Notes: a model not told the origin generated them from the letters alone. A stretch of 64,000 nucleotides of DNA from Vicinamibacterales bacterium (GCA_937766455.1 CALLXD010000039.1:1-64000), one strand, 5' to 3'. Numbered from the stretch's first letter, positions 1 to 64,000 are shown. Numbers and translations are program-made.

Positions 1-937
1 AGTCGTCGTTGGTAAGCGGGTAGAGTTCGACGCCGATCACGCCACGCGTGACCCGTCCGGTACGGAGTTGTGGAAGCAGGCTGCGCACCGTATTGATAGG
101 CACTGCGAAGCCGATGCCGAGGTTGCCCGGTCTGTCGCTGACAATCGCGGTGTTGATACCGATCACCTCACCGCGCAGATTCAGCAGCGGACCACCCGAG
201 TTGCCCGGGTTGATCGCCGCGTCGGTCTGAATGACCTGCTGGGGCCGACCCGGCACTTGCTGGAACGGCCGGCCGACCGCGCTGACCACGCCGACCGTGA
301 CCGTGTGGCCGAGCCCGAACGGGTTGCCGATGGCCATGACCCAGTCACCGGCCTCCATTTGCGTAGAGTCGCCGAACGCGGCCTCGGGCAGTGGATACGG
401 CGGCAGCTCGGTCAGCTCGATCAGCGCACTGTCCGTCAGCCGGTCGCGTCCGACGATTCGAGCCTCGTACGTCTCGTCGTCGTCCAGGAAGGACACCTCA
501 ATCTTGGTGGCATTTTCGACGACATGATTATTGGTGACGATAAAGCCGGCCTGGTCGATGACGAACCCGGTGCCGGATGCGACTGTCGGGCGCTCCCGTG
601 ACGGACTCCCAGGCGCCGATGGACCTCCGGGTTGTGGGGGATCGCCCAGGAACTGTCGAAGCAGGTCGTTGCCCTGACTCTTCGACTCCGTTCGGATGTT
701 CACGACCATGGGGCTCTGGGCCTTCGCAATGTCGCGAAACGTCGTCGCCGTCAGCTGACCCGTGATCGGCTCGCTGTTCATGGCCGGCAGCGACGTATTG
801 ATCGCCCGGGTTGCCGCGGATGTCTGCGCCTCGGAACTCGGGACGAGGTCGAGTCTTGCCGTGATGACCGCGCCGACCGCCAATGAGGTGACCGCGATTA
901 GGGCCCCTGAAAACAGCGTGTGCCTACCTGTTGCCAT
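1..937 (-). CDS. HtrA/DegP-like S1C serine protease, truncated at the left window edge
   Basis: My minus-strand translation begins MATGRHTLFSGALIAVTSLAVGAVITARL (signal anchor) and contains TNNHVVE (His), DSALIEL (Asp) and NPGNSGGPL (Ser) catalytic motifs; an in-frame ATG also exists at 955. The ORF track misses it because it is open at the edge. Confidence 0.9.
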   Translation of the reverse strand, partial: MATGRHTLFSGALIAVTSLAVGAVITARLDLVPSSEAQTSAATRAINTSLPAMNSEPITGQLTATTFRDIAKAQSPMVVNIRTESKSQGNDLLRQFLGDPPQPGGPSAPGSPSRERPTVASGTGFVIDQAGFIVTNNHVVENATKIEVSFLDDDETYEARIVGRDRLTDSALIELTELPPYPLPEAAFGDSTQMEAGDWVMAIGNPFGLGHTVTVGVVSAVGRPFQQVPGRPQQVIQTDAAINPGNSGGPLLNLRGEVIGINTAIVSDRPGNLGIGFAVPINTVRSLLPQLRTGRVTRGVIGVELYPLTNDD

Positions 938-959
938 CCTGTCCCTCCACACCATTACC

Positions 960-2142
960 TTATCCTAACGATTGGATTTCCGTCTGCATCGGCCCGGTCA
1001 CGGTCGCCGAGCGTTCACTGACATGCAGGTTGATCTCTGTGCGTACGCCAAAGTCCTCGAAATAGACTCCCGGCTCCACTGTGACCGCGGTTCCGGGCAG
1101 CAGCCGGCGGACGTCATGGGTCTCGAAGTCATCCAGATGCACGCCGTTGCCGTGCACCTCCTCACCGAGGCTGTGTCCGGTCCGATGAAGGAACTGGTCG
1201 CCGTAGCCGGCGGCGGCGATGTGGTCCCGGGCGACCCGGTCGACCTCCCAGCCCTGGAGGGCGCGGCTGTTCGTCACCGCGTGTCGTACGAACTCTACCG
1301 CCGCGTCACGGCCGTCTCGAATGACCGCGAACGCGTCGGCGTAGCGGGTGGCTACCGCCGCCCCGGTGAATCCGACCCCAGGTGATATCCGCGTAGACGC
1401 TACCTGGCGGCCTCAACTTGCCCCATAAATCGAGGAGCAAGATTTCGTTGCGTCCAAGTGTCCGATGCCGCGCTTTGGTCGGAAGGTAGTGCGGGTCGCC
1501 CGCGTTCTCCTGCGCGGCGACGACGGGTCGCGAGTCGCTCACCAGTCCAGCGTCTTCGAACCAACCGGCCATTGCGCTCTGTATCTCGAACTCCGTGACT
1601 GGGGTCCCGGTCCGCATCCGGTCAGCGACCAGCCTGAATGCCCGGTCCTTGATGTCGTACAACGCCGCCGACGCCGACTGGTGGGAGGCGAGGGCCGCGT
1701 CGTCCCAGACGGCTTCGAACCGCTGCACCAGGTCTCCCGATGACCGCACGTCGACATCACGTGCGCGCACCGCGTCGACCGTGCCGGCGTCCACGCGCGA
1801 CACATACGGGATGGCGCAGCCCGGTGAATACTCCATCGCCACCGTGCGGCACCCGCCAAGGAGCGTGTCCAGCCCCGCGTCCAACTCCCCGTGGCTTGCG
1901 TAGCGCAGTTTGTCGCCTGGGAGGTGGTCGAGACGGTCCCGCTCGATGGCATGCACCAGGGCGCGTGGTTCGCCGTCGGCCGGAATGAGCAGATACCACC
2001 GCCGCGTGGTCAACTTGGCCCCGTCACTCAACCCGGCGATCCGTCGCGCGATCGGGTTGCTGCCGTGAAAGTCGTACAGGAGCCAGCCGTCGAGGCCCTC
2101 CGTCCGAAGCGCGTCCTGCATAGCCATCAAATCGAAGGGCAT
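960..2142 (-). CDS. M24 family metallopeptidase (Xaa-Pro aminopeptidase-like), interrupted by an apparent 1-nt frameshift at about 1376-1379
   Basis: Two minus-strand ORFs (1306-2142 and 960-1277) carry the N- and C-terminal parts. ...VYADITW continues as VGFTGAAVATRYADAFAVIRDGRDAAVEFVRHAVTNSRALQGWEVD... if one G is removed. C-terminal part has HRTGHSLGEEVHGNGVHLD and VEPGVYFEDFGVRTEINL. Confidence 0.85.
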
Positions 2143-2397
2143 AACGTCGAGTATAGCAGTGGGTATCGCGGCCTCAAGGCGGTGCGTCGTCGGTCCGCAG
2201 TGGCCTCTATATGATTAGGACGCGCGGCCTCGTGCGGCGGCCGGTACGATGTTGCGGACGGCCCCGTTTTCGGGCCAGGTCGCCGATGGCACGCGACAGC
2301 ATCTCGTGCGAGTGCACGAGGCGTACACGCATCGCGCCCGCGAACGACGGGCGTTCGCGGGCGCGGTTGAAAATTGAACAACGCGGTCGGGAGACAG

Positions 2398-2976
2398 CTA
2401 GGGTGCTTCTTCCTCTTCTTCTTCTTCTTCCGGTACCACTTCGGTCAGCACCCCATCCTCGACGATGGCGGTCGGCTCGGCCATTTCCTCGAATTCGGTG
2501 GCCGCTATTTCGCCGCCCTGATGGCTGAACTCGTAGTTGCTCCGGGTGGCGCGCGCGTTGCGTGGTACCCGGAGCGTGACCTGGACGACCTCGTCTGTGA
2601 ACAGCGGGCGCTTCATTCGATACTGGCCGCCGGTCAGCGTGTCGCCGTTGTCGTCATACCAGAATTCGTTCACCTTGAATCCGGCCAGCGGACTGGTCGA
2701 GGTGTTCTGGATCGTGAACGTCGTGACGATGTCGCCACCCTGGCGCGTCGAGCGTGGTGGCAGATAGCCGATCTGTCCAGGCCCCCGCAGGACGGCGACG
2801 AGACGCGTGTCGGTCTCGACCTGGTCGAGGAGCGGACGGAGCTGCGTCGTCGGGGCACTCATTTCGACCACCGGCGCACCTTCTTCGCCTTCCGCTTCCG
2901 CGGCTCCGCCGCCGCATCCCATCGCAGCCACGCCGACCGCAAGAAAACCGATTAGCGCAACATTCAGGCGTCTCAT
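2398..2976 (-). CDS. Putative lipoprotein with acidic poly-Glu C-terminus
   Basis: Signal peptide with lipobox-like AAMGC; C-terminus EEEEEEEEAP. Confidence 0.65.
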   Translation of the reverse strand: MRRLNVALIGFLAVGVAAMGCGGGAAEAEGEEGAPVVEMSAPTTQLRPLLDQVETDTRLVAVLRGPGQIGYLPPRSTRQGGDIVTTFTIQNTSTSPLAGFKVNEFWYDDNGDTLTGGQYRMKRPLFTDEVVQVTLRVPRNARATRSNYEFSHQGGEIAATEFEEMAEPTAIVEDGVLTEVVPEEEEEEEEAP

Positions 2977-3064
2977 TGCTGACCTCCGGATTGCTTCATG
3001 ACCAAACTGTCAACGCGGATTATATGGCGAGCGGCCAAAAACCTCAAGAACCGCCTTCCGAACA

Positions 3065-3523
3065 TTATATTTCGCCGTTCCAGTCCTCGGGCTCGGCGTG
3101 GTTCGTTCGAAAAATCTCAAGGTGCCATTTGCCGCCGCCCCACGGCTCGATGATCTCGGCCGCGACGACGTCAACGAGGAGTTCTGCGAACGAGCGCCCT
3201 TCGGGGTCGCCCTCCAGGTGGTACGCGGGCTCCTCCCACCCGAAGCTGGGGTACAGCACCAGCGTCAAGAACAGGTCATACCCATCGTCGACCACGATAA
3301 CCTGCCCACAGGGGCGTTTCAGGGTCGAGTGGTAGACGAGATATTTTTCGGCACTGTGAGCCCGAATATAGCGTTTGAGCGCGAATTCACGCGCGACGAT
3401 GTCCTCGACCGCGATCTTCTTATCCCAGCACGCAGGACAATATTTCGCGTCGCCACCGGGTTCAGAGACATCCTTCGCGCCACAGAGCGCGCATCGCGGC
3501 TGGGCCGCCGACCGTGGAGCCAT
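3065..3523 (-). CDS. Small zinc-ribbon protein of unknown function
   Basis: CALCGAKDV...YCPACWDK paired CxxC motifs; start assigned at MAPRSAAQ. Confidence 0.6.
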   Translation of the reverse strand: MAPRSAAQPRCALCGAKDVSEPGGDAKYCPACWDKKIAVEDIVAREFALKRYIRAHSAEKYLVYHSTLKRPCGQVIVVDDGYDLFLTLVLYPSFGWEEPAYHLEGDPEGRSFAELLVDVVAAEIIEPWGGGKWHLEIFRTNHAEPEDWNGEI

Positions 3524-3613
3524 CGTCCAGATCTTAGCAGGCTGGCGGCCCCAGGGGTGAATGGGTCGAACCTCGCATGTGGGATAGATCACGCCGCGCG
3601 CTAGACTGTGGCC

Positions 3614-4012
3614 ATGACCGAAAGACCGACGCACGTGGGGCTGCGTCATCTGGCGCTGTTCACCACGGCGTTCGACGAAATGGTACGTTTCTACGTTGAC
3701 CGGCTCGGATTCGTGGTGGAGTGGGCGCCGGACGACGACAACACCTATCTGTCATCGGGTCGCGACAACCTGGCCTTGCATCGCGCGGATTCCAATCGGC
3801 CCATGGCGGGTGGGCCACTGGATCACATGGGACTGTTGGTGCGCGATCCGGCTGATGTCGACCGGTGGGCAGCCTACCTTGATGCGCACGACGTGCCGCT
3901 GAAGGCGCGACCTCGCACCCATCGGGACGGTGCCCGGTCGCTGTACCTGTCTGATCCAGACGGCAACGCCGTCCAGATCCTGTATCACCCCCCGATCAGC
4001 GGCGACCGCTAG
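3614..4012 (+). CDS. VOC (glyoxalase/bleomycin resistance) superfamily protein
   Basis: LRHLALFTTAFDEMVRFYVDRLGFVVEW ... LYLSDPDGNAVQILYHPP. Confidence 0.85.
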   Translation: MTERPTHVGLRHLALFTTAFDEMVRFYVDRLGFVVEWAPDDDNTYLSSGRDNLALHRADSNRPMAGGPLDHMGLLVRDPADVDRWAAYLDAHDVPLKARPRTHRDGARSLYLSDPDGNAVQILYHPPISGDR

Positions 4013-4031
4013 ATGGCCACGGGGTCTCAGG

Positions 4032-4952
4032 TCATCGTTCCGCCCACCGGAGTTTCTCGCGGAGCACCGCGAAATACGGTCGCGCTTCGGCCCGAATCAT
4101 GCGTAGCGAGCGGTTGGCAGATTCCACGATGACCTCGTCTCCCTGTTCCAGCTTGAATCCCGTTTGTCCGTCGAAGCTAGCAAATGCGACGGTGGGTCTG
4201 GTCGCGAGTTCCGGTTGAATGTGGATCGCCGCGCTGTCGGGGAGCACGATTGGTCTGTTGGTCAGCGCATGCGGCGCGATGGGGGTCAACACCACGGCAT
4301 TGACGACCGGGTGCACGATGGGGCCCCCCGCCGACAGGTTGTACGCCGTCGATCCGGTTGCCGTGGCGACGATCAGCCCGTCCGCGCGGAATCGGGCGAC
4401 GAACTGGTCCCCGACGGAGACGGACAGGTCTAGGATGCCCGAGAGCGCGCTCTTCGTGATGACCACGTCGTTGAGCACGATCTGTTCGTCGAAAGTGGCG
4501 GACCGACGCAGTGTGCGTGACCGCAGCATACGTCGCTCGTCGATACCGGCGGTTCCGTCGACCGCAGAGGCCAGCGCGTCGAACAACTCGGGCAAGGTAA
4601 TCTCGGTCAAGAACCCGAGGCTCCCGAAATTGACGGCCAGAATCGGCGGGTCGGCGCTCGTGGCCGCAATCTGCCGCGCCATGCCGAGCAAGGTGCCGTC
4701 GCCGCCCAGTACCAGAATGAGGTCCGACGCCACGGGCAACGTGGCCGAGTCGACCGTCGTCACTGCCGTGAGCCCGGCGAACTCCGCGGTGCCCTGCTCG
4801 ACGACCGGAGACAGTTGTCGTTCGACGAGCCAGGCCACCACCTCGCGAACGACGGGGGCGGCTTCCCGTACGCGTGCCCGAGCCATGATGCCGACGCGTG
4901 TGATCGGCGTGCGCGAGGCAGGAGCAAGGGGCATCGGTGCGTCTGCGCTCAT
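4032..4952 (-). CDS. nadK: NAD kinase
   Basis: VLGGDGTLLGMAR, NFGSLGFLTEI, GLIVATATGSTAYNLSAGGPIVHP motifs. Confidence 0.93.
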   Translation of the reverse strand: MSADAPMPLAPASRTPITRVGIMARARVREAAPVVREVVAWLVERQLSPVVEQGTAEFAGLTAVTTVDSATLPVASDLILVLGGDGTLLGMARQIAATSADPPILAVNFGSLGFLTEITLPELFDALASAVDGTAGIDERRMLRSRTLRRSATFDEQIVLNDVVITKSALSGILDLSVSVGDQFVARFRADGLIVATATGSTAYNLSAGGPIVHPVVNAVVLTPIAPHALTNRPIVLPDSAAIHIQPELATRPTVAFASFDGQTGFKLEQGDEVIVESANRSLRMIRAEARPYFAVLREKLRWAER

Positions 4953-5713
4953 CGGGCGGCAGCAGTGTGTCGGAGGTGCAAAAAGAATTCCCGGTTGCCT
5001 TCTGCGCCGGTAATTGGAGAGGGCGCCGTTGCAACCCGGGTCAATCCTACCGCAGCGGCCGCCGCCGCCACATCGTCGACGGCCCGCTTGTGCAACTCTG
5101 CGTCTTTGACCACGCCGCCCCGGCCGACGTCTGCGCGTCCAACCTCGAACTGCGGTTTGACCAGGATGACGAGGTCCCCGCCCGGCTTGAGCAAACGGGG
5201 AAGCCGGTCGACAAAGTATCGAACCGAGATAAACGACACGTCGACCGTGATGATGTCGAATTGGCGATGTTCCGTCGGCCAGTCCTCGGGAGGGACCGTC
5301 GCGATATGGGTCCGCTCGAGCACGACCACCCGCCGGTCGTCCCGCAGACGCCAGTCAAGCTGGCCGTGTCCGACGTCGAGGGCGACCACTGTGATCGCCC
5401 CTCGCCGCAGGAGGACATCCGTGAACCCACCCGTGGACGCACCGACATCCAGCGCGACGGCCCCGCCGGGATCGACGTGGAAGCGATCCAGGGCGTCGGC
5501 CAGCTTCAAGCCGCCGCGGCCCACATACGGGTGGTCCGGAGTGATGAGTGTCAGCTCGATGTCGGGTCGTACAAGCGCGCCGGCTTTCGTGGCGGGCTTG
5601 CCATTCACGCGTACCTGTCCGGCCATGATCAACGCGCGGCCGCGCGTACGGGAGTCAACGAGTCCGCGCTCCGCGAGCAGAGTGTCGAGCCGGACACGGG
5701 GTAGGGACGGCAT
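4949..5713 (-). CDS. tlyA: TlyA family rRNA (cytidine-2'-O)-methyltransferase, S4 domain plus FtsJ-like
   Basis: N-terminal S4-like RLDTLLAERGLVDSRTRGRALIMAGQVRVNG; YVGRGGLKLADAL; DVGASTGGFTDVLL; VKPQFEVGR. Confidence 0.92.
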   Translation of the reverse strand: MPSLPRVRLDTLLAERGLVDSRTRGRALIMAGQVRVNGKPATKAGALVRPDIELTLITPDHPYVGRGGLKLADALDRFHVDPGGAVALDVGASTGGFTDVLLRRGAITVVALDVGHGQLDWRLRDDRRVVVLERTHIATVPPEDWPTEHRQFDIITVDVSFISVRYFVDRLPRLLKPGGDLVILVKPQFEVGRADVGRGGVVKDAELHKRAVDDVAAAAAAVGLTRVATAPSPITGAEGNREFFLHLRHTAAAR

Positions 5714-5738
5714 GCGAGCTGTAGTGGCGGCGCGGGGC

Positions 5739-6701
5739 TCAATGGCGTCGCGAGATGACCCAATCCGTGATCTCGCTCAGCCGGCCACCCAATTTCGCAC
5801 CGGCCAACGCGTCTGCGGCCGCCGCCGCCGCCTCGGCGGCAAGCGCCCGTGAGCGGGTCAGCCCGTGCAGAGCTGGGTAGGTTGGTTTGCCAGCGACGGC
5901 ATCCTTGCCGACGGTCTTTCCGAGCGTGGTCTCAGTCCCCTCGACGTCGAGGATGTCATCGACGATCTGGAACGCGAGCCCCAACTGGGTCGAGTAGGCA
6001 TCGACGGCGGCGAGCGTCTCCTCGTCCCCGCCGGCCAAGATGGCCCCCATCGCCGCTGCGGCCCCTATCAACGCGCCGGTCTTGCGCTCATGAATGTCGC
6101 GGAGCGCCGCATGGCCGATGTCCGGTCCGGCTCGGCCGGCGCGCCTGTCGTCCGTCGCACCAATGTCTAGGATCTGCCCGCCGACCATCCCTGCCGCTCC
6201 GGCCGCGTCGGCCAGCCGAGCCATGGCCCGAAGTCGTCGCGCCTGCCGCGCAGGCGTCTCGGTGGATTCGGGACGAGCCAGCACCCCGAACGCATGCGTG
6301 AGGAGTGCATCGCCGGCCAGGATGGCAACGGCGTCGCCGTAGACGACGTGCGCGGTGGGCCGTCCGCGCCGGACCGCATCGTCGTCCATGGCCGGCAGAT
6401 CGTCGTGAATCAACGAGTACGTGTGAATCAGTTCAACAGCGCACGCGGCGGGCATCGCGGCGGTCGATCCGGTATCGACGGGGTCGATGCGTGCGGGGCG
6501 GTCCCGTTCGGTTACAGCCTCGGCCGCGGCCAGCGTCAAAATGGGGCGTAGGCGTTTGCCACCGGCCAGCAGGCTGTATCGCATCGCATCAGCGATGAGT
6601 GGCGGGCATGCCGGTGGCGTGGGCAACCCAGTGTTCAGCGCGCTGTCAATCGCGGTCCGTCGATCGCGGAGGTAGCACTCGAACCCCTGGGGATCTGTCA
6701 C
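5739..6701 (-). CDS. ispA: Polyprenyl (farnesyl/geranylgeranyl) diphosphate synthase
   Basis: GGKRLRP, first DDxxD-like LIHDDLPAMDDDAVRRGRPTAH, second FQIVDDILD. Confidence 0.92.
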   Translation of the reverse strand: MTDPQGFECYLRDRRTAIDSALNTGLPTPPACPPLIADAMRYSLLAGGKRLRPILTLAAAEAVTERDRPARIDPVDTGSTAAMPAACAVELIHTYSLIHDDLPAMDDDAVRRGRPTAHVVYGDAVAILAGDALLTHAFGVLARPESTETPARQARRLRAMARLADAAGAAGMVGGQILDIGATDDRRAGRAGPDIGHAALRDIHERKTGALIGAAAAMGAILAGGDEETLAAVDAYSTQLGLAFQIVDDILDVEGTETTLGKTVGKDAVAGKPTYPALHGLTRSRALAAEAAAAAADALAGAKLGGRLSEITDWVISRRH

Positions 6702-6961
6702 GCGTTGTCCCCATCGTCGAGCGCCTGGGTCAACGCATCCGGGGCGGGCGTCCGTTCGCCCCGGTCATTTAACAACTCGATGCGTCGTTCGGCGTCCTCG
6801 AGCCGCGTGTGACAGAACCGAGACAGCTGGACCCCCCGTTCGTAGAGAGCCAGAGATTGCTCCAAGGACAGGTCCCCGCCTTCGAGGGTCTTGACAATGG
6901 TCTCCAGTTCGCCAATTGCCGATTCAAAATCTGTGATGTGCTCTTCCATGGCGGTCGTCAC
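6698..6961 (-). CDS. xseB: Exodeoxyribonuclease VII small subunit
   Basis: FESAIGELETIVKTLEGGDLSLEQSLALYERGVQL; overlaps xseA. Confidence 0.92.
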   Translation of the reverse strand: MTTAMEEHITDFESAIGELETIVKTLEGGDLSLEQSLALYERGVQLSRFCHTRLEDAERRIELLNDRGERTPAPDALTQALDDGDNA

Positions 6962-8340
6962 TTTTTACCAATTACCCTGCACGTCAGTTCGCCGCGTCGG
7001 AGCTTGACGGCCACGCCGTCGCCAAGCGACACCTGATCGGCATCTCGTAGAATCGCGGTCCGATCGTCGTTCCAGCACAGGGAGTACCCCCGCGAGAGCA
7101 CCCCGAGGGGACTGAGGGCGTCGAGACGACCGGCGACGTCGCCCACCCGACTCGCCAGCGCTTGACGTCGTTGCGCCGTCGCGGCCCGCAGGCGTTCGTG
7201 GGCAGTCACCACCCGAGTTCTGCTCGCCTCGAGCCGGCGGCCGGGTTCACACGCGTCGAGTCGGGAGCGCACCGCATGCAGACGGCGCTCCAGACTGCTT
7301 GGGATCGCCCGGCCCGCATTCGTGAGGGCGTGTGTCAGTTCGGCCGTGTGGCGACCGCGTCCAGCCAGGCGGGCCGGCCACGCCGCCATCCCTGGCCGCC
7401 GGGTGAGTTCGAGAAGCCGAGTACGACGCCGCCCAAGACGATCGATGACGGACCCGCGCATCGCGCGGCTGAGCTGGTCGATCCGGTTCACGAGTTCCTC
7501 CCGGCCCGCGACCACAATCTCGGCCGCGGCGGAGGGGGTGGGGGCTCGGACATCAGCGACCATGTCGCTCAGGGTCACGTCAGTCTCGTGACCCACGGCC
7601 GAGATCACCGGGACCGTGGCGTCGGCGATGGCGCGTGCCACCGATTCTTCGTTGAACGCCCAGAGGTCTTCCAGTGATCCGCCCCCACGACCGGCGATGA
7701 TCACGTCGACGCCCGGTGTCCGCGACAGCAGGCTGATGCCGCGTGCGACCTGCGCCGCGGCGCCCTCGCCCTGCACCCGCACAGGGTGGATCAGAACGTG
7801 CGCGGTGGGATGCCGGCGCGTCAGCACCGTGAGGATGTCCCGGATGGCCGCCCCGTCGAGCGACGTGACCACGCCGATCTGCCTGGGGAGAAGCGGGAGT
7901 GGTCGTTTGCGGTCAGCGGCGAACAGACCGTCGGATTCCAGCTGGCGCTTGAGCTGATCGAATGCGACCTGCAGAGCCCCCTGCCCGTGTGGCTGGAGAT
8001 GCTCGCACACGATCTGATACTCACCCTTGGGTTCGTAGACCGTCACTCGGCCCCGCGCGATCACCTTGAGTCCATCCTCCGGCTTGAATCGAAGGTAGCG
8101 GACGGCCGAGCGAAACATCACCGCCTTGAGCTGTGCCTGGTCGTCTCGCAGGCTGAAGTAGAGGTGGCCGGTCTTCCAGAGACGGGTGTTGGAGAGTTCG
8201 CCTTCGACCCATACCTCGTCGTAGGTCGACTCGAGGACGGTTCGGATCTGCGTCGTGAGCGCGCTGACCGTGACGACCTGTCGAGAGGGTGCCCGAGGCG
8301 GCGAGGCGGCGCCGAACGGGAGACGCGGGGGCTCGTTCAT
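6958..8340 (-). CDS. xseA: Exodeoxyribonuclease VII large subunit
   Basis: VWVEGELSNTRLWKTGHLYFSLRDDQAQLKAVMFR; GVVTSLDGAAIRDIL; IIAGRGGGSLEDLWAFNEE; ISAVGHETDVTLSDMVADVRAPTPSAAAE. Confidence 0.95.
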   Translation of the reverse strand: MNEPPRLPFGAASPPRAPSRQVVTVSALTTQIRTVLESTYDEVWVEGELSNTRLWKTGHLYFSLRDDQAQLKAVMFRSAVRYLRFKPEDGLKVIARGRVTVYEPKGEYQIVCEHLQPHGQGALQVAFDQLKRQLESDGLFAADRKRPLPLLPRQIGVVTSLDGAAIRDILTVLTRRHPTAHVLIHPVRVQGEGAAAQVARGISLLSRTPGVDVIIAGRGGGSLEDLWAFNEESVARAIADATVPVISAVGHETDVTLSDMVADVRAPTPSAAAEIVVAGREELVNRIDQLSRAMRGSVIDRLGRRRTRLLELTRRPGMAAWPARLAGRGRHTAELTHALTNAGRAIPSSLERRLHAVRSRLDACEPGRRLEASRTRVVTAHERLRAATAQRRQALASRVGDVAGRLDALSPLGVLSRGYSLCWNDDRTAILRDADQVSLGDGVAVKLRRGELTCRVIGKK

Positions 8341-9167
8341 CGCGGTGTGCCGTGGGGGCCCGCTCCGGCTCCGGCTGCGTCGAGATCGGATGGCGTGAGA
8401 CTGACCCGCTCAATGCCCGTCGCATGCCCCGTCGAGGGGTCGGCCGTCACAATCACGCCGTGTAGCCGCGGGTCTCCGCTGGCGGTATCGAATCGGCCCG
8501 GCAGTCCGGTGAGAAAACGATTCAGCACCACGCGCTTGTCAACGCCGATGACGGAGTCGTGCGGTCCGGTCATGCCGACGTCAGTGATATAGGCGGTGCC
8601 TCCGGGCAGCACGCGGTTGTCTGCCGACTGCACATGCGTGTGCGTGCCGACCACGGCGGTCACCTGGCCGTCGAGGTGCCACCCCATCGCGATCTTCTCT
8701 GACGTCGCCTCGGCGTGGAAGTCCACGAAAATGATCGTGGCCTGCTCTCGCACGGCGGCGATCTCATCGCGGATGACCGTGAAAGGGTTGTCCAGCGGCG
8801 CCATGAACACGCGACCCATCGCGTTGATGACCGCGACCGAGTGACCAGCGCGGGTCTGGACCACCACGTGTCCGGCGCCCGGGGCGCCGGGTGGAAAATT
8901 GGCGGGCCTGAGCAGGCGCGGCTCGAGTTCGATGTACTCCAGGGCCTCCCGCTTGGCCCAGACGTGGTTGCCCGTTGTCATGACGTCCACGCCGTGGTCG
9001 CGCATGGCATCGCCAATGTCACGAGTGATGCCGTTGCCGCCGGCGGCGTTTTCCACGTTCGCCACGACCAGGTCGAGCGCGTGGGCTGTGACCAGCTTCG
9101 CCACGCCGTCTCGAATCAGCGCGCGTCCTGGTTTCCCGACGATGTCACCGATGAACAGTATCTTCAC
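8337..9167 (-). CDS. YmdB/TIGR00282 family metallophosphoesterase
   Basis: MKILFIGDIVGKPGR, TGNHVWAKRE, IIFVDFHAEATSEKIAMGWHLDG, VVGTHTHVQSADNRVLPGGTAYITDVGMTGP. Confidence 0.93.
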   Translation of the reverse strand: MKILFIGDIVGKPGRALIRDGVAKLVTAHALDLVVANVENAAGGNGITRDIGDAMRDHGVDVMTTGNHVWAKREALEYIELEPRLLRPANFPPGAPGAGHVVVQTRAGHSVAVINAMGRVFMAPLDNPFTVIRDEIAAVREQATIIFVDFHAEATSEKIAMGWHLDGQVTAVVGTHTHVQSADNRVLPGGTAYITDVGMTGPHDSVIGVDKRVVLNRFLTGLPGRFDTASGDPRLHGVIVTADPSTGHATGIERVSLTPSDLDAAGAGAGPHGTPR

Positions 9168-9402
9168 GTTGAGGTACTCAGCATTGTCTTCGTTCGCATC
9201 AGGCCCACTGCCCTGTCCATGATCTCACATACGGGGGACGCAGGCCGAGAGACCTGCGATGTAGACCCCGCGCCCAAGCGGGCCAGGTGACGCGATTCGA
9301 GCCGCTGTCCCGTGGCCTGCCCCCGTCGCTTCGTCCGCTTGACGCGCTGTCCGGCAGGTTCTATCAAGTTCTATGTGATCTCCCGCGTTTTCGTTCCTGA
9401 TA

Positions 9403-9427
9403 AATATGAGTTAATTGCGATCATATT
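9403..9427 (+). repeat. Inverted repeat AATATGA-N11-TCATATT, possible operator upstream of the hsp20 promoter
   Basis: Perfect 7-bp arms 9403-9409 and 9421-9427; matches neither the CIRCE nor the HAIR (HspR) consensus. Confidence 0.5.
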
Positions 9428-9433
9428 AATTTA

Positions 9434-9462
9434 TTGACATAGACTCATGTTATGGCTATTAT
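9434..9462 (+). promoter_or_regulatory. Near-consensus sigma-70-type promoter upstream of hsp20
   Basis: TTGACA (9434-9439), 17-nt spacer, TATTAT (9457-9462), in an AT-rich island. Confidence 0.75.
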
Positions 9463-9533
9463 TGTCCTCAGGTTAGTCATCGGCGGGGGACCGCCGGGAA
9501 TTGGAACAGGCCGTTCATTAGCAGGAGGCTTAA

Positions 9534-9977
9534 ATGTCGCAAGTTCAGTGGAATCCATTTCGTGAGCTTTCCGCCTTTCGTGCCCCGGGTAGCTGGGCCC
9601 TCGGATCTGGACCCGGCTTCGCGGAGAGTAGCCGCTCTGAGTCCAGTTGGGCGCCAGCGGTTGATGTCTACGAGACCGACGACCGAGCGCTGGTCGTGAG
9701 CGCAGAGTTGCCAGGAGTTGAAGCGAAGGACGTGAATGTAACTCTGGAGGATGGGGTGTTGACGATTGCCGGCGAGCGCCAGTTCGAGGGAGCCGGTGAC
9801 AACGGTCGCGTCTACCGGACCGAACGCGCCTACGGCAACTTCCGTCGATCGTTCAGCGTGCCTCGAACGGTCAACGGCGAGGCAATCAAGGCCGAGCACA
9901 AGGATGGCACCCTGCGCGTGACTCTGCCGCAGAAAGAGGAGGCGAAGCCGCAGCGCATCGCCATCACAGCAGGGTAA
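9534..9977 (+). CDS. Hsp20/alpha-crystallin small heat shock protein
   Basis: WAPAVDVYETDDRALVVSAELPGVEAKDVNVTLEDGVLTIAGER ... GNFRRSFSVPRTVNGEAIKAEHKDGTLRVTLPQKEEAKP; SD AGGAGG at 9523-9528. Confidence 0.95.
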   Translation: MSQVQWNPFRELSAFRAPGSWALGSGPGFAESSRSESSWAPAVDVYETDDRALVVSAELPGVEAKDVNVTLEDGVLTIAGERQFEGAGDNGRVYRTERAYGNFRRSFSVPRTVNGEAIKAEHKDGTLRVTLPQKEEAKPQRIAITAG

Positions 9978-9980
9978 TCA

Positions 9981-10310
9981 ATGGAACGGCTGCGCGTGAC
10001 CGCCAGTGGCGGTCGCGCGCAGCTTCGACACGTACTTGCGAGATGGGAGGCGACTATGGGTCCACCGTCGAGTATCTGGCCTGGTCACCATCTGGGCGCT
10101 ATCGACGCGAGGGCGATCGTTCGCGTCGAGGATCCGCATGGAGGCCTGACCATCTACGCGCATGGCCGCCCGACGCACTATCTTCTGGACGGCGAATGGT
10201 ACGCCGCGGCGCCGAGACGGGGGCCCGACTCCGACGCGCTGACCACGCAGCGAGAGAGACACGTGGAGAACTACCCGGACCGTGCGGGCAGGCCTGAATC
10301 GCCTGCGTAA
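9981..10310 (+). CDS. Hypothetical protein
   Basis: ORF only; no recognised family. Confidence 0.3.
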   Translation: MERLRVTASGGRAQLRHVLARWEATMGPPSSIWPGHHLGAIDARAIVRVEDPHGGLTIYAHGRPTHYLLDGEWYAAAPRRGPDSDALTTQRERHVENYPDRAGRPESPA

Positions 10311-10370
10311 CCCTCGCGTTGACGATGGGCCGGTCGACGCAGAGCTCCTTTTCGGATATTCTCATCTGTT

Positions 10371-10691
10371 ATGACCGACGATTCAGACGTTGCCCTCGAC
10401 GGCGACACCGATTCCGACTCCCCAGTGCTTCCCGTGGCGATGCCGCGGACACCGGTGGAGCCAGCGCCACGCATCACCAATCGCTTCTTGTTCGTCGATG
10501 TCGCTGCGCAGCGGGCCAAGCAGCTTCGCCGTGGCGCGTTGCCGCGGCTCGCGCAGCTACGGCCGGATCCGAATACCGGCGAGCGTCCCCCGGTGACGAT
10601 GCGGTTGGAGCGGATTGCGATGGAAGAGGTTGAGGGTGGCTTGATTGAGTACGACGTGCCGCCGCAGAAAGCGCCGGAGACCGAACAGTGA
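10371..10691 (+). CDS. rpoZ: DNA-directed RNA polymerase omega subunit
   Basis: ITNRFLFVDVAAQRAKQLRRGALPRL ... MRLERIAMEEVEGGLIEYDVP resembles acidobacterial RpoZ. Confidence 0.75.
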   Translation: MTDDSDVALDGDTDSDSPVLPVAMPRTPVEPAPRITNRFLFVDVAAQRAKQLRRGALPRLAQLRPDPNTGERPPVTMRLERIAMEEVEGGLIEYDVPPQKAPETEQ

Positions 10692-10960
10692 CACCGGTCG
10701 AGATTCAGTCGCTGGTGTTTGGTCTCGTCCAGGCGCTGGTCACATCCTCTGCCTTTCTGGTCACCGTCTTTGTTGGGTTCTGCGTCCTTGCGGGGTTCAC
10801 GAAGCACCGTGCGATCGGGAAGTCGAGTCTGGTCGTTCGTAGTCTCGAGGATCGCGTCGGCCCCGGCGCACGTTTCCTCGCCCCCGCCGCACCCCGCGGT
10901 CCGGCCGACCAGCTCAAGACCCCGGAACTTTTGGAACACGCCGGTCGTCAAGCCCCATAA
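10688..10960 (+). CDS. Small membrane protein of unknown function
   Basis: 4-nt overlap with the rpoZ stop; one hydrophobic segment LVTSSAFLVTVFVGFCVLAGF. Confidence 0.45.
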   Translation: MTPVEIQSLVFGLVQALVTSSAFLVTVFVGFCVLAGFTKHRAIGKSSLVVRSLEDRVGPGARFLAPAAPRGPADQLKTPELLEHAGRQAP

Positions 10961-11043
10961 CGGCGCACGGATGTCGCGCTCTGCTGTCCTGCCGCCGGCA
11001 CGGGGGGGCGTGTCATCCCGGCGGCGAGATGAGGCAATGAACG

Positions 11044-11397
11044 ATGGGTGAACTGCTCGCGTTGCTCGCGCTGGGCGCTGTCGCGGGGTTCTGTGTGTTG
11101 GCGTTCAGCGTCGCGCTGCTTTCGCTGAAGTTCCTGTTCGGGCTGTTGCTGCTGCCGGTTCGCCTGCTGGCCTGGCTCGTCGTGCTTCCGCTCGTCCTGC
11201 TCAAATCGGTGCTCGGCCTGCTCGCCGGTGTGGTGCTCCTGCCGCTGCTGGTGATCGCGGGGCTGGGCGGGATGTTTGTCCTCTTCGCGTTGCCGCTGGT
11301 ACCGGTGGTGTTGATTGGGGTGGCGGTGTGGGCGGTCATCGGGCTTAGCCGTCGCGCCCCTGGCACTCGCTCGCCCGCCGCCTTGCCCGGGGCCTGA
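11044..11397 (+). CDS. Small multi-spanning membrane protein of unknown function
   Basis: Very Leu/Val-rich transmembrane sequence. Confidence 0.5.
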   Translation: MGELLALLALGAVAGFCVLAFSVALLSLKFLFGLLLLPVRLLAWLVVLPLVLLKSVLGLLAGVVLLPLLVIAGLGGMFVLFALPLVPVVLIGVAVWAVIGLSRRAPGTRSPAALPGA

Positions 11398-11405
11398 TCG
11401 CCAGA

Positions 11406-12887
11406 TCAGACGGTCGTGTGTACCGGCGGGCGGTCTCTCCACCACGCGGCATCTCGTTCGTAGCTGGCTCCCAACCGAAGCAAGTTCGCTTCGTCGAACG
11501 CCCGGCCCACCAACTGGAGTCCGACCGGCAGTCCGGATGCGTCGTGACCACCGGGCACGCTCAGCGCCGGCAGCCCCGTGAGATTCGCACTTGCCGTAAA
11601 GACATCCCCGGCATACATCTGCAGCGGGTCTTCGGAGCGCTCGCCCAGGGCGAACGCCGCCGTCGGCGTCGTAGGCATGGCGACGGCATCGACACGCTCG
11701 AACGCCGCGTCGTAGTCCCGCCGAATCAGTGTGCGCACCTGCTGCGCCTTTACGTAGTAGGCGTCGTAGTACCCAGCGCTCAATGCGTAGGTGCCCAGCA
11801 TGATGCGCCGCTTGACTTCATCGCCGAAGCCACCACTGCGGGTGCGGTTGTACATCTCCCCGAGGTCGGACCGGTCGCCGTTCGCAGGTGCACGGTATCC
11901 GAAGCGGACGCCGTCATAGCGGGACAGGTTCGAGCTGGCCTCCGCGGGCGCCACGACGTAGTACGTCGGCACTGCGTAGACCGAGTGCGGGAGCAGAATA
12001 TCCACGATCGTCGCGCCCTGGCTACGTAGCACGTCGAGCGCCGCGTCGAAGGCCGCCCTCACGCCGGCGTCCACCCCGTGTTCGAGTAGGTGCCAGGGCA
12101 CGCCGATTGTCGGGTGCGCGACTGGCTCCGCCAGACGCGCCCCGAACGCCGGTACGGCCTCGGCGGACGAGGTCGCGTCAGCCGCATCGTGTCCGGCGAT
12201 CACTGTCAACAGCACGGCCGCATCCGATACAGTCAGGGCGAATGGTCCGATCTGATCGAGCGATGACGCAAATGCCAACAGACCGTATCGGGACACGCGT
12301 CCGTATGTTGGTTTCAGTCCGACGATGCCACAAAAGGCGGCAGGCTGTCTGATCGAACCGCCCGTGTCTGAGCCCAGCGCGATTGGCGCGAGACGGGCGG
12401 CCACGGCGGCGGCCGAGCCTCCGCTCGACCCTCCCGGCACCCTGGTCAGATCCCACGGATTGTGAGTCGGTTCGCACGCGGAATGTTCCGTGGTGGAGCC
12501 CATCGCGAACTCGTCGCAGTTGGTCTTCCCAACAATGACCGCCCCGGCCGCTCGCAGCCGCTCGACCACGGTTGCGTCGTAGGGCGGGACGAACCCCGCC
12601 AAGATACGAGAGGACGCCGTCGTCGGCATGCCCTGCGTGCAGATGTTGTCCTTGATCGCGATCGGCACCCCGGCCAGCGGCAGGACTGGGTCCCGCCCAC
12701 GACCGTCGGCATCGATCTCCGCAGCGTCTTGAAGGGCCCGTTCGCCGGCTACGTGGGTGAACGCGTGGATCGGGCCGTCCTGGGTTGCGATCCGCTCGAG
12801 ATACGCCGTGCAGATGTCTACCGCGGTCGCGCCGTCGGACATGGCCGCTCGGATATCGGCGGTGGTTTGCAGATCGGACGAGGGCAT
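11406..12887 (-). CDS. gatA: Asp-tRNA(Asn)/Glu-tRNA(Gln) amidotransferase subunit A
   Basis: Amidase signature: [72 protein letters not shown]. Confidence 0.95.
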
Positions 12888-13183
12888 TATCCGAGAACCT
12901 TCGGCACGCGGAACAGTCCATTGGCGCTCGGGTCGGGCGCGTCGGCCAACGCGGCCGTTTGCGACATCGACGGCCGGGGGTGGTCCTCGCGCATGACCGG
13001 GACCGACGTCACCGGATTCGTGGTGGCCGGGACGCCGGTGGTGTCGACTTGCTGGAGCTGATCGAAGTAGGCGAGGATGTCGCCAAGCTCCTGCGTCAGG
13101 CGCTGTGTCTCAGGTACGGTCAGCTCAAGATGCGCCAACGCGGCGATCCGCTCGACCTCGGCCGGTGTCAATCTTGTAGGCAC
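12887..13183 (-). CDS. gatC: Asp-tRNA(Asn)/Glu-tRNA(Gln) amidotransferase subunit C
   Basis: [59 protein letters not shown] start proposed. Confidence 0.9.
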
Positions 13184-13310
13184 GGCTAGATCGTAGTTTC
13201 GGCTCACCTTCGTCCGCAACCCCCACTCTGTCCCTCGGCGGACAGCGGCGGTGGATTCGAGGGGCTGGGCTCCGTCATGATAGAGAGATGACCTCCGCCG
13301 AGACCGCATC

Positions 13311-14207
13311 ATGAGCGGCACGTCCGGTGCGGCTCCGTCTCAGTCGCTGTTCGGCCGTCCCCTGGCCGAGGTGGCGGCGGCGCTGCCTGATCGTGAGCCA
13401 GTCGCCTGCCCGTTGTGTCGTCAACCACCCGTGGCAATGGCGACCGACTTTCAGGGGTTGCACCTGGCGCGCTGCCCCCGCTGTCGATTGCAGTTTCACA
13501 GCCCGCGGCCGGTGCTCGAGCAGTTGGCCACCGCGGTCTACGGTGCGCACTACCACCGTCCAGACGAGGCAACGGCCGACGCCCGGCATCAGCGCCACTA
13601 TGAGCACCAGCTCCTACGTCTGTCGGAATATCTCGATTCAAGCCGGCGCCGGGTGCTGGACGTCGGGTGCGGCGCAGGGGCATTCATGCGCTTCGCCGAG
13701 GGAGCCGGTTGGCACGTGGAGGGAACCGACATGGTCGTGACCGACGCGGCCCGGACCACCGGTGGGCGGATATGGGCGGGTGAACTCCCGACGATCGACT
13801 TCGGCGGCGCGCAATTCGACGTGGTCCGCTTCAACCACGTACTGGAGCACACCCGAGATCCCGTGCTCGAGCTGCGGTGCGCCAACGCCCTGGTCGCACC
13901 GGGCGGCGTGCTGCTCGTCGGTGTTCCCAATCTCGCTGGATTGAGTCCCTGGCTCAAGAGCTGCCAGAGTCGGTTGGGTCTGAAGACCAAACGATGGCGT
14001 CACTATGCGGCGCTGCACCACCTGTGGTTCTTTACGCCGGCGACACTGTGCCGTGTTGCCGAGGCGGCCGGCTTCGAGGTCGTTCGCTGGGAGACACCCG
14101 TCATGGGCCGGTCTGGCCGGTCTGAGTGGCTGACCGGTCTGTTTCGGGCGGTGCTTGAGTCGGGGAGAGCGGGCAGCCTCCTGGATCTCTATGCGCGACG
14201 TTGCTGA
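13311..14207 (+). CDS. Class I SAM-dependent methyltransferase with N-terminal zinc ribbon
   Basis: ACPLCRQPPVAMATDFQGLHLARCPRCRLQFHSPRP; RRVLDVGCGAGAFMRFAEGAGWHVEGTD; VVRFNHVLEHTRDPVLELR. Confidence 0.85.
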   Translation: MSGTSGAAPSQSLFGRPLAEVAAALPDREPVACPLCRQPPVAMATDFQGLHLARCPRCRLQFHSPRPVLEQLATAVYGAHYHRPDEATADARHQRHYEHQLLRLSEYLDSSRRRVLDVGCGAGAFMRFAEGAGWHVEGTDMVVTDAARTTGGRIWAGELPTIDFGGAQFDVVRFNHVLEHTRDPVLELRCANALVAPGGVLLVGVPNLAGLSPWLKSCQSRLGLKTKRWRHYAALHHLWFFTPATLCRVAEAAGFEVVRWETPVMGRSGRSEWLTGLFRAVLESGRAGSLLDLYARRC

Positions 14208-14311
14208 CGGCTGTAGGCGCCCTGCCCTGCAGTCGGACCGTCTTCCGGCCGAAAACACTGGTATCAGACCTATTGGGCGCGAGTCGCGGTCGTGCGTCTT
14301 GGAGGGTGAAC

Positions 14312-14539
14312 GTGGTTGAGAACGAAGAACATGACGAGTCGGCCCGCGCCGAGGCGGAATATACGCTGGAGTATCCCGCGCGTTGCCCGCACTGCAAGGC
14401 GGAACTGGAGACACTGCGGGTGGCGCGGCTGCTGCGGACGAGAGTTAATTTCACCTCGACGTTGCCTCGTCGAGGACATGTGATCTCCTGTGCTGAATGC
14501 GCGACCATCATTGCGGCCGAATTGGTGGGCTTCGCCTGA
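14312..14539 (+). CDS. Small zinc-ribbon-like protein
   Basis: RCPHCKAEL...ISCAECATI; GTG start with GGAGG 6 nt upstream proposed; 3' end lies inside the tandem repeat. Confidence 0.5.
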   Translation: MVENEEHDESARAEAEYTLEYPARCPHCKAELETLRVARLLRTRVNFTSTLPRRGHVISCAECATIIAAELVGFA

Positions 14540-14624
14540 ACACCGCATTTTCGCCGAATTGGTGGGCTTCGCCTGACACACCGCATTTTGGCCGAACTGG
14601 GGGGCTTCGCCGACGCACCGCGCC
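14516..14624. repeat. Three tandem copies of a 37-38 bp unit (gccgaattggtgggcttcgcctgaacaccgcatttt)
   Basis: Copy starts at 14516, 14553, 14591; copies 1 and 2 nearly identical, copy 3 diverged. Confidence 0.9.
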
Positions 14625-14646
14625 GGCAGGCCCGCGCTGCCGTTGC

Positions 14647-15540
14647 CTAGTGGGCGCCTGGCCCTCGGTAGGATTTTTCTCCCGCTTCAATGCGGACCTC
14701 AAGACGATTCTCCGGCGGTGGTAACGGGCAGGTCGTGTGCGGATTGAATGCACACGGTGGGTTGTAGGCTCGGTTGAAATCGAGCGTCGTCCAGCCCTCC
14801 GCATCAGGGGCGTCCGCATACAGGAACCGCGCCGCGGAGTACGTGTCTGCTCCGCTGGTCCCGTCCCGCATGATGAACCACAGCCGCTGGCCCGAGTTGA
14901 CGGGCAGCATCTGGGTCTCCCGTCCCTTGATGGTCAACGTGACGTAGCCGGTGCTCGTGTAGGTTTCGATGTCGCCCAAGATGTTCATGGTCTTGACTGT
15001 CATCGGCTCAGCGTGGGGCGTGAACTTGGCGCGCATCCGGTAGGTGTCGTCCACGGGGAACCAGTCGAGACCGGTGAAGTTCTTCCGAATCTCGGCGTCG
15101 GTATCCCGCACCCGAATGGCCAGCCGCTCGCCGCTCAGGTGCACCCAGAGCGAGACAGGGCCCAGCGCCACGATCATCTGGTTCTCGGCGGGGTAGAGTT
15201 GCGCCGCCTCCACCGCCTCGCCATCGACCGTGAGCCGGGCGTTGGCCGGGGCCTGCACAGTCACGCGCCCGTCACGCAACTCGAAGACCCCCGCCACTGA
15301 CGGGACGTGGGGCACGACGAAGTCATTCCGCTGACTGGATCCAAAGCTGGTCTGGCCTTCGCGCAGGAAAAACAGCGATGAGACGGTGAGCCAGCCGTCG
15401 TCTGCCTTCAGGTCCGCTTCGCGTTCGGTCCGCCACGCCGCGATCTCCGCTTCGTAGTCGTTCACCGCTCGCACCAGTGTGGTGACGCCGAGGCTGGCAA
15501 CGAGGGCCAAGGCCGCGAGCCGGCGAATATGCATGAGCAT
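14647..15540 (-). CDS. DUF1684 family exported protein
   Basis: DGWLTVSSLFFLREGQTSFGSSQRNDFVVP ... TLDFNRAYNPPCAFNPHTTCPLPPPENRLEVRIEAGEKSY. Confidence 0.85.
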   Translation of the reverse strand: MLMHIRRLAALALVASLGVTTLVRAVNDYEAEIAAWRTEREADLKADDGWLTVSSLFFLREGQTSFGSSQRNDFVVPHVPSVAGVFELRDGRVTVQAPANARLTVDGEAVEAAQLYPAENQMIVALGPVSLWVHLSGERLAIRVRDTDAEIRKNFTGLDWFPVDDTYRMRAKFTPHAEPMTVKTMNILGDIETYTSTGYVTLTIKGRETQMLPVNSGQRLWFIMRDGTSGADTYSAARFLYADAPDAEGWTTLDFNRAYNPPCAFNPHTTCPLPPPENRLEVRIEAGEKSYRGPGAH

Positions 15541-15705
15541 GGCCGTATCGAACCACAGTCGGGGGCGGTGGTCAACGGTGGGGCCGCGCCGGAGGTTATG
15601 CCAGAATCATCACGCCGCCGTGGCGCTGAGGTCGCGGTGCTGGACGCGAGGGGTAGGCTCTCTGCAGCCCGGATCACGGTCCGCGCCGCCCGAGAGGACG
15701 ACAGA

Positions 15706-16014
15706 ATGAACGACGAGCGCCCGCTATTTCAGCATCCTCCGTGGATGGTGGGCATCATGCTGATCCTCGGCGTGATGTCGCTCCTCATTGGGCTCACGAT
15801 CGACCCCTTCTGGCTCGTCATGGGGAGTCCGGCCATCCTGACGCTGGTGGTGTTCATCGGGGTCCGGGTGGCGTTGTCCATACGCCTGCGCCGACAGTCG
15901 ATGGGCCCCGGGCAAGGTGCTGGCGAGCCCCGTGAGGACGCGCATCCGGAGTGGGTCCGCCAGGATGAACAGGGCCCCCCGGAACCCGGCTCCACTCACG
16001 ACCCGGATCGTTAG
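15706..16014 (+). CDS. Small two-TM membrane protein of unknown function
   Basis: MNDERPLFQHPPWMVGIMLILGVMSLLIGLTIDPFWLVMGSPAILTLVVFIG. Confidence 0.55.
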   Translation: MNDERPLFQHPPWMVGIMLILGVMSLLIGLTIDPFWLVMGSPAILTLVVFIGVRVALSIRLRRQSMGPGQGAGEPREDAHPEWVRQDEQGPPEPGSTHDPDR

Positions 16015-16154
16015 GGCGCGCCTCGCCGACTCGCGGATGTCCGGCATCCCGGCCGGTCGGGCAGAGGGCCGCCGCGGAGCGCTGCGTCCGACTCGGCCAG
16101 ACGGCCGCTTGGGGGACAGCGTCCGACACGCTGGTTTCGGCGAGCCAACGGCGA

Positions 16155-17045
16155 TCAGGGCGTCGGTCCGTTCATCAGCTCCCGGATCATCCTGAGGTTT
16201 TCAAGGTCCATCGGGTCTGGCTCGATCGCGGCGGTGGCGCGCGAACCTTCCTTCGGGGTCTCCAGGACCATCGGTAGCATGTGCATGCGCGGGTCTGTCA
16301 GTAGACGCCGGAAGGCGCCGAGCCCGACGTGGCCGCTGCCGATATGCGCATGACGGTCGACGCGGCTGCCGAGTGGGGTCTTCGAGTCGTTCAGATGGAT
16401 TGCCTGGACGCGGTCCAGCCCGACGTGCTGATCGAGCTGCGCCATGGTGTCGGCGTAGCTGCTGTCTGAGCCGAGGTCGTATCCCGCCGCCACCAGGTGA
16501 CAGGTGTCGAGACAGAGCCCGATCGGCTGTATGGCACGTGTCTCGGCGGTGTCGATGATGGCGCCCAATTGTTGAAATGTGTGTCCCAGGTTTGTGCCTT
16601 GACCGGCGGTGTGTTCGAGCAAGAGCCTGGTTCTCTGGTCCGTTCGATCGCTCAACACCGCGACGATGCCTTCGGCGATTCGCGCCAAGCCTTCGGCCTC
16701 CGACGTGGTCGTGTAAGAGCCTGGGTGCAGCACGACGCCGAGTAGTCCCAACGCTTCCGCTCGGTCCAGTTCTTCGCCGAGAGCTGCGCGAGACCGCGTT
16801 TGCAATGCCTCCTGCGAGCTACCGAGGTTGATCAGGTAGCTGGCGTGGGCCAGGACCGGCCGCACGTTCAGTTCGACGCACGCCTGGCGGAACGCCGCGA
16901 TTTCCGCGTCCGGGAGAGGCCGAGCCCGCCACTGCCCGGACGATTTGGTAAAGATCTGCAGCGTGTCGCAGCCAGCGGCCCGCGCACGTTCGACCGCTTT
17001 GGGAAGGCCGCCGGCGATCGACATGTGAGCTCCGAGTCTGGGCAC
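16155..17045 (-). CDS. nfo: Deoxyribonuclease IV (AP endonuclease family 2)
   Basis: LGAHMSIAGGLPKAVERARAAGCDTLQIFTKSSGQW; LLLEHTAGQGTNLG; GLCLDTCHLVAAGYDL; IHLNDSKTPLGSRVDRHAHIGSGHVG. Confidence 0.93.
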   Translation of the reverse strand: MPRLGAHMSIAGGLPKAVERARAAGCDTLQIFTKSSGQWRARPLPDAEIAAFRQACVELNVRPVLAHASYLINLGSSQEALQTRSRAALGEELDRAEALGLLGVVLHPGSYTTTSEAEGLARIAEGIVAVLSDRTDQRTRLLLEHTAGQGTNLGHTFQQLGAIIDTAETRAIQPIGLCLDTCHLVAAGYDLGSDSSYADTMAQLDQHVGLDRVQAIHLNDSKTPLGSRVDRHAHIGSGHVGLGAFRRLLTDPRMHMLPMVLETPKEGSRATAAIEPDPMDLENLRMIRELMNGPTP

Positions 17046-17229
17046 GGGCTGATCGTGAAGCAAACCGAACGGTCCGGCAAGGGGGTCTGGCCGGCGCCGA
17101 CCGGATGGCGCAGACCCGCCACGCCAGCCCGCTTGCACCAGGGTTGAACGGTGGGGGACAATCAAGATTTACCTACAAGCGAACAGACTCCCAGCCGTCA
17201 TCCAGTCGGCATGATCACGGAAATCGTAC

Positions 17230-19915
17230 ATGAGCACTGAGAACAGTTTTGGCACCCGCACGTCCCTGTCGGTTGGCGGCACCGCCGTCGCATTGCACAG
17301 CCTGGAGACGCTGGAGCGCGCCGGATTTCCTGCCGTGGCCCGTCTGCCCTACTCACTGAAGATCCTGTTGGAGAACCTGCTTCGCCGGGAGGATGGCCGG
17401 AGCGTGACCGCCGAGGACATTCAGGCGCTGGCCTCCTGGGACCCAAGGGCTGGCAAGACGCAGGAAATCGCGTTCATGCCCGCACGGGTGCTGCTGCAGG
17501 ATTTCACCGGCGTCCCTGCCGTTGTGGACCTGGCCGCCATGCGCGACGGCGTGGTCAGACTGGGTGGCAGTCCGGACCAGATTAACCCTTTGCAGCCGGC
17601 GGAGCTTGTCATCGATCACTCCGTGCAGGTGGATCACTTTCGCGAGGCCAATGCGTTCGACCTGAACGCGCAGTTGGAGTTCTCGCGGAACAAAGAGCGG
17701 TACGCGTTTCTGAAGTGGGGGCAGCAGGCGTTCGACAACTTCCGGGTCGTGCCACCCGACACCGGCATCGTGCACCAGGTGAACCTCGAGTACCTGGCCC
17801 GCGTCGTGTGCCTCGACGGTACCGGCGAAGGCGCGATGGCGTACCCAGACACGTTGGTCGGGACCGATTCCCACACCACGATGGTCAACGGGCTTGGCGT
17901 GGTGGGCTGGGGTGTTGGTGGTATCGAGGCTGAGGCCGCCATGCTCGGCCAGCCGATTTCGATGCTTATCCCGGAGGTCGTCGGGTTTAAATTGAGCGGT
18001 CGACTGCAGCAAGGTACCACGGCCACTGACCTGGTGCTGACGATCACCGAGCGACTCCGCCAGCACGGCGTTGTTGGCAAGTTCGTCGAGTTCTTCGGGC
18101 CGGGGTTGGCATCGCTCTCGCTGGCAGACCGCGCGACGCTAGGGAACATGTCGCCGGAGTATGGCTCCACCGTCGCCATCTGTCCGATTGACCAGATGAC
18201 GCTCGACTACTTGACGTTGACCGGTCGTGACGCGCGGCAGGTGGCGCTCGTCGACGCCTATGCCAAGGCGCAGGGTCTGTTCGGGACGGCAGGGCAGGAG
18301 CCGGTCTATGCCACCGTTGTGGAGTTTGATCTGGCGTCGGTCGTGCCCAGTATCGCGGGCCCCAAGCGTCCGCAGGACCGTGTGTCGCTGGATGAGGCGA
18401 AGACCGCGTTTGACGGCGCGTTGGATGGTCTGCTGGGCGGGCGTCCGAGGCCGGTCGGCTCTACCAACGGAAACGGGGCCGGTCTGGACCACGGCGCCGT
18501 GGTGATCGCGGCAATCACCAGCTGCACGAACACCTCGAACCCGAGCGTGATGATCGCCGCCGGGCTGCTGGCTCAGAAGGCCGTGGCGCGTGGATTGACG
18601 CCGAAACCCTGGGTCAAGACGACGTTGGCGCCCGGTTCGCTGGTGGTGACGGAGTATCTCGAGGCGGCCGGTTTGATGGCGCCGCTCGCCGACCTCGGTT
18701 TCAAGCTGGTCGGCTACGGGTGCACGACCTGCATCGGGAACAGCGGCCCGCTGCCGGACGATGTGTCGGCTGAGGTGCGGGCGCGAGACCTGGTTGTCAC
18801 GTCGGTGCTAAGCGGGAACCGGAACTTCGAGGGGCGCGTGCAACCGCAGGTACGCGCCAACTACCTGGCGTCGCCGCCACTCGTGGTGGCCTATGCGCTG
18901 GCTGGGCGGATGACGATGGACCTGACGACGGAGCCCCTTGGTCAGGACCGCGACGGCATGGATGTTTTTCTCCGCGACGTGTGGCCGTCAGCCGAAGAGG
19001 TGCAGACCACGATGGCCGCGGCGGTACGGACCGAACAGTTCATATCGAAGTATGCCGGCGTCTTCGACGGTGATGAGCGGTGGCGCGGGCTGGCTGCGCC
19101 GACCGGGCAACGGTTCGAGTGGGATGACGCGTCGACCTACGTACGGAATCCACCGTTCTTTGAGGACCTGACGCCAGAACCGGTAGCGCCGGCCGATGTC
19201 GCGGGGGCGCGCGTGCTAGCCACGCTCGGCGACAGCGTGACGACGGACCACATCTCGCCGGCGGGCACGATTCCAGCGGATGGCCCGGCCGGTACGTATC
19301 TGGTGTCGTGCGGTGTCGACCCGAAGGACTTCAATTCGTTCGGGAGTCGGAGGGGTAACCACGAAGTGATGATGCGTGGCACGTTCGCGAACATCCGGCT
19401 TCGGAATCAGCTCGCGCCAGGAACTGAAGGGCGGCTGGACCAGGTATCAACCAGATGACGAGGAGATGAGCATCTACGATGCCGCCATGCGCTACAAGGC
19501 GGCTGGGGTCCCGTTGGTCATTCTGGCTGGCACGGAATACGGATCCGGATCCTCCCGTGATTGGGCGGCTAAGGGCACCATGCTGCTCGGCGTCCGTGCG
19601 GTGATCGCGGCGAGCTTCGAGCGTATCCACAGAAGTAACCTGGTGTTCATGGGGGTGCTGCCGCTGGAGTTCACCGACGGTGAGAGCGCTGAATCGCTTC
19701 ACCTCACCGGTCGTGAGACATTCGACATCACGGGGGTGTCTGATGGCTTGGTGCCACGCGGGAACGCGTCAGTGCGAGCCGTCGCCCCGGATGGCACCGT
19801 GACGGAATTCACCGCCAAGGTGCGCATCGATACCCCGGACGAAATCACCTACTACCGACACGGCGGCATCCTGCCTTATGTGTTGAGGGAGCTCGTGCGG
19901 GACGTGAGTCGATAG
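17230..19915 (+). CDS. acnA: Aconitate hydratase A, interrupted by an apparent 1-nt frameshift at about 19429-19431
   Basis: ORFs 17230-19458 and 19376-19915 (+1 frame) together give one aconitase: ...[71 protein letters not shown]... Confidence 0.92.
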
Positions 19916-21853
19916 ATGGCGTTCGACGCTTTGCATGTGACGCCTGGGGCCGCCGGGACCCGAGCGTCCGCTACGTATGTGGCCCTCGTGGCCGTGGCCA
20001 TCTTGACCACTGCGACCATGATGACTACCACAGTGACCGCTAGCGCACAGGAAGCCGGATCGGCTCCGGACCAGATTGAGTGGGACCTCAGCGAGATTTA
20101 CTCAAGCTTCGAGGTCTGGGAGACCACCAGGGGACAGCTCGCGACGCAGGTCGATGCGCTCGCCGTCTACCGCGGAAGGTTGGGCGAGAGCGCGGCCACC
20201 TTGCGGGAGGCATTCGACGCCATCAGTGGGGCTGAGAAGGAACTCTCGCGGCTCTACGTCTTCGCGTTCCTCAAGGCTGATGAGGACCGTCGCGTGTCCG
20301 AGGACCAGGAACGCCGCGGGCTCGCTGCCGCACTGCTGTCTGAATTCGGCGAAGCGGTGGCCTTTCTGTCCCCGGAGCTGCTGAGTGTGGGGTCGGCGAC
20401 CATCGAGCGGTATCTCGCTGAGGAGCCGGGTCTTGCCAGGCACGCGTTCAACATTCGCAACATCTTGCGGCAAGCGCCACACACGTTGTCGGACGAAGCG
20501 GAACAGGTCATCGCGGCGACCGGTCCGGTGGTGCAGGGGGCGGAGCGGATCTACGCCATGCTGACCAGCTCCGACCTCCCGTTTCCAACGGTGACGCTGT
20601 CTTCCGGCGAAGAGATCACACTTGATCAAGCCGCGTATTCGCTACACCGGGCGTCCTCCAATCGCGCGGATCGTAAGCTTGTATTCGACACGTTTTGGGG
20701 CGCGTGGAAGGGGTACGAGACATCGATCGGGCAGACGCTCGATACGCAGGTCAAGGCCCACGTGTTTCAGGCCAAGGTGCGCCACTATGACAGCGCGCTC
20801 GACGCGGCGTTGTCTGGTCCGAATATCCCGACCGCGGTCTATCACAAGCTCGTCGAGGCCGCGCATCGGCACCTTCCGTCGCTGCACCGATATTTCAGAA
20901 TCCGACAACGGATGCTCGGGTTGGACGACTTGCACTATTACGACATCTATCCGTCACTCGTCGCGTCTGACCGAACGTTTGACATCGATGAATCTAAAGC
21001 GCTGACGCTCGCGTCGGCTGCCCCCTTGGGGGCGCACTATTTGGACCTGCTCCGGGACGGGTTTTCGGGGAATTGGATGCACGTCTACCCGCAGACCGGC
21101 AAGGCGCCGGGGGCCTATATGTACGGGAGCGTGTATGACCTGCACCCGTTCCTGCTGCTGAATCACAACGGGCAGTTCAACGATGTGTCGACGTTCACGC
21201 ACGAGTGGGGGCACGCCATTCACACGATGCTGTCCACGGAGCACAATCCGTACGAGACGTCGAGTTACGCGACGTTCACGGCCGAGATCGCGTCGACCAC
21301 CAACGAGGTCTTGCTACAGGAGCACATGCTGGCGCAAGACATCTCAGACAATGAGCGTTTGTTCTATCTCGGGACGGCCCTCGAGGCGGCGCGCGGCACC
21401 TTCTTCAGGCAGGTCATGTTCGCCGAGTTCGAGTTGAAGATTCACGAGATGGTCGAGGCCGGTGAAGCGTTGTCGGGCCAGAAGATGAGCCAGGTCTACG
21501 AAGGGCTGCTGCGGCAGTACCACGGCGCCGATGACAATGTGCTCGCCATTGATCCGGCCTACGCGGTCGAATGGGCCTTCATCCCGCACTTCTACCGCAA
21601 CTTCTATGTTTTTCAGTACGCGACCTCGATTGCGGGCGGCACGATGTTCGCCGAGCGGTTCCTGACGGGCGACGAGCAGGCGCGGGACGACTATCTCGCG
21701 GTGCTGTCCGCCGGCGGGTCACGATACGCCTACGAGCTCCTCCAGGAATATGGCATCGACCTCGCCACCGACGCCCCGTACGATGCGCTGATTGCGCGCA
21801 TGGACCGCGTCATGGACCAAATCGAGGCCATCCTCGACCGCCAAGGCAACTAG
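19916..21853 (+). CDS. pepF: Oligoendopeptidase F (M3 family), exported
   Basis: Signal peptide; FTHEWGHAIHTMLS (HExxH-type); C-terminal EWAFIPHFYRNFYVFQYATS. Confidence 0.9.
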   Translation: MAFDALHVTPGAAGTRASATYVALVAVAILTTATMMTTTVTASAQEAGSAPDQIEWDLSEIYSSFEVWETTRGQLATQVDALAVYRGRLGESAATLREAFDAISGAEKELSRLYVFAFLKADEDRRVSEDQERRGLAAALLSEFGEAVAFLSPELLSVGSATIERYLAEEPGLARHAFNIRNILRQAPHTLSDEAEQVIAATGPVVQGAERIYAMLTSSDLPFPTVTLSSGEEITLDQAAYSLHRASSNRADRKLVFDTFWGAWKGYETSIGQTLDTQVKAHVFQAKVRHYDSALDAALSGPNIPTAVYHKLVEAAHRHLPSLHRYFRIRQRMLGLDDLHYYDIYPSLVASDRTFDIDESKALTLASAAPLGAHYLDLLRDGFSGNWMHVYPQTGKAPGAYMYGSVYDLHPFLLLNHNGQFNDVSTFTHEWGHAIHTMLSTEHNPYETSSYATFTAEIASTTNEVLLQEHMLAQDISDNERLFYLGTALEAARGTFFRQVMFAEFELKIHEMVEAGEALSGQKMSQVYEGLLRQYHGADDNVLAIDPAYAVEWAFIPHFYRNFYVFQYATSIAGGTMFAERFLTGDEQARDDYLAVLSAGGSRYAYELLQEYGIDLATDAPYDALIARMDRVMDQIEAILDRQGN

Positions 21854-22026
21854 CGTCTGGCGCCCGCGACGCGGATTGACACCGCGTCGACCCCACCATA
21901 GAGTGGGCCAACCGGCGACGATGTACCTTCCCAGGCCACGCCGAGGCGCGTGTGGAGCGGGACTCATGGGCCCCGCGAGCGCATCTGCGAGTCGGGGCGG
22001 AGTCCAGTTTCGATGAGGAGCCAGCG

Positions 22027-23496
22027 ATGAAGATGTCACTCTCCGTGTTGGCGGCGACGTTGGTGCTCTCCGGCGGACCGGCCTTCGCGGGCCAAGAGGC
22101 AGCGCCCCCAACCTTCGCGAAAGACGTCGCGCCGATTCTCTACGAGAACTGCGTCACGTGCCATCGGCCGGACAACATCGCGCCCATGTCCCTGTTCGAG
22201 TACTCCGACGCACGTCCCTGGGCCCGGTCCATCAAGGATATGGTCGTGGCTCGGGTCATGCCCCCGTGGCCCGCGGATCCCAAGAACAGTCTCAAGTTCC
22301 GAAACGAGCGCTACCTGGCGCAAGCGGACATCGACACGATCGCGGCATGGGTGGACGCGGGGGCTCCAAGGGGCAACGACGCCGACATGCCCTCGAGACC
22401 TCATTTTCCCGACGGCTGGACATACGAGGGAGGGGAACCGGACTACGTCTTCGATCTGCCGGTCGAGTACACGATTGCGGCCGAAGGGGAAGAGGACTAC
22501 ATCGACTTCTATTCAGCGATGCCGTGGGACGAGGACCGCTTCGCCGAGGTGCTCGAGCTGCGTCCCAGCGACTTCCGGGTCGTGCACCACTCCGGCGCCT
22601 ACACCGTCGATCTGCCGTGGGGCACCCAGGTCATCGACGGCGTGTTGCACGACCTCGACGGCAACTCGCTTCTTCGCGCCCCCCTGCCAACGAAGCCAGC
22701 CGATACGGAGACTGAGGACGCGGCTGAGACAGGCCGTGTGGCGCAGCGCGTCTTCAACGAGGTGAACCTGCCAGGTGCGAGCAAACTGCTGTCCTATGTG
22801 CCGGGTCGAGGCGTCGAACGGCACCGTCCGGGCACGGGGAAGCGGCTGGCCGCCGACAAGTGGGTTCGCTGGACCATGCACTACAACCCGATCGGCGTCG
22901 AGGCGACCGAGCGCAGCAAGCTGGGCATCTGGTTCAATACGAAACCGGTGACGCATGAAGTGCTCACCCGGCAGGCTGGGAACGCGTTCCCGACTGACCC
23001 GTTCGGCAACGACATCTATCTCGTGCAAGGGGCAGAAGTGAAGCCGACGACGGATCCCGAGACCGGTCGGGTTCGACGTGGCCTGATTCCGAACATTCCG
23101 CCGTACGAGGACGATTGGAAGATCACTGGCATTACGCCGATCACGGAGCCCATTACGCTCTACGGACTCTCGCCGCACATGCATCTGCGGGGGAAGAGCC
23201 TGCGATGGGTGGTCACGTATCCGGATGGCGTCGAGGAGACGATTCTCGACGTGCCGAAGTTCGACTTCAACTGGCAGATCCACTATGAGCTCGAAGAGCC
23301 GCTCCATCTGCCGGCCGGCAGCAAGATCACCGGCATCGGGGTCTACGACAACTCACTCGGCAACCGCTGGAATCCGGGGCCACACCTGGAGGTGTACTGG
23401 GGTCAGCAGAGCTGGGACGAGATGTATCAGGCGTTCACCGTCTACACGGTGAACAGCCAGGACCTGACCAAGCAGCCGAGCACCAACGACGAATAG
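22027..23496 (+). CDS. Exported cytochrome c fused to a PHM-like copper type II monooxygenase fold
   Basis: Signal peptide, FAKDVAPILYENCVTCHRPDNIAPMSLF haem site, WTMHYNP, SPHMHLRGKSLRW HxH copper-type motif. Confidence 0.8.
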   Translation: MKMSLSVLAATLVLSGGPAFAGQEAAPPTFAKDVAPILYENCVTCHRPDNIAPMSLFEYSDARPWARSIKDMVVARVMPPWPADPKNSLKFRNERYLAQADIDTIAAWVDAGAPRGNDADMPSRPHFPDGWTYEGGEPDYVFDLPVEYTIAAEGEEDYIDFYSAMPWDEDRFAEVLELRPSDFRVVHHSGAYTVDLPWGTQVIDGVLHDLDGNSLLRAPLPTKPADTETEDAAETGRVAQRVFNEVNLPGASKLLSYVPGRGVERHRPGTGKRLAADKWVRWTMHYNPIGVEATERSKLGIWFNTKPVTHEVLTRQAGNAFPTDPFGNDIYLVQGAEVKPTTDPETGRVRRGLIPNIPPYEDDWKITGITPITEPITLYGLSPHMHLRGKSLRWVVTYPDGVEETILDVPKFDFNWQIHYELEEPLHLPAGSKITGIGVYDNSLGNRWNPGPHLEVYWGQQSWDEMYQAFTVYTVNSQDLTKQPSTNDE

Positions 23497-23554
23497 CCTC
23501 CATCAGAGGTGCGCTGTGGCCGGGCAGCTCTGTCCGTCCCACCGGGAGAGCGGT

Positions 23555-24193
23555 GTGATACCTGGTAAAACGTGGCGTGTCGTGGCAGGGGTCGTGACGA
23601 TGGGGGTCATCTGTGTCGCCGCGCCATCTTCTGCCCAACCCGAGTCGCAGCGTCCCACCGGGCAGATCCCCGACCGCGGTCGCCCGACTGAACGTGGCGA
23701 CGAGATTCCCCTCTTTGACTACGACGCGTATTTCCCGGGCACCTGGGAGTTCGAGTGGCGGGTCCCCGAGAGCCCGCTGGGCTCCGGCGGTCTGATCGAA
23801 GGGACCGAGGTGTTCGTGCCCGGCGTCGACGGGCGCTACTACAGCAGTCGCATCGTCGCCCGGGGGCCGGACGGCGACTTCACCACGGACTCGCGCATCG
23901 TCTATCTCGCCGAGCAGAAAACATTCAGCCGCTACGAGGTCGATAGCCGCGGTTTCGACCTGTTCAGAGTCGGGCGCATCGGTGGTGACCTCGGCGGATT
24001 CTATACCGTGCACTATGAGACCCCGCCCTTCGACGTGGACGGGCAGCAGGTGCAACTGCGGATGACAACGCGCCTGGTGTCGCCGGTGAACTTCCGCGTC
24101 GAGTCACGCATTGCGGTCGACGGAGGACCCTTCACCAACTTTGGCACGGCCTGGTGGACGAAGAACCTAGCGGACCTGGCTTCGCCGAACTAG
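23555..24193 (+). CDS. Exported protein of unknown function, DUF1579-like tentatively
   Basis: Signal peptide then FPGTWEFEWRVPESPLGSGGLIEGTEVF; GTG start proposed. Confidence 0.55.
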   Translation: MIPGKTWRVVAGVVTMGVICVAAPSSAQPESQRPTGQIPDRGRPTERGDEIPLFDYDAYFPGTWEFEWRVPESPLGSGGLIEGTEVFVPGVDGRYYSSRIVARGPDGDFTTDSRIVYLAEQKTFSRYEVDSRGFDLFRVGRIGGDLGGFYTVHYETPPFDVDGQQVQLRMTTRLVSPVNFRVESRIAVDGGPFTNFGTAWWTKNLADLASPN

Positions 24194-24202
24194 AGCTCCA
24201 AA

Positions 24203-24574
24203 ATGACACGCGCGCAGACATACACCCTTGCCTTGTCGCTCGGCGCGATTCCGCTGATACAAGTGACACCACCGATACCGCTCATGATGACGGTGGGGTG
24301 TGTGGAGACAGACGGTCGTGACGGCTTTACGCTCACCCGAGCCACCGAGCCCGCCGCGATTCAAGAGCGCGTACCGGCACAACCGGCTGCCGATGTCCCG
24401 CTGGGCGATCAGACACTCAGGCTCGTAGGGACGCTTGACGAGTTCGGGGTTGCGGCCCACGTGGGTCATAAGGTCTGGGCGAAGGGGTTGCTCAACCCGG
24501 GCGAGCCGGTTCCTCTCCTCAATCTCACGTCGATCACCCGCCTGGGTCAGTCATGCGACGGTTCCGTCCGCTAG
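24203..24574 (+). CDS. Small exported protein of unknown function
   Basis: Hydrophobic N-terminus and uninterrupted ORF 9 nt after the previous stop. Confidence 0.45.
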   Translation: MTRAQTYTLALSLGAIPLIQVTPPIPLMMTVGCVETDGRDGFTLTRATEPAAIQERVPAQPAADVPLGDQTLRLVGTLDEFGVAAHVGHKVWAKGLLNPGEPVPLLNLTSITRLGQSCDGSVR

Positions 24575-24664
24575 CAGCCCGTGGTGAAAGTAGCGCTGCA
24601 GTCGACAGGCGCTGAATCCGGGCCACTCGGGTGTGGCCTCAGTCGCAGGAAGAGGAAGGTTCAC

Positions 24665-26216
24665 ATGAAGCGTGTTCGCGAGGGGAATCCCCGCCCCAGA
24701 GGCAAGGGTGTCGCCCATCTCGTTGTCATGTCGGCAGGAGCCCTGGCCTTCGGTGTCGTCGCGCAGGCCCAGCCGGCCGGTCAAGGTGCAATTGCCAACA
24801 ACGACGCGTTTCTACTGGCTGAACGAACAGAACAAAGCCTCACTGATCATGCTGGCCGAGGAAGGCATCATCACGGACGAGCTGGGGACGAATATTGCCA
24901 GTTCCCTGACTCAGGTCATCGCGGAGGGCGCCAAGCCCGGTGCCGCCCGATCGCGCGACTATCTTGTCGTGGAGGCCGACATGATCGACATCGGTGGACC
25001 CGATGTGTCGCGTCTCCATTCCGGGCGTTCGCGGCAGGACCTGGGCCAGACGTCGACGCGGCTGCTGCTGCGCGATGCTTTCCTGACGACGTACGGTCAG
25101 TTCATCGACGCGCGCGCGACCCTCCTCGAGATGGCTGAGCGGAACCCGCATGCCATCCTCCCCTTCTACACCCACGGGGTTCAGGCGCAGCCGACCGCAC
25201 TGGGGCACTACCTTGGCGGCTACCTGCAGGCCATGAGCCGTAGTTCGGACCGCTACCAGCAGGCATGGGCGCGGTTGAACCTGTCGCCTCTGGGTGGGGC
25301 GGCGGGTGGCACCTCCAGCTTTCCGGTCAACCGTGCACGGCTCGCGGAGTTGCTGGGGTTCGATGGTCTCGTCGTGAACTCGTTCGACGCCGGTCAAATC
25401 GCCAACCAGGACAACGGCGTCGAGTTGACCACCGTCGCGGCGTCGGGCGCGTTGACGGTCAGCATGCTGGCGGCCGACCTCACCGTGCAGTACGCCGACC
25501 CGCATCCCTGGTTCCGGCTGCAGGAAGGGTCGCAGACGGGCGTCAGCAGCATCATGCCGCAGAAGCGCAACCCGATCGGCCTCGAGCGGCTGCACCTCGC
25601 GACGAGCACGGTGACGGGCCAGGCCGTGACCTACCTGATTCAGGCGAACAACGTCATGTCTGGCATGGGCGACTACAAGGGGAGCCACCCGCTCCAGGTG
25701 GTGCGATTGCTGGGCACCATGTACGAGGACTTGAGCGACATGCTCGCGGCACTCGTGTTCGACCCGGAGCGGGCGCTGCAGGAAGTCAACAACGACTACT
25801 CGATGACCACGGAACTGGCCGACATACTCCAGCGCGATGCTGACGTGCCGTTCCGTGTCGGACACCACTTTGCCTCTGAGATCGTCTCGTACGGTCGCAG
25901 TCGAAACCTGACACCGGCTCAGATTCCCTACGATGTGGCTCAGGTGCTGTTCGGCGAGGCGTGGGAGGCCTTCGGCACGACGAACGCGCGGTTGCCATTG
26001 GCCGAACCGCAGTTTCGTCGCGCGCTCTCTGGCGAGAACATGGTGGATTCTGCCAAGCCGATTGGGGGCCCCCAGAGAGCAGAAGTCGTTCGGATGCTGG
26101 CCGCGGAGACGGTGCGCCTGGCCGCGGACCGCGACTGGTTGGCCGAGACCGGCCGTGGACTCGACGAAGCCGACCGCATGCGGGAAATGGGGATGGTGCG
26201 GCTACTGGAGCGGTAG
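24665..26216 (+). CDS. Argininosuccinate lyase-like (fumarase superfamily) protein with signal peptide; apparent 1-nt frameshift at about 24809-24811
   Basis: Signal peptide MKRVREGNPRPRGKGVAHLVVMSAGALAFGVVAQAQ is one frame away from FYWLNEQNKASLIMLAEEGI...LHSGRSRQDLGQT...YTHGVQAQPTALGHYLGGY...GVSSIMPQKRNPIGLE. Confidence 0.85.
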
Positions 26217-26254
26217 TATCGCCGACACTCGCAGTCGGCCATGCCCGTCTGCTG

Positions 26255-27643
26255 CTAGAGCATCGGTGGAATCATGAACAGGGCTATGACAGTCACGATA
26301 AACAGCACAAACGCGATGATGCCCGTATAGCCGAGCACGTCGCCGAACTTCATGCGGGTGACCGTCAGGATCGGGATCGCCCAGAAGGGCTGGATGAGAT
26401 TGCTGGTGGAGTCGCCGTACGCGTAGGCGAGCACGGTGGTTGTCGCCGAGACGCCGAGCTCTCTGGCGGCCGGGAGGAGATAGGGCGCTTCGATAAGCCA
26501 CTTCGAGCCGCCCGACGGAACGAACACATTCACCATGCCCGAGTAGAGATAGACAATCACCGGGAATGTGTCCGTGGTGGCGACCTGGACGAACAATGCG
26601 CCCAACCAGTCGCCGAGCCCCGTGCCGTTGATCACCCCGAAGATGCCGGCATAAAGAGGGAACTGCAGAATGACGCCTGACGCGGTACGAGCGCCGTTAC
26701 TGAAGGCCTTGACGAGATTCGCCGGCGTGCCCTGCAGCAGCATGGCGGCAATGAGAAACACCGCGTTGTACGCGTTGATTGTCCAACTCGCTCCGAAGCC
26801 CTGGGTCACGATGGAGTGCCCCAGCGGATAGCCGATCAGAAGGGCCGCCAACCAGATCCACCCTCGGTACGATTCCATCTGGGCGGCCGGGGTCGTCGGT
26901 TCCTGGTCGTCTGCCAGTCTTGGCATGATCGCGTTCAACTCATCCTCGGTCAGGGTCCGCGCGTTTTCACGCGGATGGAGGATGGCGACCATGACAAGGG
27001 CCACAGCGGCCACCACGGCGAGGTAGATGAGGTTGAACGAATTGAAGAGCGTTTCGGTGACCGGCAGGATGCGGTCAAGGAGCGGTTCGGTGCCGGGGGG
27101 CGGTGACGTAATGGGGTTGCCCGGAGTGGCGAGAATGAGCGGGGCCGAGCCCGACAAGCCTCCGTGCCAGACAGTGCCGATCCCGAGATAGGCACCCGCG
27201 ATGAGGAGGCGTATGTCCGCCTTGGGATTGCGTCTCGCGACAAAAGGCACGAACAACGCGGAGGCCACGACGCTGGCGGCCCAGTTGAAGTACGCGATGG
27301 TCATCGAATACGCGCCGAGGAGCACCACCGCCTGGACCGGCCGCATGGCATTCGGTCGGCTGGCCAGCCAGTCGAGAAACCTGTACGCCGGTTTCGACGA
27401 CACGCAGGCGTGCGCCGCAATCATGGCGATGGTGAACTGCATGGCCAGTTCCAGCAGCGACCACATCCCGCCGCCCCAGGCGAGTACGGTCTCATTCAGA
27501 CCGGCACCGGCACCGACGACCGCGAGCAGAATGGCCATGATCGTCAGCATCATGCAGACGACCCACGAATCAGGGATCCACCGCTGGGTGAACCGCGACA
27601 GGGTTTCTCCGAGGCTCCCGACGAGGCGGATGAGACTAGACAT
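26255..27643 (-). CDS. AtoE/TIGR00366 short-chain fatty acid transporter
   Basis: FTQRWIPDSWVVCMMLTIMAILLAVV; FVPSGGSKWLIEAPYLLPAA; many TM segments. Confidence 0.88.
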   Translation of the reverse strand: MSSLIRLVGSLGETLSRFTQRWIPDSWVVCMMLTIMAILLAVVGAGAGLNETVLAWGGGMWSLLELAMQFTIAMIAAHACVSSKPAYRFLDWLASRPNAMRPVQAVVLLGAYSMTIAYFNWAASVVASALFVPFVARRNPKADIRLLIAGAYLGIGTVWHGGLSGSAPLILATPGNPITSPPPGTEPLLDRILPVTETLFNSFNLIYLAVVAAVALVMVAILHPRENARTLTEDELNAIMPRLADDQEPTTPAAQMESYRGWIWLAALLIGYPLGHSIVTQGFGASWTINAYNAVFLIAAMLLQGTPANLVKAFSNGARTASGVILQFPLYAGIFGVINGTGLGDWLGALFVQVATTDTFPVIVYLYSGMVNVFVPSGGSKWLIEAPYLLPAARELGVSATTTVLAYAYGDSTSNLIQPFWAIPILTVTRMKFGDVLGYTGIIAFVLFIVTVIALFMIPPML

Positions 27644-27647
27644 GGGC

Positions 27648-28865
27648 TTAGGCGGTCTCGGCCGTTGGGTTCTTTGCGGCCAGCAGGCAAAGCAGGGACA
27701 AGATGGACAGGACCGCCGCGCCGAAGAACGCGTACTGGTAGTTGCCGAAGGTGTCGTAGGCCAACCCGGCAAGCTGGGAACCGGCGACGGCCGCGATGCC
27801 CCAGGCCAGGAACAGCAGACCGTAGTTCACACCGAAGTGCTTGGTGCCATAGAAGTCGGCGGAGGTCGCAGCGAATACCGCGAGCAGTGTGCCGTAGCAA
27901 TAGTAGACGGCGAACACCCCCACGCTGAAGAAGAGCACGTTCGAGCCAAGCAGATACAGCGCTGGCATGGCCACGGCCGAGACCACCACCATCAGTCGCA
28001 ACACATTCAGACGCCCGAGGTTGTCTGACATGGCTCCAGAGAGCACCCGACCGGTGGTGTTTCCAATAGCCCCGACAACCAGCCCGATCAACGCCACGCT
28101 GCCGATGCCGGCCTCGGTGCCGAACGGTACCAGCTGACTGATGAGCCCGAGTCCGGCGATCGCGCCAAAGAAGAAGGCCAGGAACAGAAAGTAGAAGGAG
28201 CTGCCTCGAAGCATCTCGGCCGGTGTGGTCTCGGCGCCGACTCGGGCGACGGCCGCCTTGATCTGCGTCTGATCCCAGCCCGCCGGGGCGTAGCCGTCCG
28301 GCGCCGGCTTGAGCAACCAGGCGCCGATCAGTGCGATCACCAGGAACATCACGCCGTAGATACGGAACGTGGACTGCCAACCGACACTCGGGATCAGCAG
28401 TTCGGCCGCGATGGGTCCGAAGATGCCGGATCCGGCCCCGTAGCCGCCGACCGCAATGCCGATGGCCAGCCCGCGTTTGTCGGGGAACCATTTCGTCACG
28501 ACCGGTGTCGCGATGGAGTACCCGATCCCGTTGCCGGCCCCGGCCAGAAGGCCATACGCGAGATAGAGCACGGTCAACGACGACGTGTAGCTGGAGAGAA
28601 AGAAACCCAGGCTGAACAGGATGCCGCCGATGGCCGCCAGCGTCCTGAAGCCAACGGTGGCGTGGAGGCGCCCGGCGATGACGAACGTGACCGCCATCGT
28701 CAAGATGCCGATGCTGAAGACCCAGGACGTCTGCTGACGGACCCAACCGAACTCCTGCTCAAGCGGCAGGACGAACACGCTCCACGAATAAAACGTACCC
28801 AGGACGACGTTCAGCAACGTGCCGCCGACCAGCGGCTTCCATCGGTTTGCGCGTGTCTCAGCCAT
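27648..28865 (-). CDS. MFS transporter, OFA (oxalate/formate antiporter-like) family
   Basis: GTFYSWSVFVLPLEQEFGW, GLLAGAGNGIGYSIATPVVTKWFPDKRGLAIGIAVGGYGAGSGIFGPIA. Confidence 0.88.
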   Translation of the reverse strand: MAETRANRWKPLVGGTLLNVVLGTFYSWSVFVLPLEQEFGWVRQQTSWVFSIGILTMAVTFVIAGRLHATVGFRTLAAIGGILFSLGFFLSSYTSSLTVLYLAYGLLAGAGNGIGYSIATPVVTKWFPDKRGLAIGIAVGGYGAGSGIFGPIAAELLIPSVGWQSTFRIYGVMFLVIALIGAWLLKPAPDGYAPAGWDQTQIKAAVARVGAETTPAEMLRGSSFYFLFLAFFFGAIAGLGLISQLVPFGTEAGIGSVALIGLVVGAIGNTTGRVLSGAMSDNLGRLNVLRLMVVVSAVAMPALYLLGSNVLFFSVGVFAVYYCYGTLLAVFAATSADFYGTKHFGVNYGLLFLAWGIAAVAGSQLAGLAYDTFGNYQYAFFGAAVLSILSLLCLLAAKNPTAETA

Positions 28866-28916
28866 CGGGTCCTCTGTCTTCGCGTTTCCGTCGCGCGTGC
28901 CGGGGAGCCATTTAGC

Positions 28917-30425
28917 CTACTTCATCGTCGGCATGCTGAGGCTCACGGCGTCTCGTTGTTCGGGCCAGCGGGACGTCACTACTTTTGTACGCGTATAGAA
29001 ACGGACGCCGTCCGTGCCATGTACATGCAGGTCCCCGAAGAGTGAGCCTTTCCAGCCCCCGAACGAGAAAAACGCCATCGGCACTGGAATCGGCACGTTG
29101 ACGCCCACCATGCCCACCTGGATCTCGTGCGCGAAGCGCCGCGCCGATGCGCCCGACCGGGTAAAGATGGCCGTGCCATTGCCGTACGGGCTGTCGTTGA
29201 CGATGTCAATCGCCTCTTGCTCGGTGTCTGCTCGGACGACCACCAGCACCGGTCCGAATATCTCGTCTCGGTAGATGGACATGTCTCGGCCGACGTGGTC
29301 GAACAGCGTCGGACCGACAAAATGGCCGCCTTCGTGCCCCTCGACCCGCAAGCCCCGGCCGTCCACGACGGTCACCGCACCCTCACGCGCACCGGCGTCG
29401 ATGTACCCGGTGACCCGCGCCGCATGGTCCGCGGTGATCAGGGGACCCATCTCGACGCCGTCCTGATGCCCTGGACCGATGCTGAGGGCTCGCGCGCGCG
29501 CGGCCAACCGCGACACGATGGCGTCACCTGCGTCGCCAACGGCCACCACGGACGAGATCGCCATGCAGCGCTCGCCGGCGGATCCATACGCGGCGCCAAT
29601 GAGCGCGTCGGCGGCCGCGTCCAGGTCGGCATCTGGCAGCACGACCGCGTGGTTCTTGGCGCCGCCCAGCGCCTGCGCCCGTTTGCCGGCAGCGCATGCC
29701 GTTTCGTAGACGTGGCGCGCCACCGGCGTGGAGCCGACAAAGGACACTGCCGCCACGTCGGGGTGGCGGAGGATCGCGTTCACCGCCTCCTTGTCCCCAT
29801 GCACGACGTTGAACACGCCGTCAGGTAGTCCGGCTTCCTTGAGTAGCTCTGCCGTCAGCATGCTGGCGGACGGGTCTTTTTCGGATGGTTTCAGAATGAA
29901 TGTGTTCCCACAGGCCAGCGCCACCGGGACCATCCAGAGTGGGCACATGATCGGAAAATTGAAGGGCGTGATGCCGGCGCAGACGCCGAGAGGTTGCCTC
30001 GTGCTGTGGGAGTCGACCCCAGTGCCAACATTTTCGGCGTGTTCACCCTTCAGCAAGTGCGGGATCCCGGTGGCGAACTCCACGACTTCCAGCCCGCGTT
30101 GCACGGAGCCTGCCGCATCCGGAAGCGTCTTGCCGTGTTCCTCGGTAATCAGCGCCGCGAGGTCTGGCGTGCGGCGCTCCAGCAGGTCTCGGAACCGCAT
30201 CAGGATGCGGGCCCGGCGCAACGGAGTGGTGGCTCGCCACGCCGGGAACGCCGCGCGCGCGCTGGCCACGGCCAGATCGATGTCGGCATCATTGGCGAAG
30301 GGCACGGTCCGCACGACCTGACCCGTCGCCGAATTGGTGACGACGCCCTCCCGTGTCCCCTGTGCGGAGTGGCGCTTTCCGTCAATCCAAAACGGCACCG
30401 TCGACACCGCGGTTCCTGTGGTCAT
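28917..30425 (-). CDS. mmsA: Methylmalonate-semialdehyde dehydrogenase (CoA-acylating)
   Basis: ITPFNFPIMCPLWMVPVALACGNTFILKPSEKDPSA; ALGGAKNHAVVLPDAD; AAYGSAGERCMAIS; GVNVPIPVPMAFFSFGGWKGSLFGDLHVHGTDGVRFYTRTKVVTSRW. Confidence 0.93.
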   Translation of the reverse strand: MTTGTAVSTVPFWIDGKRHSAQGTREGVVTNSATGQVVRTVPFANDADIDLAVASARAAFPAWRATTPLRRARILMRFRDLLERRTPDLAALITEEHGKTLPDAAGSVQRGLEVVEFATGIPHLLKGEHAENVGTGVDSHSTRQPLGVCAGITPFNFPIMCPLWMVPVALACGNTFILKPSEKDPSASMLTAELLKEAGLPDGVFNVVHGDKEAVNAILRHPDVAAVSFVGSTPVARHVYETACAAGKRAQALGGAKNHAVVLPDADLDAAADALIGAAYGSAGERCMAISSVVAVGDAGDAIVSRLAARARALSIGPGHQDGVEMGPLITADHAARVTGYIDAGAREGAVTVVDGRGLRVEGHEGGHFVGPTLFDHVGRDMSIYRDEIFGPVLVVVRADTEQEAIDIVNDSPYGNGTAIFTRSGASARRFAHEIQVGMVGVNVPIPVPMAFFSFGGWKGSLFGDLHVHGTDGVRFYTRTKVVTSRWPEQRDAVSLSMPTMK

Positions 30426-30724
30426 TCCGGCTCCCAGTCGTCTCGTGTGGCGGCGCGTAGGATGCTGCGGATGCACCCTCCCCGTCAAGCCTGCGCGCGG
30501 GATGCGGCGTGCTGGCAAGCCCGTGGTCGCTGGCTGAGAACGGCGTCAGAGGTCAGACCTCTTGAGCCCGTAATTCGTTGAACACAAGAGGCTTGTGACC
30601 TTGACGAGTCCGCCAATCGAACCGTAAGATCACGAGGTCGTGCTGTCGGCTGGCGCTCGAAGGTTACCGCGCCGCCGATCACGATGACGATCATGTGGCA
30701 GACGCACGACGGGGAGCAAGAACG

Positions 30725-31111
30725 ATGATGTGGAGACGCGCAATCACCGTCGCGGCCGGCGTGCTCGCGACAGCGGTATTCCTGGTCCCGGTCTCGGCGC
30801 AGGCCCAAACTGGTGCCGCCGGCGAGTGGGAAATGAAGCTCACCACGCAGACGGGTGTGACGACGTGGCAGGCCCGGTTCGAGCAAGAGGCGGATCAGTT
30901 GGGCGGTGAAATAGACCTGGGCGACAACGAGGTGCTCGCCGTTACTGGGACTGTCGAGGGTGCCATGCTCAAATTCGTCATCACGGTCCCGGACCTCGAC
31001 GGTGACCAGCCGATCAACTTCGAGGGGGAACTGGACGGTGACACGATCACCGGGGCAGAGGGCAAGTTCTCCTGGTATGGGCGCGGCGCCTGGACCGCAA
31101 TGCGCAAGTAG
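30725..31111 (+). CDS. Small exported protein of unknown function
   Basis: Signal peptide then repetitive beta-rich GELDGDTITGAEGKFSWYG. Confidence 0.6.
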   Translation: MMWRRAITVAAGVLATAVFLVPVSAQAQTGAAGEWEMKLTTQTGVTTWQARFEQEADQLGGEIDLGDNEVLAVTGTVEGAMLKFVITVPDLDGDQPINFEGELDGDTITGAEGKFSWYGRGAWTAMRK

Positions 31112-31329
31112 CGATCCACGTCTTGCCCCGTCGAGACCCCACGACTTCGCCCCACGGAACCACCGCCCGCTTGACACCCTTTTTCGGCATCTGCCAAGAT
31201 TGGCCGTTTGATCCGTTCATGTAGCGCTGCACTCGTGGCCGTGGCGGGCCGACGGCGTGATTGCGTCGTTCGGCGCACGCGCACGTTGATGAGGCAGACG
31301 AGACAGCGGGTTGGCCCGAGGGGGACACG

Positions 31330-33504
31330 ATGAGGAAGCGCTTCGCAGGGGCATTGGCGGCGGCGGTGCTTGTCGGCACGTTGGTCATCTCGCTGACGAC
31401 GCCCGGGCGCGCCGCCGACGGGACCATTACCGGCACCGTGACCAGCCCGGGTGGTCCGGAGGCTGGGGTCTGGGTCATCGCCGAAACGACGGACTTGCCG
31501 ACCAAGTTCATCAAGACCGTCGTCACCACCGACGGCGGGCGCTATCTCATCCCCGACCTGCCCGAGGCGTCCTATAAGGTGTGGGTGCGCGGGTATGGGC
31601 TGCTCGACTCGGCGGGCGTGACCGCTCAGCCAGGCGACACCGTGGCGCTCGATGTCACGGTGGCCTCCACCCCAGCCGAGGCCGCCCAGATCTATCCGGC
31701 CAACTACTGGTACTCGCTGATCGAGCCGCCCATGGCCGGCGAGTTTCCGGGCACGGGCGATGACGGGAACGGCATTGCCGCCACGCTGCAACACCAGGAG
31801 CAGTGGGTGGATGTCCAGAAGCAGGGCTGCATGCTCTGCCATCAGCTGGGCAACCGCATCATTCGCGAGATCGACAACCTCGAACAATTCGACTCGACCC
31901 TGGCCGCCTGGGATCACCGCGTGCAGATGGGGCAGCGCGGCTCGCAGATGACGAACGTCATGAGCCGGTTCGGGCGTCAGCGAGGGTTGCAGATGTTCGC
32001 CGACTGGAGCGACCGCATCGCGTCTGGCGCCGTGCCGCCGGCGCCGCCGCGGCCGCAAGGCGCCGAGCGCAACGTGGTCATCTCGATGTGGGAGTGGGGG
32101 ACGGAGATCGACTACATCCACGACGAGATTGCGACGGACAAGCGGAACCCGCGGGTGAACGCCAACGGTCCTGTGTATGGGGTCAATATCTCGAATGACG
32201 GCTTGGCGATGCTCGACCCGGTCACCCACATGGCCACGAATCTGAGCATTCCCCTTCGCGTTGATCCGGACACGGTGCCGGGGATGATTGCGCAGTCGAT
32301 GCCGGCTCCGTCGCGCCTGTTCGGCGACGAACTGATTTGGAAGGACCCGGCCAATCCCCACAACCCGATGATGGACCAGAAGGGCCGGGTCTGGATGACC
32401 TCTGCCATCCGGAACCGCGCCAACCCGGATTACTGCAAGGCCGGTTCGGACAATTCGTACGCCCAGTATTTCCCGCTGGAGAGTGGATTCCGGTCGGTCG
32501 TCTACTTCGAGCCGGAGACGCAGAAGTTTGTGATGATCGACACGTGCTACGGCACCCATCATCTGCAGTTCGCCGAAGACGACAACGACACGTTGTATTT
32601 CAGCGGCGGCGGACAGGTGATCGGCTGGCTCGATACAAAGCTCTACGACGCTACCGGAGACGAGCGTGCCGCCCAGGGCTGGTGTCCCACCGTGCTTGAT
32701 ACAAACGGGGACGGCGTCATTACCAAACCCTGGAATGAGCCGGCTCGCGGCAGAGAAACCGCGACGAATGACCCCAGCCTTGATACGCGGGTTGTCGTGG
32801 GCAGTTACGGCGTCATCGGCGATCCCACCGACGACAAGGCGGTGTGGATCAGCTCGAACCGGTTTCCTGGACGGCTGGCGCGGCTGCACGTCGGTGACAA
32901 TCCACCCGAGACCTGCCTGACAGAGATGTTCGAGGTGCCGTCGGTGCTGGACGACACGGTCCCGAAGGAGAAGACCGGATTCGGCTCGCGAGGACTGGAC
33001 ATCGACCGGGACGGCGTCATCTGGACGGCCCTGTCGGGGAGCAGTCACTTTGCCAGCTTCGACCGGACGGCGTGTGATGTGCACAACGGGCCGACGACGC
33101 TCGAAGGGCGGCATTGCGTGGACGGCTGGACGTTGTATCCGACGCCCGGCCCCCTCGTGAAGGGCACGGACGTCCGCGCCGACTACCACTATTACAACTG
33201 GGTCGACCAGTGGAACACCCTCGGGCTTGGCGAGGACGTGCCGATTGCCACCGGGTCGAACTCGGATTCGCTGCTGGCCCTCGATCCCGACACCGGGGAC
33301 TGGACGGTGCTGCGCGTGCCGTATCCCCGCGGGTTCTTTACACGCGGGCTCGACGGGCGGATCGACGATCCCCAGGGCGGCTGGAAGGGACGAGGCGTGT
33401 GGGCCACCTACGGCGAAGCGGCCACCTGGCACATCGAAGGTGGCCAGGGCGTCAAGCCAGGCATCGTGAAGTTCCAGGTGAGGCCAGATCCGCTGGCGAA
33501 TTGA
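31330..33504 (+). CDS. Secreted CarboxypepD_reg / c-type haem / propeller-like protein (paralogue 1)
   Basis: Signal peptide; GTITGTVTSPGGPEAGVWVIAET...; CMLCH haem site; DTNGDGVITKPWNEP; C-terminal blade-like repeats with LLALDPDTGDWTVLRVPYPRGFFTRGLDGRIDD. Confidence 0.75.
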   Translation: MRKRFAGALAAAVLVGTLVISLTTPGRAADGTITGTVTSPGGPEAGVWVIAETTDLPTKFIKTVVTTDGGRYLIPDLPEASYKVWVRGYGLLDSAGVTAQPGDTVALDVTVASTPAEAAQIYPANYWYSLIEPPMAGEFPGTGDDGNGIAATLQHQEQWVDVQKQGCMLCHQLGNRIIREIDNLEQFDSTLAAWDHRVQMGQRGSQMTNVMSRFGRQRGLQMFADWSDRIASGAVPPAPPRPQGAERNVVISMWEWGTEIDYIHDEIATDKRNPRVNANGPVYGVNISNDGLAMLDPVTHMATNLSIPLRVDPDTVPGMIAQSMPAPSRLFGDELIWKDPANPHNPMMDQKGRVWMTSAIRNRANPDYCKAGSDNSYAQYFPLESGFRSVVYFEPETQKFVMIDTCYGTHHLQFAEDDNDTLYFSGGGQVIGWLDTKLYDATGDERAAQGWCPTVLDTNGDGVITKPWNEPARGRETATNDPSLDTRVVVGSYGVIGDPTDDKAVWISSNRFPGRLARLHVGDNPPETCLTEMFEVPSVLDDTVPKEKTGFGSRGLDIDRDGVIWTALSGSSHFASFDRTACDVHNGPTTLEGRHCVDGWTLYPTPGPLVKGTDVRADYHYYNWVDQWNTLGLGEDVPIATGSNSDSLLALDPDTGDWTVLRVPYPRGFFTRGLDGRIDDPQGGWKGRGVWATYGEAATWHIEGGQGVKPGIVKFQVRPDPLAN

Positions 33505-33571
33505 TGGGATGCCGGTTTGAAGCTCGTCGTCCCGACCTGCGGTTTGTACGAATGGGGATGGATTGAAATTA

Positions 33572-35920
33572 ATGACAAATAAGACGAACCTGTGCGCGGC
33601 TCTCGCGTTGCTGCTTTGTACTGCACCCCTCACCTGGGCGGGGCAGAACTCGACGGGGTCCATCGGGGGTACGGTGACCGATGAGAGCGGCGGCGTCATG
33701 CCGGGTGTCACCGTGAGTGCGGCGGGTGACGACGGCACGCGCTTCGGAGTGAGTGACACGGACGGTCGGTACGAGATTTCCTCGCTCGCGACTGGACGGT
33801 ATGAGGTTGAGGCACTGCTGCAAGGATTCAGTGGCGACCGCGTCTCGGTCTCCGTCACAGGCGGCGCCGCGGCCTCGGCAAACCTGACGCTGGCGATCGC
33901 CGCCATGGCGGAGACTGTCACCGTGACCCGCACCGACCAGCCGCTGTCCGTCGTGCCGAGTTCCATTACTGTCGTGAACCGGGACCAGATTGAGTTTGCC
34001 CAGCGCCGGACATCACTCGACGAGTCGCTCCGTGGTATCCCGGGGTTGTTCGTCCAGAATCGTCGAAACTACGGCTTGTCGGGTGGCATCGGGATCAGCA
34101 TCCGGGCGCCACAGCCGCGGTTCGGTCTGCGCGGGGTCGCCATCATCCAGGACGGGATTCCTATCACCACCGCTGACGGCACGACGGAACCGGGCAACGT
34201 CGATCTGGGTTCCGTCGGACGCATCGAGGTCATCCGCGGACCAAGTTCCGTGTTGTACGGCAACTCGGCCGGCGGCGTGATTAACCTCACCACCACCTTC
34301 AACCGGTCGCGCAAGTTGACGATTAGTCCCGATTTTCAGTTCGGGAGCTATGGCTTCAACCGGCAACAGATTCGTGCCGACGGAGGCGACGCCAAGACGC
34401 AGTTCATGTTCAGCGCGAGCCGTTTCGAGACCGACGGATTCCGGGAGAACGGCCACGCCGAGATCATGCAGACGAACCTCATGGTCCGCCGCGAATTGGG
34501 GCCGAACACTGAACTGCGCGGTGTCTTCAATTTCAACGACACGCCATACGCGGAGAGTCCGAGCTTTCTCAACGAGGCGGACGCGCGGGGTGAGCCGCTC
34601 AGGGACAGCAACGGGGCGTGTCTCTCAGGTGCCTGTATGGCGCGGGGCATCGCCCTCTCACGCAATTGGGGCGAGGCCGCGAGACAGGGCCAGGGTGGCC
34701 TGACCCTCGAGCACCGATTCAGCGAGCAGGATCGCCTCCGAGTGACCGGGTGGGGCATGTGGCGGGATCTTGACGCAGTCGGCGCGTTTCGGAACGTTGA
34801 GCTCGGTCGGAACGGGTTCGGATTTCGGTCGGAGTATCTCGGCGGGACACAGGCCGGCACTGTCGGTCTCGACTGGGCGGCGGGGTTTGATGTGTCCTCG
34901 CAGAATGACGACCGGATGGAATTCGGTCAGGTGAAACCGGCGGTAAGCGGGGGACGCGCGACGAGCGGGGCCCTGCGTGTCGACCAGACGGAAGATGTGT
35001 TATCCGCGGGGCCGTTTGCGCAGATCGGGATCTCGCCGAACGACCGCGTCCGGTTCAGCGCCGGTGTCCGGTGGGACCACTACAACTTCACGGCCGGCGA
35101 CCGACGGCTCGATGATGGTGACCAGTCTGGCGACCGGACCATGAGTCAGGTGAGCCCGTCGGTCGGGGTGACGGTGGCGGCGGCAGACGGCGTCAACCTG
35201 TTCGGTAACGTGTCAACCGCCTACGAGACCCCGACCACTGTGGAGCTGTCCAATACCCCGACCGGTGCCGGTGGGTTCAATCAGGAGCTCGGCGCACAGG
35301 ACTTGACCAATGTCGAGTTCGGCGCGCGTGGCTTGATCAGTCCGGCTCGGTTGCGTTACGAGGCGGTCGTGTTCGTGTCGACCGTGGACGGCGCCCTCGT
35401 GAACTTTCAGAACCCGGATGAACAGACCTTCTTCCGCAATGCCGGAAAATCGTCCCGCGACGGCTTGGAGTTGGCGCTCGACTGGGTGCCGACCTCCAGC
35501 TTTTCCACGCGGGTAGCCTACACATACCAGAACTTCAAGTTCGAAGAGTTCACGACCGGCGGTGATGATTTTGCCGGGAACCTCGAGCCTGGTGCTCCGC
35601 CGCACCGCGTGTTCTTCGGTGCAAACTACACCGCCCCTTTCGGACTGCGATCGTCAGCGAATGTGCGATGGGTTGATAGTTTTGCCGCGAACAACGCCAA
35701 TACGGTTTACAACTGGTCCTACACGGTCGTCGACCTCCGATTCGGGTATGACGGGAACTGGGGCGGGGTTGACGTGCGACCGTTCCTCGGGATCGACAAC
35801 CTGTTCGATGAGCGGTACAACTCGTCGATTATCACAAACGCGTTCGGCGGCCGATATTTCGAGCCGTCGCCGGACCGCGAGTTCTACGTCGGTCTGACGA
35901 TTGGGACCGGCGTACGGTAA
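33572..35920 (+). CDS. TonB-dependent receptor with N-terminal CarboxypepD_reg-like domain
   Basis: TGSIGGTVTDESGGVMPGVTV; plug SLDESLRGIPGLFVQNRRN, GRIEVIRGPSSVLYGNSAGGVINL; barrel repeats; terminal IDNLFDERYNSSI...FYVGLTIG. Confidence 0.93.
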   Translation: MTNKTNLCAALALLLCTAPLTWAGQNSTGSIGGTVTDESGGVMPGVTVSAAGDDGTRFGVSDTDGRYEISSLATGRYEVEALLQGFSGDRVSVSVTGGAAASANLTLAIAAMAETVTVTRTDQPLSVVPSSITVVNRDQIEFAQRRTSLDESLRGIPGLFVQNRRNYGLSGGIGISIRAPQPRFGLRGVAIIQDGIPITTADGTTEPGNVDLGSVGRIEVIRGPSSVLYGNSAGGVINLTTTFNRSRKLTISPDFQFGSYGFNRQQIRADGGDAKTQFMFSASRFETDGFRENGHAEIMQTNLMVRRELGPNTELRGVFNFNDTPYAESPSFLNEADARGEPLRDSNGACLSGACMARGIALSRNWGEAARQGQGGLTLEHRFSEQDRLRVTGWGMWRDLDAVGAFRNVELGRNGFGFRSEYLGGTQAGTVGLDWAAGFDVSSQNDDRMEFGQVKPAVSGGRATSGALRVDQTEDVLSAGPFAQIGISPNDRVRFSAGVRWDHYNFTAGDRRLDDGDQSGDRTMSQVSPSVGVTVAAADGVNLFGNVSTAYETPTTVELSNTPTGAGGFNQELGAQDLTNVEFGARGLISPARLRYEAVVFVSTVDGALVNFQNPDEQTFFRNAGKSSRDGLELALDWVPTSSFSTRVAYTYQNFKFEEFTTGGDDFAGNLEPGAPPHRVFFGANYTAPFGLRSSANVRWVDSFAANNANTVYNWSYTVVDLRFGYDGNWGGVDVRPFLGIDNLFDERYNSSIITNAFGGRYFEPSPDREFYVGLTIGTGVR

Positions 35921-36071
35921 CGCGCGCGACGGATGCGCCGCGAGGGCGGCGGGCGGCCATTCGGCATGGCCGGCAGGCACGGAGAGCGACCTGACGCTAT
36001 GGTCGGCTAGGAATCAGGGCGGCGTCACGCCGCTCGACGAGTAGTTCACGGAAGGGAGAGCACGCGCATTC

Positions 36072-37187
36072 ATGACCGTTCAACCCGCTCAAGAGATGGG
36101 CTTCGACCGCGCCAACGAAGTAGTTCAGCGGTTCCAGAAGGAGTCCACAAAGTGGCTCTACGGTCTCGATGAGGCTGCTCGCACGCTGTCCTGGGCGTTC
36201 TTTACGCTCTTGCCGTATACCGACAAGCTGAGTCAGAGCAAACTGCTGCGCCAGCCGCACGTGATGTTCAGAGGGCCGACCGGGACCGGCAAGACCGACT
36301 TGGTCAGCGCCTGTGCAATGGCGATCGACGCCAAGTTCGAGCGCATCCAGGGGATGCCCACCTACATGCCCGAGGACATCCTCGGCTACGAGACGATCGT
36401 CGAGGGCACCGACGGCAGCCGGAAGCTGGTGTTCAAGCCGGGCAAGTTGATGGCGCACATCGTGCTGATCGACGAGGACAACCGGTTGTCTGGCAAGACC
36501 AAGGCGGCGGTGCTCGAAGGCATGGAGGAGAGTTCGGCCACGCTGAGCTCGGACTACGGCAACCTTGCCGAGGGCAAGATATTGCCATTGTTTCCGCTGT
36601 CGTGCGATTTCGCCGACATCACTGGCCCGCGCTTCTTCATGGTCATCTGCACCGAGAACATCTTCGGTGAAGAGGAAGGCACCTTCGCGAACCCGGTGGC
36701 GCAGCTCGATCGCACCACGTTGTCCATCAACATGATGGACCCGGAGAACGAGGAGGACGAGTACAACATCAGCGCGCGGAACGTGGTCGGCCGGAAGGTC
36801 GAGAAGCTGACGAACCTGTATGAGGTGCTCGAAATCGCGCAATACATCTACGACAACGTCGAGATGTCTGAGTACGGCCAGCAATACAAGGTGCGGCTCA
36901 TTCGCAACACCCGTCCGCACCGTGTGCAGGGGCGAGCGGCCCGGACAGTCAAAGAGTACATTCGGGTTGGGATCTCGCCGCGTGTGCATTTCCACATCGA
37001 GGCAGTGGCGCGCACCTTCGCGTTCTTCAACGGCGACTTGAAAGTGACGCCCGACCACATCAAGGCGGTGGCTGGCCCCGTGTTGGCTCATCGGCTGGTG
37101 CTGCGCGAGGGGATGGAGTTCTCGGTCGACAAGGAAGAGCTGTTGCAGCAAATCCTGCGGGACATGGAGGTTCCGCCGTGGAAGTAG
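36072..37187 (+). CDS. MoxR-family AAA+ ATPase, MxaR-like
   Basis: Walker A GPTGTGKTD; Walker B IVLIDED; NRLSGKTKAAVLEGMEE. Confidence 0.85.
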   Translation: MTVQPAQEMGFDRANEVVQRFQKESTKWLYGLDEAARTLSWAFFTLLPYTDKLSQSKLLRQPHVMFRGPTGTGKTDLVSACAMAIDAKFERIQGMPTYMPEDILGYETIVEGTDGSRKLVFKPGKLMAHIVLIDEDNRLSGKTKAAVLEGMEESSATLSSDYGNLAEGKILPLFPLSCDFADITGPRFFMVICTENIFGEEEGTFANPVAQLDRTTLSINMMDPENEEDEYNISARNVVGRKVEKLTNLYEVLEIAQYIYDNVEMSEYGQQYKVRLIRNTRPHRVQGRAARTVKEYIRVGISPRVHFHIEAVARTFAFFNGDLKVTPDHIKAVAGPVLAHRLVLREGMEFSVDKEELLQQILRDMEVPPWK

Positions 37188-38095
37188 AGGAACTCTACGC
37201 TCGATTCCGCGATATCAAGCACGGGATCCGAGCGCGAAAGTCCTCTACGAGCATGCACTTCGGCGAGCACAAGAGCGGGTACAAAGGAGCTGGCTACGAT
37301 ATCGTTGGGGTCGAGCAATGGAGACCGGGACAGCCGCTGAAGGACGTCGCATGGAACATCAGCATGCGTACGTATCCGGAGAAGCTCTACCGCATCGAGC
37401 GTATGGAGCCCAAGGAGCTCCGCACGCTAATCGTGTGCGATCTGTCCTATTCCACGCTGTTTCAGGTGTCGCAGGCCTCAACCAAGGCGCTGTTGATGCT
37501 GGATCTCCTCGGCAACATCGGGCTGACCCGGTCCAACGTCAGGGATCCGGTGGGGTTGCTGGGGTACTCCGATCGCATCGAACTCTTCATGCGGCCGAAG
37601 CTGGGATCGTCGCAGATCTTCCACATGGCCCATCAGGTCTTCGACAAGTTGAATCTCGAGCGCCAGTTTCCGAAAAAGCGGTCTGCCGACCTTCGGGTGG
37701 CACTCGATTTTATGCTGGCGCGGCTCAAGAACCGGCACTCGGTCGTGTTGTTGACCGACCTCGTGGACATCGTGAACGATCCGGACTCCATCGACTTCAA
37801 GCGACTGAGGACACTCGGGTCGAAGCACGATATGATCGTGCTCATTCTCGATGATCCACACGAATTTCGCGTCAAGAGCCGTTTCGGCTATATCCGCATC
37901 TCGGATATGGAGACGGGCAAGCAGACCGTGATCTCAGCCCGCAAAGCCGCCGCCATTCGTCGTCGAATCGAAGAGGTACGCGCAACCGTGGTGTACAGGT
38001 TGAAGCGCAAGGCTGGTATCGATGCCTGCGTGCTGACACCGGACAATCACATTGAGGAGCTGCCCAAGTTCCTGATTTCGCGCACCGCACGGTAG
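37178..38095 (+). CDS. DUF58 domain protein, MxaS-like
   Basis: GVEQWRPGQPLKDVAWNISMRTYPEKLYRIERMEPKELRTLIVCDLS; overlaps the MoxR gene. Confidence 0.85.
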   Translation: MEVEELYARFRDIKHGIRARKSSTSMHFGEHKSGYKGAGYDIVGVEQWRPGQPLKDVAWNISMRTYPEKLYRIERMEPKELRTLIVCDLSYSTLFQVSQASTKALLMLDLLGNIGLTRSNVRDPVGLLGYSDRIELFMRPKLGSSQIFHMAHQVFDKLNLERQFPKKRSADLRVALDFMLARLKNRHSVVLLTDLVDIVNDPDSIDFKRLRTLGSKHDMIVLILDDPHEFRVKSRFGYIRISDMETGKQTVISARKAAAIRRRIEEVRATVVYRLKRKAGIDACVLTPDNHIEELPKFLISRTAR

Positions 38096-38106
38096 GGGAA
38101 CAACAG

Positions 38107-39246
38107 GTGGACATGATACGCACCCTAAGCATGCCAGGTACGACCCGAACGCCACGTACATCCGTGATCGCACTCAGCGTCCTGTTTCTGGTTTCGGCGG
38201 CCGCGCGGGCCCAGCCGCCAGCGGTCGAGGAGGCCCCGACGGGGCCGGTGCGGGTGGAGACGTTGGAGCTCGAACCCACGGTCGTCAAGACCGGCGATCT
38301 CATAACGCAGCGCTATCGGCTCCGATTTCCTGACCTCGTTGCGGGTGGACAGGAGATCATCATTCTCGAAGACCGGGTGGCGCCGGAGGCACTGCCGGTC
38401 CACCCCTTCGAAGGGGTCTCGTTGAGCGTCGAGAAGGACCTGGTCGACGGCGAGTACATCTGGGACTTCGTGTATGGGTTTCGACTGGTCGACCCGAACA
38501 AGATGACCTATCTGTTGCCGAACTTCAGCTTCTACTACCTGGTGCGTGACCTGGGCGAGGAGATCGAAGACGCCGAGGTGCAGCAGGTCGACGGCGGACA
38601 GGGGCTCGTCCGCTACGTGACGTCGATCACCGATGAGCCGCTGTTGGATATTCGCGACACCATCGAGCTTGGCGCGTTCGCCGGGCGCGCCACGTTCTTT
38701 CAGACTCTGGGCTGGGCGGTCGCTCCGCTTCCGCTGCTGCTCTGGTTCGTGATGCTCTTGCGATTCGCGCGCAAACCAAAGGCCGTTTCGCTCGAAAAAC
38801 AGCAAGAGGCCGACGAACTGGCGAGACTGGAAGCACAGGTTCCGGTACAGCCCTCGATCTGGGAGGCGCGGCGCGCGATCAATCGAGAACTGAAGACGCT
38901 GCAAGATTTGCCGTCCGGCGCGGACCCCGAGCAGCTCGCCGGCTACGAGCGCGGTATGGTCCTGGCGTTGCGCGACTATTTTCTTGCCGATATCCCAGAG
39001 CTGGTTCCCGGCGATACATCGCTGGAGATGCAGCGGCACATCAGCGGGTTGAAGGATAGTCACCGCCGGGAGGTGCTCGGCGTGCTTGCGGAGCGTCTCG
39101 TGGCCTATCAGCGGGGCCTCGAAACAGACGGGGCCGCGCCGATCGACAGTCCACCGCTTGAGGCAGACGTCCTGGCCGGCGCGCTCGCGAAGCTGCGACC
39201 GCATGTGCGGCTCCTGAACAATATCAAGTCGCTGGTCGGGCGGTAG
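38107..39246 (+). CDS. BatD/MxaA-like exported, membrane-anchored protein
   Basis: Signal peptide, large extracytoplasmic domain, single TM TLGWAVAPLPLLLWFVMLLRFARK; position in cluster. Confidence 0.55.
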   Translation: MDMIRTLSMPGTTRTPRTSVIALSVLFLVSAAARAQPPAVEEAPTGPVRVETLELEPTVVKTGDLITQRYRLRFPDLVAGGQEIIILEDRVAPEALPVHPFEGVSLSVEKDLVDGEYIWDFVYGFRLVDPNKMTYLLPNFSFYYLVRDLGEEIEDAEVQQVDGGQGLVRYVTSITDEPLLDIRDTIELGAFAGRATFFQTLGWAVAPLPLLLWFVMLLRFARKPKAVSLEKQQEADELARLEAQVPVQPSIWEARRAINRELKTLQDLPSGADPEQLAGYERGMVLALRDYFLADIPELVPGDTSLEMQRHISGLKDSHRREVLGVLAERLVAYQRGLETDGAAPIDSPPLEADVLAGALAKLRPHVRLLNNIKSLVGR

Positions 39247-39274
39247 CGCTCGATCGAAGAAGCGGGTCACGACG

Positions 39275-40405
39275 ATGTTGATGCCCTGGAACCAGCTGGT
39301 CGCATTCCTCGACTCGGGGATCCGCGAGCTGATCGACACGGACTTCCAGCAGATCCGCTATGGCGACGTCGGCTTGGCGGTGGCGTTGGCGATCGCGGTC
39401 GGCGTCATCCTGACGCTGACGCTGATGCGGCTGGCCGCGATGCGGAAGCGTCATTCGCGGCAGCACTCGGGGCACATCATTCGGCCAGCGCATCGTAAGC
39501 GCCTCTGGATCAGAGCGCTGCATACGGCGCCCAAGGCGTTTTTGGTCGCCGCGGTCGCGATGCTGATCTTCTCTATTGCCGATCCGTTCCTCACCGCGAC
39601 GGAGGAAGTGAGCGGCTACGTCGAGTCCCGGGTCCGGATCGATCTGGTCGACACCTCGGGCTCGATGGCATGGGAGTTTCCGGACACCAATAAGTCGAAG
39701 GCCGAGGTGGCCCGCGACGCGCATCTCGCGTTCCTCGAGATGCGCAAGGAGAAGAACGACCGGGTGTCGTTGTGGCTGTTTTCCACCTATCCGTACATGG
39801 TGGACGACTTCGTCATGGACGACGAGCTGTACTACTACCAGGTCTGGGACGCGCCGTACGTGATGACCCAGCGGCTGGACAAGGCGATGGTGGTACCGCG
39901 TGACAAGGTGCGGATTATTCCGGCCGAGGGCGATACGAACATTATTCGGCCATTGCAAGACATCGTGAAGCACTTCGACCGCGACGAGGCGACAGTCGGG
40001 CGCGAGGCGAACCAGAACCGCGCGGTCCTGATCATCACCGACGCCGCCGTCGACGAGTTTCCGGATGCGGAGTTCGCCGAACTCGCCAGGCGGAACATCG
40101 TGCCCTACCTCATCTACATCAATACCAGCGATGCGCGGTCGGCGAGCTTTCTCCACCCGACGGTACCCCAGCTGGTAGCGCAAATTCAGGAATATGGTGG
40201 CGACTACTTCGACGTCACCAGTGAGGACAGCCTGTTGCGGGCGTACGAAGCGATCGACGAACGCGAGGCGGTGCGCGTCGAGTTGAAGCACCGCGCGTTG
40301 AAGGTTCCGATTTTTCCGCGGTTTCTCTTGGTGGCGATGGGGTTGCTGATGATCGGCATTCCCCTGGGATTCGTCTCCGAGTTGCTGTGGGGCACGAGTC
40401 CGTAG
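39275..40405 (+). CDS. VWA-domain membrane protein, MxaC/BatA-like
   Basis: MIDAS RIDLVDTSGSMAWEF; flanking TM segments. Confidence 0.8.
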   Translation: MLMPWNQLVAFLDSGIRELIDTDFQQIRYGDVGLAVALAIAVGVILTLTLMRLAAMRKRHSRQHSGHIIRPAHRKRLWIRALHTAPKAFLVAAVAMLIFSIADPFLTATEEVSGYVESRVRIDLVDTSGSMAWEFPDTNKSKAEVARDAHLAFLEMRKEKNDRVSLWLFSTYPYMVDDFVMDDELYYYQVWDAPYVMTQRLDKAMVVPRDKVRIIPAEGDTNIIRPLQDIVKHFDRDEATVGREANQNRAVLIITDAAVDEFPDAEFAELARRNIVPYLIYINTSDARSASFLHPTVPQLVAQIQEYGGDYFDVTSEDSLLRAYEAIDEREAVRVELKHRALKVPIFPRFLLVAMGLLMIGIPLGFVSELLWGTSP

Positions 40406-40421
40406 GACACAAGGAAAGACG

Positions 40422-41087
40422 ATGCGACTAACAGACCTGATCGATAAAGAGCACTCCTTCCGGTATCTCGTCGGTTTCGTGCTGGCGTTGTTGTTCTTTA
40501 TTGGCGTCTCGGTGCCCTCCAACAGCCTGGCCGGGTTCTACGCGAACCTCGAGGGACTGAGTGACAGCGTTGAGCGTTCTGACTTCGCCACAGCCGAAGA
40601 GCAGCTTGCCGAGGTCTCGTCGTTTTACGAGGGAAGCCGCGCCTGGGGCATGCAGGGACTGGTGGACTCCTATCTGTTCCAGGACGCGTTCCTGCAGCAG
40701 GCATCCTACAGCTATCTCACGGGTGACTATCAAACCGTGGTCGACGACCTAGCGGATGAGATCGATGACCCGCGCGCTTCGCAGCTTCTGGCGAGCGCGA
40801 AGTTCATGCTCGCACGGGCGCGGTATCGTGCGATTGACCTTGAGAATGCCAACGCGCAGATTGAGAAAGAGGCGATTATTCTCGAAGTGATGGAGACGGT
40901 GAACGCCGACTACGAGCGTGCACTGCGTGGCGATGTGACTGACCGCTTCGACTACAAGTGGAACTACGACTTGACCAGCAACCCGGAGGCGATTCGCCGC
41001 GCGCTCGAGGAGCCGCGCGAGATTGAGCCCCCGGAGCTGGAGCAAATGAAGGGCGAGGGGACCCCCGTTCGTCGCCGTCGCGGCTAG
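40422..41087 (+). CDS. MxaK-like single-TM, TPR-like protein
   Basis: N-terminal TM FLVGF-like segment and helical repeats; position between two VWA genes. Confidence 0.5.
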   Translation: MRLTDLIDKEHSFRYLVGFVLALLFFIGVSVPSNSLAGFYANLEGLSDSVERSDFATAEEQLAEVSSFYEGSRAWGMQGLVDSYLFQDAFLQQASYSYLTGDYQTVVDDLADEIDDPRASQLLASAKFMLARARYRAIDLENANAQIEKEAIILEVMETVNADYERALRGDVTDRFDYKWNYDLTSNPEAIRRALEEPREIEPPELEQMKGEGTPVRRRRG

Positions 41088-41133
41088 GACCCGCCGATTG
41101 GGGGCCTGACGGCCGCCCGCCATCACACGCGCC

Positions 41134-42222
41134 ATGGACGCCATCACCAGCCTCTTCCGGGACAGCGTCGAGTTCACGAACCCGGAGTATCTGGCGATTG
41201 TGCCGATTGCCGGATTGATTCTGGTATTCGGTCTGATCGTCTTCGCCCTCCGGTTGGTCCTGCGACCTGCCAGGACCGAAGGGTCGCGGTATCCCATTTT
41301 CGGCCACATCAAGTTCTGGTTCTTCGCGCTCGCCGCGTTGACGCTGGTGGCCGTCGCCGCCGCCAGGCCTTTCTGGGTGTACGGCGGGTCCAGTTTTAAA
41401 CGGGGAGATGTCGACGTGATCGTCGCCATCGATGCCTCCGCGTCCATGTGGGTCAAGGACCTTGGGCCCTCACGGCTCGAACTCGGCGTCCGGGAAGCGC
41501 TGGGTCTGTATACCCAGGACATCTTGACACCGGGTGACCGGACGGCGCTGTTTGTCTGGGGCACCACCGCGCTGCGTCGGGTACACCTGTCGGCCAATGC
41601 CGAGCGCTTCATCGAGGAGGTCGGGCGCATCGGGCCACCGCCCTCGCTGACCGGTGATGCGTTTCCCTGGGACAGCGACATCGCGACCGCCTTCGAAGCT
41701 ATCTATTTGTCGCTGGACAATCAGGACCGTTTCGAATCAGGTGATGACGGCTGGTTGCCGGAGGAGCGGAACGATCGCTTGGTGCTGCTCTTCACCGACG
41801 GCGATTTTCTCATCGATGCGGAACAGCGCAGTCGTCTCGATGTCGCGCTGGCTGAGTTCCGTCAGCGTGGTCTGGTGATCTACCCGGTGGGGATCGGGAG
41901 TCGCACCGGTGCGAATGTCGACTCGGTGTTGCTCGATTACGTCCGCGGTGTTGACTACGACGAGACCTTGGAGGCGGACCTCGAAGGGCAGCGCACTCGC
42001 TTGGGCGTCGACGGACTCAACATGCTGGAACAGCGCACGAGTGGGCGCTCGTTCCTCCTGGACAGTACGCAGCTATCCTCCGCCACGTTCTTGGGTAACG
42101 TCGTGGACAATCATCGCAGCATCTCCTTCCAGCTCATCCCGTCCGAAGACAAACAGGAGGTGTGGCAGTGGGTGGTCATGCTCGCCATCTTCCTGTTCGT
42201 CGTGGCCATGCTGTTTTATTGA
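41134..42222 (+). CDS. VWA-domain membrane protein, MxaL/BatB-like
   Basis: MIDAS VIVAIDASASMWVKD; TM at both ends. Confidence 0.8.
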   Translation: MDAITSLFRDSVEFTNPEYLAIVPIAGLILVFGLIVFALRLVLRPARTEGSRYPIFGHIKFWFFALAALTLVAVAAARPFWVYGGSSFKRGDVDVIVAIDASASMWVKDLGPSRLELGVREALGLYTQDILTPGDRTALFVWGTTALRRVHLSANAERFIEEVGRIGPPPSLTGDAFPWDSDIATAFEAIYLSLDNQDRFESGDDGWLPEERNDRLVLLFTDGDFLIDAEQRSRLDVALAEFRQRGLVIYPVGIGSRTGANVDSVLLDYVRGVDYDETLEADLEGQRTRLGVDGLNMLEQRTSGRSFLLDSTQLSSATFLGNVVDNHRSISFQLIPSEDKQEVWQWVVMLAIFLFVVAMLFY

Positions 42223-42394
42223 TCGGGCGGGCCTCGACGGTGTTCGAGGACTGGCTGAATCAGGCCGGACTGACTTCGAAATTGCTCCACTCCAATGCGT
42301 CAGCTCCATCAAGGAGCTCGCTCAGGCCATCGCGAGAAGCCTTGAGGTGCGACGAGTTACGCCACTGACACAGCGTGATTGAGGAGGTGCCCAA

Positions 42395-42970
42395 ATGACA
42401 CTGACACGTCCAACCGACATGATGGCGGCGGTGGCGGAGTCAATGAAGGAGCGGACCGGCCGCACTCTGGAACAATGGGTGGCCGTCGTGACGGACGCGG
42501 GGCTTGATCCCCTGGATCAGAACGGCGTGCGACGCTGGCTGAAATCCGAGCACGGCGTGGCTCTGAATTCGAAATGGGCGATCGCCGACGCGGCCGCCCG
42601 CGGCGCCGGCTGGCAGCGACCTGGCGTGGAGCAGTACGTCGACCAGCAGTATGTCGGCGCGAAGCAGACGCTACGGCCACTGTTCGACCGCGTTCGCGAG
42701 ATCGTGGAGGCGTTCGGCGCCGACGTGATGATTGAGGGGCGCTCGACATACACGCCCTTCGTGCGACGGCGGCAGTTTGCCGCGGTGGCGGCCGCGACGC
42801 GCACCCGGGTCGATATCGGGGTACGTTTCGTCGACCCGCCCGACTCGCCGGGGCTGGTGCCTTCGAGGGCGCCGGGCCAGGCGACGCATCGGGTGTCGGT
42901 GACCGCCTTGGGCGAGATCACGGCCGACGTCGAGCGACTGCTACGAGTCGCCTACGAGCAGAACGGTTGA
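42395..42970 (+). CDS. DUF4287/DUF5655 domain protein
   Basis: MMAAVAESMKERTGRTLEQWVAVV ... GVRRWLKSEHGVALNSKWAIADA; C-terminal DUF5655-like FDRVREIVEAFGADVMIEGRSTYTPFVRRRQFAAV. Confidence 0.75.
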   Translation: MTLTRPTDMMAAVAESMKERTGRTLEQWVAVVTDAGLDPLDQNGVRRWLKSEHGVALNSKWAIADAAARGAGWQRPGVEQYVDQQYVGAKQTLRPLFDRVREIVEAFGADVMIEGRSTYTPFVRRRQFAAVAAATRTRVDIGVRFVDPPDSPGLVPSRAPGQATHRVSVTALGEITADVERLLRVAYEQNG

Positions 42971-42994
42971 GGCTGCTGACGGTTCACGAGGATC

Positions 42995-43705
42995 ATGAAT
43001 CTCAAACGCATCGTCGAGGAAACTGATACTCCCGCCGGGCGGGTGTTCGACTCGGTCGTGGTGCTGCTCATCTTCACCTCCATTGCGACCTTTTCCTTCG
43101 AGACCCTGCCGAACCTACCGCCGACGGTTACCACGGGGCTCGAGCTGGCCGAGGTCGTACTGGTCGTGTTGTTTACGATCGAGTACGGGTTGCGCGTGGC
43201 GCTGGCCGACGACAGGTGGCGGTTCGTCCGGAGCTTCTCCGGCCTTGTCGATCTCGTGGCGATTCTTCCGTTCTACGTCTCATTGGGCATCGATCTGCGC
43301 GCTGTACGGGCCCTGCGGCTACTGCGGCTGCTGCGTATTCTGAAGCTGGCTCGGTACAGCAGCGCCATCGGACGGTTTCAACGGGCGGTCGCTCTGGCGC
43401 GGGAGGAGTTGGTGGTGTTTCTCGGGATCGCCGTGATGCTGATCTACCTGTCGGCAGTCGGCATCTACTACTTCGAGCATGAGGCGCAGCCGGACCTGTT
43501 TGCCTCGGTGTTTCATAGCCTGTGGTGGGCCGTGGTCACGCTCACCACAGTGGGGTATGGCGATGCGTTTCCAGTGACCTTGGGCGGGCGGACGTTCACC
43601 TTCGCGGTGCTGATGGCGGGACTCGGGATCGTCGCGGTCCCTACCGGGCTGCTCGCATCGGCACTGTCCCGTGTTCGGGAGGAGGAGCGAGATGGCGCCT
43701 CCTGA
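42995..43705 (+). CDS. Voltage-gated potassium channel family protein
   Basis: S4-like DLRAVRALRLLRLLRILKLARYSSAIGRF; selectivity filter LTTVGYGD. Confidence 0.92.
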   Translation: MNLKRIVEETDTPAGRVFDSVVVLLIFTSIATFSFETLPNLPPTVTTGLELAEVVLVVLFTIEYGLRVALADDRWRFVRSFSGLVDLVAILPFYVSLGIDLRAVRALRLLRLLRILKLARYSSAIGRFQRAVALAREELVVFLGIAVMLIYLSAVGIYYFEHEAQPDLFASVFHSLWWAVVTLTTVGYGDAFPVTLGGRTFTFAVLMAGLGIVAVPTGLLASALSRVREEERDGAS

Positions 43706-43744
43706 TTCGACCGCGCCGTCACGGCGAAGGCCCGCCGCGTGGGG

Positions 43745-43763
43745 GCCGGGGCGCCGCCCCGGC
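43745..43763. terminator. Hairpin between convergent genes, possible bidirectional terminator
   Basis: GCCGGGGC-gcc-GCCCCGGC perfect 8-bp stem; no U-tract. Confidence 0.4.
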
Positions 43764-43776
43764 TAACGAGACCCCA

Positions 43777-45375
43777 CTAGTACCGCGACGCTCTGAGCCA
43801 GACGTCGGACCTGGCCCAACTCGCCTCAAGGTCGGCGTCGACGGCGGGGTCGGTGCGACCCTGCGCTTCAACCGCGGTCTTGAGGCCAAACAGTGACCAC
43901 CCGTTGTGCGCGTGGTCTTCGAGTTCCGCCCGGTAGACCTGCTCCGCCTCCGCGTATCGCTCCTGCTCCAGCAGCGCCGCCCCTAGCCAGTGCCGGGCGG
44001 CGAACGGAAGCGGCTCCGGCTCATCGTATCCAAGGGCGTCTTCCCGCTCCACCGCTTGCTGGAATGCCGCGATCGCCGCGTCCACGTCGCCCCGTTCGCG
44101 ATGCAGCGCGCCCTCGAGGACGCCCGCCACCACGCCGAGCAGGTCCTCGGCCGTGTGGAACCGCATCTGTGCCTCCGAGGTCTCGGCGGTGTGCTTGACC
44201 CGGTTCAGATAGACCTCGGCGAAATCGGCATCGCCTTCACGCAGGTGAGCATAGCCCTGCGCGAAGTCCCAGAGGCCGCCCTCGACCTCGCCCTCCGGCC
44301 GTTCCGTTACCTCGAGCACCTCATCGAACCGACCGAATCGCAGCAGGGTCAATGCGTGATGGACACTGTTCCCAGTGAGCTTGTGGTAATCCTTGCCGGC
44401 CTGGATGGCCACCGCGCCCTGGCCGTCCATCGACGCTGCGAACAGCAGCATGTGCAGGTTGTGCTGGGGGTAGATGGCGATGCCGGTGCCGAAGGCGTCC
44501 CGCTGGTCGGAATGCCAGGCGCGGGTGTTGGCTTCCACGCCATCGGACCAGCGCCCGACCTCATTCCACGTGTGCGACGGCATGTGGTTGATGTGGCTGG
44601 CTCCGGGAACCGAACTCCCGAGATGTTCCGCGCACGCTTCGGCTTTGTCCGGCCGTGTGGTGGACTCGGTGGCGTGAATATAGAGATGGCACGCACCGGG
44701 GTGCTTGATGTCTCGCGCGAGGACGCTCTCGAGCGCCGCGTGTAGTCGCTGTACTCGCGGGTCGTTGAGATCCCGTGTGCCCCGGCGCGGCTCCAGCAAG
44801 AACAGGGCGTCCCCGTACATGGTGGCGGCATCGAGATCGTCCGGGAACTGTTCGACGAGCAGCCGCATCGCCTCGGCGTAGGCTTCGTCCTGATCCCGGC
44901 GCTTGTCGACCTCGAACTGCTCGACGTAGCGGTGCGAGAGCGCATCGATATACGCCCGCTCTCGCTCGCTGGCATGCACTTCCGACAGGCTCATCGCCTT
45001 GCGGACGGCGACGTAGGCGTGTGGGGCTTCGGGTGGGCGCATCGGCCCATTCAGGTATGACCCCCAGGCCCACGCCTCACCCCAAAAGCAGATCGCACAA
45101 TTCGGGTCCTGCTTCCAGGCCTCGCGAAACGAGCGCACCGCGTCCACTTTCGCGAACGAGTACATCAGTTGCATGCCCTGGTTGAAGAACTTCTGCGCCT
45201 CGGCGTTCTCCGACGAAATCTCGAACGTGTATGGACCCAGTACTTCGGGATAGAAGGGAATGGGGTCGCGATACTGCTCGGGCAGCTCCGGGTCGTCTTG
45301 GGCGAAAACCGGCGCTGCGCTCAACAGTGCAGCGGTCACCGCAAGCCGGGTTCCCCATCGGGTCATTGTTGTCAT
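43777..45375 (-). CDS. Exported tetratricopeptide-repeat protein
   Basis: Signal peptide; AQKFFNQGMQLMYSFAKVDAVRSFREAWKQDPNCAICFWGEAWAWG; further TPR-like repeats. Confidence 0.8.
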   Translation of the reverse strand: MTTMTRWGTRLAVTAALLSAAPVFAQDDPELPEQYRDPIPFYPEVLGPYTFEISSENAEAQKFFNQGMQLMYSFAKVDAVRSFREAWKQDPNCAICFWGEAWAWGSYLNGPMRPPEAPHAYVAVRKAMSLSEVHASERERAYIDALSHRYVEQFEVDKRRDQDEAYAEAMRLLVEQFPDDLDAATMYGDALFLLEPRRGTRDLNDPRVQRLHAALESVLARDIKHPGACHLYIHATESTTRPDKAEACAEHLGSSVPGASHINHMPSHTWNEVGRWSDGVEANTRAWHSDQRDAFGTGIAIYPQHNLHMLLFAASMDGQGAVAIQAGKDYHKLTGNSVHHALTLLRFGRFDEVLEVTERPEGEVEGGLWDFAQGYAHLREGDADFAEVYLNRVKHTAETSEAQMRFHTAEDLLGVVAGVLEGALHRERGDVDAAIAAFQQAVEREDALGYDEPEPLPFAARHWLGAALLEQERYAEAEQVYRAELEDHAHNGWSLFGLKTAVEAQGRTDPAVDADLEASWARSDVWLRASRY

Positions 45376-45645
45376 GGGCCTTCGATCTCCTGCGTGCTTG
45401 CCATGTTCAGGCTGGCAACGCGGTACGTCCGTGCCGGGTATGTCTCGATTGCTGGCGGTCGACGACGTTGCTGGACGCGGAAGTCGGCAGATCACCAGAT
45501 GTCATCCGGTACGGACGGCGTGCAGCATCCCTGATCATAAAGGACTTGTTGCTTCATCCCAAGGCGTCGGCGTGGCCGCCGTCGACATCACCGGAACCGA
45601 CGAGCATTGGTGATGATGTTTTGGCCTTCTGCGAAATTGCAAAAC

Positions 45646-45966
45646 ATGGACCGCGTATTCAAAGCCCTGCCTGACCTCCCGCGCCGTCGCGTCTTGCAGC
45701 TCCTTCGCGAGCGCCCGATGACCGCCGGGGAATTGGCTGCGGAATTCACGCTCACGAAGGCAACCATGTCTGGGAATTTCAACGTGCTGCGTGAGGCGGG
45801 TCTGGTCGACGCCGAACGGCGTGGCACGACCACCACCTACCGGCTGCAGATGTCAGTGCTCGAGGACGCGCTATTGTGTTTGGCCGAATCCTTCAGGGTC
45901 GAGCTGAAATTCGGCGCCCGCACTCCGCTGCCGAGCCGCATCGTACAGAAAGGCGCGAAACGATGA
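45646..45966 (+). CDS. ArsR-family (SdpR-like) winged-helix repressor
   Basis: MDRVFKALPDLPRRRVLQLLRERPMTAGELAAEFTLTKATMSGNFNVLREAGLVDAERRGTTTTYRL; may start at 45613. Confidence 0.85.
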   Translation: MDRVFKALPDLPRRRVLQLLRERPMTAGELAAEFTLTKATMSGNFNVLREAGLVDAERRGTTTTYRLQMSVLEDALLCLAESFRVELKFGARTPLPSRIVQKGAKR

Positions 45967-46238
45967 CGACCGTCACCTTTCTCACTCGGTGATCTGGCCG
46001 CGCTGTCAGGTGGCAGGCCTGTCACTGAAACAGTTGCAGCCAGCGTGTCCACACGTGAGGCTCGACAAAGAAGAACTTCTGACCAACCTTGGCCGGGCGC
46101 GACGCGAAGGTGTGCCCACCATTCCGACCTTGGTGGCGGCACCACACCGTCTGAAAGGGTTCTATCTCACCAAGACGAGTATCCCGCCGGTTTCTCGAGT
46201 CGCTCGCGGCGGCAGGCGTCGAGACGCCTGTCGACTGA

Positions 46239-46898
46239 TCACGACACCGCGATTTCCGGTACGTCGCCGTCGGTCAGCAATTCCGGCTCCGTGGCGTTCC
46301 GTATCTCCTCGACCGAGACCCCCGGGGCGCGCTCCAGCAATCGGAGCCCGTCAGGGGTCACGTCGATCACCGCCAGGGAAGTGACCAGCTTGTTCACCAC
46401 CTGCTGACCAGTCAGTGGCAAGCTGCACTCGTTCAGAATCTTCTTGTCGCCGCGCCTGGATACGTGGTCCATGACAATCAGCACCTGCTTGGCGCCGCTC
46501 ACCAGGTCCATCGCACCACCGGGGCCTTTGACCATGGTGCCGGGAATCATCCAGTTGGCCAGGTCGCCTGTCTTCGAGACCTGCATGGCACCGAGAATCG
46601 CGAGGTCGATGTGACCGCCGCGTATCATCGCGAAGCTTTCGGCGCTGCTGAAGTAGCTGGCGCCAGGCACCGCAGTGACGGTTTCCTTCCCGGCGTTGAT
46701 CAGGTCAGCGTCCACTTCGGCGTCGGTCGGGTAGGGTCCGATTCCGAGCAGGCCGTTCTCGCTCTGGAGCTTGACGTCGACCCCATCCGGGATGAAGTTG
46801 GCGCACAACGTCGGGATGCCGATACCGAGGTTCACGTAGTAGCCGTCCTTGATTTCCCGGGCGGCACGGGCGGCCATTTGTTCGCGGTTCAGTGGCAT
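46239..46898 (-). CDS. scoB: 3-oxoacid CoA-transferase subunit B
   Basis: [64 protein letters not shown]. Confidence 0.93.
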
Positions 46899-46907
46899 GA
46901 CAGGGGG

Positions 46908-47609
46908 CTATCCTTCTCGAGTCTTCCGACGTTCGATGGTCTTTTCCTGGTCTTCACCGACGACGACCCGGTCCACGTAGATGCCTGGCGTGTGCACCAT
47001 GTGGGGGTCGATGGCGCCAACTGGCACAATTTCTTCGACTTCGGCCACAGTGACCCGGCCGGCCTCCGCCATCGGCGGGTTGAAGTTGCGGGCGGTCATC
47101 CGGTAGATGAGGTTGCCCTCCGCGTCACCTTTCCAGGCTTTGACCAGCGAGACGTCCGAGTGTAGAGCCGTTTCCAGCACATGCCACCGCCCATCGAACT
47201 GGCGGGCTTCTTTGCCTTCCGTTAGCGGCGTGCCGTATCCGGTGGGGGTGAAGAACGCGGCAATGCCGGCACCGCCGGCTCGCATACGCTCCGCCATGGT
47301 GCCCTGCGGGTTCAACTCCACCTCGATGGTCCCGTCGAGATACTGCTTTTCGAACAGCTTGTTCTCGCCCACGTAGCTGGCGATCATCTTGTCGATTTGT
47401 CGGCTCTCCAGCAGCAGCCCGAGGCCGGCGCCGTCAACGCCCGCGTTGTTGCTGATGCAGGTCAGCCCCGTCACGCCGGAGTTTCGCAACGCGAGCACGA
47501 GGTTTTGCGGCACGCCGCACAGACCAAACCCGCCCACCATCAGTGTCATGTCGTCCCGCAGCAACCCGTCGAGCGCCGCGACCGAATTTGGATAGATTTT
47601 CCTGGACAT
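46908..47609 (-). CDS. scoA: 3-oxoacid CoA-transferase subunit A
   Basis: MTLMVGGFGLCGVPQNLVLALRNSGVTGLTCISNNAGVDGAGLGLLLESRQI. Confidence 0.93.
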   Translation of the reverse strand: MSRKIYPNSVAALDGLLRDDMTLMVGGFGLCGVPQNLVLALRNSGVTGLTCISNNAGVDGAGLGLLLESRQIDKMIASYVGENKLFEKQYLDGTIEVELNPQGTMAERMRAGGAGIAAFFTPTGYGTPLTEGKEARQFDGRWHVLETALHSDVSLVKAWKGDAEGNLIYRMTARNFNPPMAEAGRVTVAEVEEIVPVGAIDPHMVHTPGIYVDRVVVGEDQEKTIERRKTREG

Positions 47610-47614
47610 CGTGT

Positions 47615-48511
47615 TCAGCCCTTCATGGGACCGTCCGGCACACCGGCGCCCCGGCGAATATGTCGGGCGAGGTTGGACATGTCCTCGTCGCCAAAGCCCT
47701 GGGCAATCAAGCCATCTTCGATGGTCGCGACGAGACTGGCGATGGGCACCGGCACCTCGAACGCACGCGCCGTGTCGAGCGCGATGCCGAGGTCCTTGCG
47801 GTGCAGGCGAGTGCGAAATCCAAGCGGGTAGCTGTCATTCAGCATGTTGGCCGAACGATTCTGCAGGATCCACGAGCCCGCGACCCCGCCACCGATCGCT
47901 TCGACGACCTTCTCCGGGTCCGCGCCTGCCTTGCTCGCCAGGGTCAGGGCCTCAGCGAGCGCCAGGAAGGTGCCCGCGATGACGACCTGATTCGCGACCT
48001 TGGCGATTTGGCCGGCTCCGACGTCGCCGATGTGGGTGATCTTGGCCCCGAGCACTTCGAGCACCGGCAGGGCTCGTGCGAAGTCCGCTTCGCTGCCCCC
48101 GCACATAATGGCCAGGGTGCCTTTGATGGCGCCTTCGGAGCCGCCTGACACCGGTGCGTCGACAAAGCCGATTCCCTTATCAGCGAAGGTTGCCGCGATC
48201 TCGCGGGTCGCCGCAGGGGCAATCGATGAGCAGTCGATGACGAGGCCGCCCTCCCGCAGACCGTTGATGGCCCCGGTCGTCGGGTCGAGTAGCACGCGCT
48301 GCACATCGGGCGTATCGGACACGCACGAGAGGACAATGTCGACCCCGGACGCGGCATCTGCGGGGTTGTCGGCACGACCGGCACCTTCCGCCGCCAGCGG
48401 TTCTTCCTGCGACCTGGTGCGGTTGTGTACCACCACGGTGTGACCCGCCTTCAGGAGGTTCCTGGCCATCGGGGCACCCATGGTGCCCATTCCGAGTACG
48501 GCAATGTTCAT
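47615..48511 (-). CDS. 3-hydroxyisobutyrate dehydrogenase family NAD(P)-dependent oxidoreductase
   Basis: IAVLGMGTMGAPMARNLLKAGHTVVVHNRT; FVDAPVSGGSEGAIKGTLAIMCGG; GAGQIAKVANQVV. Confidence 0.92.
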   Translation of the reverse strand: MNIAVLGMGTMGAPMARNLLKAGHTVVVHNRTRSQEEPLAAEGAGRADNPADAASGVDIVLSCVSDTPDVQRVLLDPTTGAINGLREGGLVIDCSSIAPAATREIAATFADKGIGFVDAPVSGGSEGAIKGTLAIMCGGSEADFARALPVLEVLGAKITHIGDVGAGQIAKVANQVVIAGTFLALAEALTLASKAGADPEKVVEAIGGGVAGSWILQNRSANMLNDSYPLGFRTRLHRKDLGIALDTARAFEVPVPIASLVATIEDGLIAQGFGDEDMSNLARHIRRGAGVPDGPMKG

Positions 48512-48656
48512 CGTTCTACCTTTCTGTGCTGCGGCCGACCGCCGGCCGTGATTGACACACCGACGGTCGTCAGTGTGCGGACGCGTAGTCTCCCCAACTT
48601 CGCGCGATGTGCATGGCGACGTGGTCCCATGGGAGGTGCCGTTCTGAGATCACGCG

Positions 48657-49355
48657 CTACGGGACGGCGTGGACAATGCCGCGGCCCGACTGTGGGCGGT
48701 TGGTCGCCAGTGCGAGAAGCTTTTTCCAGTGACGAAATGATGGTCGGTATTTGACATCCACGTTGCCGTATCCCGAGAACCGCAGCATCTCCGTGAGCGC
48801 GGTCATTGTCGGAATACCGCAGAGGTCGTAGGTCTGCTCGCTAACTCGCTCGTCACCGGGAAAGAACGGCACCAGCGGATAACGCTCGTGGATGAACGGC
48901 AGCAGGACGTGCGTCTCGCAGATCAGTAGCCGTCGCGTCACTTTGGCGATTCGTTCCAACGCGGCCATCGGGTTCCGCAGATGGTAGAACACGCCCAGAA
49001 ACAGCACGAGATCGAATTGCCCCAGCGTGGTGGCGTCAAGGTCATGGATATCGAGATGTTGATGCTCGACCCGTGAGCCGAGCCGCTCGTGCGCCGCCAG
49101 AAACTCGTCCATGCCGAACTTATCCCACGCGAATCGGTCAACCGCGAGCACTCGATCGGCGCCGCGTCGCTCGCACTCGAATGAGAAATACCCGTGCCAG
49201 GCGCCGATGTCCAGCACGCTCCATCCGGTCAGGTCCTCGGGGATGCCGAGCAATCGCACGCGTCGTTCGAACCGCCGGCGTACCCGCCACTCCTTCGAAA
49301 AGGGGGCGGCACCAGAGTCCGGTTCCGATATGAACTGATGGGTTCGAGCTGACAC
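48657..49355 (-). CDS. DUF1698/CmoB-like SAM-dependent methyltransferase
   Basis: SVLDIGAWHGYFSFECERRGADRVLAVDRFAWD; FDLVLFLGVFYHLRNPMAALERI. Confidence 0.8.
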   Translation of the reverse strand: MSARTHQFISEPDSGAAPFSKEWRVRRRFERRVRLLGIPEDLTGWSVLDIGAWHGYFSFECERRGADRVLAVDRFAWDKFGMDEFLAAHERLGSRVEHQHLDIHDLDATTLGQFDLVLFLGVFYHLRNPMAALERIAKVTRRLLICETHVLLPFIHERYPLVPFFPGDERVSEQTYDLCGIPTMTALTEMLRFSGYGNVDVKYRPSFRHWKKLLALATNRPQSGRGIVHAVP

Positions 49356-49397
49356 GAGACACTCATGCGATCGAAACAGCCGAGGATAACATGGCGA

Positions 49398-50649
49398 CTA
49401 GTGTGGGTCGTGCGCGGCCGGATGGGCGGACGCGGGCCCCAGTCGAGGGTCGGAGAGCGGCACCACTGGGAATACCGTGAGGAAGGTCGAGTAGCTCCAC
49501 CCAAAGAGACCCGCCGTTCCGAGGGTCACGAGGATTTCGATGGGGCCCAGCGGCAGGCCCTCGCCGTGCCAGAGCGAGGGCGAGACCAGGATGAATCGCT
49601 CCAGCCACATGCCGACGAAACACACGATTGCGATCGCGGCCAACGCGCGGGGCGTGGTCTTGACCCGGCGGCTCAGCAGGACGACGAACGGAATGACAAA
49701 GGCCATCGCAAACACAGTCCAGGCCACCGGCGCCCACGCGCCGTGCATCCGGTGATAGATGAACTCGGTTTCCTCGGCCAGGTCGCCGTACCAGATGACC
49801 AGATACTGGGACCAAAAGAGGTAGGCCCAGAGAATGGAGAAGCCGAACAACAATTTGCCAACGTCGTGCAGCTGGTGTGGGCCGATGTACTCCGTCAAAT
49901 GCAGCCGTTCACGTGACCAGACGGTGATCATGGCGAGAAATGCGAACCCGATGAAGAGATTGCCGATGAAGTAGAAGCCGCCGGCCAGCGTCGAGAACCA
50001 GTGCGGATCGAGTGACATGAAGAAGTCGAACGCAACCAAGGTGAATACCCACCCGTAGGCGATCAGAATCGCCGGGGCGAGCCGTCCCTGTGCCCGTTGT
50101 GAGGCGTCCTGTTCCTGCTTCAGGCCCCGCCACCCCGCGATCAGCCGTCGTGAGAGCCCAGACGCCGGGTGATCGCCCGACTCGTCGAGCTGGCCGATGT
50201 CGGGACGCAGGGAGTGGCGCACGTATGACAGGCTCAGTCCGCCGAGCAGCAGCGCGCCCAGGATTTGGCGAGTGACCAGAAAGGGAATGTTGAGCCACGC
50301 TTGTTTGGAGGCGACTGGTTCGTGCACCCATGGCATCCAGCTGTGCACGCCAGCCAGCAGCACCAGTAACAGTACGAACGAGATGGGGAGGAACGCCGCG
50401 GTGGCCTCTGACGTCCTCTTCAGTGCCCGACCCCATCGTGACGAGGTTACCTGCATGATGGCGGAGATCGCGACGCCGGCCTGAGCCAGGCCTCCGAAAA
50501 ACAGAAAATTGACCAGGAGCGACTGCCAGGCCCGGATGCTGTCTCCCAATATGAGGCCGTAGAGAAACGCCGCCCCCCCCCACCACAGCCGCGCCCAGGC
50601 ACAGGCTCCGGGTGCGGTCCGAGACGACTGGGGTACCGACAGGAATCAT
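49398..50649 (-). CDS. actF: Alternative complex III subunit ActF (quinol:cytochrome c oxidoreductase), interrupted by an apparent 1-nt frameshift in a C9 tract (50573-50581)
   Basis: ORF 49398-50549 lacks the N-terminal TM. Deleting one G joins MIPVGTPVVSDRTRSLCLGAAVVGG to AAFLYGLILGDSIRAWQSLLVNFLFFGGLAQAGVAISAIMQVTSSRWGR; the ATG at 50649 abuts the actE stop. Confidence 0.88.
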
Positions 50650-51153
50650 CTACTGGGTACTCGCGACTTCGAAGGTCTTTACGTAGTGCACGAGCGACCA
50701 GCGCTCGGTCACGCTCATGGAGTGTGCGAACGGCGGCATGCTGCGGCCACCCTCTCGGATGATGGCGTAGATCCATCCATCGGTGTAGTCCTGGACGTAC
50801 GGCAGGGCCAAATTGGGCATCCGCGCAAAATGCTCGGCGATTTGACCATCACCCTGCCCGGAGGCCCCGTGGCACACCGCACAGTACACGTCATACATCT
50901 GTGCGCCCGTGGCGCGGGACTCCGACGTGTTGGGCACCGGGTTGGGCAAGTTCTGGGACTCGATGCGATCGCGTAGCCGCACGCCATCCACGGCAATCGT
51001 GTCGTCCACTGGCGCCCGTGTGTCGACCTGCGGCATCACCACTGGCCCCGTATGCATGTTGCGCATGAATGGCAGCTGCGCCAATGCCACGGTGCTGCCC
51101 ATGGTCAGCACGGCAGCCAGCACGCTCAGTCCGATGCGAGACGTCGGTCTCAT
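50650..51153 (-). CDS. actE: Alternative complex III monohaem cytochrome c subunit ActE
   Basis: GAQMYDVYCAVCHGASGQGDG; MPNLALPYVQDYTDGWIYAIIREGGRSMPPF. Confidence 0.9.
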   Translation of the reverse strand: MRPTSRIGLSVLAAVLTMGSTVALAQLPFMRNMHTGPVVMPQVDTRAPVDDTIAVDGVRLRDRIESQNLPNPVPNTSESRATGAQMYDVYCAVCHGASGQGDGQIAEHFARMPNLALPYVQDYTDGWIYAIIREGGRSMPPFAHSMSVTERWSLVHYVKTFEVASTQ

Positions 51154-51653
51154 CCCTTGACCTCTTCGGCGCCATGGCGCTCCAGACTGGCGCGCACCGC
51201 GTCAGCGTCGGCCGGGCGGCAGGTGACGCTGATGCCGGTCTTGTCGTTGGTGAAGCGCTCGTCAGGCGCCCCCGAGCCGGTCATGCGAGGCACCCCGGCC
51301 AACCACAGGAACGAGGCCATACCGCCGACGGCCGCAAACAGGATGGTCAACTCGAACGCGATCACCACGAACGGCGGGATGGAGATCAGCGGTTTGCCGC
51401 CCGTGATCATCGGCCAATCAAGCACCGTGTAGATTGGAAACAGAAAGCCCGTCGCGCATCCCAGGATTCCGCCGATGAGGACGACGGTCCGGATGGGGCT
51501 GATCTTGCTGTGCAGCGCCTGGTCGAGTGCGTGGTCCGGTACCGGCGAATAGGCCACGACCTTGCCCAGGCCGTCATCCAGCACGGCCCGCGCTCCTGCC
51601 GCGGCCGTGGCACCGTGATCGAAGATGCCGAGAATTTCAGTGGTTTCTGCCAT
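51150..51653 (-). CDS. actD: Alternative complex III subunit ActD (DUF3341)
   Basis: GIFDHGATAAAGARAVLDDGLGKVVAYSPVPDHALDQAL; FPIYTVLDWPMITGGKPLISIPPFVVIAFELTIL. Confidence 0.92.
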   Translation of the reverse strand: MAETTEILGIFDHGATAAAGARAVLDDGLGKVVAYSPVPDHALDQALHSKISPIRTVVLIGGILGCATGFLFPIYTVLDWPMITGGKPLISIPPFVVIAFELTILFAAVGGMASFLWLAGVPRMTGSGAPDERFTNDKTGISVTCRPADADAVRASLERHGAEEVKG

Positions 51654-51662
51654 CGTGCTCGA

Positions 51663-52988
51663 TCAGGAATTGGCCGGGTCCGCCCCGGCTGGCTGCTCCA
51701 GCGATTCCTTCATCTCGGTAATGGACACCGCCGGAAAGTTCTTGATGAACAGCAGGAACAGCGTGAAGAACAAACCGAATGAACCTACCGTAATCGCCCC
51801 CTCTACCCAGGTCGGCTGGTAGACGCCGGCCCAATTGGCGGGGTCGAAGTCATGTGACAGGGAGCTCACGATGATGACGTAGCGCTCGAGCCACATCCCG
51901 ATATTGACAAAGATCGACAGCACGAAGAGCGCCGCCAGGTTCGTCCGAAACGCCTTGATGAACAGCAGCAACGGCAGAATCACGTTGCAGGTGAACATCA
52001 TCCAGCTGTAACCCCAGTACTGTCCGAACATGCGGTCGTAGAACGTCCCCTGCTCGAAGACGTTTCCGCTATACCAGGCGACGAAGAACTCGGTGAGATA
52101 GGCGTAGCCGACGATCAGCGACGTGGTGAGCATCAACTTCGCGAGGTTCTCGAAGTGATGCACCGTGATGTAGCTCTCTAGCTTGAAGGCCCGCCGCATC
52201 GGCAGCAGCAGGGTGATCACCATCGCGATGCCGGAAAAAATCGCGCCGGCCACAAAATAGGGCGCAAAAATCGTGCTGTGCCATCCTGGCAAGATCGCCA
52301 TCGCGAAGTCCCAGGAGACGACGCTGTGCACGGAAATGACGAGCGGGGTGGCCAGAGCCGCGAAGAACCCGTAGAGCGCCGCGTGGTGGTGCCACTGGCG
52401 GCTGGTGCCGCGCCAGCCGAGCGCCAGGACTTTATAGATGGGCTGGCGCCAGTCTTTGATTCGGTCCCTCGCCGCGGCGATATCCGGCATCAGTCCGAGG
52501 TAGAGGAACATCGCACTGACGGTCAAATAGGTCGAGATGGCGAACACGTCCCAGACGAGCGGGGACCTGAAATTAACCCAGAGTTGCCGCTCATTGGGAT
52601 ACGGGAGGAGCCAGTAGAAGAACCACGGCCGTCCGATGTGGATGATCGGGAATAGTCCGGCCGTCATGACCGCGAACACGGTCATCGCTTCGGCGGCGCG
52701 GGCGACAGCGGTCCGCCAGCGGGCGCGGAAGAGAAAGAGGACAGCCGAAATCAGCGTGCCGGAATGAGCAATTCCGACCCAGAACACGAAGTCCGTGATG
52801 TAGATGCCCCATAGGATCGGGTGCTCGTAGCCTGCGACGCCGAGGCCGGTACGGGCCTGGTAGAGAAACGCGTACAGACCCACCAAGGCCAATGAGATCG
52901 CGACCACCACGCCCCCGTACCACAGGGGGCCGGGGGCGCGGAGCGTGCGCAGGATGTCGTCGTTGATCTTCGCGAAACTCATGACCAC
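51663..52988 (-). CDS. actC: Alternative complex III NrfD-like subunit ActC
   Basis: GIYITDFVFWVGIAHSGTLISAVLFLFRARWRTAVARAAEAMTVFAV; 10 or so TM. Confidence 0.93.
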   Translation of the reverse strand: MVMSFAKINDDILRTLRAPGPLWYGGVVVAISLALVGLYAFLYQARTGLGVAGYEHPILWGIYITDFVFWVGIAHSGTLISAVLFLFRARWRTAVARAAEAMTVFAVMTAGLFPIIHIGRPWFFYWLLPYPNERQLWVNFRSPLVWDVFAISTYLTVSAMFLYLGLMPDIAAARDRIKDWRQPIYKVLALGWRGTSRQWHHHAALYGFFAALATPLVISVHSVVSWDFAMAILPGWHSTIFAPYFVAGAIFSGIAMVITLLLPMRRAFKLESYITVHHFENLAKLMLTTSLIVGYAYLTEFFVAWYSGNVFEQGTFYDRMFGQYWGYSWMMFTCNVILPLLLFIKAFRTNLAALFVLSIFVNIGMWLERYVIIVSSLSHDFDPANWAGVYQPTWVEGAITVGSFGLFFTLFLLFIKNFPAVSITEMKESLEQPAGADPANS

Positions 52989-53005
52989 GTGTCGGCTGGC
53001 GCTCG

Positions 53006-56000
53006 TCAGGCGTCCGGCGTGACCTTCTTCAAGTAGGTCACCGCCGGTCGTGTATTGAACTCAGCGAGTGCGTGATAGGCGCGAGCGTCGTTGCCTAACT
53101 GTGACACGCGGCTCCCCGGGTCGTTCATGTCTCCGAACACGATCGCCTGGGCCGGGCAACTCTGGGCACAGGCCGAGGTCACGTCGCCGTCCTGCACCGG
53201 CCGGTCTTCGTCACGCGCGGTCTCCTTGCCGGCTTGGATGCGCTGCACGCAGAAGGTGCACTTCTCCATGACGCCGTCGCTGCGAGCGGTCACGTCGGGG
53301 TTGAGCTGCAAATTGAGCGGCGACTCAAATTCGGGTAGGAACCAATTGAAACGGCGCACCTTGTAGGGGCAGTTGTTCGAGCAATACCGGGTGCCGACGC
53401 AACGGTTGTAGACCTGGGCGTTGAGGCCCTCTTCCGTGTGATAAGTGGCGAACACAGGACACACCGTTTCACAGGGGGCATGGTCGCAGTGCTGGCACAG
53501 CATCGGGAGGAACCGGTTGTCCGGTCCGTCACTGCCGGGGGCTGGCTCGTCAAAGCGCTCGATGCGGAGCCACGACATGGTGCGGCCGCGGCGCATACGG
53601 TCGGCGCCCATCACGGGGATGTTGTTCTCGGCGTAACACGCGGCCACGCAGGCATTGCACCCATTGCAGGCGTCGAGATCGATCGACATCCCCCAGCGGT
53701 GCACGGGGTGGTCGTGGTCTGGATGCAGGCTGAAGGGCTCTTCTTCTGGATGGACGTCGCCGGCCACGAGTGCCGCCAGGGACACGGACTGGGCCATCTC
53801 ACGGCCGTCCTGGTCGAAGCCGTGCTGCAGGCGTGGAATCGGTCGCTCCAGCTGGCGGGCGGTCAGGTCGACCCCGGTGCCGGTCCATCGCACGCCCCCA
53901 GAGGCGGCCTCAGGTTGAGCGGAGAGTAGGGCGACCGGATTGACCCCTCGGTTGTCGGCGTAGCGTCCGAAGTTGGTGTGGCCCTGCCCGATGGCGATCG
54001 CCACGACGCCGGCGGCAAGATGGGGGTTGATGATGACGCTCGCGTCAACCTGCCCGTGGTCCGACTCCACGGCGACCATCTGACCCTCTCCGGCGCCGAT
54101 GGCGGCGGCCGTCTCGGCCGTCATTTCGACCCCGGTTCCCCAGGTCGTCTTGAGCATCGGGTCCGGAATTTCCTGAAGCCACGGCCGATTCGCGCCTCGG
54201 CCATCGAAGAAGTGCAACGACGGATAGGCGATAAGCGCGTATGACCGCGACGGCACGGGCGGTGACAGTGCCCCGGTCAAGTCGGTGTCGAAGACCTCGG
54301 GAAGTAGGTTGACCTCAACCGGTTCGACCGCGAGCGTGGTTCCACCACGGCGGAGGGCGTCGGCCCAGTAGCCTTCGAAGTCTGGCTCCTCGGCCGCTGC
54401 GTCGCTCTCGGCGCCGTCGGTGTCGTCCGCCACCGGTTCGGGCAGGGGCTGCATGGCCTGCCAGGTATTGCGCAGATACCGGTAGAAACCGCCGCGACGC
54501 GGGAAGTTGGCCGCCGTGTCGCCTCCCAGGGCCCGTCCCACCGCGATCATCACATCGCCGGCGTGGCGTGTGTCGAAGACTGGCTGCATGGTGGGTTGCA
54601 GCAGTCCGTAGACCCCCCGCCTCGGGTTGCTGTCGCCCCACGATTCAAGCGGGGTGTGGGTGGGGAGCAGGAGATCGGCGTGCGCCGTGGTTTCGTCCGG
54701 CAGGCTCGACAGGCTGATGACGAACGGCACCTCAGCCAGCGCGCCAGCGAAGTCGGCCTCGCCCGGCATCGCAAAGACCGGGTTCACGTTGTAGATGATG
54801 GCGAGCTCGATATCACCGGCGCGCATCGAGTCGCCCAGCGCCTGCATATCCGCGTAGGTGGAGGCGTCCAGGGTCGAGGCAGCGCCGAAGTCCACCGTTC
54901 GTCCGACATTGCCGGCGACGTAGTTGAGCAGGGCGACCGTGGACGCCGTCGCGGTGGCGTTCGCGCCGGAGACGCCGACCCCACCCCCTACCGCCAGGCT
55001 GCGCCCGGGACCGCGAGCTGGATCCGAGAACTCGCGGGCCAGGTCTCGAATCCCGTCGGCCGACAGGCCGGTTGTTGAGGCCACGGTGTCTGGCGAAACG
55101 GACGAGACCAACGCCGCGATCGCGTCCAAGGTCTCTGGAGGTACGCCTTGTGCGCGTTGCTCGGCGATGATGGTCTGTATCATGGCCGCCGCCACCAGGC
55201 CCTCGGTTTCAGGCGACACGGCATGCCACTCGTCGGCGCTGGCACCGGTCATCGACAGCCGGGGCTCGACTTGGACAAACCGTGCCTTTTCGCCGTTTCG
55301 TACCCGTCGCTGGCCGGCGTGGTCGCGCGCGTAGCCCACCGGAGAACTGAACGTCTCCAGGAAGTCGGCGCCGAACGAGATGAGATAGTCCGCGTTCGCA
55401 AAGTCGTAGTGCGGCACCTCGGCCCGTCCGAAAAGCTGTCGATTCGACTCCCGGGTTGCCTCGTAGGCGAACGGTTCGTAGCGGACCCAGCGGGCGCCGC
55501 CCAAGGCCTCCACCCAGGTCGCTGTGAGGGCCGCCATGGTGCCGGTGAGCGGTGGCGTGATCACCGCGATCCTGTCTCCCCGGCCTGCGTCGCGGAGCGC
55601 CTGCACCCGGTCAACCAGATCCTGCTGCGCGTCGTCCCATGGCAGCGCGTCGAGCACGCTCTGTCCGGCGGCTGCGTTGGTGACCCGGCGCCGCTGGGGG
55701 CCGGGAATCCGATCCGGATTGTAGAGGCCTTGGAGCGAGGACTGTCCGCGAACGCACAGTCCACCCCGGTTGATAGGGTGCTCTGGGTTGCCCTCGATTT
55801 TCACCGCGCGACCCTCGCGTGTGCGCACCAGGGTGCCGCAACCGGCCGGGCATTCCCCGCACACGCTGGCATACCAGGTCGCGACGCCGGGGATGACGTC
55901 CTCCGGCGGGATGACGAACGGAATGATCTGCTCGGGCGTGATCGGCGAACAGGCGGAAAGCGCCACCGCCGGCCCGGCGCTGCCCAGGACCTTCAGGAAC

Positions 56001-56065
56001 GTCCGGCGTTCCACCACCTCAATGAGCGATGAGCTGCTCTGCTTCACGCGTTCCTTCCCCCTCAC
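53006..56065 (-). CDS. actB: Alternative complex III iron-sulfur/molybdopterin-like subunit ActB
   Basis: TAT-like RRTFLKVLG; CGECPAGCGTLVRTREGRAVKIEGNPEHPINRGGLCVRGQ; ferredoxin domain CNGCNACVAACYAENNIP, CQHCDHAPCETVCP, CVGTRYCSNNCPYKVRRFNW. Confidence 0.95.
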   Translation of the reverse strand: MRGKERVKQSSSSLIEVVERRTFLKVLGSAGPAVALSACSPITPEQIIPFVIPPEDVIPGVATWYASVCGECPAGCGTLVRTREGRAVKIEGNPEHPINRGGLCVRGQSSLQGLYNPDRIPGPQRRRVTNAAAGQSVLDALPWDDAQQDLVDRVQALRDAGRGDRIAVITPPLTGTMAALTATWVEALGGARWVRYEPFAYEATRESNRQLFGRAEVPHYDFANADYLISFGADFLETFSSPVGYARDHAGQRRVRNGEKARFVQVEPRLSMTGASADEWHAVSPETEGLVAAAMIQTIIAEQRAQGVPPETLDAIAALVSSVSPDTVASTTGLSADGIRDLAREFSDPARGPGRSLAVGGGVGVSGANATATASTVALLNYVAGNVGRTVDFGAASTLDASTYADMQALGDSMRAGDIELAIIYNVNPVFAMPGEADFAGALAEVPFVISLSSLPDETTAHADLLLPTHTPLESWGDSNPRRGVYGLLQPTMQPVFDTRHAGDVMIAVGRALGGDTAANFPRRGGFYRYLRNTWQAMQPLPEPVADDTDGAESDAAAEEPDFEGYWADALRRGGTTLAVEPVEVNLLPEVFDTDLTGALSPPVPSRSYALIAYPSLHFFDGRGANRPWLQEIPDPMLKTTWGTGVEMTAETAAAIGAGEGQMVAVESDHGQVDASVIINPHLAAGVVAIAIGQGHTNFGRYADNRGVNPVALLSAQPEAASGGVRWTGTGVDLTARQLERPIPRLQHGFDQDGREMAQSVSLAALVAGDVHPEEEPFSLHPDHDHPVHRWGMSIDLDACNGCNACVAACYAENNIPVMGADRMRRGRTMSWLRIERFDEPAPGSDGPDNRFLPMLCQHCDHAPCETVCPVFATYHTEEGLNAQVYNRCVGTRYCSNNCPYKVRRFNWFLPEFESPLNLQLNPDVTARSDGVMEKCTFCVQRIQAGKETARDEDRPVQDGDVTSACAQSCPAQAIVFGDMNDPGSRVSQLGNDARAYHALAEFNTRPAVTYLKKVTPDA

Positions 56066-56130
56066 TTGCTGCTCTTACACACCAGGCGGTGTACACGTGA
56101 CCCGCCTGGTGATCTCGCCGCGCCGCCGGC

Positions 56131-56727
56131 TCAGTAGTGGCACACGAGGCAATCGCGGCTCGCCTCGCGTTCCTTATGGCAATCGAGACACCAGCCCATG
56201 CTGAGCGACTCGACCTGGACGGCCGCTTCCATGCTGGCCACGTCGCCGTGGCAATCGGCGCAGTTGACGCCGGCTCGGATATGCGGCTTATGCGAGAACC
56301 GTACGTAGTCCGGCAGGTCGTGGACTCGGACCCACGGAATCGGTTCCTTGTTGTCCCAATACTCCAAGACCTTGACGATTTCTGGCCGCTCGCTCAGTAC
56401 CGTTTGGTGGCATCCGGCGCACCGCTGCACCGACGGAATTCCCGCCACCGGTCCCCGGCGTGCGTAGGCGTGGCAAAACTGGCAATCGATTCCGATCTCG
56501 GCTACGTGGTGCGCGTGGCTGAAGTCGATGGGTTGTGCGGTCGGGTCGACTGGGCTGGCGGTGCCCGTAGCATCCTGATCCAATGCCGGCGACGTGGCGT
56601 CGGCCAGCGGGTCGGGCTCCGGTGGCTGCGCGCCAAACAGCGTGTACGCCCCCGTTACAAGAAGCACCCCGAGCGCGCAGGTCACCGCCAGCGTGGCCGG
56701 TCGGGCGTTTTTGGGGCGCGCAATCAT
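56131..56727 (-). CDS. actA: Alternative complex III pentahaem cytochrome ActA
   Basis: Five CxxCH sites: CQFCH, CAGCH, CADCH, CLDCH, CLVCH; N-terminal TM. Confidence 0.93.
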   Translation of the reverse strand: MIARPKNARPATLAVTCALGVLLVTGAYTLFGAQPPEPDPLADATSPALDQDATGTASPVDPTAQPIDFSHAHHVAEIGIDCQFCHAYARRGPVAGIPSVQRCAGCHQTVLSERPEIVKVLEYWDNKEPIPWVRVHDLPDYVRFSHKPHIRAGVNCADCHGDVASMEAAVQVESLSMGWCLDCHKEREASRDCLVCHY

Positions 56728-57038
56728 TGGGGGGGGGCGTGAGTGAGACCGTCAGCGTAGTCGAATGTGCCTCTACAGTTGGGCCCCGCGAGGTCTGGGT
56801 CAATCTACCGCGTCGAAATACGTGCCCTGCCTGAGGCGGGGCCACTGTCCGGACAAGCACGGAATCATACCGAACCGGGCCGGTCTCGCCAAGTGTACTT
56901 TTTCTGCCGATTCCCGAAAGGGCCGTTGACCACCTCGTAACCCCTCAGGTACAGTGTCCGCTCAAGCCGCATCCGTAGCGCGTCGAAGGTCTGGTGGACG
57001 TCCGCATGGTCCGGGTGTGGCGGGGAGACAGAGAAGAG

Positions 57039-59237
57039 ATGCGTATCGCACTCCGCCCACGTTTTTCACTCACACTCGCGGCGTTGTTGGTGGCCGGCGT
57101 AGCCATCTGGAGCGTCGGCGCGACCGCCCGTCAAAGCGGCATGGCTGACGGTGTCATTACCGGCACCGTGAGCGGCGACAATGGTCCAGAGGCCGGCGTC
57201 TGGGTCATTGCCGAGACGGAAGAACTCGAGACGAAGTTCGCCAAGATCGTCGTGACCGACGACAGTGGCCGTTTCGTTCTGCCGCAGTTGCCTGAGGCGA
57301 CTTACGACGTCTGGGTTCGAGGCTACGGGCTCGTTGACTCAGAGAAGGTGCAGCTGGCGACGGGACGAGAGGACGTTGCGCTGATGGCGATGGTCGCACC
57401 CACGCCGCGCGACGCCGCGCAATACTATCCCGGCAACTACTGGTATTCACTGATTGAGCCGCCGCCCGCCAGCGAATTTCCTGGCACCGGGAACAATGGC
57501 AACGGCATCAATCCCACCATGCTGACCCAGTCGCACTGGGTGGACAACATGAAGCAGGGCTGTCAGTTGTGTCATCAGCTTGGCAACACCGCGACGCGTG
57601 AGGTCCAGCATCGTGACGAGTTTGACTCGACCGTGGCGGCCTGGGACCACCGGGTGCAGACCGGGCAGCGCGGCAACCAAATGAGCGGTGCGATGAACCG
57701 GTTCGGTCGGGAGCCCGCGCTCGAGATGTTCGCGGACTGGACTGACCGTATCGCGTCCGGCGCCATCCCGGAGGCGCCGCCTCGGCCTGACGGGCTTGAG
57801 CAGAACGTCGTGGTCACGTTGTGGGATTGGGGCAAGGACACCTCCTTCATCCACGACGAGATCGTGACTGACAAACGCAACCCCCAGCTGAACGGCAATG
57901 GGCCGGTCTACGGTGTGTCAGCTGGCCACGGCAGCATCACCATGGTGGACCCGGTCGCGAACTCGGCCGTTGAGTTGACCATTCCCGTGCGACCGGATCC
58001 CGAGACCATGCCAACCCGGTTCCCGGACGTGCAGACCGCTTCCTACTATTGGGGTGACCAGGAGTTGTGGGGCGTCGGCGCGAATGAGCGTTCGGATCCG
58101 CACAATCCGATGATGGACCACGAAGGCCGGGTCTGGATGACCTCGACGGTCCGCCAGTTCCAGAACCCGGACTGGTGCAAAGAGGGCTCGGACAATTCGT
58201 TCGCGGATTACTACTCGGTAGGCCGGACCGGCCGGCACGCCTCGTACTATGATCCGGACGGCGAGAAGTTCGTGCTCGTCGACACCTGCTACGGCACGCA
58301 CCATCTGCAGTTTGGCGAGGACGAGGACAACACCCTGTGGTTCAGCGGTGACGGGAACGTCGTCGGCTGGTTGAACACCGCCGTCTACGACAGCACCGGG
58401 GACGAGCAGTTCGCCCAGGGGTGGTGCCCGACCGTGCTTGACACCAACGGCGACGGCAAAATCACAAAGCCGTGGAACGAGCCTCGAGCTGAGGAAACGG
58501 ACGCGTCGCTGGATACACGCGTGGCCGGGTTCGGGTACGGCATCATTGCGCACCCCACCGACGGGTCGGCCTGGATCAGCAGGACCGGACCGTTCCCGGG
58601 GTCCATCGTTCGGCTTGATCGCGGGGACAATCCACCGGAGACCTGCATTGCCGAGATGTACGAGCCTCCGTCGATCGCCGGATCTGGCCTCGACCCGGCA
58701 GAGACCGGTTTCTCGCCGCGCGGCATCGATGTGGACCGGAACGGCGTCATCTGGGCCGCGCTCTCCGGCAGCAGTCACATGGCTAGCTTCGACCGCACCA
58801 AGTGCGCGGTGACGAGCGGCGCCACGGCGACCGGCCAGCACTGTCCAGAAGGGTGGACACTGTATCCGATGCCGGGGCCGAAGATGGCCGGGGTCGAGGG
58901 TGATGTCGGCGCAGATTTTCACTACTACAGCTGGGTCGACCAGTACAACACCCTCGGCATGGGTGACAACATTCCCATCGCCAACGGCTCGACTTCAGAC
59001 TCCCTGCTCGCGCTCGACCCGGAGACCAATGAGTGGGTTGTCCTGCGGGTACCGTATCCGCAGGCCTTCTACTCGCGCGGCCTCGACGGTCGTATCGACG
59101 ATGCGTCCGCCGGCTGGAAAGGACGCGGTCTGTGGGCCAACTACGGATCGAACTACATTTGGCACACAGAAGGCGGGAAGGGCACGAAGAGCAAGATCGT
59201 CCACTTCCAGCTGCGTCCGGATCCGCTCGCTCGGTAG
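57039..59237 (+). CDS. Secreted CarboxypepD_reg / c-type haem / propeller-like protein (paralogue 2)
   Basis: Collinear with 31330-33504: ITGTVSGDNGPEAGVWVIAETEELETKFAKIVV, CQLCHQLGN, DTCYGTHHLQF, GWCPTVLDTNGDGKITKPWNEP, SDSLLALDPETNEWVVLRVPYPQAFYSRGLDGRIDD. Confidence 0.75.
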   Translation: MRIALRPRFSLTLAALLVAGVAIWSVGATARQSGMADGVITGTVSGDNGPEAGVWVIAETEELETKFAKIVVTDDSGRFVLPQLPEATYDVWVRGYGLVDSEKVQLATGREDVALMAMVAPTPRDAAQYYPGNYWYSLIEPPPASEFPGTGNNGNGINPTMLTQSHWVDNMKQGCQLCHQLGNTATREVQHRDEFDSTVAAWDHRVQTGQRGNQMSGAMNRFGREPALEMFADWTDRIASGAIPEAPPRPDGLEQNVVVTLWDWGKDTSFIHDEIVTDKRNPQLNGNGPVYGVSAGHGSITMVDPVANSAVELTIPVRPDPETMPTRFPDVQTASYYWGDQELWGVGANERSDPHNPMMDHEGRVWMTSTVRQFQNPDWCKEGSDNSFADYYSVGRTGRHASYYDPDGEKFVLVDTCYGTHHLQFGEDEDNTLWFSGDGNVVGWLNTAVYDSTGDEQFAQGWCPTVLDTNGDGKITKPWNEPRAEETDASLDTRVAGFGYGIIAHPTDGSAWISRTGPFPGSIVRLDRGDNPPETCIAEMYEPPSIAGSGLDPAETGFSPRGIDVDRNGVIWAALSGSSHMASFDRTKCAVTSGATATGQHCPEGWTLYPMPGPKMAGVEGDVGADFHYYSWVDQYNTLGMGDNIPIANGSTSDSLLALDPETNEWVVLRVPYPQAFYSRGLDGRIDDASAGWKGRGLWANYGSNYIWHTEGGKGTKSKIVHFQLRPDPLAR

Positions 59238-59266
59238 TGCACCGCGCCAGCGTCAGTGCTGTCTTG

Positions 59267-59303
59267 GGCGTCGGGGACCTTGGTCCTCGGCGCCCTGTTT
59301 TTA
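59267..59303 (+). terminator. Intrinsic (Rho-independent) terminator after paralogue 2
   Basis: GGGCGTCGGGGACC-tt-GGTCCTCGGCGCCC (14-bp stem with two G-T pairs) followed by TGTTTTT. Confidence 0.85.
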
Positions 59304-59371
59304 TGGAGAGCCCCCGCGACTTTCACTCCTCGCTTTTTCGCTGCGCGTGCCGGCTGCACAGCCGAGACGCG

Positions 59372-60013
59372 CTACGGGCGGCTCTTGTCAGTCGCGGGTA
59401 GGACTGTCATGCGAGTGCGACTGGCCGGGACCTCGATGTCGGAGACCGATACTTCCAGGCCGGGGCTGCTCGCCGTGAGGTCATAACGACCGGCAGGCAG
59501 CACAAACACGCGAGGACTGGCATCTTCGCTGACCGGCGCGAAGCCTGCGCGTCCCACACTACCGTGCAGGAACACGCCCGCACGCCAGGCCCTATTGCTG
59601 TCTCTCCAGGATTGGTGTGGGTGGACCAGGAGCGCGCCGAAGGCCGGTTGCAGATTGACGATCTCTCGATGGCCTTCCGCTTCATCCGCGTAGCGCAGCA
59701 CCGACAGACGCTCGGTCCAGGTGACCGCGATGACGCCGCTGGCGTCCCGGCGGGCGACCTGGACATCGTAGAAGCCCGCGGGAACGTCGACATGGGTCCA
59801 TCCGTCATCGCTCAGCGTCGCGCGAAGGGCCGTGTCGCGCGAACCGACCGCGTAGACTGCGATCTCACAGTCCTCGGTCACCTCCTCGAGTCCGTCGAAT
59901 ACGCGGACGAGCAGCTCGACGACGCCCGGTTCCTGGGACGACGCCTGGTGCGGTAGCAGCAGCGCCGCCAGCACAGACACACCGAGCGCACAGCCGGCAG
60001 AACGAATCGTCAT
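59372..60013 (-). CDS. Exported CarboxypepD_reg-like protein of unknown function
   Basis: Signal peptide; SDDGWTHVDVPAGFYDVQVARRDASG and VFVLPAGRYDLTASSPGLEVSVSDIEVPASR carrier-type repeats. Confidence 0.6.
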   Translation of the reverse strand: MTIRSAGCALGVSVLAALLLPHQASSQEPGVVELLVRVFDGLEEVTEDCEIAVYAVGSRDTALRATLSDDGWTHVDVPAGFYDVQVARRDASGVIAVTWTERLSVLRYADEAEGHREIVNLQPAFGALLVHPHQSWRDSNRAWRAGVFLHGSVGRAGFAPVSEDASPRVFVLPAGRYDLTASSPGLEVSVSDIEVPASRTRMTVLPATDKSRP

Positions 60014-60024
60014 AGGAATGCGTC

Positions 60025-60822
60025 ATGGTACAGGAGAGCGCCCAACCGGACCAGGAGATCGGCCTGTGGCCCCTACATGCCGATAAACAACTCGTGACGC
60101 CTCCCGACCCCTTGGATTTCCCCCGTGCGAGTGATGGCGGACAAGGCACGGAGGTGTTTCTTGTCCCGTCGCGCGGGACGAGTTACGAACTGTACAGCGA
60201 GCCAACCGAGGACGATTCGCCGGGTTCCAGTCGGGTCGGCCGCGTGTTCCGACGGGTCCGCGAGATGCTCTCGACCGACCGGGGCGGAGATGATCCTCGA
60301 CGCTCGGAATCCGGGTCGACGAGTGCCGCATCGAGCTGGACAGACCGGGTTCGAGGCGGTGCGGGGCACCGGCTGTCCGAGTGGCTGGCCGAACAGCGCC
60401 TCCTCTGGCACTTGCGGCACCCGTCCACCGTCACGCTCGTATTTCCGAATGACATCGACGCCGAGCGTGCGCTTTCCATCGCCCGCGTCACGCTCCGGCG
60501 CGATCGCGACCATCACCGAGTATGGATGGTCGTGGACGGTCTGGCGACCGCCGTCTTTGGCCCCCTCTTCTTCTTCGTGCCCGGGCCCAATCTCGTCTCC
60601 TGGTATTTTGCCGCCAAGACGGTCGGTCACTGGCTGGCGTACCAGGGCGCGGCTCGTGGTGTGGGCCAGGTGCGCTGGTCAGCGCGTCAGTCCGGTGCCC
60701 TGGCCTCGGTGCGCGATGCGCTGGCGCGCCCTCCGGCTGAGCGGCACCACCGACTAGGCGAGCTTGCGACCGAGCTGCAGCTCGACCACCCGGCCGTTTT
60801 TGTCGAGCGGACGTCCCGCTAG
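60025..60822 (+). CDS. Membrane protein, tentatively Mit_KHE1-like (mitochondrial K+-H+ exchange-related) family
   Basis: EVFLVPSRGTSYELYSEPTEDD ... LSEWLAEQRLLWHLRHPSTVTLVFPNDID ... FGPLFFFVPGPNLVSWYFAAKTVGHWLAYQGA. Confidence 0.5.
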   Translation: MVQESAQPDQEIGLWPLHADKQLVTPPDPLDFPRASDGGQGTEVFLVPSRGTSYELYSEPTEDDSPGSSRVGRVFRRVREMLSTDRGGDDPRRSESGSTSAASSWTDRVRGGAGHRLSEWLAEQRLLWHLRHPSTVTLVFPNDIDAERALSIARVTLRRDRDHHRVWMVVDGLATAVFGPLFFFVPGPNLVSWYFAAKTVGHWLAYQGAARGVGQVRWSARQSGALASVRDALARPPAERHHRLGELATELQLDHPAVFVERTSR

Positions 60823-60852
60823 CGCCTCCGTTGCCCTGTCAGCCGTTGCTGG

Positions 60853-60890
60853 GGGCCCGCGTGAGCGGGCCCTCGAGGCACTGCGGTGCC
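60853..60890 (+). promoter_or_regulatory. Tandem hairpins in the lpxD leader
   Basis: GGGCCCGC-gtga-GCGGGCCC (60853-60872) then GGCAC-tgcg-GTGCC (60877-60890); lpxD ATG at 60910. Confidence 0.45.
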
Positions 60891-60909
60891 CGGGCCCAGC
60901 GCGGAGCGC

Positions 60910-61962
60910 ATGCTATACTGCGCCGATTTGAAGCTCAGCGAAGTGGCCGAGCGTCTGGCTTGTCGGCTCGACGGCGACGGTGATGTCGATGTCAACCGGG
61001 TAACGGGCATTGACGTCGCGCAGGCCGGCGACCTCACCTTCCTTGCCAATTCTCGATACGCGAACGCCTTGCGTTCGACCCAGGCAGCGGCGGTGATCCT
61101 GGCTGATGACGCAGAAGCCGCACCGTGCTCGATGCTGCGTACCCCGACGCCGTACCTCGCTTTTGCGCGTGCGGTTGGTCTGTTTGGCGACGCGGTGAGG
61201 CCGTGTCCCGGTGTGGATCCGTCGACCAGCGTCGCACCCAATGTCAGCCTTGGGGACGGTGTGTCGATTGGGCCTTTTGTGTCCATCGGGTCGGGTGCAT
61301 CCATCGGCGCGCGCACGGTCGTGCACCCTGGCGTGCACATCGGACCGGGAGCGGTCATTGGGGCCGACTGTGTCCTGCATTCGCATGTTGCGGTTCGGGA
61401 GCGGGTGGTGATCGGCGACCGCGTTGTGTTGCAGAACGCCGCCGTTGTCGGGAGCGACGGGTATGGGTTCGCCCAGCGGCCAGACGGAACGCACGAGAAG
61501 ATCCCCCAGTTAGGGATTGTCGTGCTCGAGGCGGATGTCGAGATTGGCGCGCACGTGGCCATCGATCGTCCCGCGATCGGGGAAACCCGGATCCGCGAAG
61601 GAGCGAAGATCGACAACCTCGTGCAGATCGGGCACGGCGTCGATATCGGCCGGCATGTCTTGCTCGCTGCGCAGGTCGGTATCGCCGGGAGCACCACCGT
61701 CGAAGACGCGGTCGTGTTGGCTGGCCAGGTCGGGGTCAACGGTCATGTCACCATCGGCAAGGGGACGCGAGCCACGGGGCAGACCGGGATTACCAACTCT
61801 GTGGCACCTGGGTCGTTCATCTCGGGTTTGCCCGCCATTGACAACCGCGCATGGCGCAAGGCGGCTGCGTCCTTCCAGACGCTACCGGCTCTCAGAAAGA
61901 AGGTGGCTGCTCTCGAACGCCGCCTGGCCGCGCTCGAGGCCGGATCGCCGTCGGGCGAGTAG
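60910..61962 (+). CDS. lpxD: UDP-3-O-acylglucosamine N-acyltransferase
   Basis: DLTFLANSRY; hexapeptide repeats; GSDGYGFAQRPDGTHEKIPQLGIVVLEADVEIGAHVAIDR; IDNLVQIGHGVDIGRHVLLAAQVGIAGSTTV. Confidence 0.95.
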   Translation: MLYCADLKLSEVAERLACRLDGDGDVDVNRVTGIDVAQAGDLTFLANSRYANALRSTQAAAVILADDAEAAPCSMLRTPTPYLAFARAVGLFGDAVRPCPGVDPSTSVAPNVSLGDGVSIGPFVSIGSGASIGARTVVHPGVHIGPGAVIGADCVLHSHVAVRERVVIGDRVVLQNAAVVGSDGYGFAQRPDGTHEKIPQLGIVVLEADVEIGAHVAIDRPAIGETRIREGAKIDNLVQIGHGVDIGRHVLLAAQVGIAGSTTVEDAVVLAGQVGVNGHVTIGKGTRATGQTGITNSVAPGSFISGLPAIDNRAWRKAAASFQTLPALRKKVAALERRLAALEAGSPSGE

Positions 61963-61964
61963 GT

Positions 61965-62780
61965 ATGTCTCGTCTCGTCGCTGTCGCGGTCCTGTGTCTC
62001 AGTGCTGGCGTGGCCAGCCCGACGACGGCCACGGCCCAGACGAGTAGTGCCGCGTCGACGGCGGCCCAGACGCCTCCTCTGCCGGGCTTCCTGACCAGCT
62101 ACCGTTTTCACCTAAACGCGCTGCACCTCGGATCAGACAGCGACAGCTTCGTGTGGGATACCGATTTCGGGGGTGATCTCGATGTGTTTGACCTGCATTA
62201 TTTTCGAGGGAATGTACTGGTCAACCTCGAGAGCATTGTTGGTCAGCAGATTCGTGCGATCGATCCCAATCAGGGTAACTACACTGTCGACCTGTCCACA
62301 TGGTGGCGCACCGGTATGTCGGGAGCGGAGTTGGGCGCGACATTTCATCATGTGTCACGCCACCTGAGCGACCGCGACAAGGATTTCGCCATCGCGTGGA
62401 ATATGGTGGGGCTCCAGTTCACCTCGCCACTGGCTCTTGCAGGCTGGGATCTCGACGTGGGGTATCGCCTGCTCAAGACCGTCCAACGCTCGTTTGTGGA
62501 CTACACCGGCGAAATGGGCGGAAGCATTCAGGCCTCCCGGTCCATGCATCGTCGCGTCTCGCTCATCGTCGGCGGAGAGCTGACGGCCGTGGCCGTGAGC
62601 GCGGCGGACCGGGGTCGGGATAATCAATTCGGGAGCCGCATTGAGATTGGCGCCCGTTTCCCTGGCCGAGCGGGCTTCGGCGAGATCTTCCTCTCTCGCG
62701 AACGGCGTATCGATGCCAACCCAGTCGACGCGGAGCCCACGACGTTTACGATGGCGGGATTCCGGTTCCTCAGCAAATAG
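61965..62780 (+). CDS. Putative outer-membrane beta-barrel protein
   Basis: Signal peptide; alternating hydrophobic strands; C-terminal MAGFRFLSK-type end. Confidence 0.55.
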   Translation: MSRLVAVAVLCLSAGVASPTTATAQTSSAASTAAQTPPLPGFLTSYRFHLNALHLGSDSDSFVWDTDFGGDLDVFDLHYFRGNVLVNLESIVGQQIRAIDPNQGNYTVDLSTWWRTGMSGAELGATFHHVSRHLSDRDKDFAIAWNMVGLQFTSPLALAGWDLDVGYRLLKTVQRSFVDYTGEMGGSIQASRSMHRRVSLIVGGELTAVAVSAADRGRDNQFGSRIEIGARFPGRAGFGEIFLSRERRIDANPVDAEPTTFTMAGFRFLSK

Positions 62781-62984
62781 AAGCCCGTAGCGAGAGCCCC
62801 GCGGCATTCGACCAACGCCGAATCCAGCTGAGCTGCGTCGTATTTTCTCTCTTCTCGCCTTGTACCAGGCCGGCCCTGCATTGCCAACTCAGGGTCTCCG
62901 TGCGACGCGGGATTTTCACCACGGGCTGCTCGCCTCGTCCGCAGCGGAGCGCGTTGTCACGGGTGGCTATGCGATAATCCGACC

Positions 62985-64000
62985 ATGCGTCGCATGACAT
63001 CTCCGGCGTCGGGTCGGGTCCAGTGGGTCTTTGCCGTCTCGGCTCTGGCGGGCCTCGTGTTGTTGTCCACGACCGTCGAGACGGCGGTCAGACCGCCAAA
63101 ATTCGACTACGAGTTGCACACGCTCGACAATGGGCTGACAGTGGTGCTGGCTGAGGATCACTCAACACCCATCGTCCGGTCTGAACTGGTCTATCACGTC
63201 GGCTCGAAGAACGAGGCGCCGGGGCGAACGGGGTTCGCGCATCTCTTCGAGCATCTGATGTTCAAGGGGTCGCGCAATGTCTTGTCTGACTCGCATCTGA
63301 CCCTGATTTCGCGGGTGGGTGGGGATGGGAACGCCTACACGACAGAGGACTCCACCACCTATGTCGAGACGGTCCCCGCGCAGTATCTCCCGTTGATTCT
63401 CTGGCTCGAGGCCGACCGGATGGCTACGCTGCGCATTGACAAGGAGACGTTCGAGTCGGAGCGTCTGGTGGTCAAGGAAGAGCGCCGCTGGCGGTATGAG
63501 GACACGCCGTTCGGCCTGCTCTCCGAGATCATGTACGACCAGGCGTACTCGGTGCACCCCTACAAGCACACACCGATCGGGACCATGGCGGATCTGGAGG
63601 CTGCGTCGGTCGACGATGTGCAGGAGTTCTTCGACACCTACTACGTGCCGGAGAACGCCACCCTTGTGCTGGTGGGCGACTTCGACTCGAGGGACGCGCT
63701 CGCGCTCGTGAAGCAGTACTTTGATCGTGTGCCCAAGGCGGCCAAGCCGGTGCCTCGCGCTATCCCGCGCGAGCCATTGCAGACCGGCGAGCGGCGCATT
63801 AACCTCACCCAGTCCCAGAACTGGCCGCTTCCCGCCGTGATCGTGGCCTATCACATCACCTACGACGGCCACCCAGACGCCTACCCGCTGCACATCGCGG
63901 TCAAGGTGCTCTCGGACGGACAGAGTTCGCGAATTTTCCGTCGACTGATCTATGACGACCAGCTCGCGGTCTCGGCGTTTGGGCAGGGCACCATCATCGA
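62985..64000 (+). CDS. M16 family zinc metalloprotease (insulinase-like), truncated at the right window edge
   Basis: My translation: YELHTLDNGLTVVLAEDHSTPIVRSELVYHVGSKNEAPGRTGFAHLFEHLMFKGSRNV (HxxEH) ... ERLVVKEERRWRYEDTPFG. Not in the ORF track because it is open-ended. Confidence 0.93.
   Translation, partial: MRRMTSPASGRVQWVFAVSALAGLVLLSTTVETAVRPPKFDYELHTLDNGLTVVLAEDHSTPIVRSELVYHVGSKNEAPGRTGFAHLFEHLMFKGSRNVLSDSHLTLISRVGGDGNAYTTEDSTTYVETVPAQYLPLILWLEADRMATLRIDKETFESERLVVKEERRWRYEDTPFGLLSEIMYDQAYSVHPYKHTPIGTMADLEAASVDDVQEFFDTYYVPENATLVLVGDFDSRDALALVKQYFDRVPKAAKPVPRAIPREPLQTGERRINLTQSQNWPLPAVIVAYHITYDGHPDAYPLHIAVKVLSDGQSSRIFRRLIYDDQLAVSAFGQGTII

Follow-up and report, generated by a model that had tools for sequence, protein, structure and literature searches.

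An mxaRSACKL-like gene cluster linked to PQQ import or synthesis genes in a family of Vicinamibacterales

In the plasmid-borne mxa clusters of Methylobacterium, Methylocystis and Paracoccus (L132, L133, L134, L137), the genes run mxaF-J-G-I-R-S-A-C-K-L-D. MxaACKL has been assigned to calcium insertion (PMC6028718), and MoxR is needed for activation of methanol dehydrogenase (PMC3893208). In the canonical view, mxaACKLD and mxaRSEH are held to be unnecessary for XoxF (PMC11845868). Orphan mxaRSACKL clusters that lack mxaFI and mxaD and occur alongside xoxF and pqq genes are known from the Methylophilaceae (PMC4109929). Two of these, in M. mobilis JLW8 and M. versatilis 301, are RSACKL sets without mxaFJGI or mxaD; pqq genes are present in these genomes, and the only XoxF there is of the lanthanide type (PMC4109929). 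Bat operons of Bacteroidota and Fusobacteria, which are ordered MoxR-DUF58-small exported protein-BatA-BatB-BatC-BatD, share MoxR, DUF58, the small exported protein and two VWA genes with the locus described here.

A six-gene cluster and its conservation

We analyzed a 64,000-nucleotide stretch (the window) from a Vicinamibacterales bacterium (GCA_937766455.1 CALLXD010000039.1). Six ORFs, R-S-A-C-K-L, lie at 36072-42222 with gaps of -10, 11, 28, 16 and 46 bases from R to L. The first-pass annotation had read them as co-directional genes with short gaps or overlap, and ORF calls, Pfam and a transmembrane (TM) scan confirmed this. Their order, which it had called mxaRSACKL, exactly matches the Methylobacterium, Methylocystis and Paracoccus clusters. 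The six genes and the two directly upstream are as follows:

31261..33504, + strand: exported protein with CarboxypepD_reg and CxxCH (one haem) and a propeller-like C-terminal half (Pfam, motif); 58 bases before the PqqU-like gene
33563..35920, + strand: PqqU-like TonB-dependent receptor (putative PQQ importer; PDB matches, NCBIfam); 151 bases upstream of R
36072..37187, + strand: R, divergent MoxR-family AAA+ ATPase, predicted cytosolic (Pfam AAA_3 and AAA_lid_2; alignment)
37178..38095, + strand: S, DUF58 protein without a TM segment (Pfam DUF58, E = 2.5e-24; motif and TM scan)
38107..39246, + strand: A, protein in the MxaA/BatD position (signal, TM scan, AlphaFold model; no family match)
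39275..40405, + strand: C, VWA protein, three TMs (two N-terminal, one C-terminal; Pfam VWA_2)
40422..41087, + strand: K, N-terminal TM anchor and predicted periplasmic helical TPR-like domain (alignment, structure model)
41134..42222, + strand: L, second VWA protein, TM layout as in C (Pfam VWA_2)

The GPTGTGKT and LIDED motifs of R are conserved in the family alignment, and most S members have a DxSxS MIDAS-like motif. The DTSGS MIDAS of C is invariant, and its nearest profiles are MxaC and BatA. L carries a DxSAS motif and is BatB-like/MxaL-like by profile. The TM1-TM2 loop of both C and L reads as rich in Arg, Lys and His, so by the positive-inside rule their VWA domains are expected to be periplasmic. 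The topology of the other parts is likewise a prediction, from hydropathy and the same rule. A is predicted to be bitopic, with a periplasmic beta-sandwich, one TM segment (~200-218) and a cytosolic helical domain; the AlphaFold model has a pLDDT of 63 overall and ~90 in the helical domain. The models of A and K were of modest confidence and gave no specific fold match. In Pfam and NCBIfam searches, A matched no profile and K nothing convincing. Those searches, proposed in the first pass with MxaA, MxaK, MxaL and BatD profiles in mind, could not decide the identity of either protein, because real, canonical MxaA and MxaK also match nothing there, neither library holding a model for them. The best cross-profile match of K was MxaK, although it was weak. 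None of the six proteins matched the PADLOC models of MoxR-VWA anti-phage or conflict systems.

The order read in the first pass also held in relatives. It was identical in every intact copy among 20 that we fetched, with a few contigs ending inside the cluster. This is beyond chance, since A in those relatives is only 52-87% identical to the A of the window. R is far more uniform within the family (85-98% identity, with one partially matching locus at only 65%). A was found in 26 of the 28 genomes of the window's Vicinamibacterales family and in 0 of the ~393 other Acidobacteriota sampled, and a K profile search of 297 genomes gave the same distribution. Within Acidobacteriota, then, the cluster was found only in this one family. 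A scan for R with one genome per species returned 26 loci, all in records with acidobacterial titles (Acidobacteria, Vicinamibacteria, Vicinamibacterales or Vicinamibacteraceae, and one Bryobacterales); because two short peptide patterns defined this search, it could miss more distant relatives. Plasmid searches with the MoxR and DUF58 proteins found no close relative outside Acidobacteriota, the best matches being ~35% and 28% identical.

Downstream of L, 42395-45495 holds genes for a DUF5655/DUF4287 protein, a small ion channel and a convergent TPR protein, and the latter two are conserved beside the cluster in several relatives. An HpaB-type hydroxylase gene lies divergent from R in genera with pqq genes upstream (12480-14099 in L099, 12113-13603 in L093). 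A conserved ORF of 506-509 amino acids before R in two genera was rejected as an antisense reading of this hydroxylase.

PQQ genes beside the cluster and PQQ dehydrogenases in the genome

The best PDB matches of the receptor upstream of R are YncD/PqqU (E = 7.7e-72 and 1e-70), and the next match is at 6e-15. Against the NCBIfam PqqU model it scored 300 bits, which is under the 1200-bit cut-off. PqqU contacts PQQ through Y99, R304 and R365 (PMC12124388). In 15 family members of the PqqU-like receptor, the arginines matching R304 and R365 never vary, and Phe stands in place of Tyr99 throughout; the R304 match was placed by hand, since HMMER seems to have slipped out of register at that point. 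The acidobacterial receptor thus keeps the key arginines of its best match, E. coli PqqU (YncD), and differs from it by the Phe at Tyr99 and by an N-terminal CarboxypepD_reg domain.

A PqqU-like gene lies on the same strand no more than 2.5 kb upstream of the cluster in 16 loci, and 7 further loci have pqq genes within ~15 kb. Of the 27 loci whose flanks could be used, 23 therefore show one or the other linkage, and two of the remaining four are cut off by a contig end. The loci share common ancestry within one family and are not independent observations. Nine loci in all have pqq genes within ~15 kb, placed upstream or downstream depending on the genus. In one genome (G420), the profiles for pqqB, C, D and E all exceeded their cut-offs beside the cluster. 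A pqqC over the cut-off was present in 14 of the 28 family genomes, often close to the cluster, and was not found in the window's genus.

There is no PQQ dehydrogenase within the 64-kb window, nor mxaJ or mxaG, as had been noted from the window itself. The description of the cluster as lacking methanol dehydrogenase genes is thus correct for the window, but it does not carry over to the genome (3.4 Mb, 85% complete), which elsewhere encodes at least 53 PQQ dehydrogenases whose active site could be read. At the positions of MxaF Asp303/Ala305, 50 of the 53 have Asp-x-Asp, 3 have Asn-x-Asp and none has the Ca-type Asp-x-Ala. A complete relative (G406) gave a similar picture, with Asp-x-Asp in 68 of the 77 enzymes read and no Ca-type residue in any. 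Asp-x-Asp is the accepted lanthanide signature in the alcohol dehydrogenase class (PMC11996626). In the GDH/SDH-like class, lanthanide use is less certain, because membrane glucose dehydrogenase, for which such use is not proven, also has Asp-x-Asp (PMC11996626). As many as 70 enzymes of this kind had been noted before, in a group of Pseudomonadales (UBA9145) and in three Acidobacteria of marine origin (PMC11996626). One class of PQQ dehydrogenase in the window's own genome resembles the GDH/SDH type; its match to TIGR03075 is split into two stretches, 14-337 and 480-527.

Genomes of the family had 101-223 first-look quinoprotein candidates apiece, compared with 2-122 for the rest of the order; as only ~10 from each genome were scored, these counts are a rough proxy. 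G116 and G237, which belong to a different family, have ~100 candidates each, and no A or K homologue was detected in either. The cluster is therefore not essential for possession of many quinoproteins, or for PQQ dehydrogenases in general. In some family members, a MoxJ-like gene scoring below the cut-off lies beside a high-scoring dehydrogenase, and the two are probably an xoxF-xoxJ pair.

Comparison with mxa clusters and Bat operons

The acidobacterial cluster agrees with mxaRSACKL of methylotrophs in the order and class of all six products, in the TM layout of A, C and K (bitopic A, TM-anchored K, two VWA proteins) and in its association with PQQ enzymes. It differs in its surroundings and its genome. 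Canonical mxa clusters have mxaFJGI in front and mxaD behind, whereas the window contains no mxaFJGI and the gene after L encodes a DUF5655 protein in place of MxaD (SRPBCC; real MxaD matches Polyketide_cyc2). Its neighbors are instead a PqqU-like importer or pqq genes, and none of the 53 dehydrogenases read in the genome is of the Ca type.

In profile comparisons, the best Mxa match of each acidobacterial family was its positional counterpart, although weakly for A and K. Probabilities were 98.9% for R, 96.9 for C, 79.8 for L, 79.3 for S and 28.7 for K (E = 6e-4), and the match of A to MxaA was not significant. L preferred MxaL over MxaC only narrowly. The profiles of R, S and L scored higher against Bat proteins of Bacteroidota and Fusobacteria than against Mxa, and C scored about equally; A and K had no match at all to Bat profiles. 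In trees of R and S, the family sits on very long branches (4.7 changes per site for R), with neither a Mxa nor a Bat origin supported. The S tree joins Bat with support of 83-87, which is not significant, and AU tests on the R and S trees reject neither origin (p 0.10-0.14). Since profiles and trees do not separate a Mxa from a Bat origin, and since the sequences are too divergent from canonical mxa to prove orthology, descent of the six genes from mxa, as in the first-pass reading of a repurposed mxaRSACKL, is unproven. The other part of that reading, a maturation-type machine, remains the best one.

These profile scores and the S tree would also fit a divergent Bat-type operon, that is, a general MoxR-VWA machine for envelope stress or outer-membrane assembly that sits beside PQQ genes by inheritance and does not act on quinoproteins. 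R aligns better to the Bat MoxR profile than to MxaR, S better to the Bat DUF58 profile than to MxaS, and L better to BatB than to MxaL. We nevertheless consider such an operon unlikely. PQQ linkage, which Bat operons lack, weakens the stress reading, as do the position of K and the separate, ordinary MoxR loci of the same genome, whose scores against Bat profiles are far higher. In the four Bat operons checked, the TPR gene follows both VWA genes and a large BatD is always present, whereas K sits between C and L and the acidobacterial cluster has no large BatD. The earlier argument from gene order survives only in this form: a BatD-like gene ahead of the VWA genes does not distinguish the cluster, because a small exported protein precedes them in Bat operons of Bacteroidota and Fusobacteria too.

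A candidate maturation machine for PQQ dehydrogenases

We think it fairly probable that R-S-A-C-K-L encodes an envelope-spanning, MxaRSACKL-like machine for the maturation of periplasmic PQQ dehydrogenases that acts on enzymes of the lanthanide type. In such a machine, the ATPase R and S, a MIDAS-bearing adaptor, would work in the cytosol. A would relay their cycle over the inner membrane through its cytosolic helical domain, single TM segment and periplasmic beta-sandwich. C and L, membrane-anchored with periplasmic VWA domains, together with TPR-like K, would hold the exported apo-dehydrogenase ready for PQQ and metal. Most clients would be enzymes with the lanthanide-type Asp-x-Asp site, and PQQ would enter the periplasm through the adjoining PqqU-like importer or be made by nearby pqq genes. 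The first-pass annotation had inferred some other periplasmic client; the number of PQQ dehydrogenases in the genome and the linkage to PQQ import and synthesis genes speak against this. The metallochaperone-like role it proposed is one that we, too, would only infer, and the cofactor loaded may be metal, PQQ or both. The Methylophilaceae orphans are a precedent for action on lanthanide-type enzymes; the canonical view of XoxF and the two quinoprotein-rich genomes without A or K count against our reading. Tentatively, and with more doubt, we suggest that a single ATP-driven RSACKL complex loads dozens of lanthanide-type quinoproteins with lanthanide and/or PQQ, so that RSACKL machines as a type would not be calcium-specific.

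The client could instead be an adjoining product: the propeller protein that carries a haem (31261-33504), or else the PqqU-like receptor. Both are encoded immediately upstream in the same direction, no terminator-like site separates the genes, and both are strongly conserved, the propeller protein being 80-93% identical beside the cluster in relatives. However, RSACKL persists in two genera (g213 and g218) that lack both genes in its vicinity, where pqq genes take their place. E. coli PqqU functions without such a machine, and we know of no RSACKL beside it. We therefore regard maturation of the adjoining products as improbable.

Acquisition of a true mxaRSACKL from a methylotroph, still loading Ca2+ into methanol dehydrogenase, would account for the identical gene order, but it is very improbable: it is largely excluded by the absence of any Ca-type client in the two genomes read, R and S are extremely divergent from MxaR and MxaS, the cluster has no mxaD, no MoxJ exceeded the cut-off in the family, and MxaI was not found in the window's own genome by a search that matched in no control genome either.

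A maturation machine for PQQ dehydrogenases would bear on how the mxa genes are described. A family with no Ca-type enzyme among 130 quinoproteins checked retains, next to genes for PQQ import or synthesis, a machine of RSACKL layout whose ATPase is unusually conserved. If this machine does act on those enzymes, the calcium-insertion label for MxaACKL is too narrow. The acidobacterial cluster is a second instance, and by far the more divergent one, of RSACKL in genomes without quinoproteins of the Ca type. It is likened to the Methylophilaceae orphans by gene content and not by sequence; those belong to another phylum and have ~2 xoxF copies as against dozens of quinoproteins (PMC4109929). The acidobacterial cluster has, in addition, a PqqU-like importer alongside and dozens of candidate clients. 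The cluster also offers candidate genes for co-expression with the many marine quinoproteins of lanthanide type whose substrates are not known.

The haem-propeller protein, with the haem motif CMLCH, had no relative in the PDB. It may be a redox partner, because a paralogue elsewhere starts ~70 bases behind a PQQ-dehydrogenase frame. The window holds a second copy of this type at 56994-59237, and the genome has 5 copies. Genes on the minus strand at 51663-56065 encode NrfD-like and molybdopterin/Fe4S4 + 4Fe-4S proteins similar to ActC/ActB in alternative complex III.
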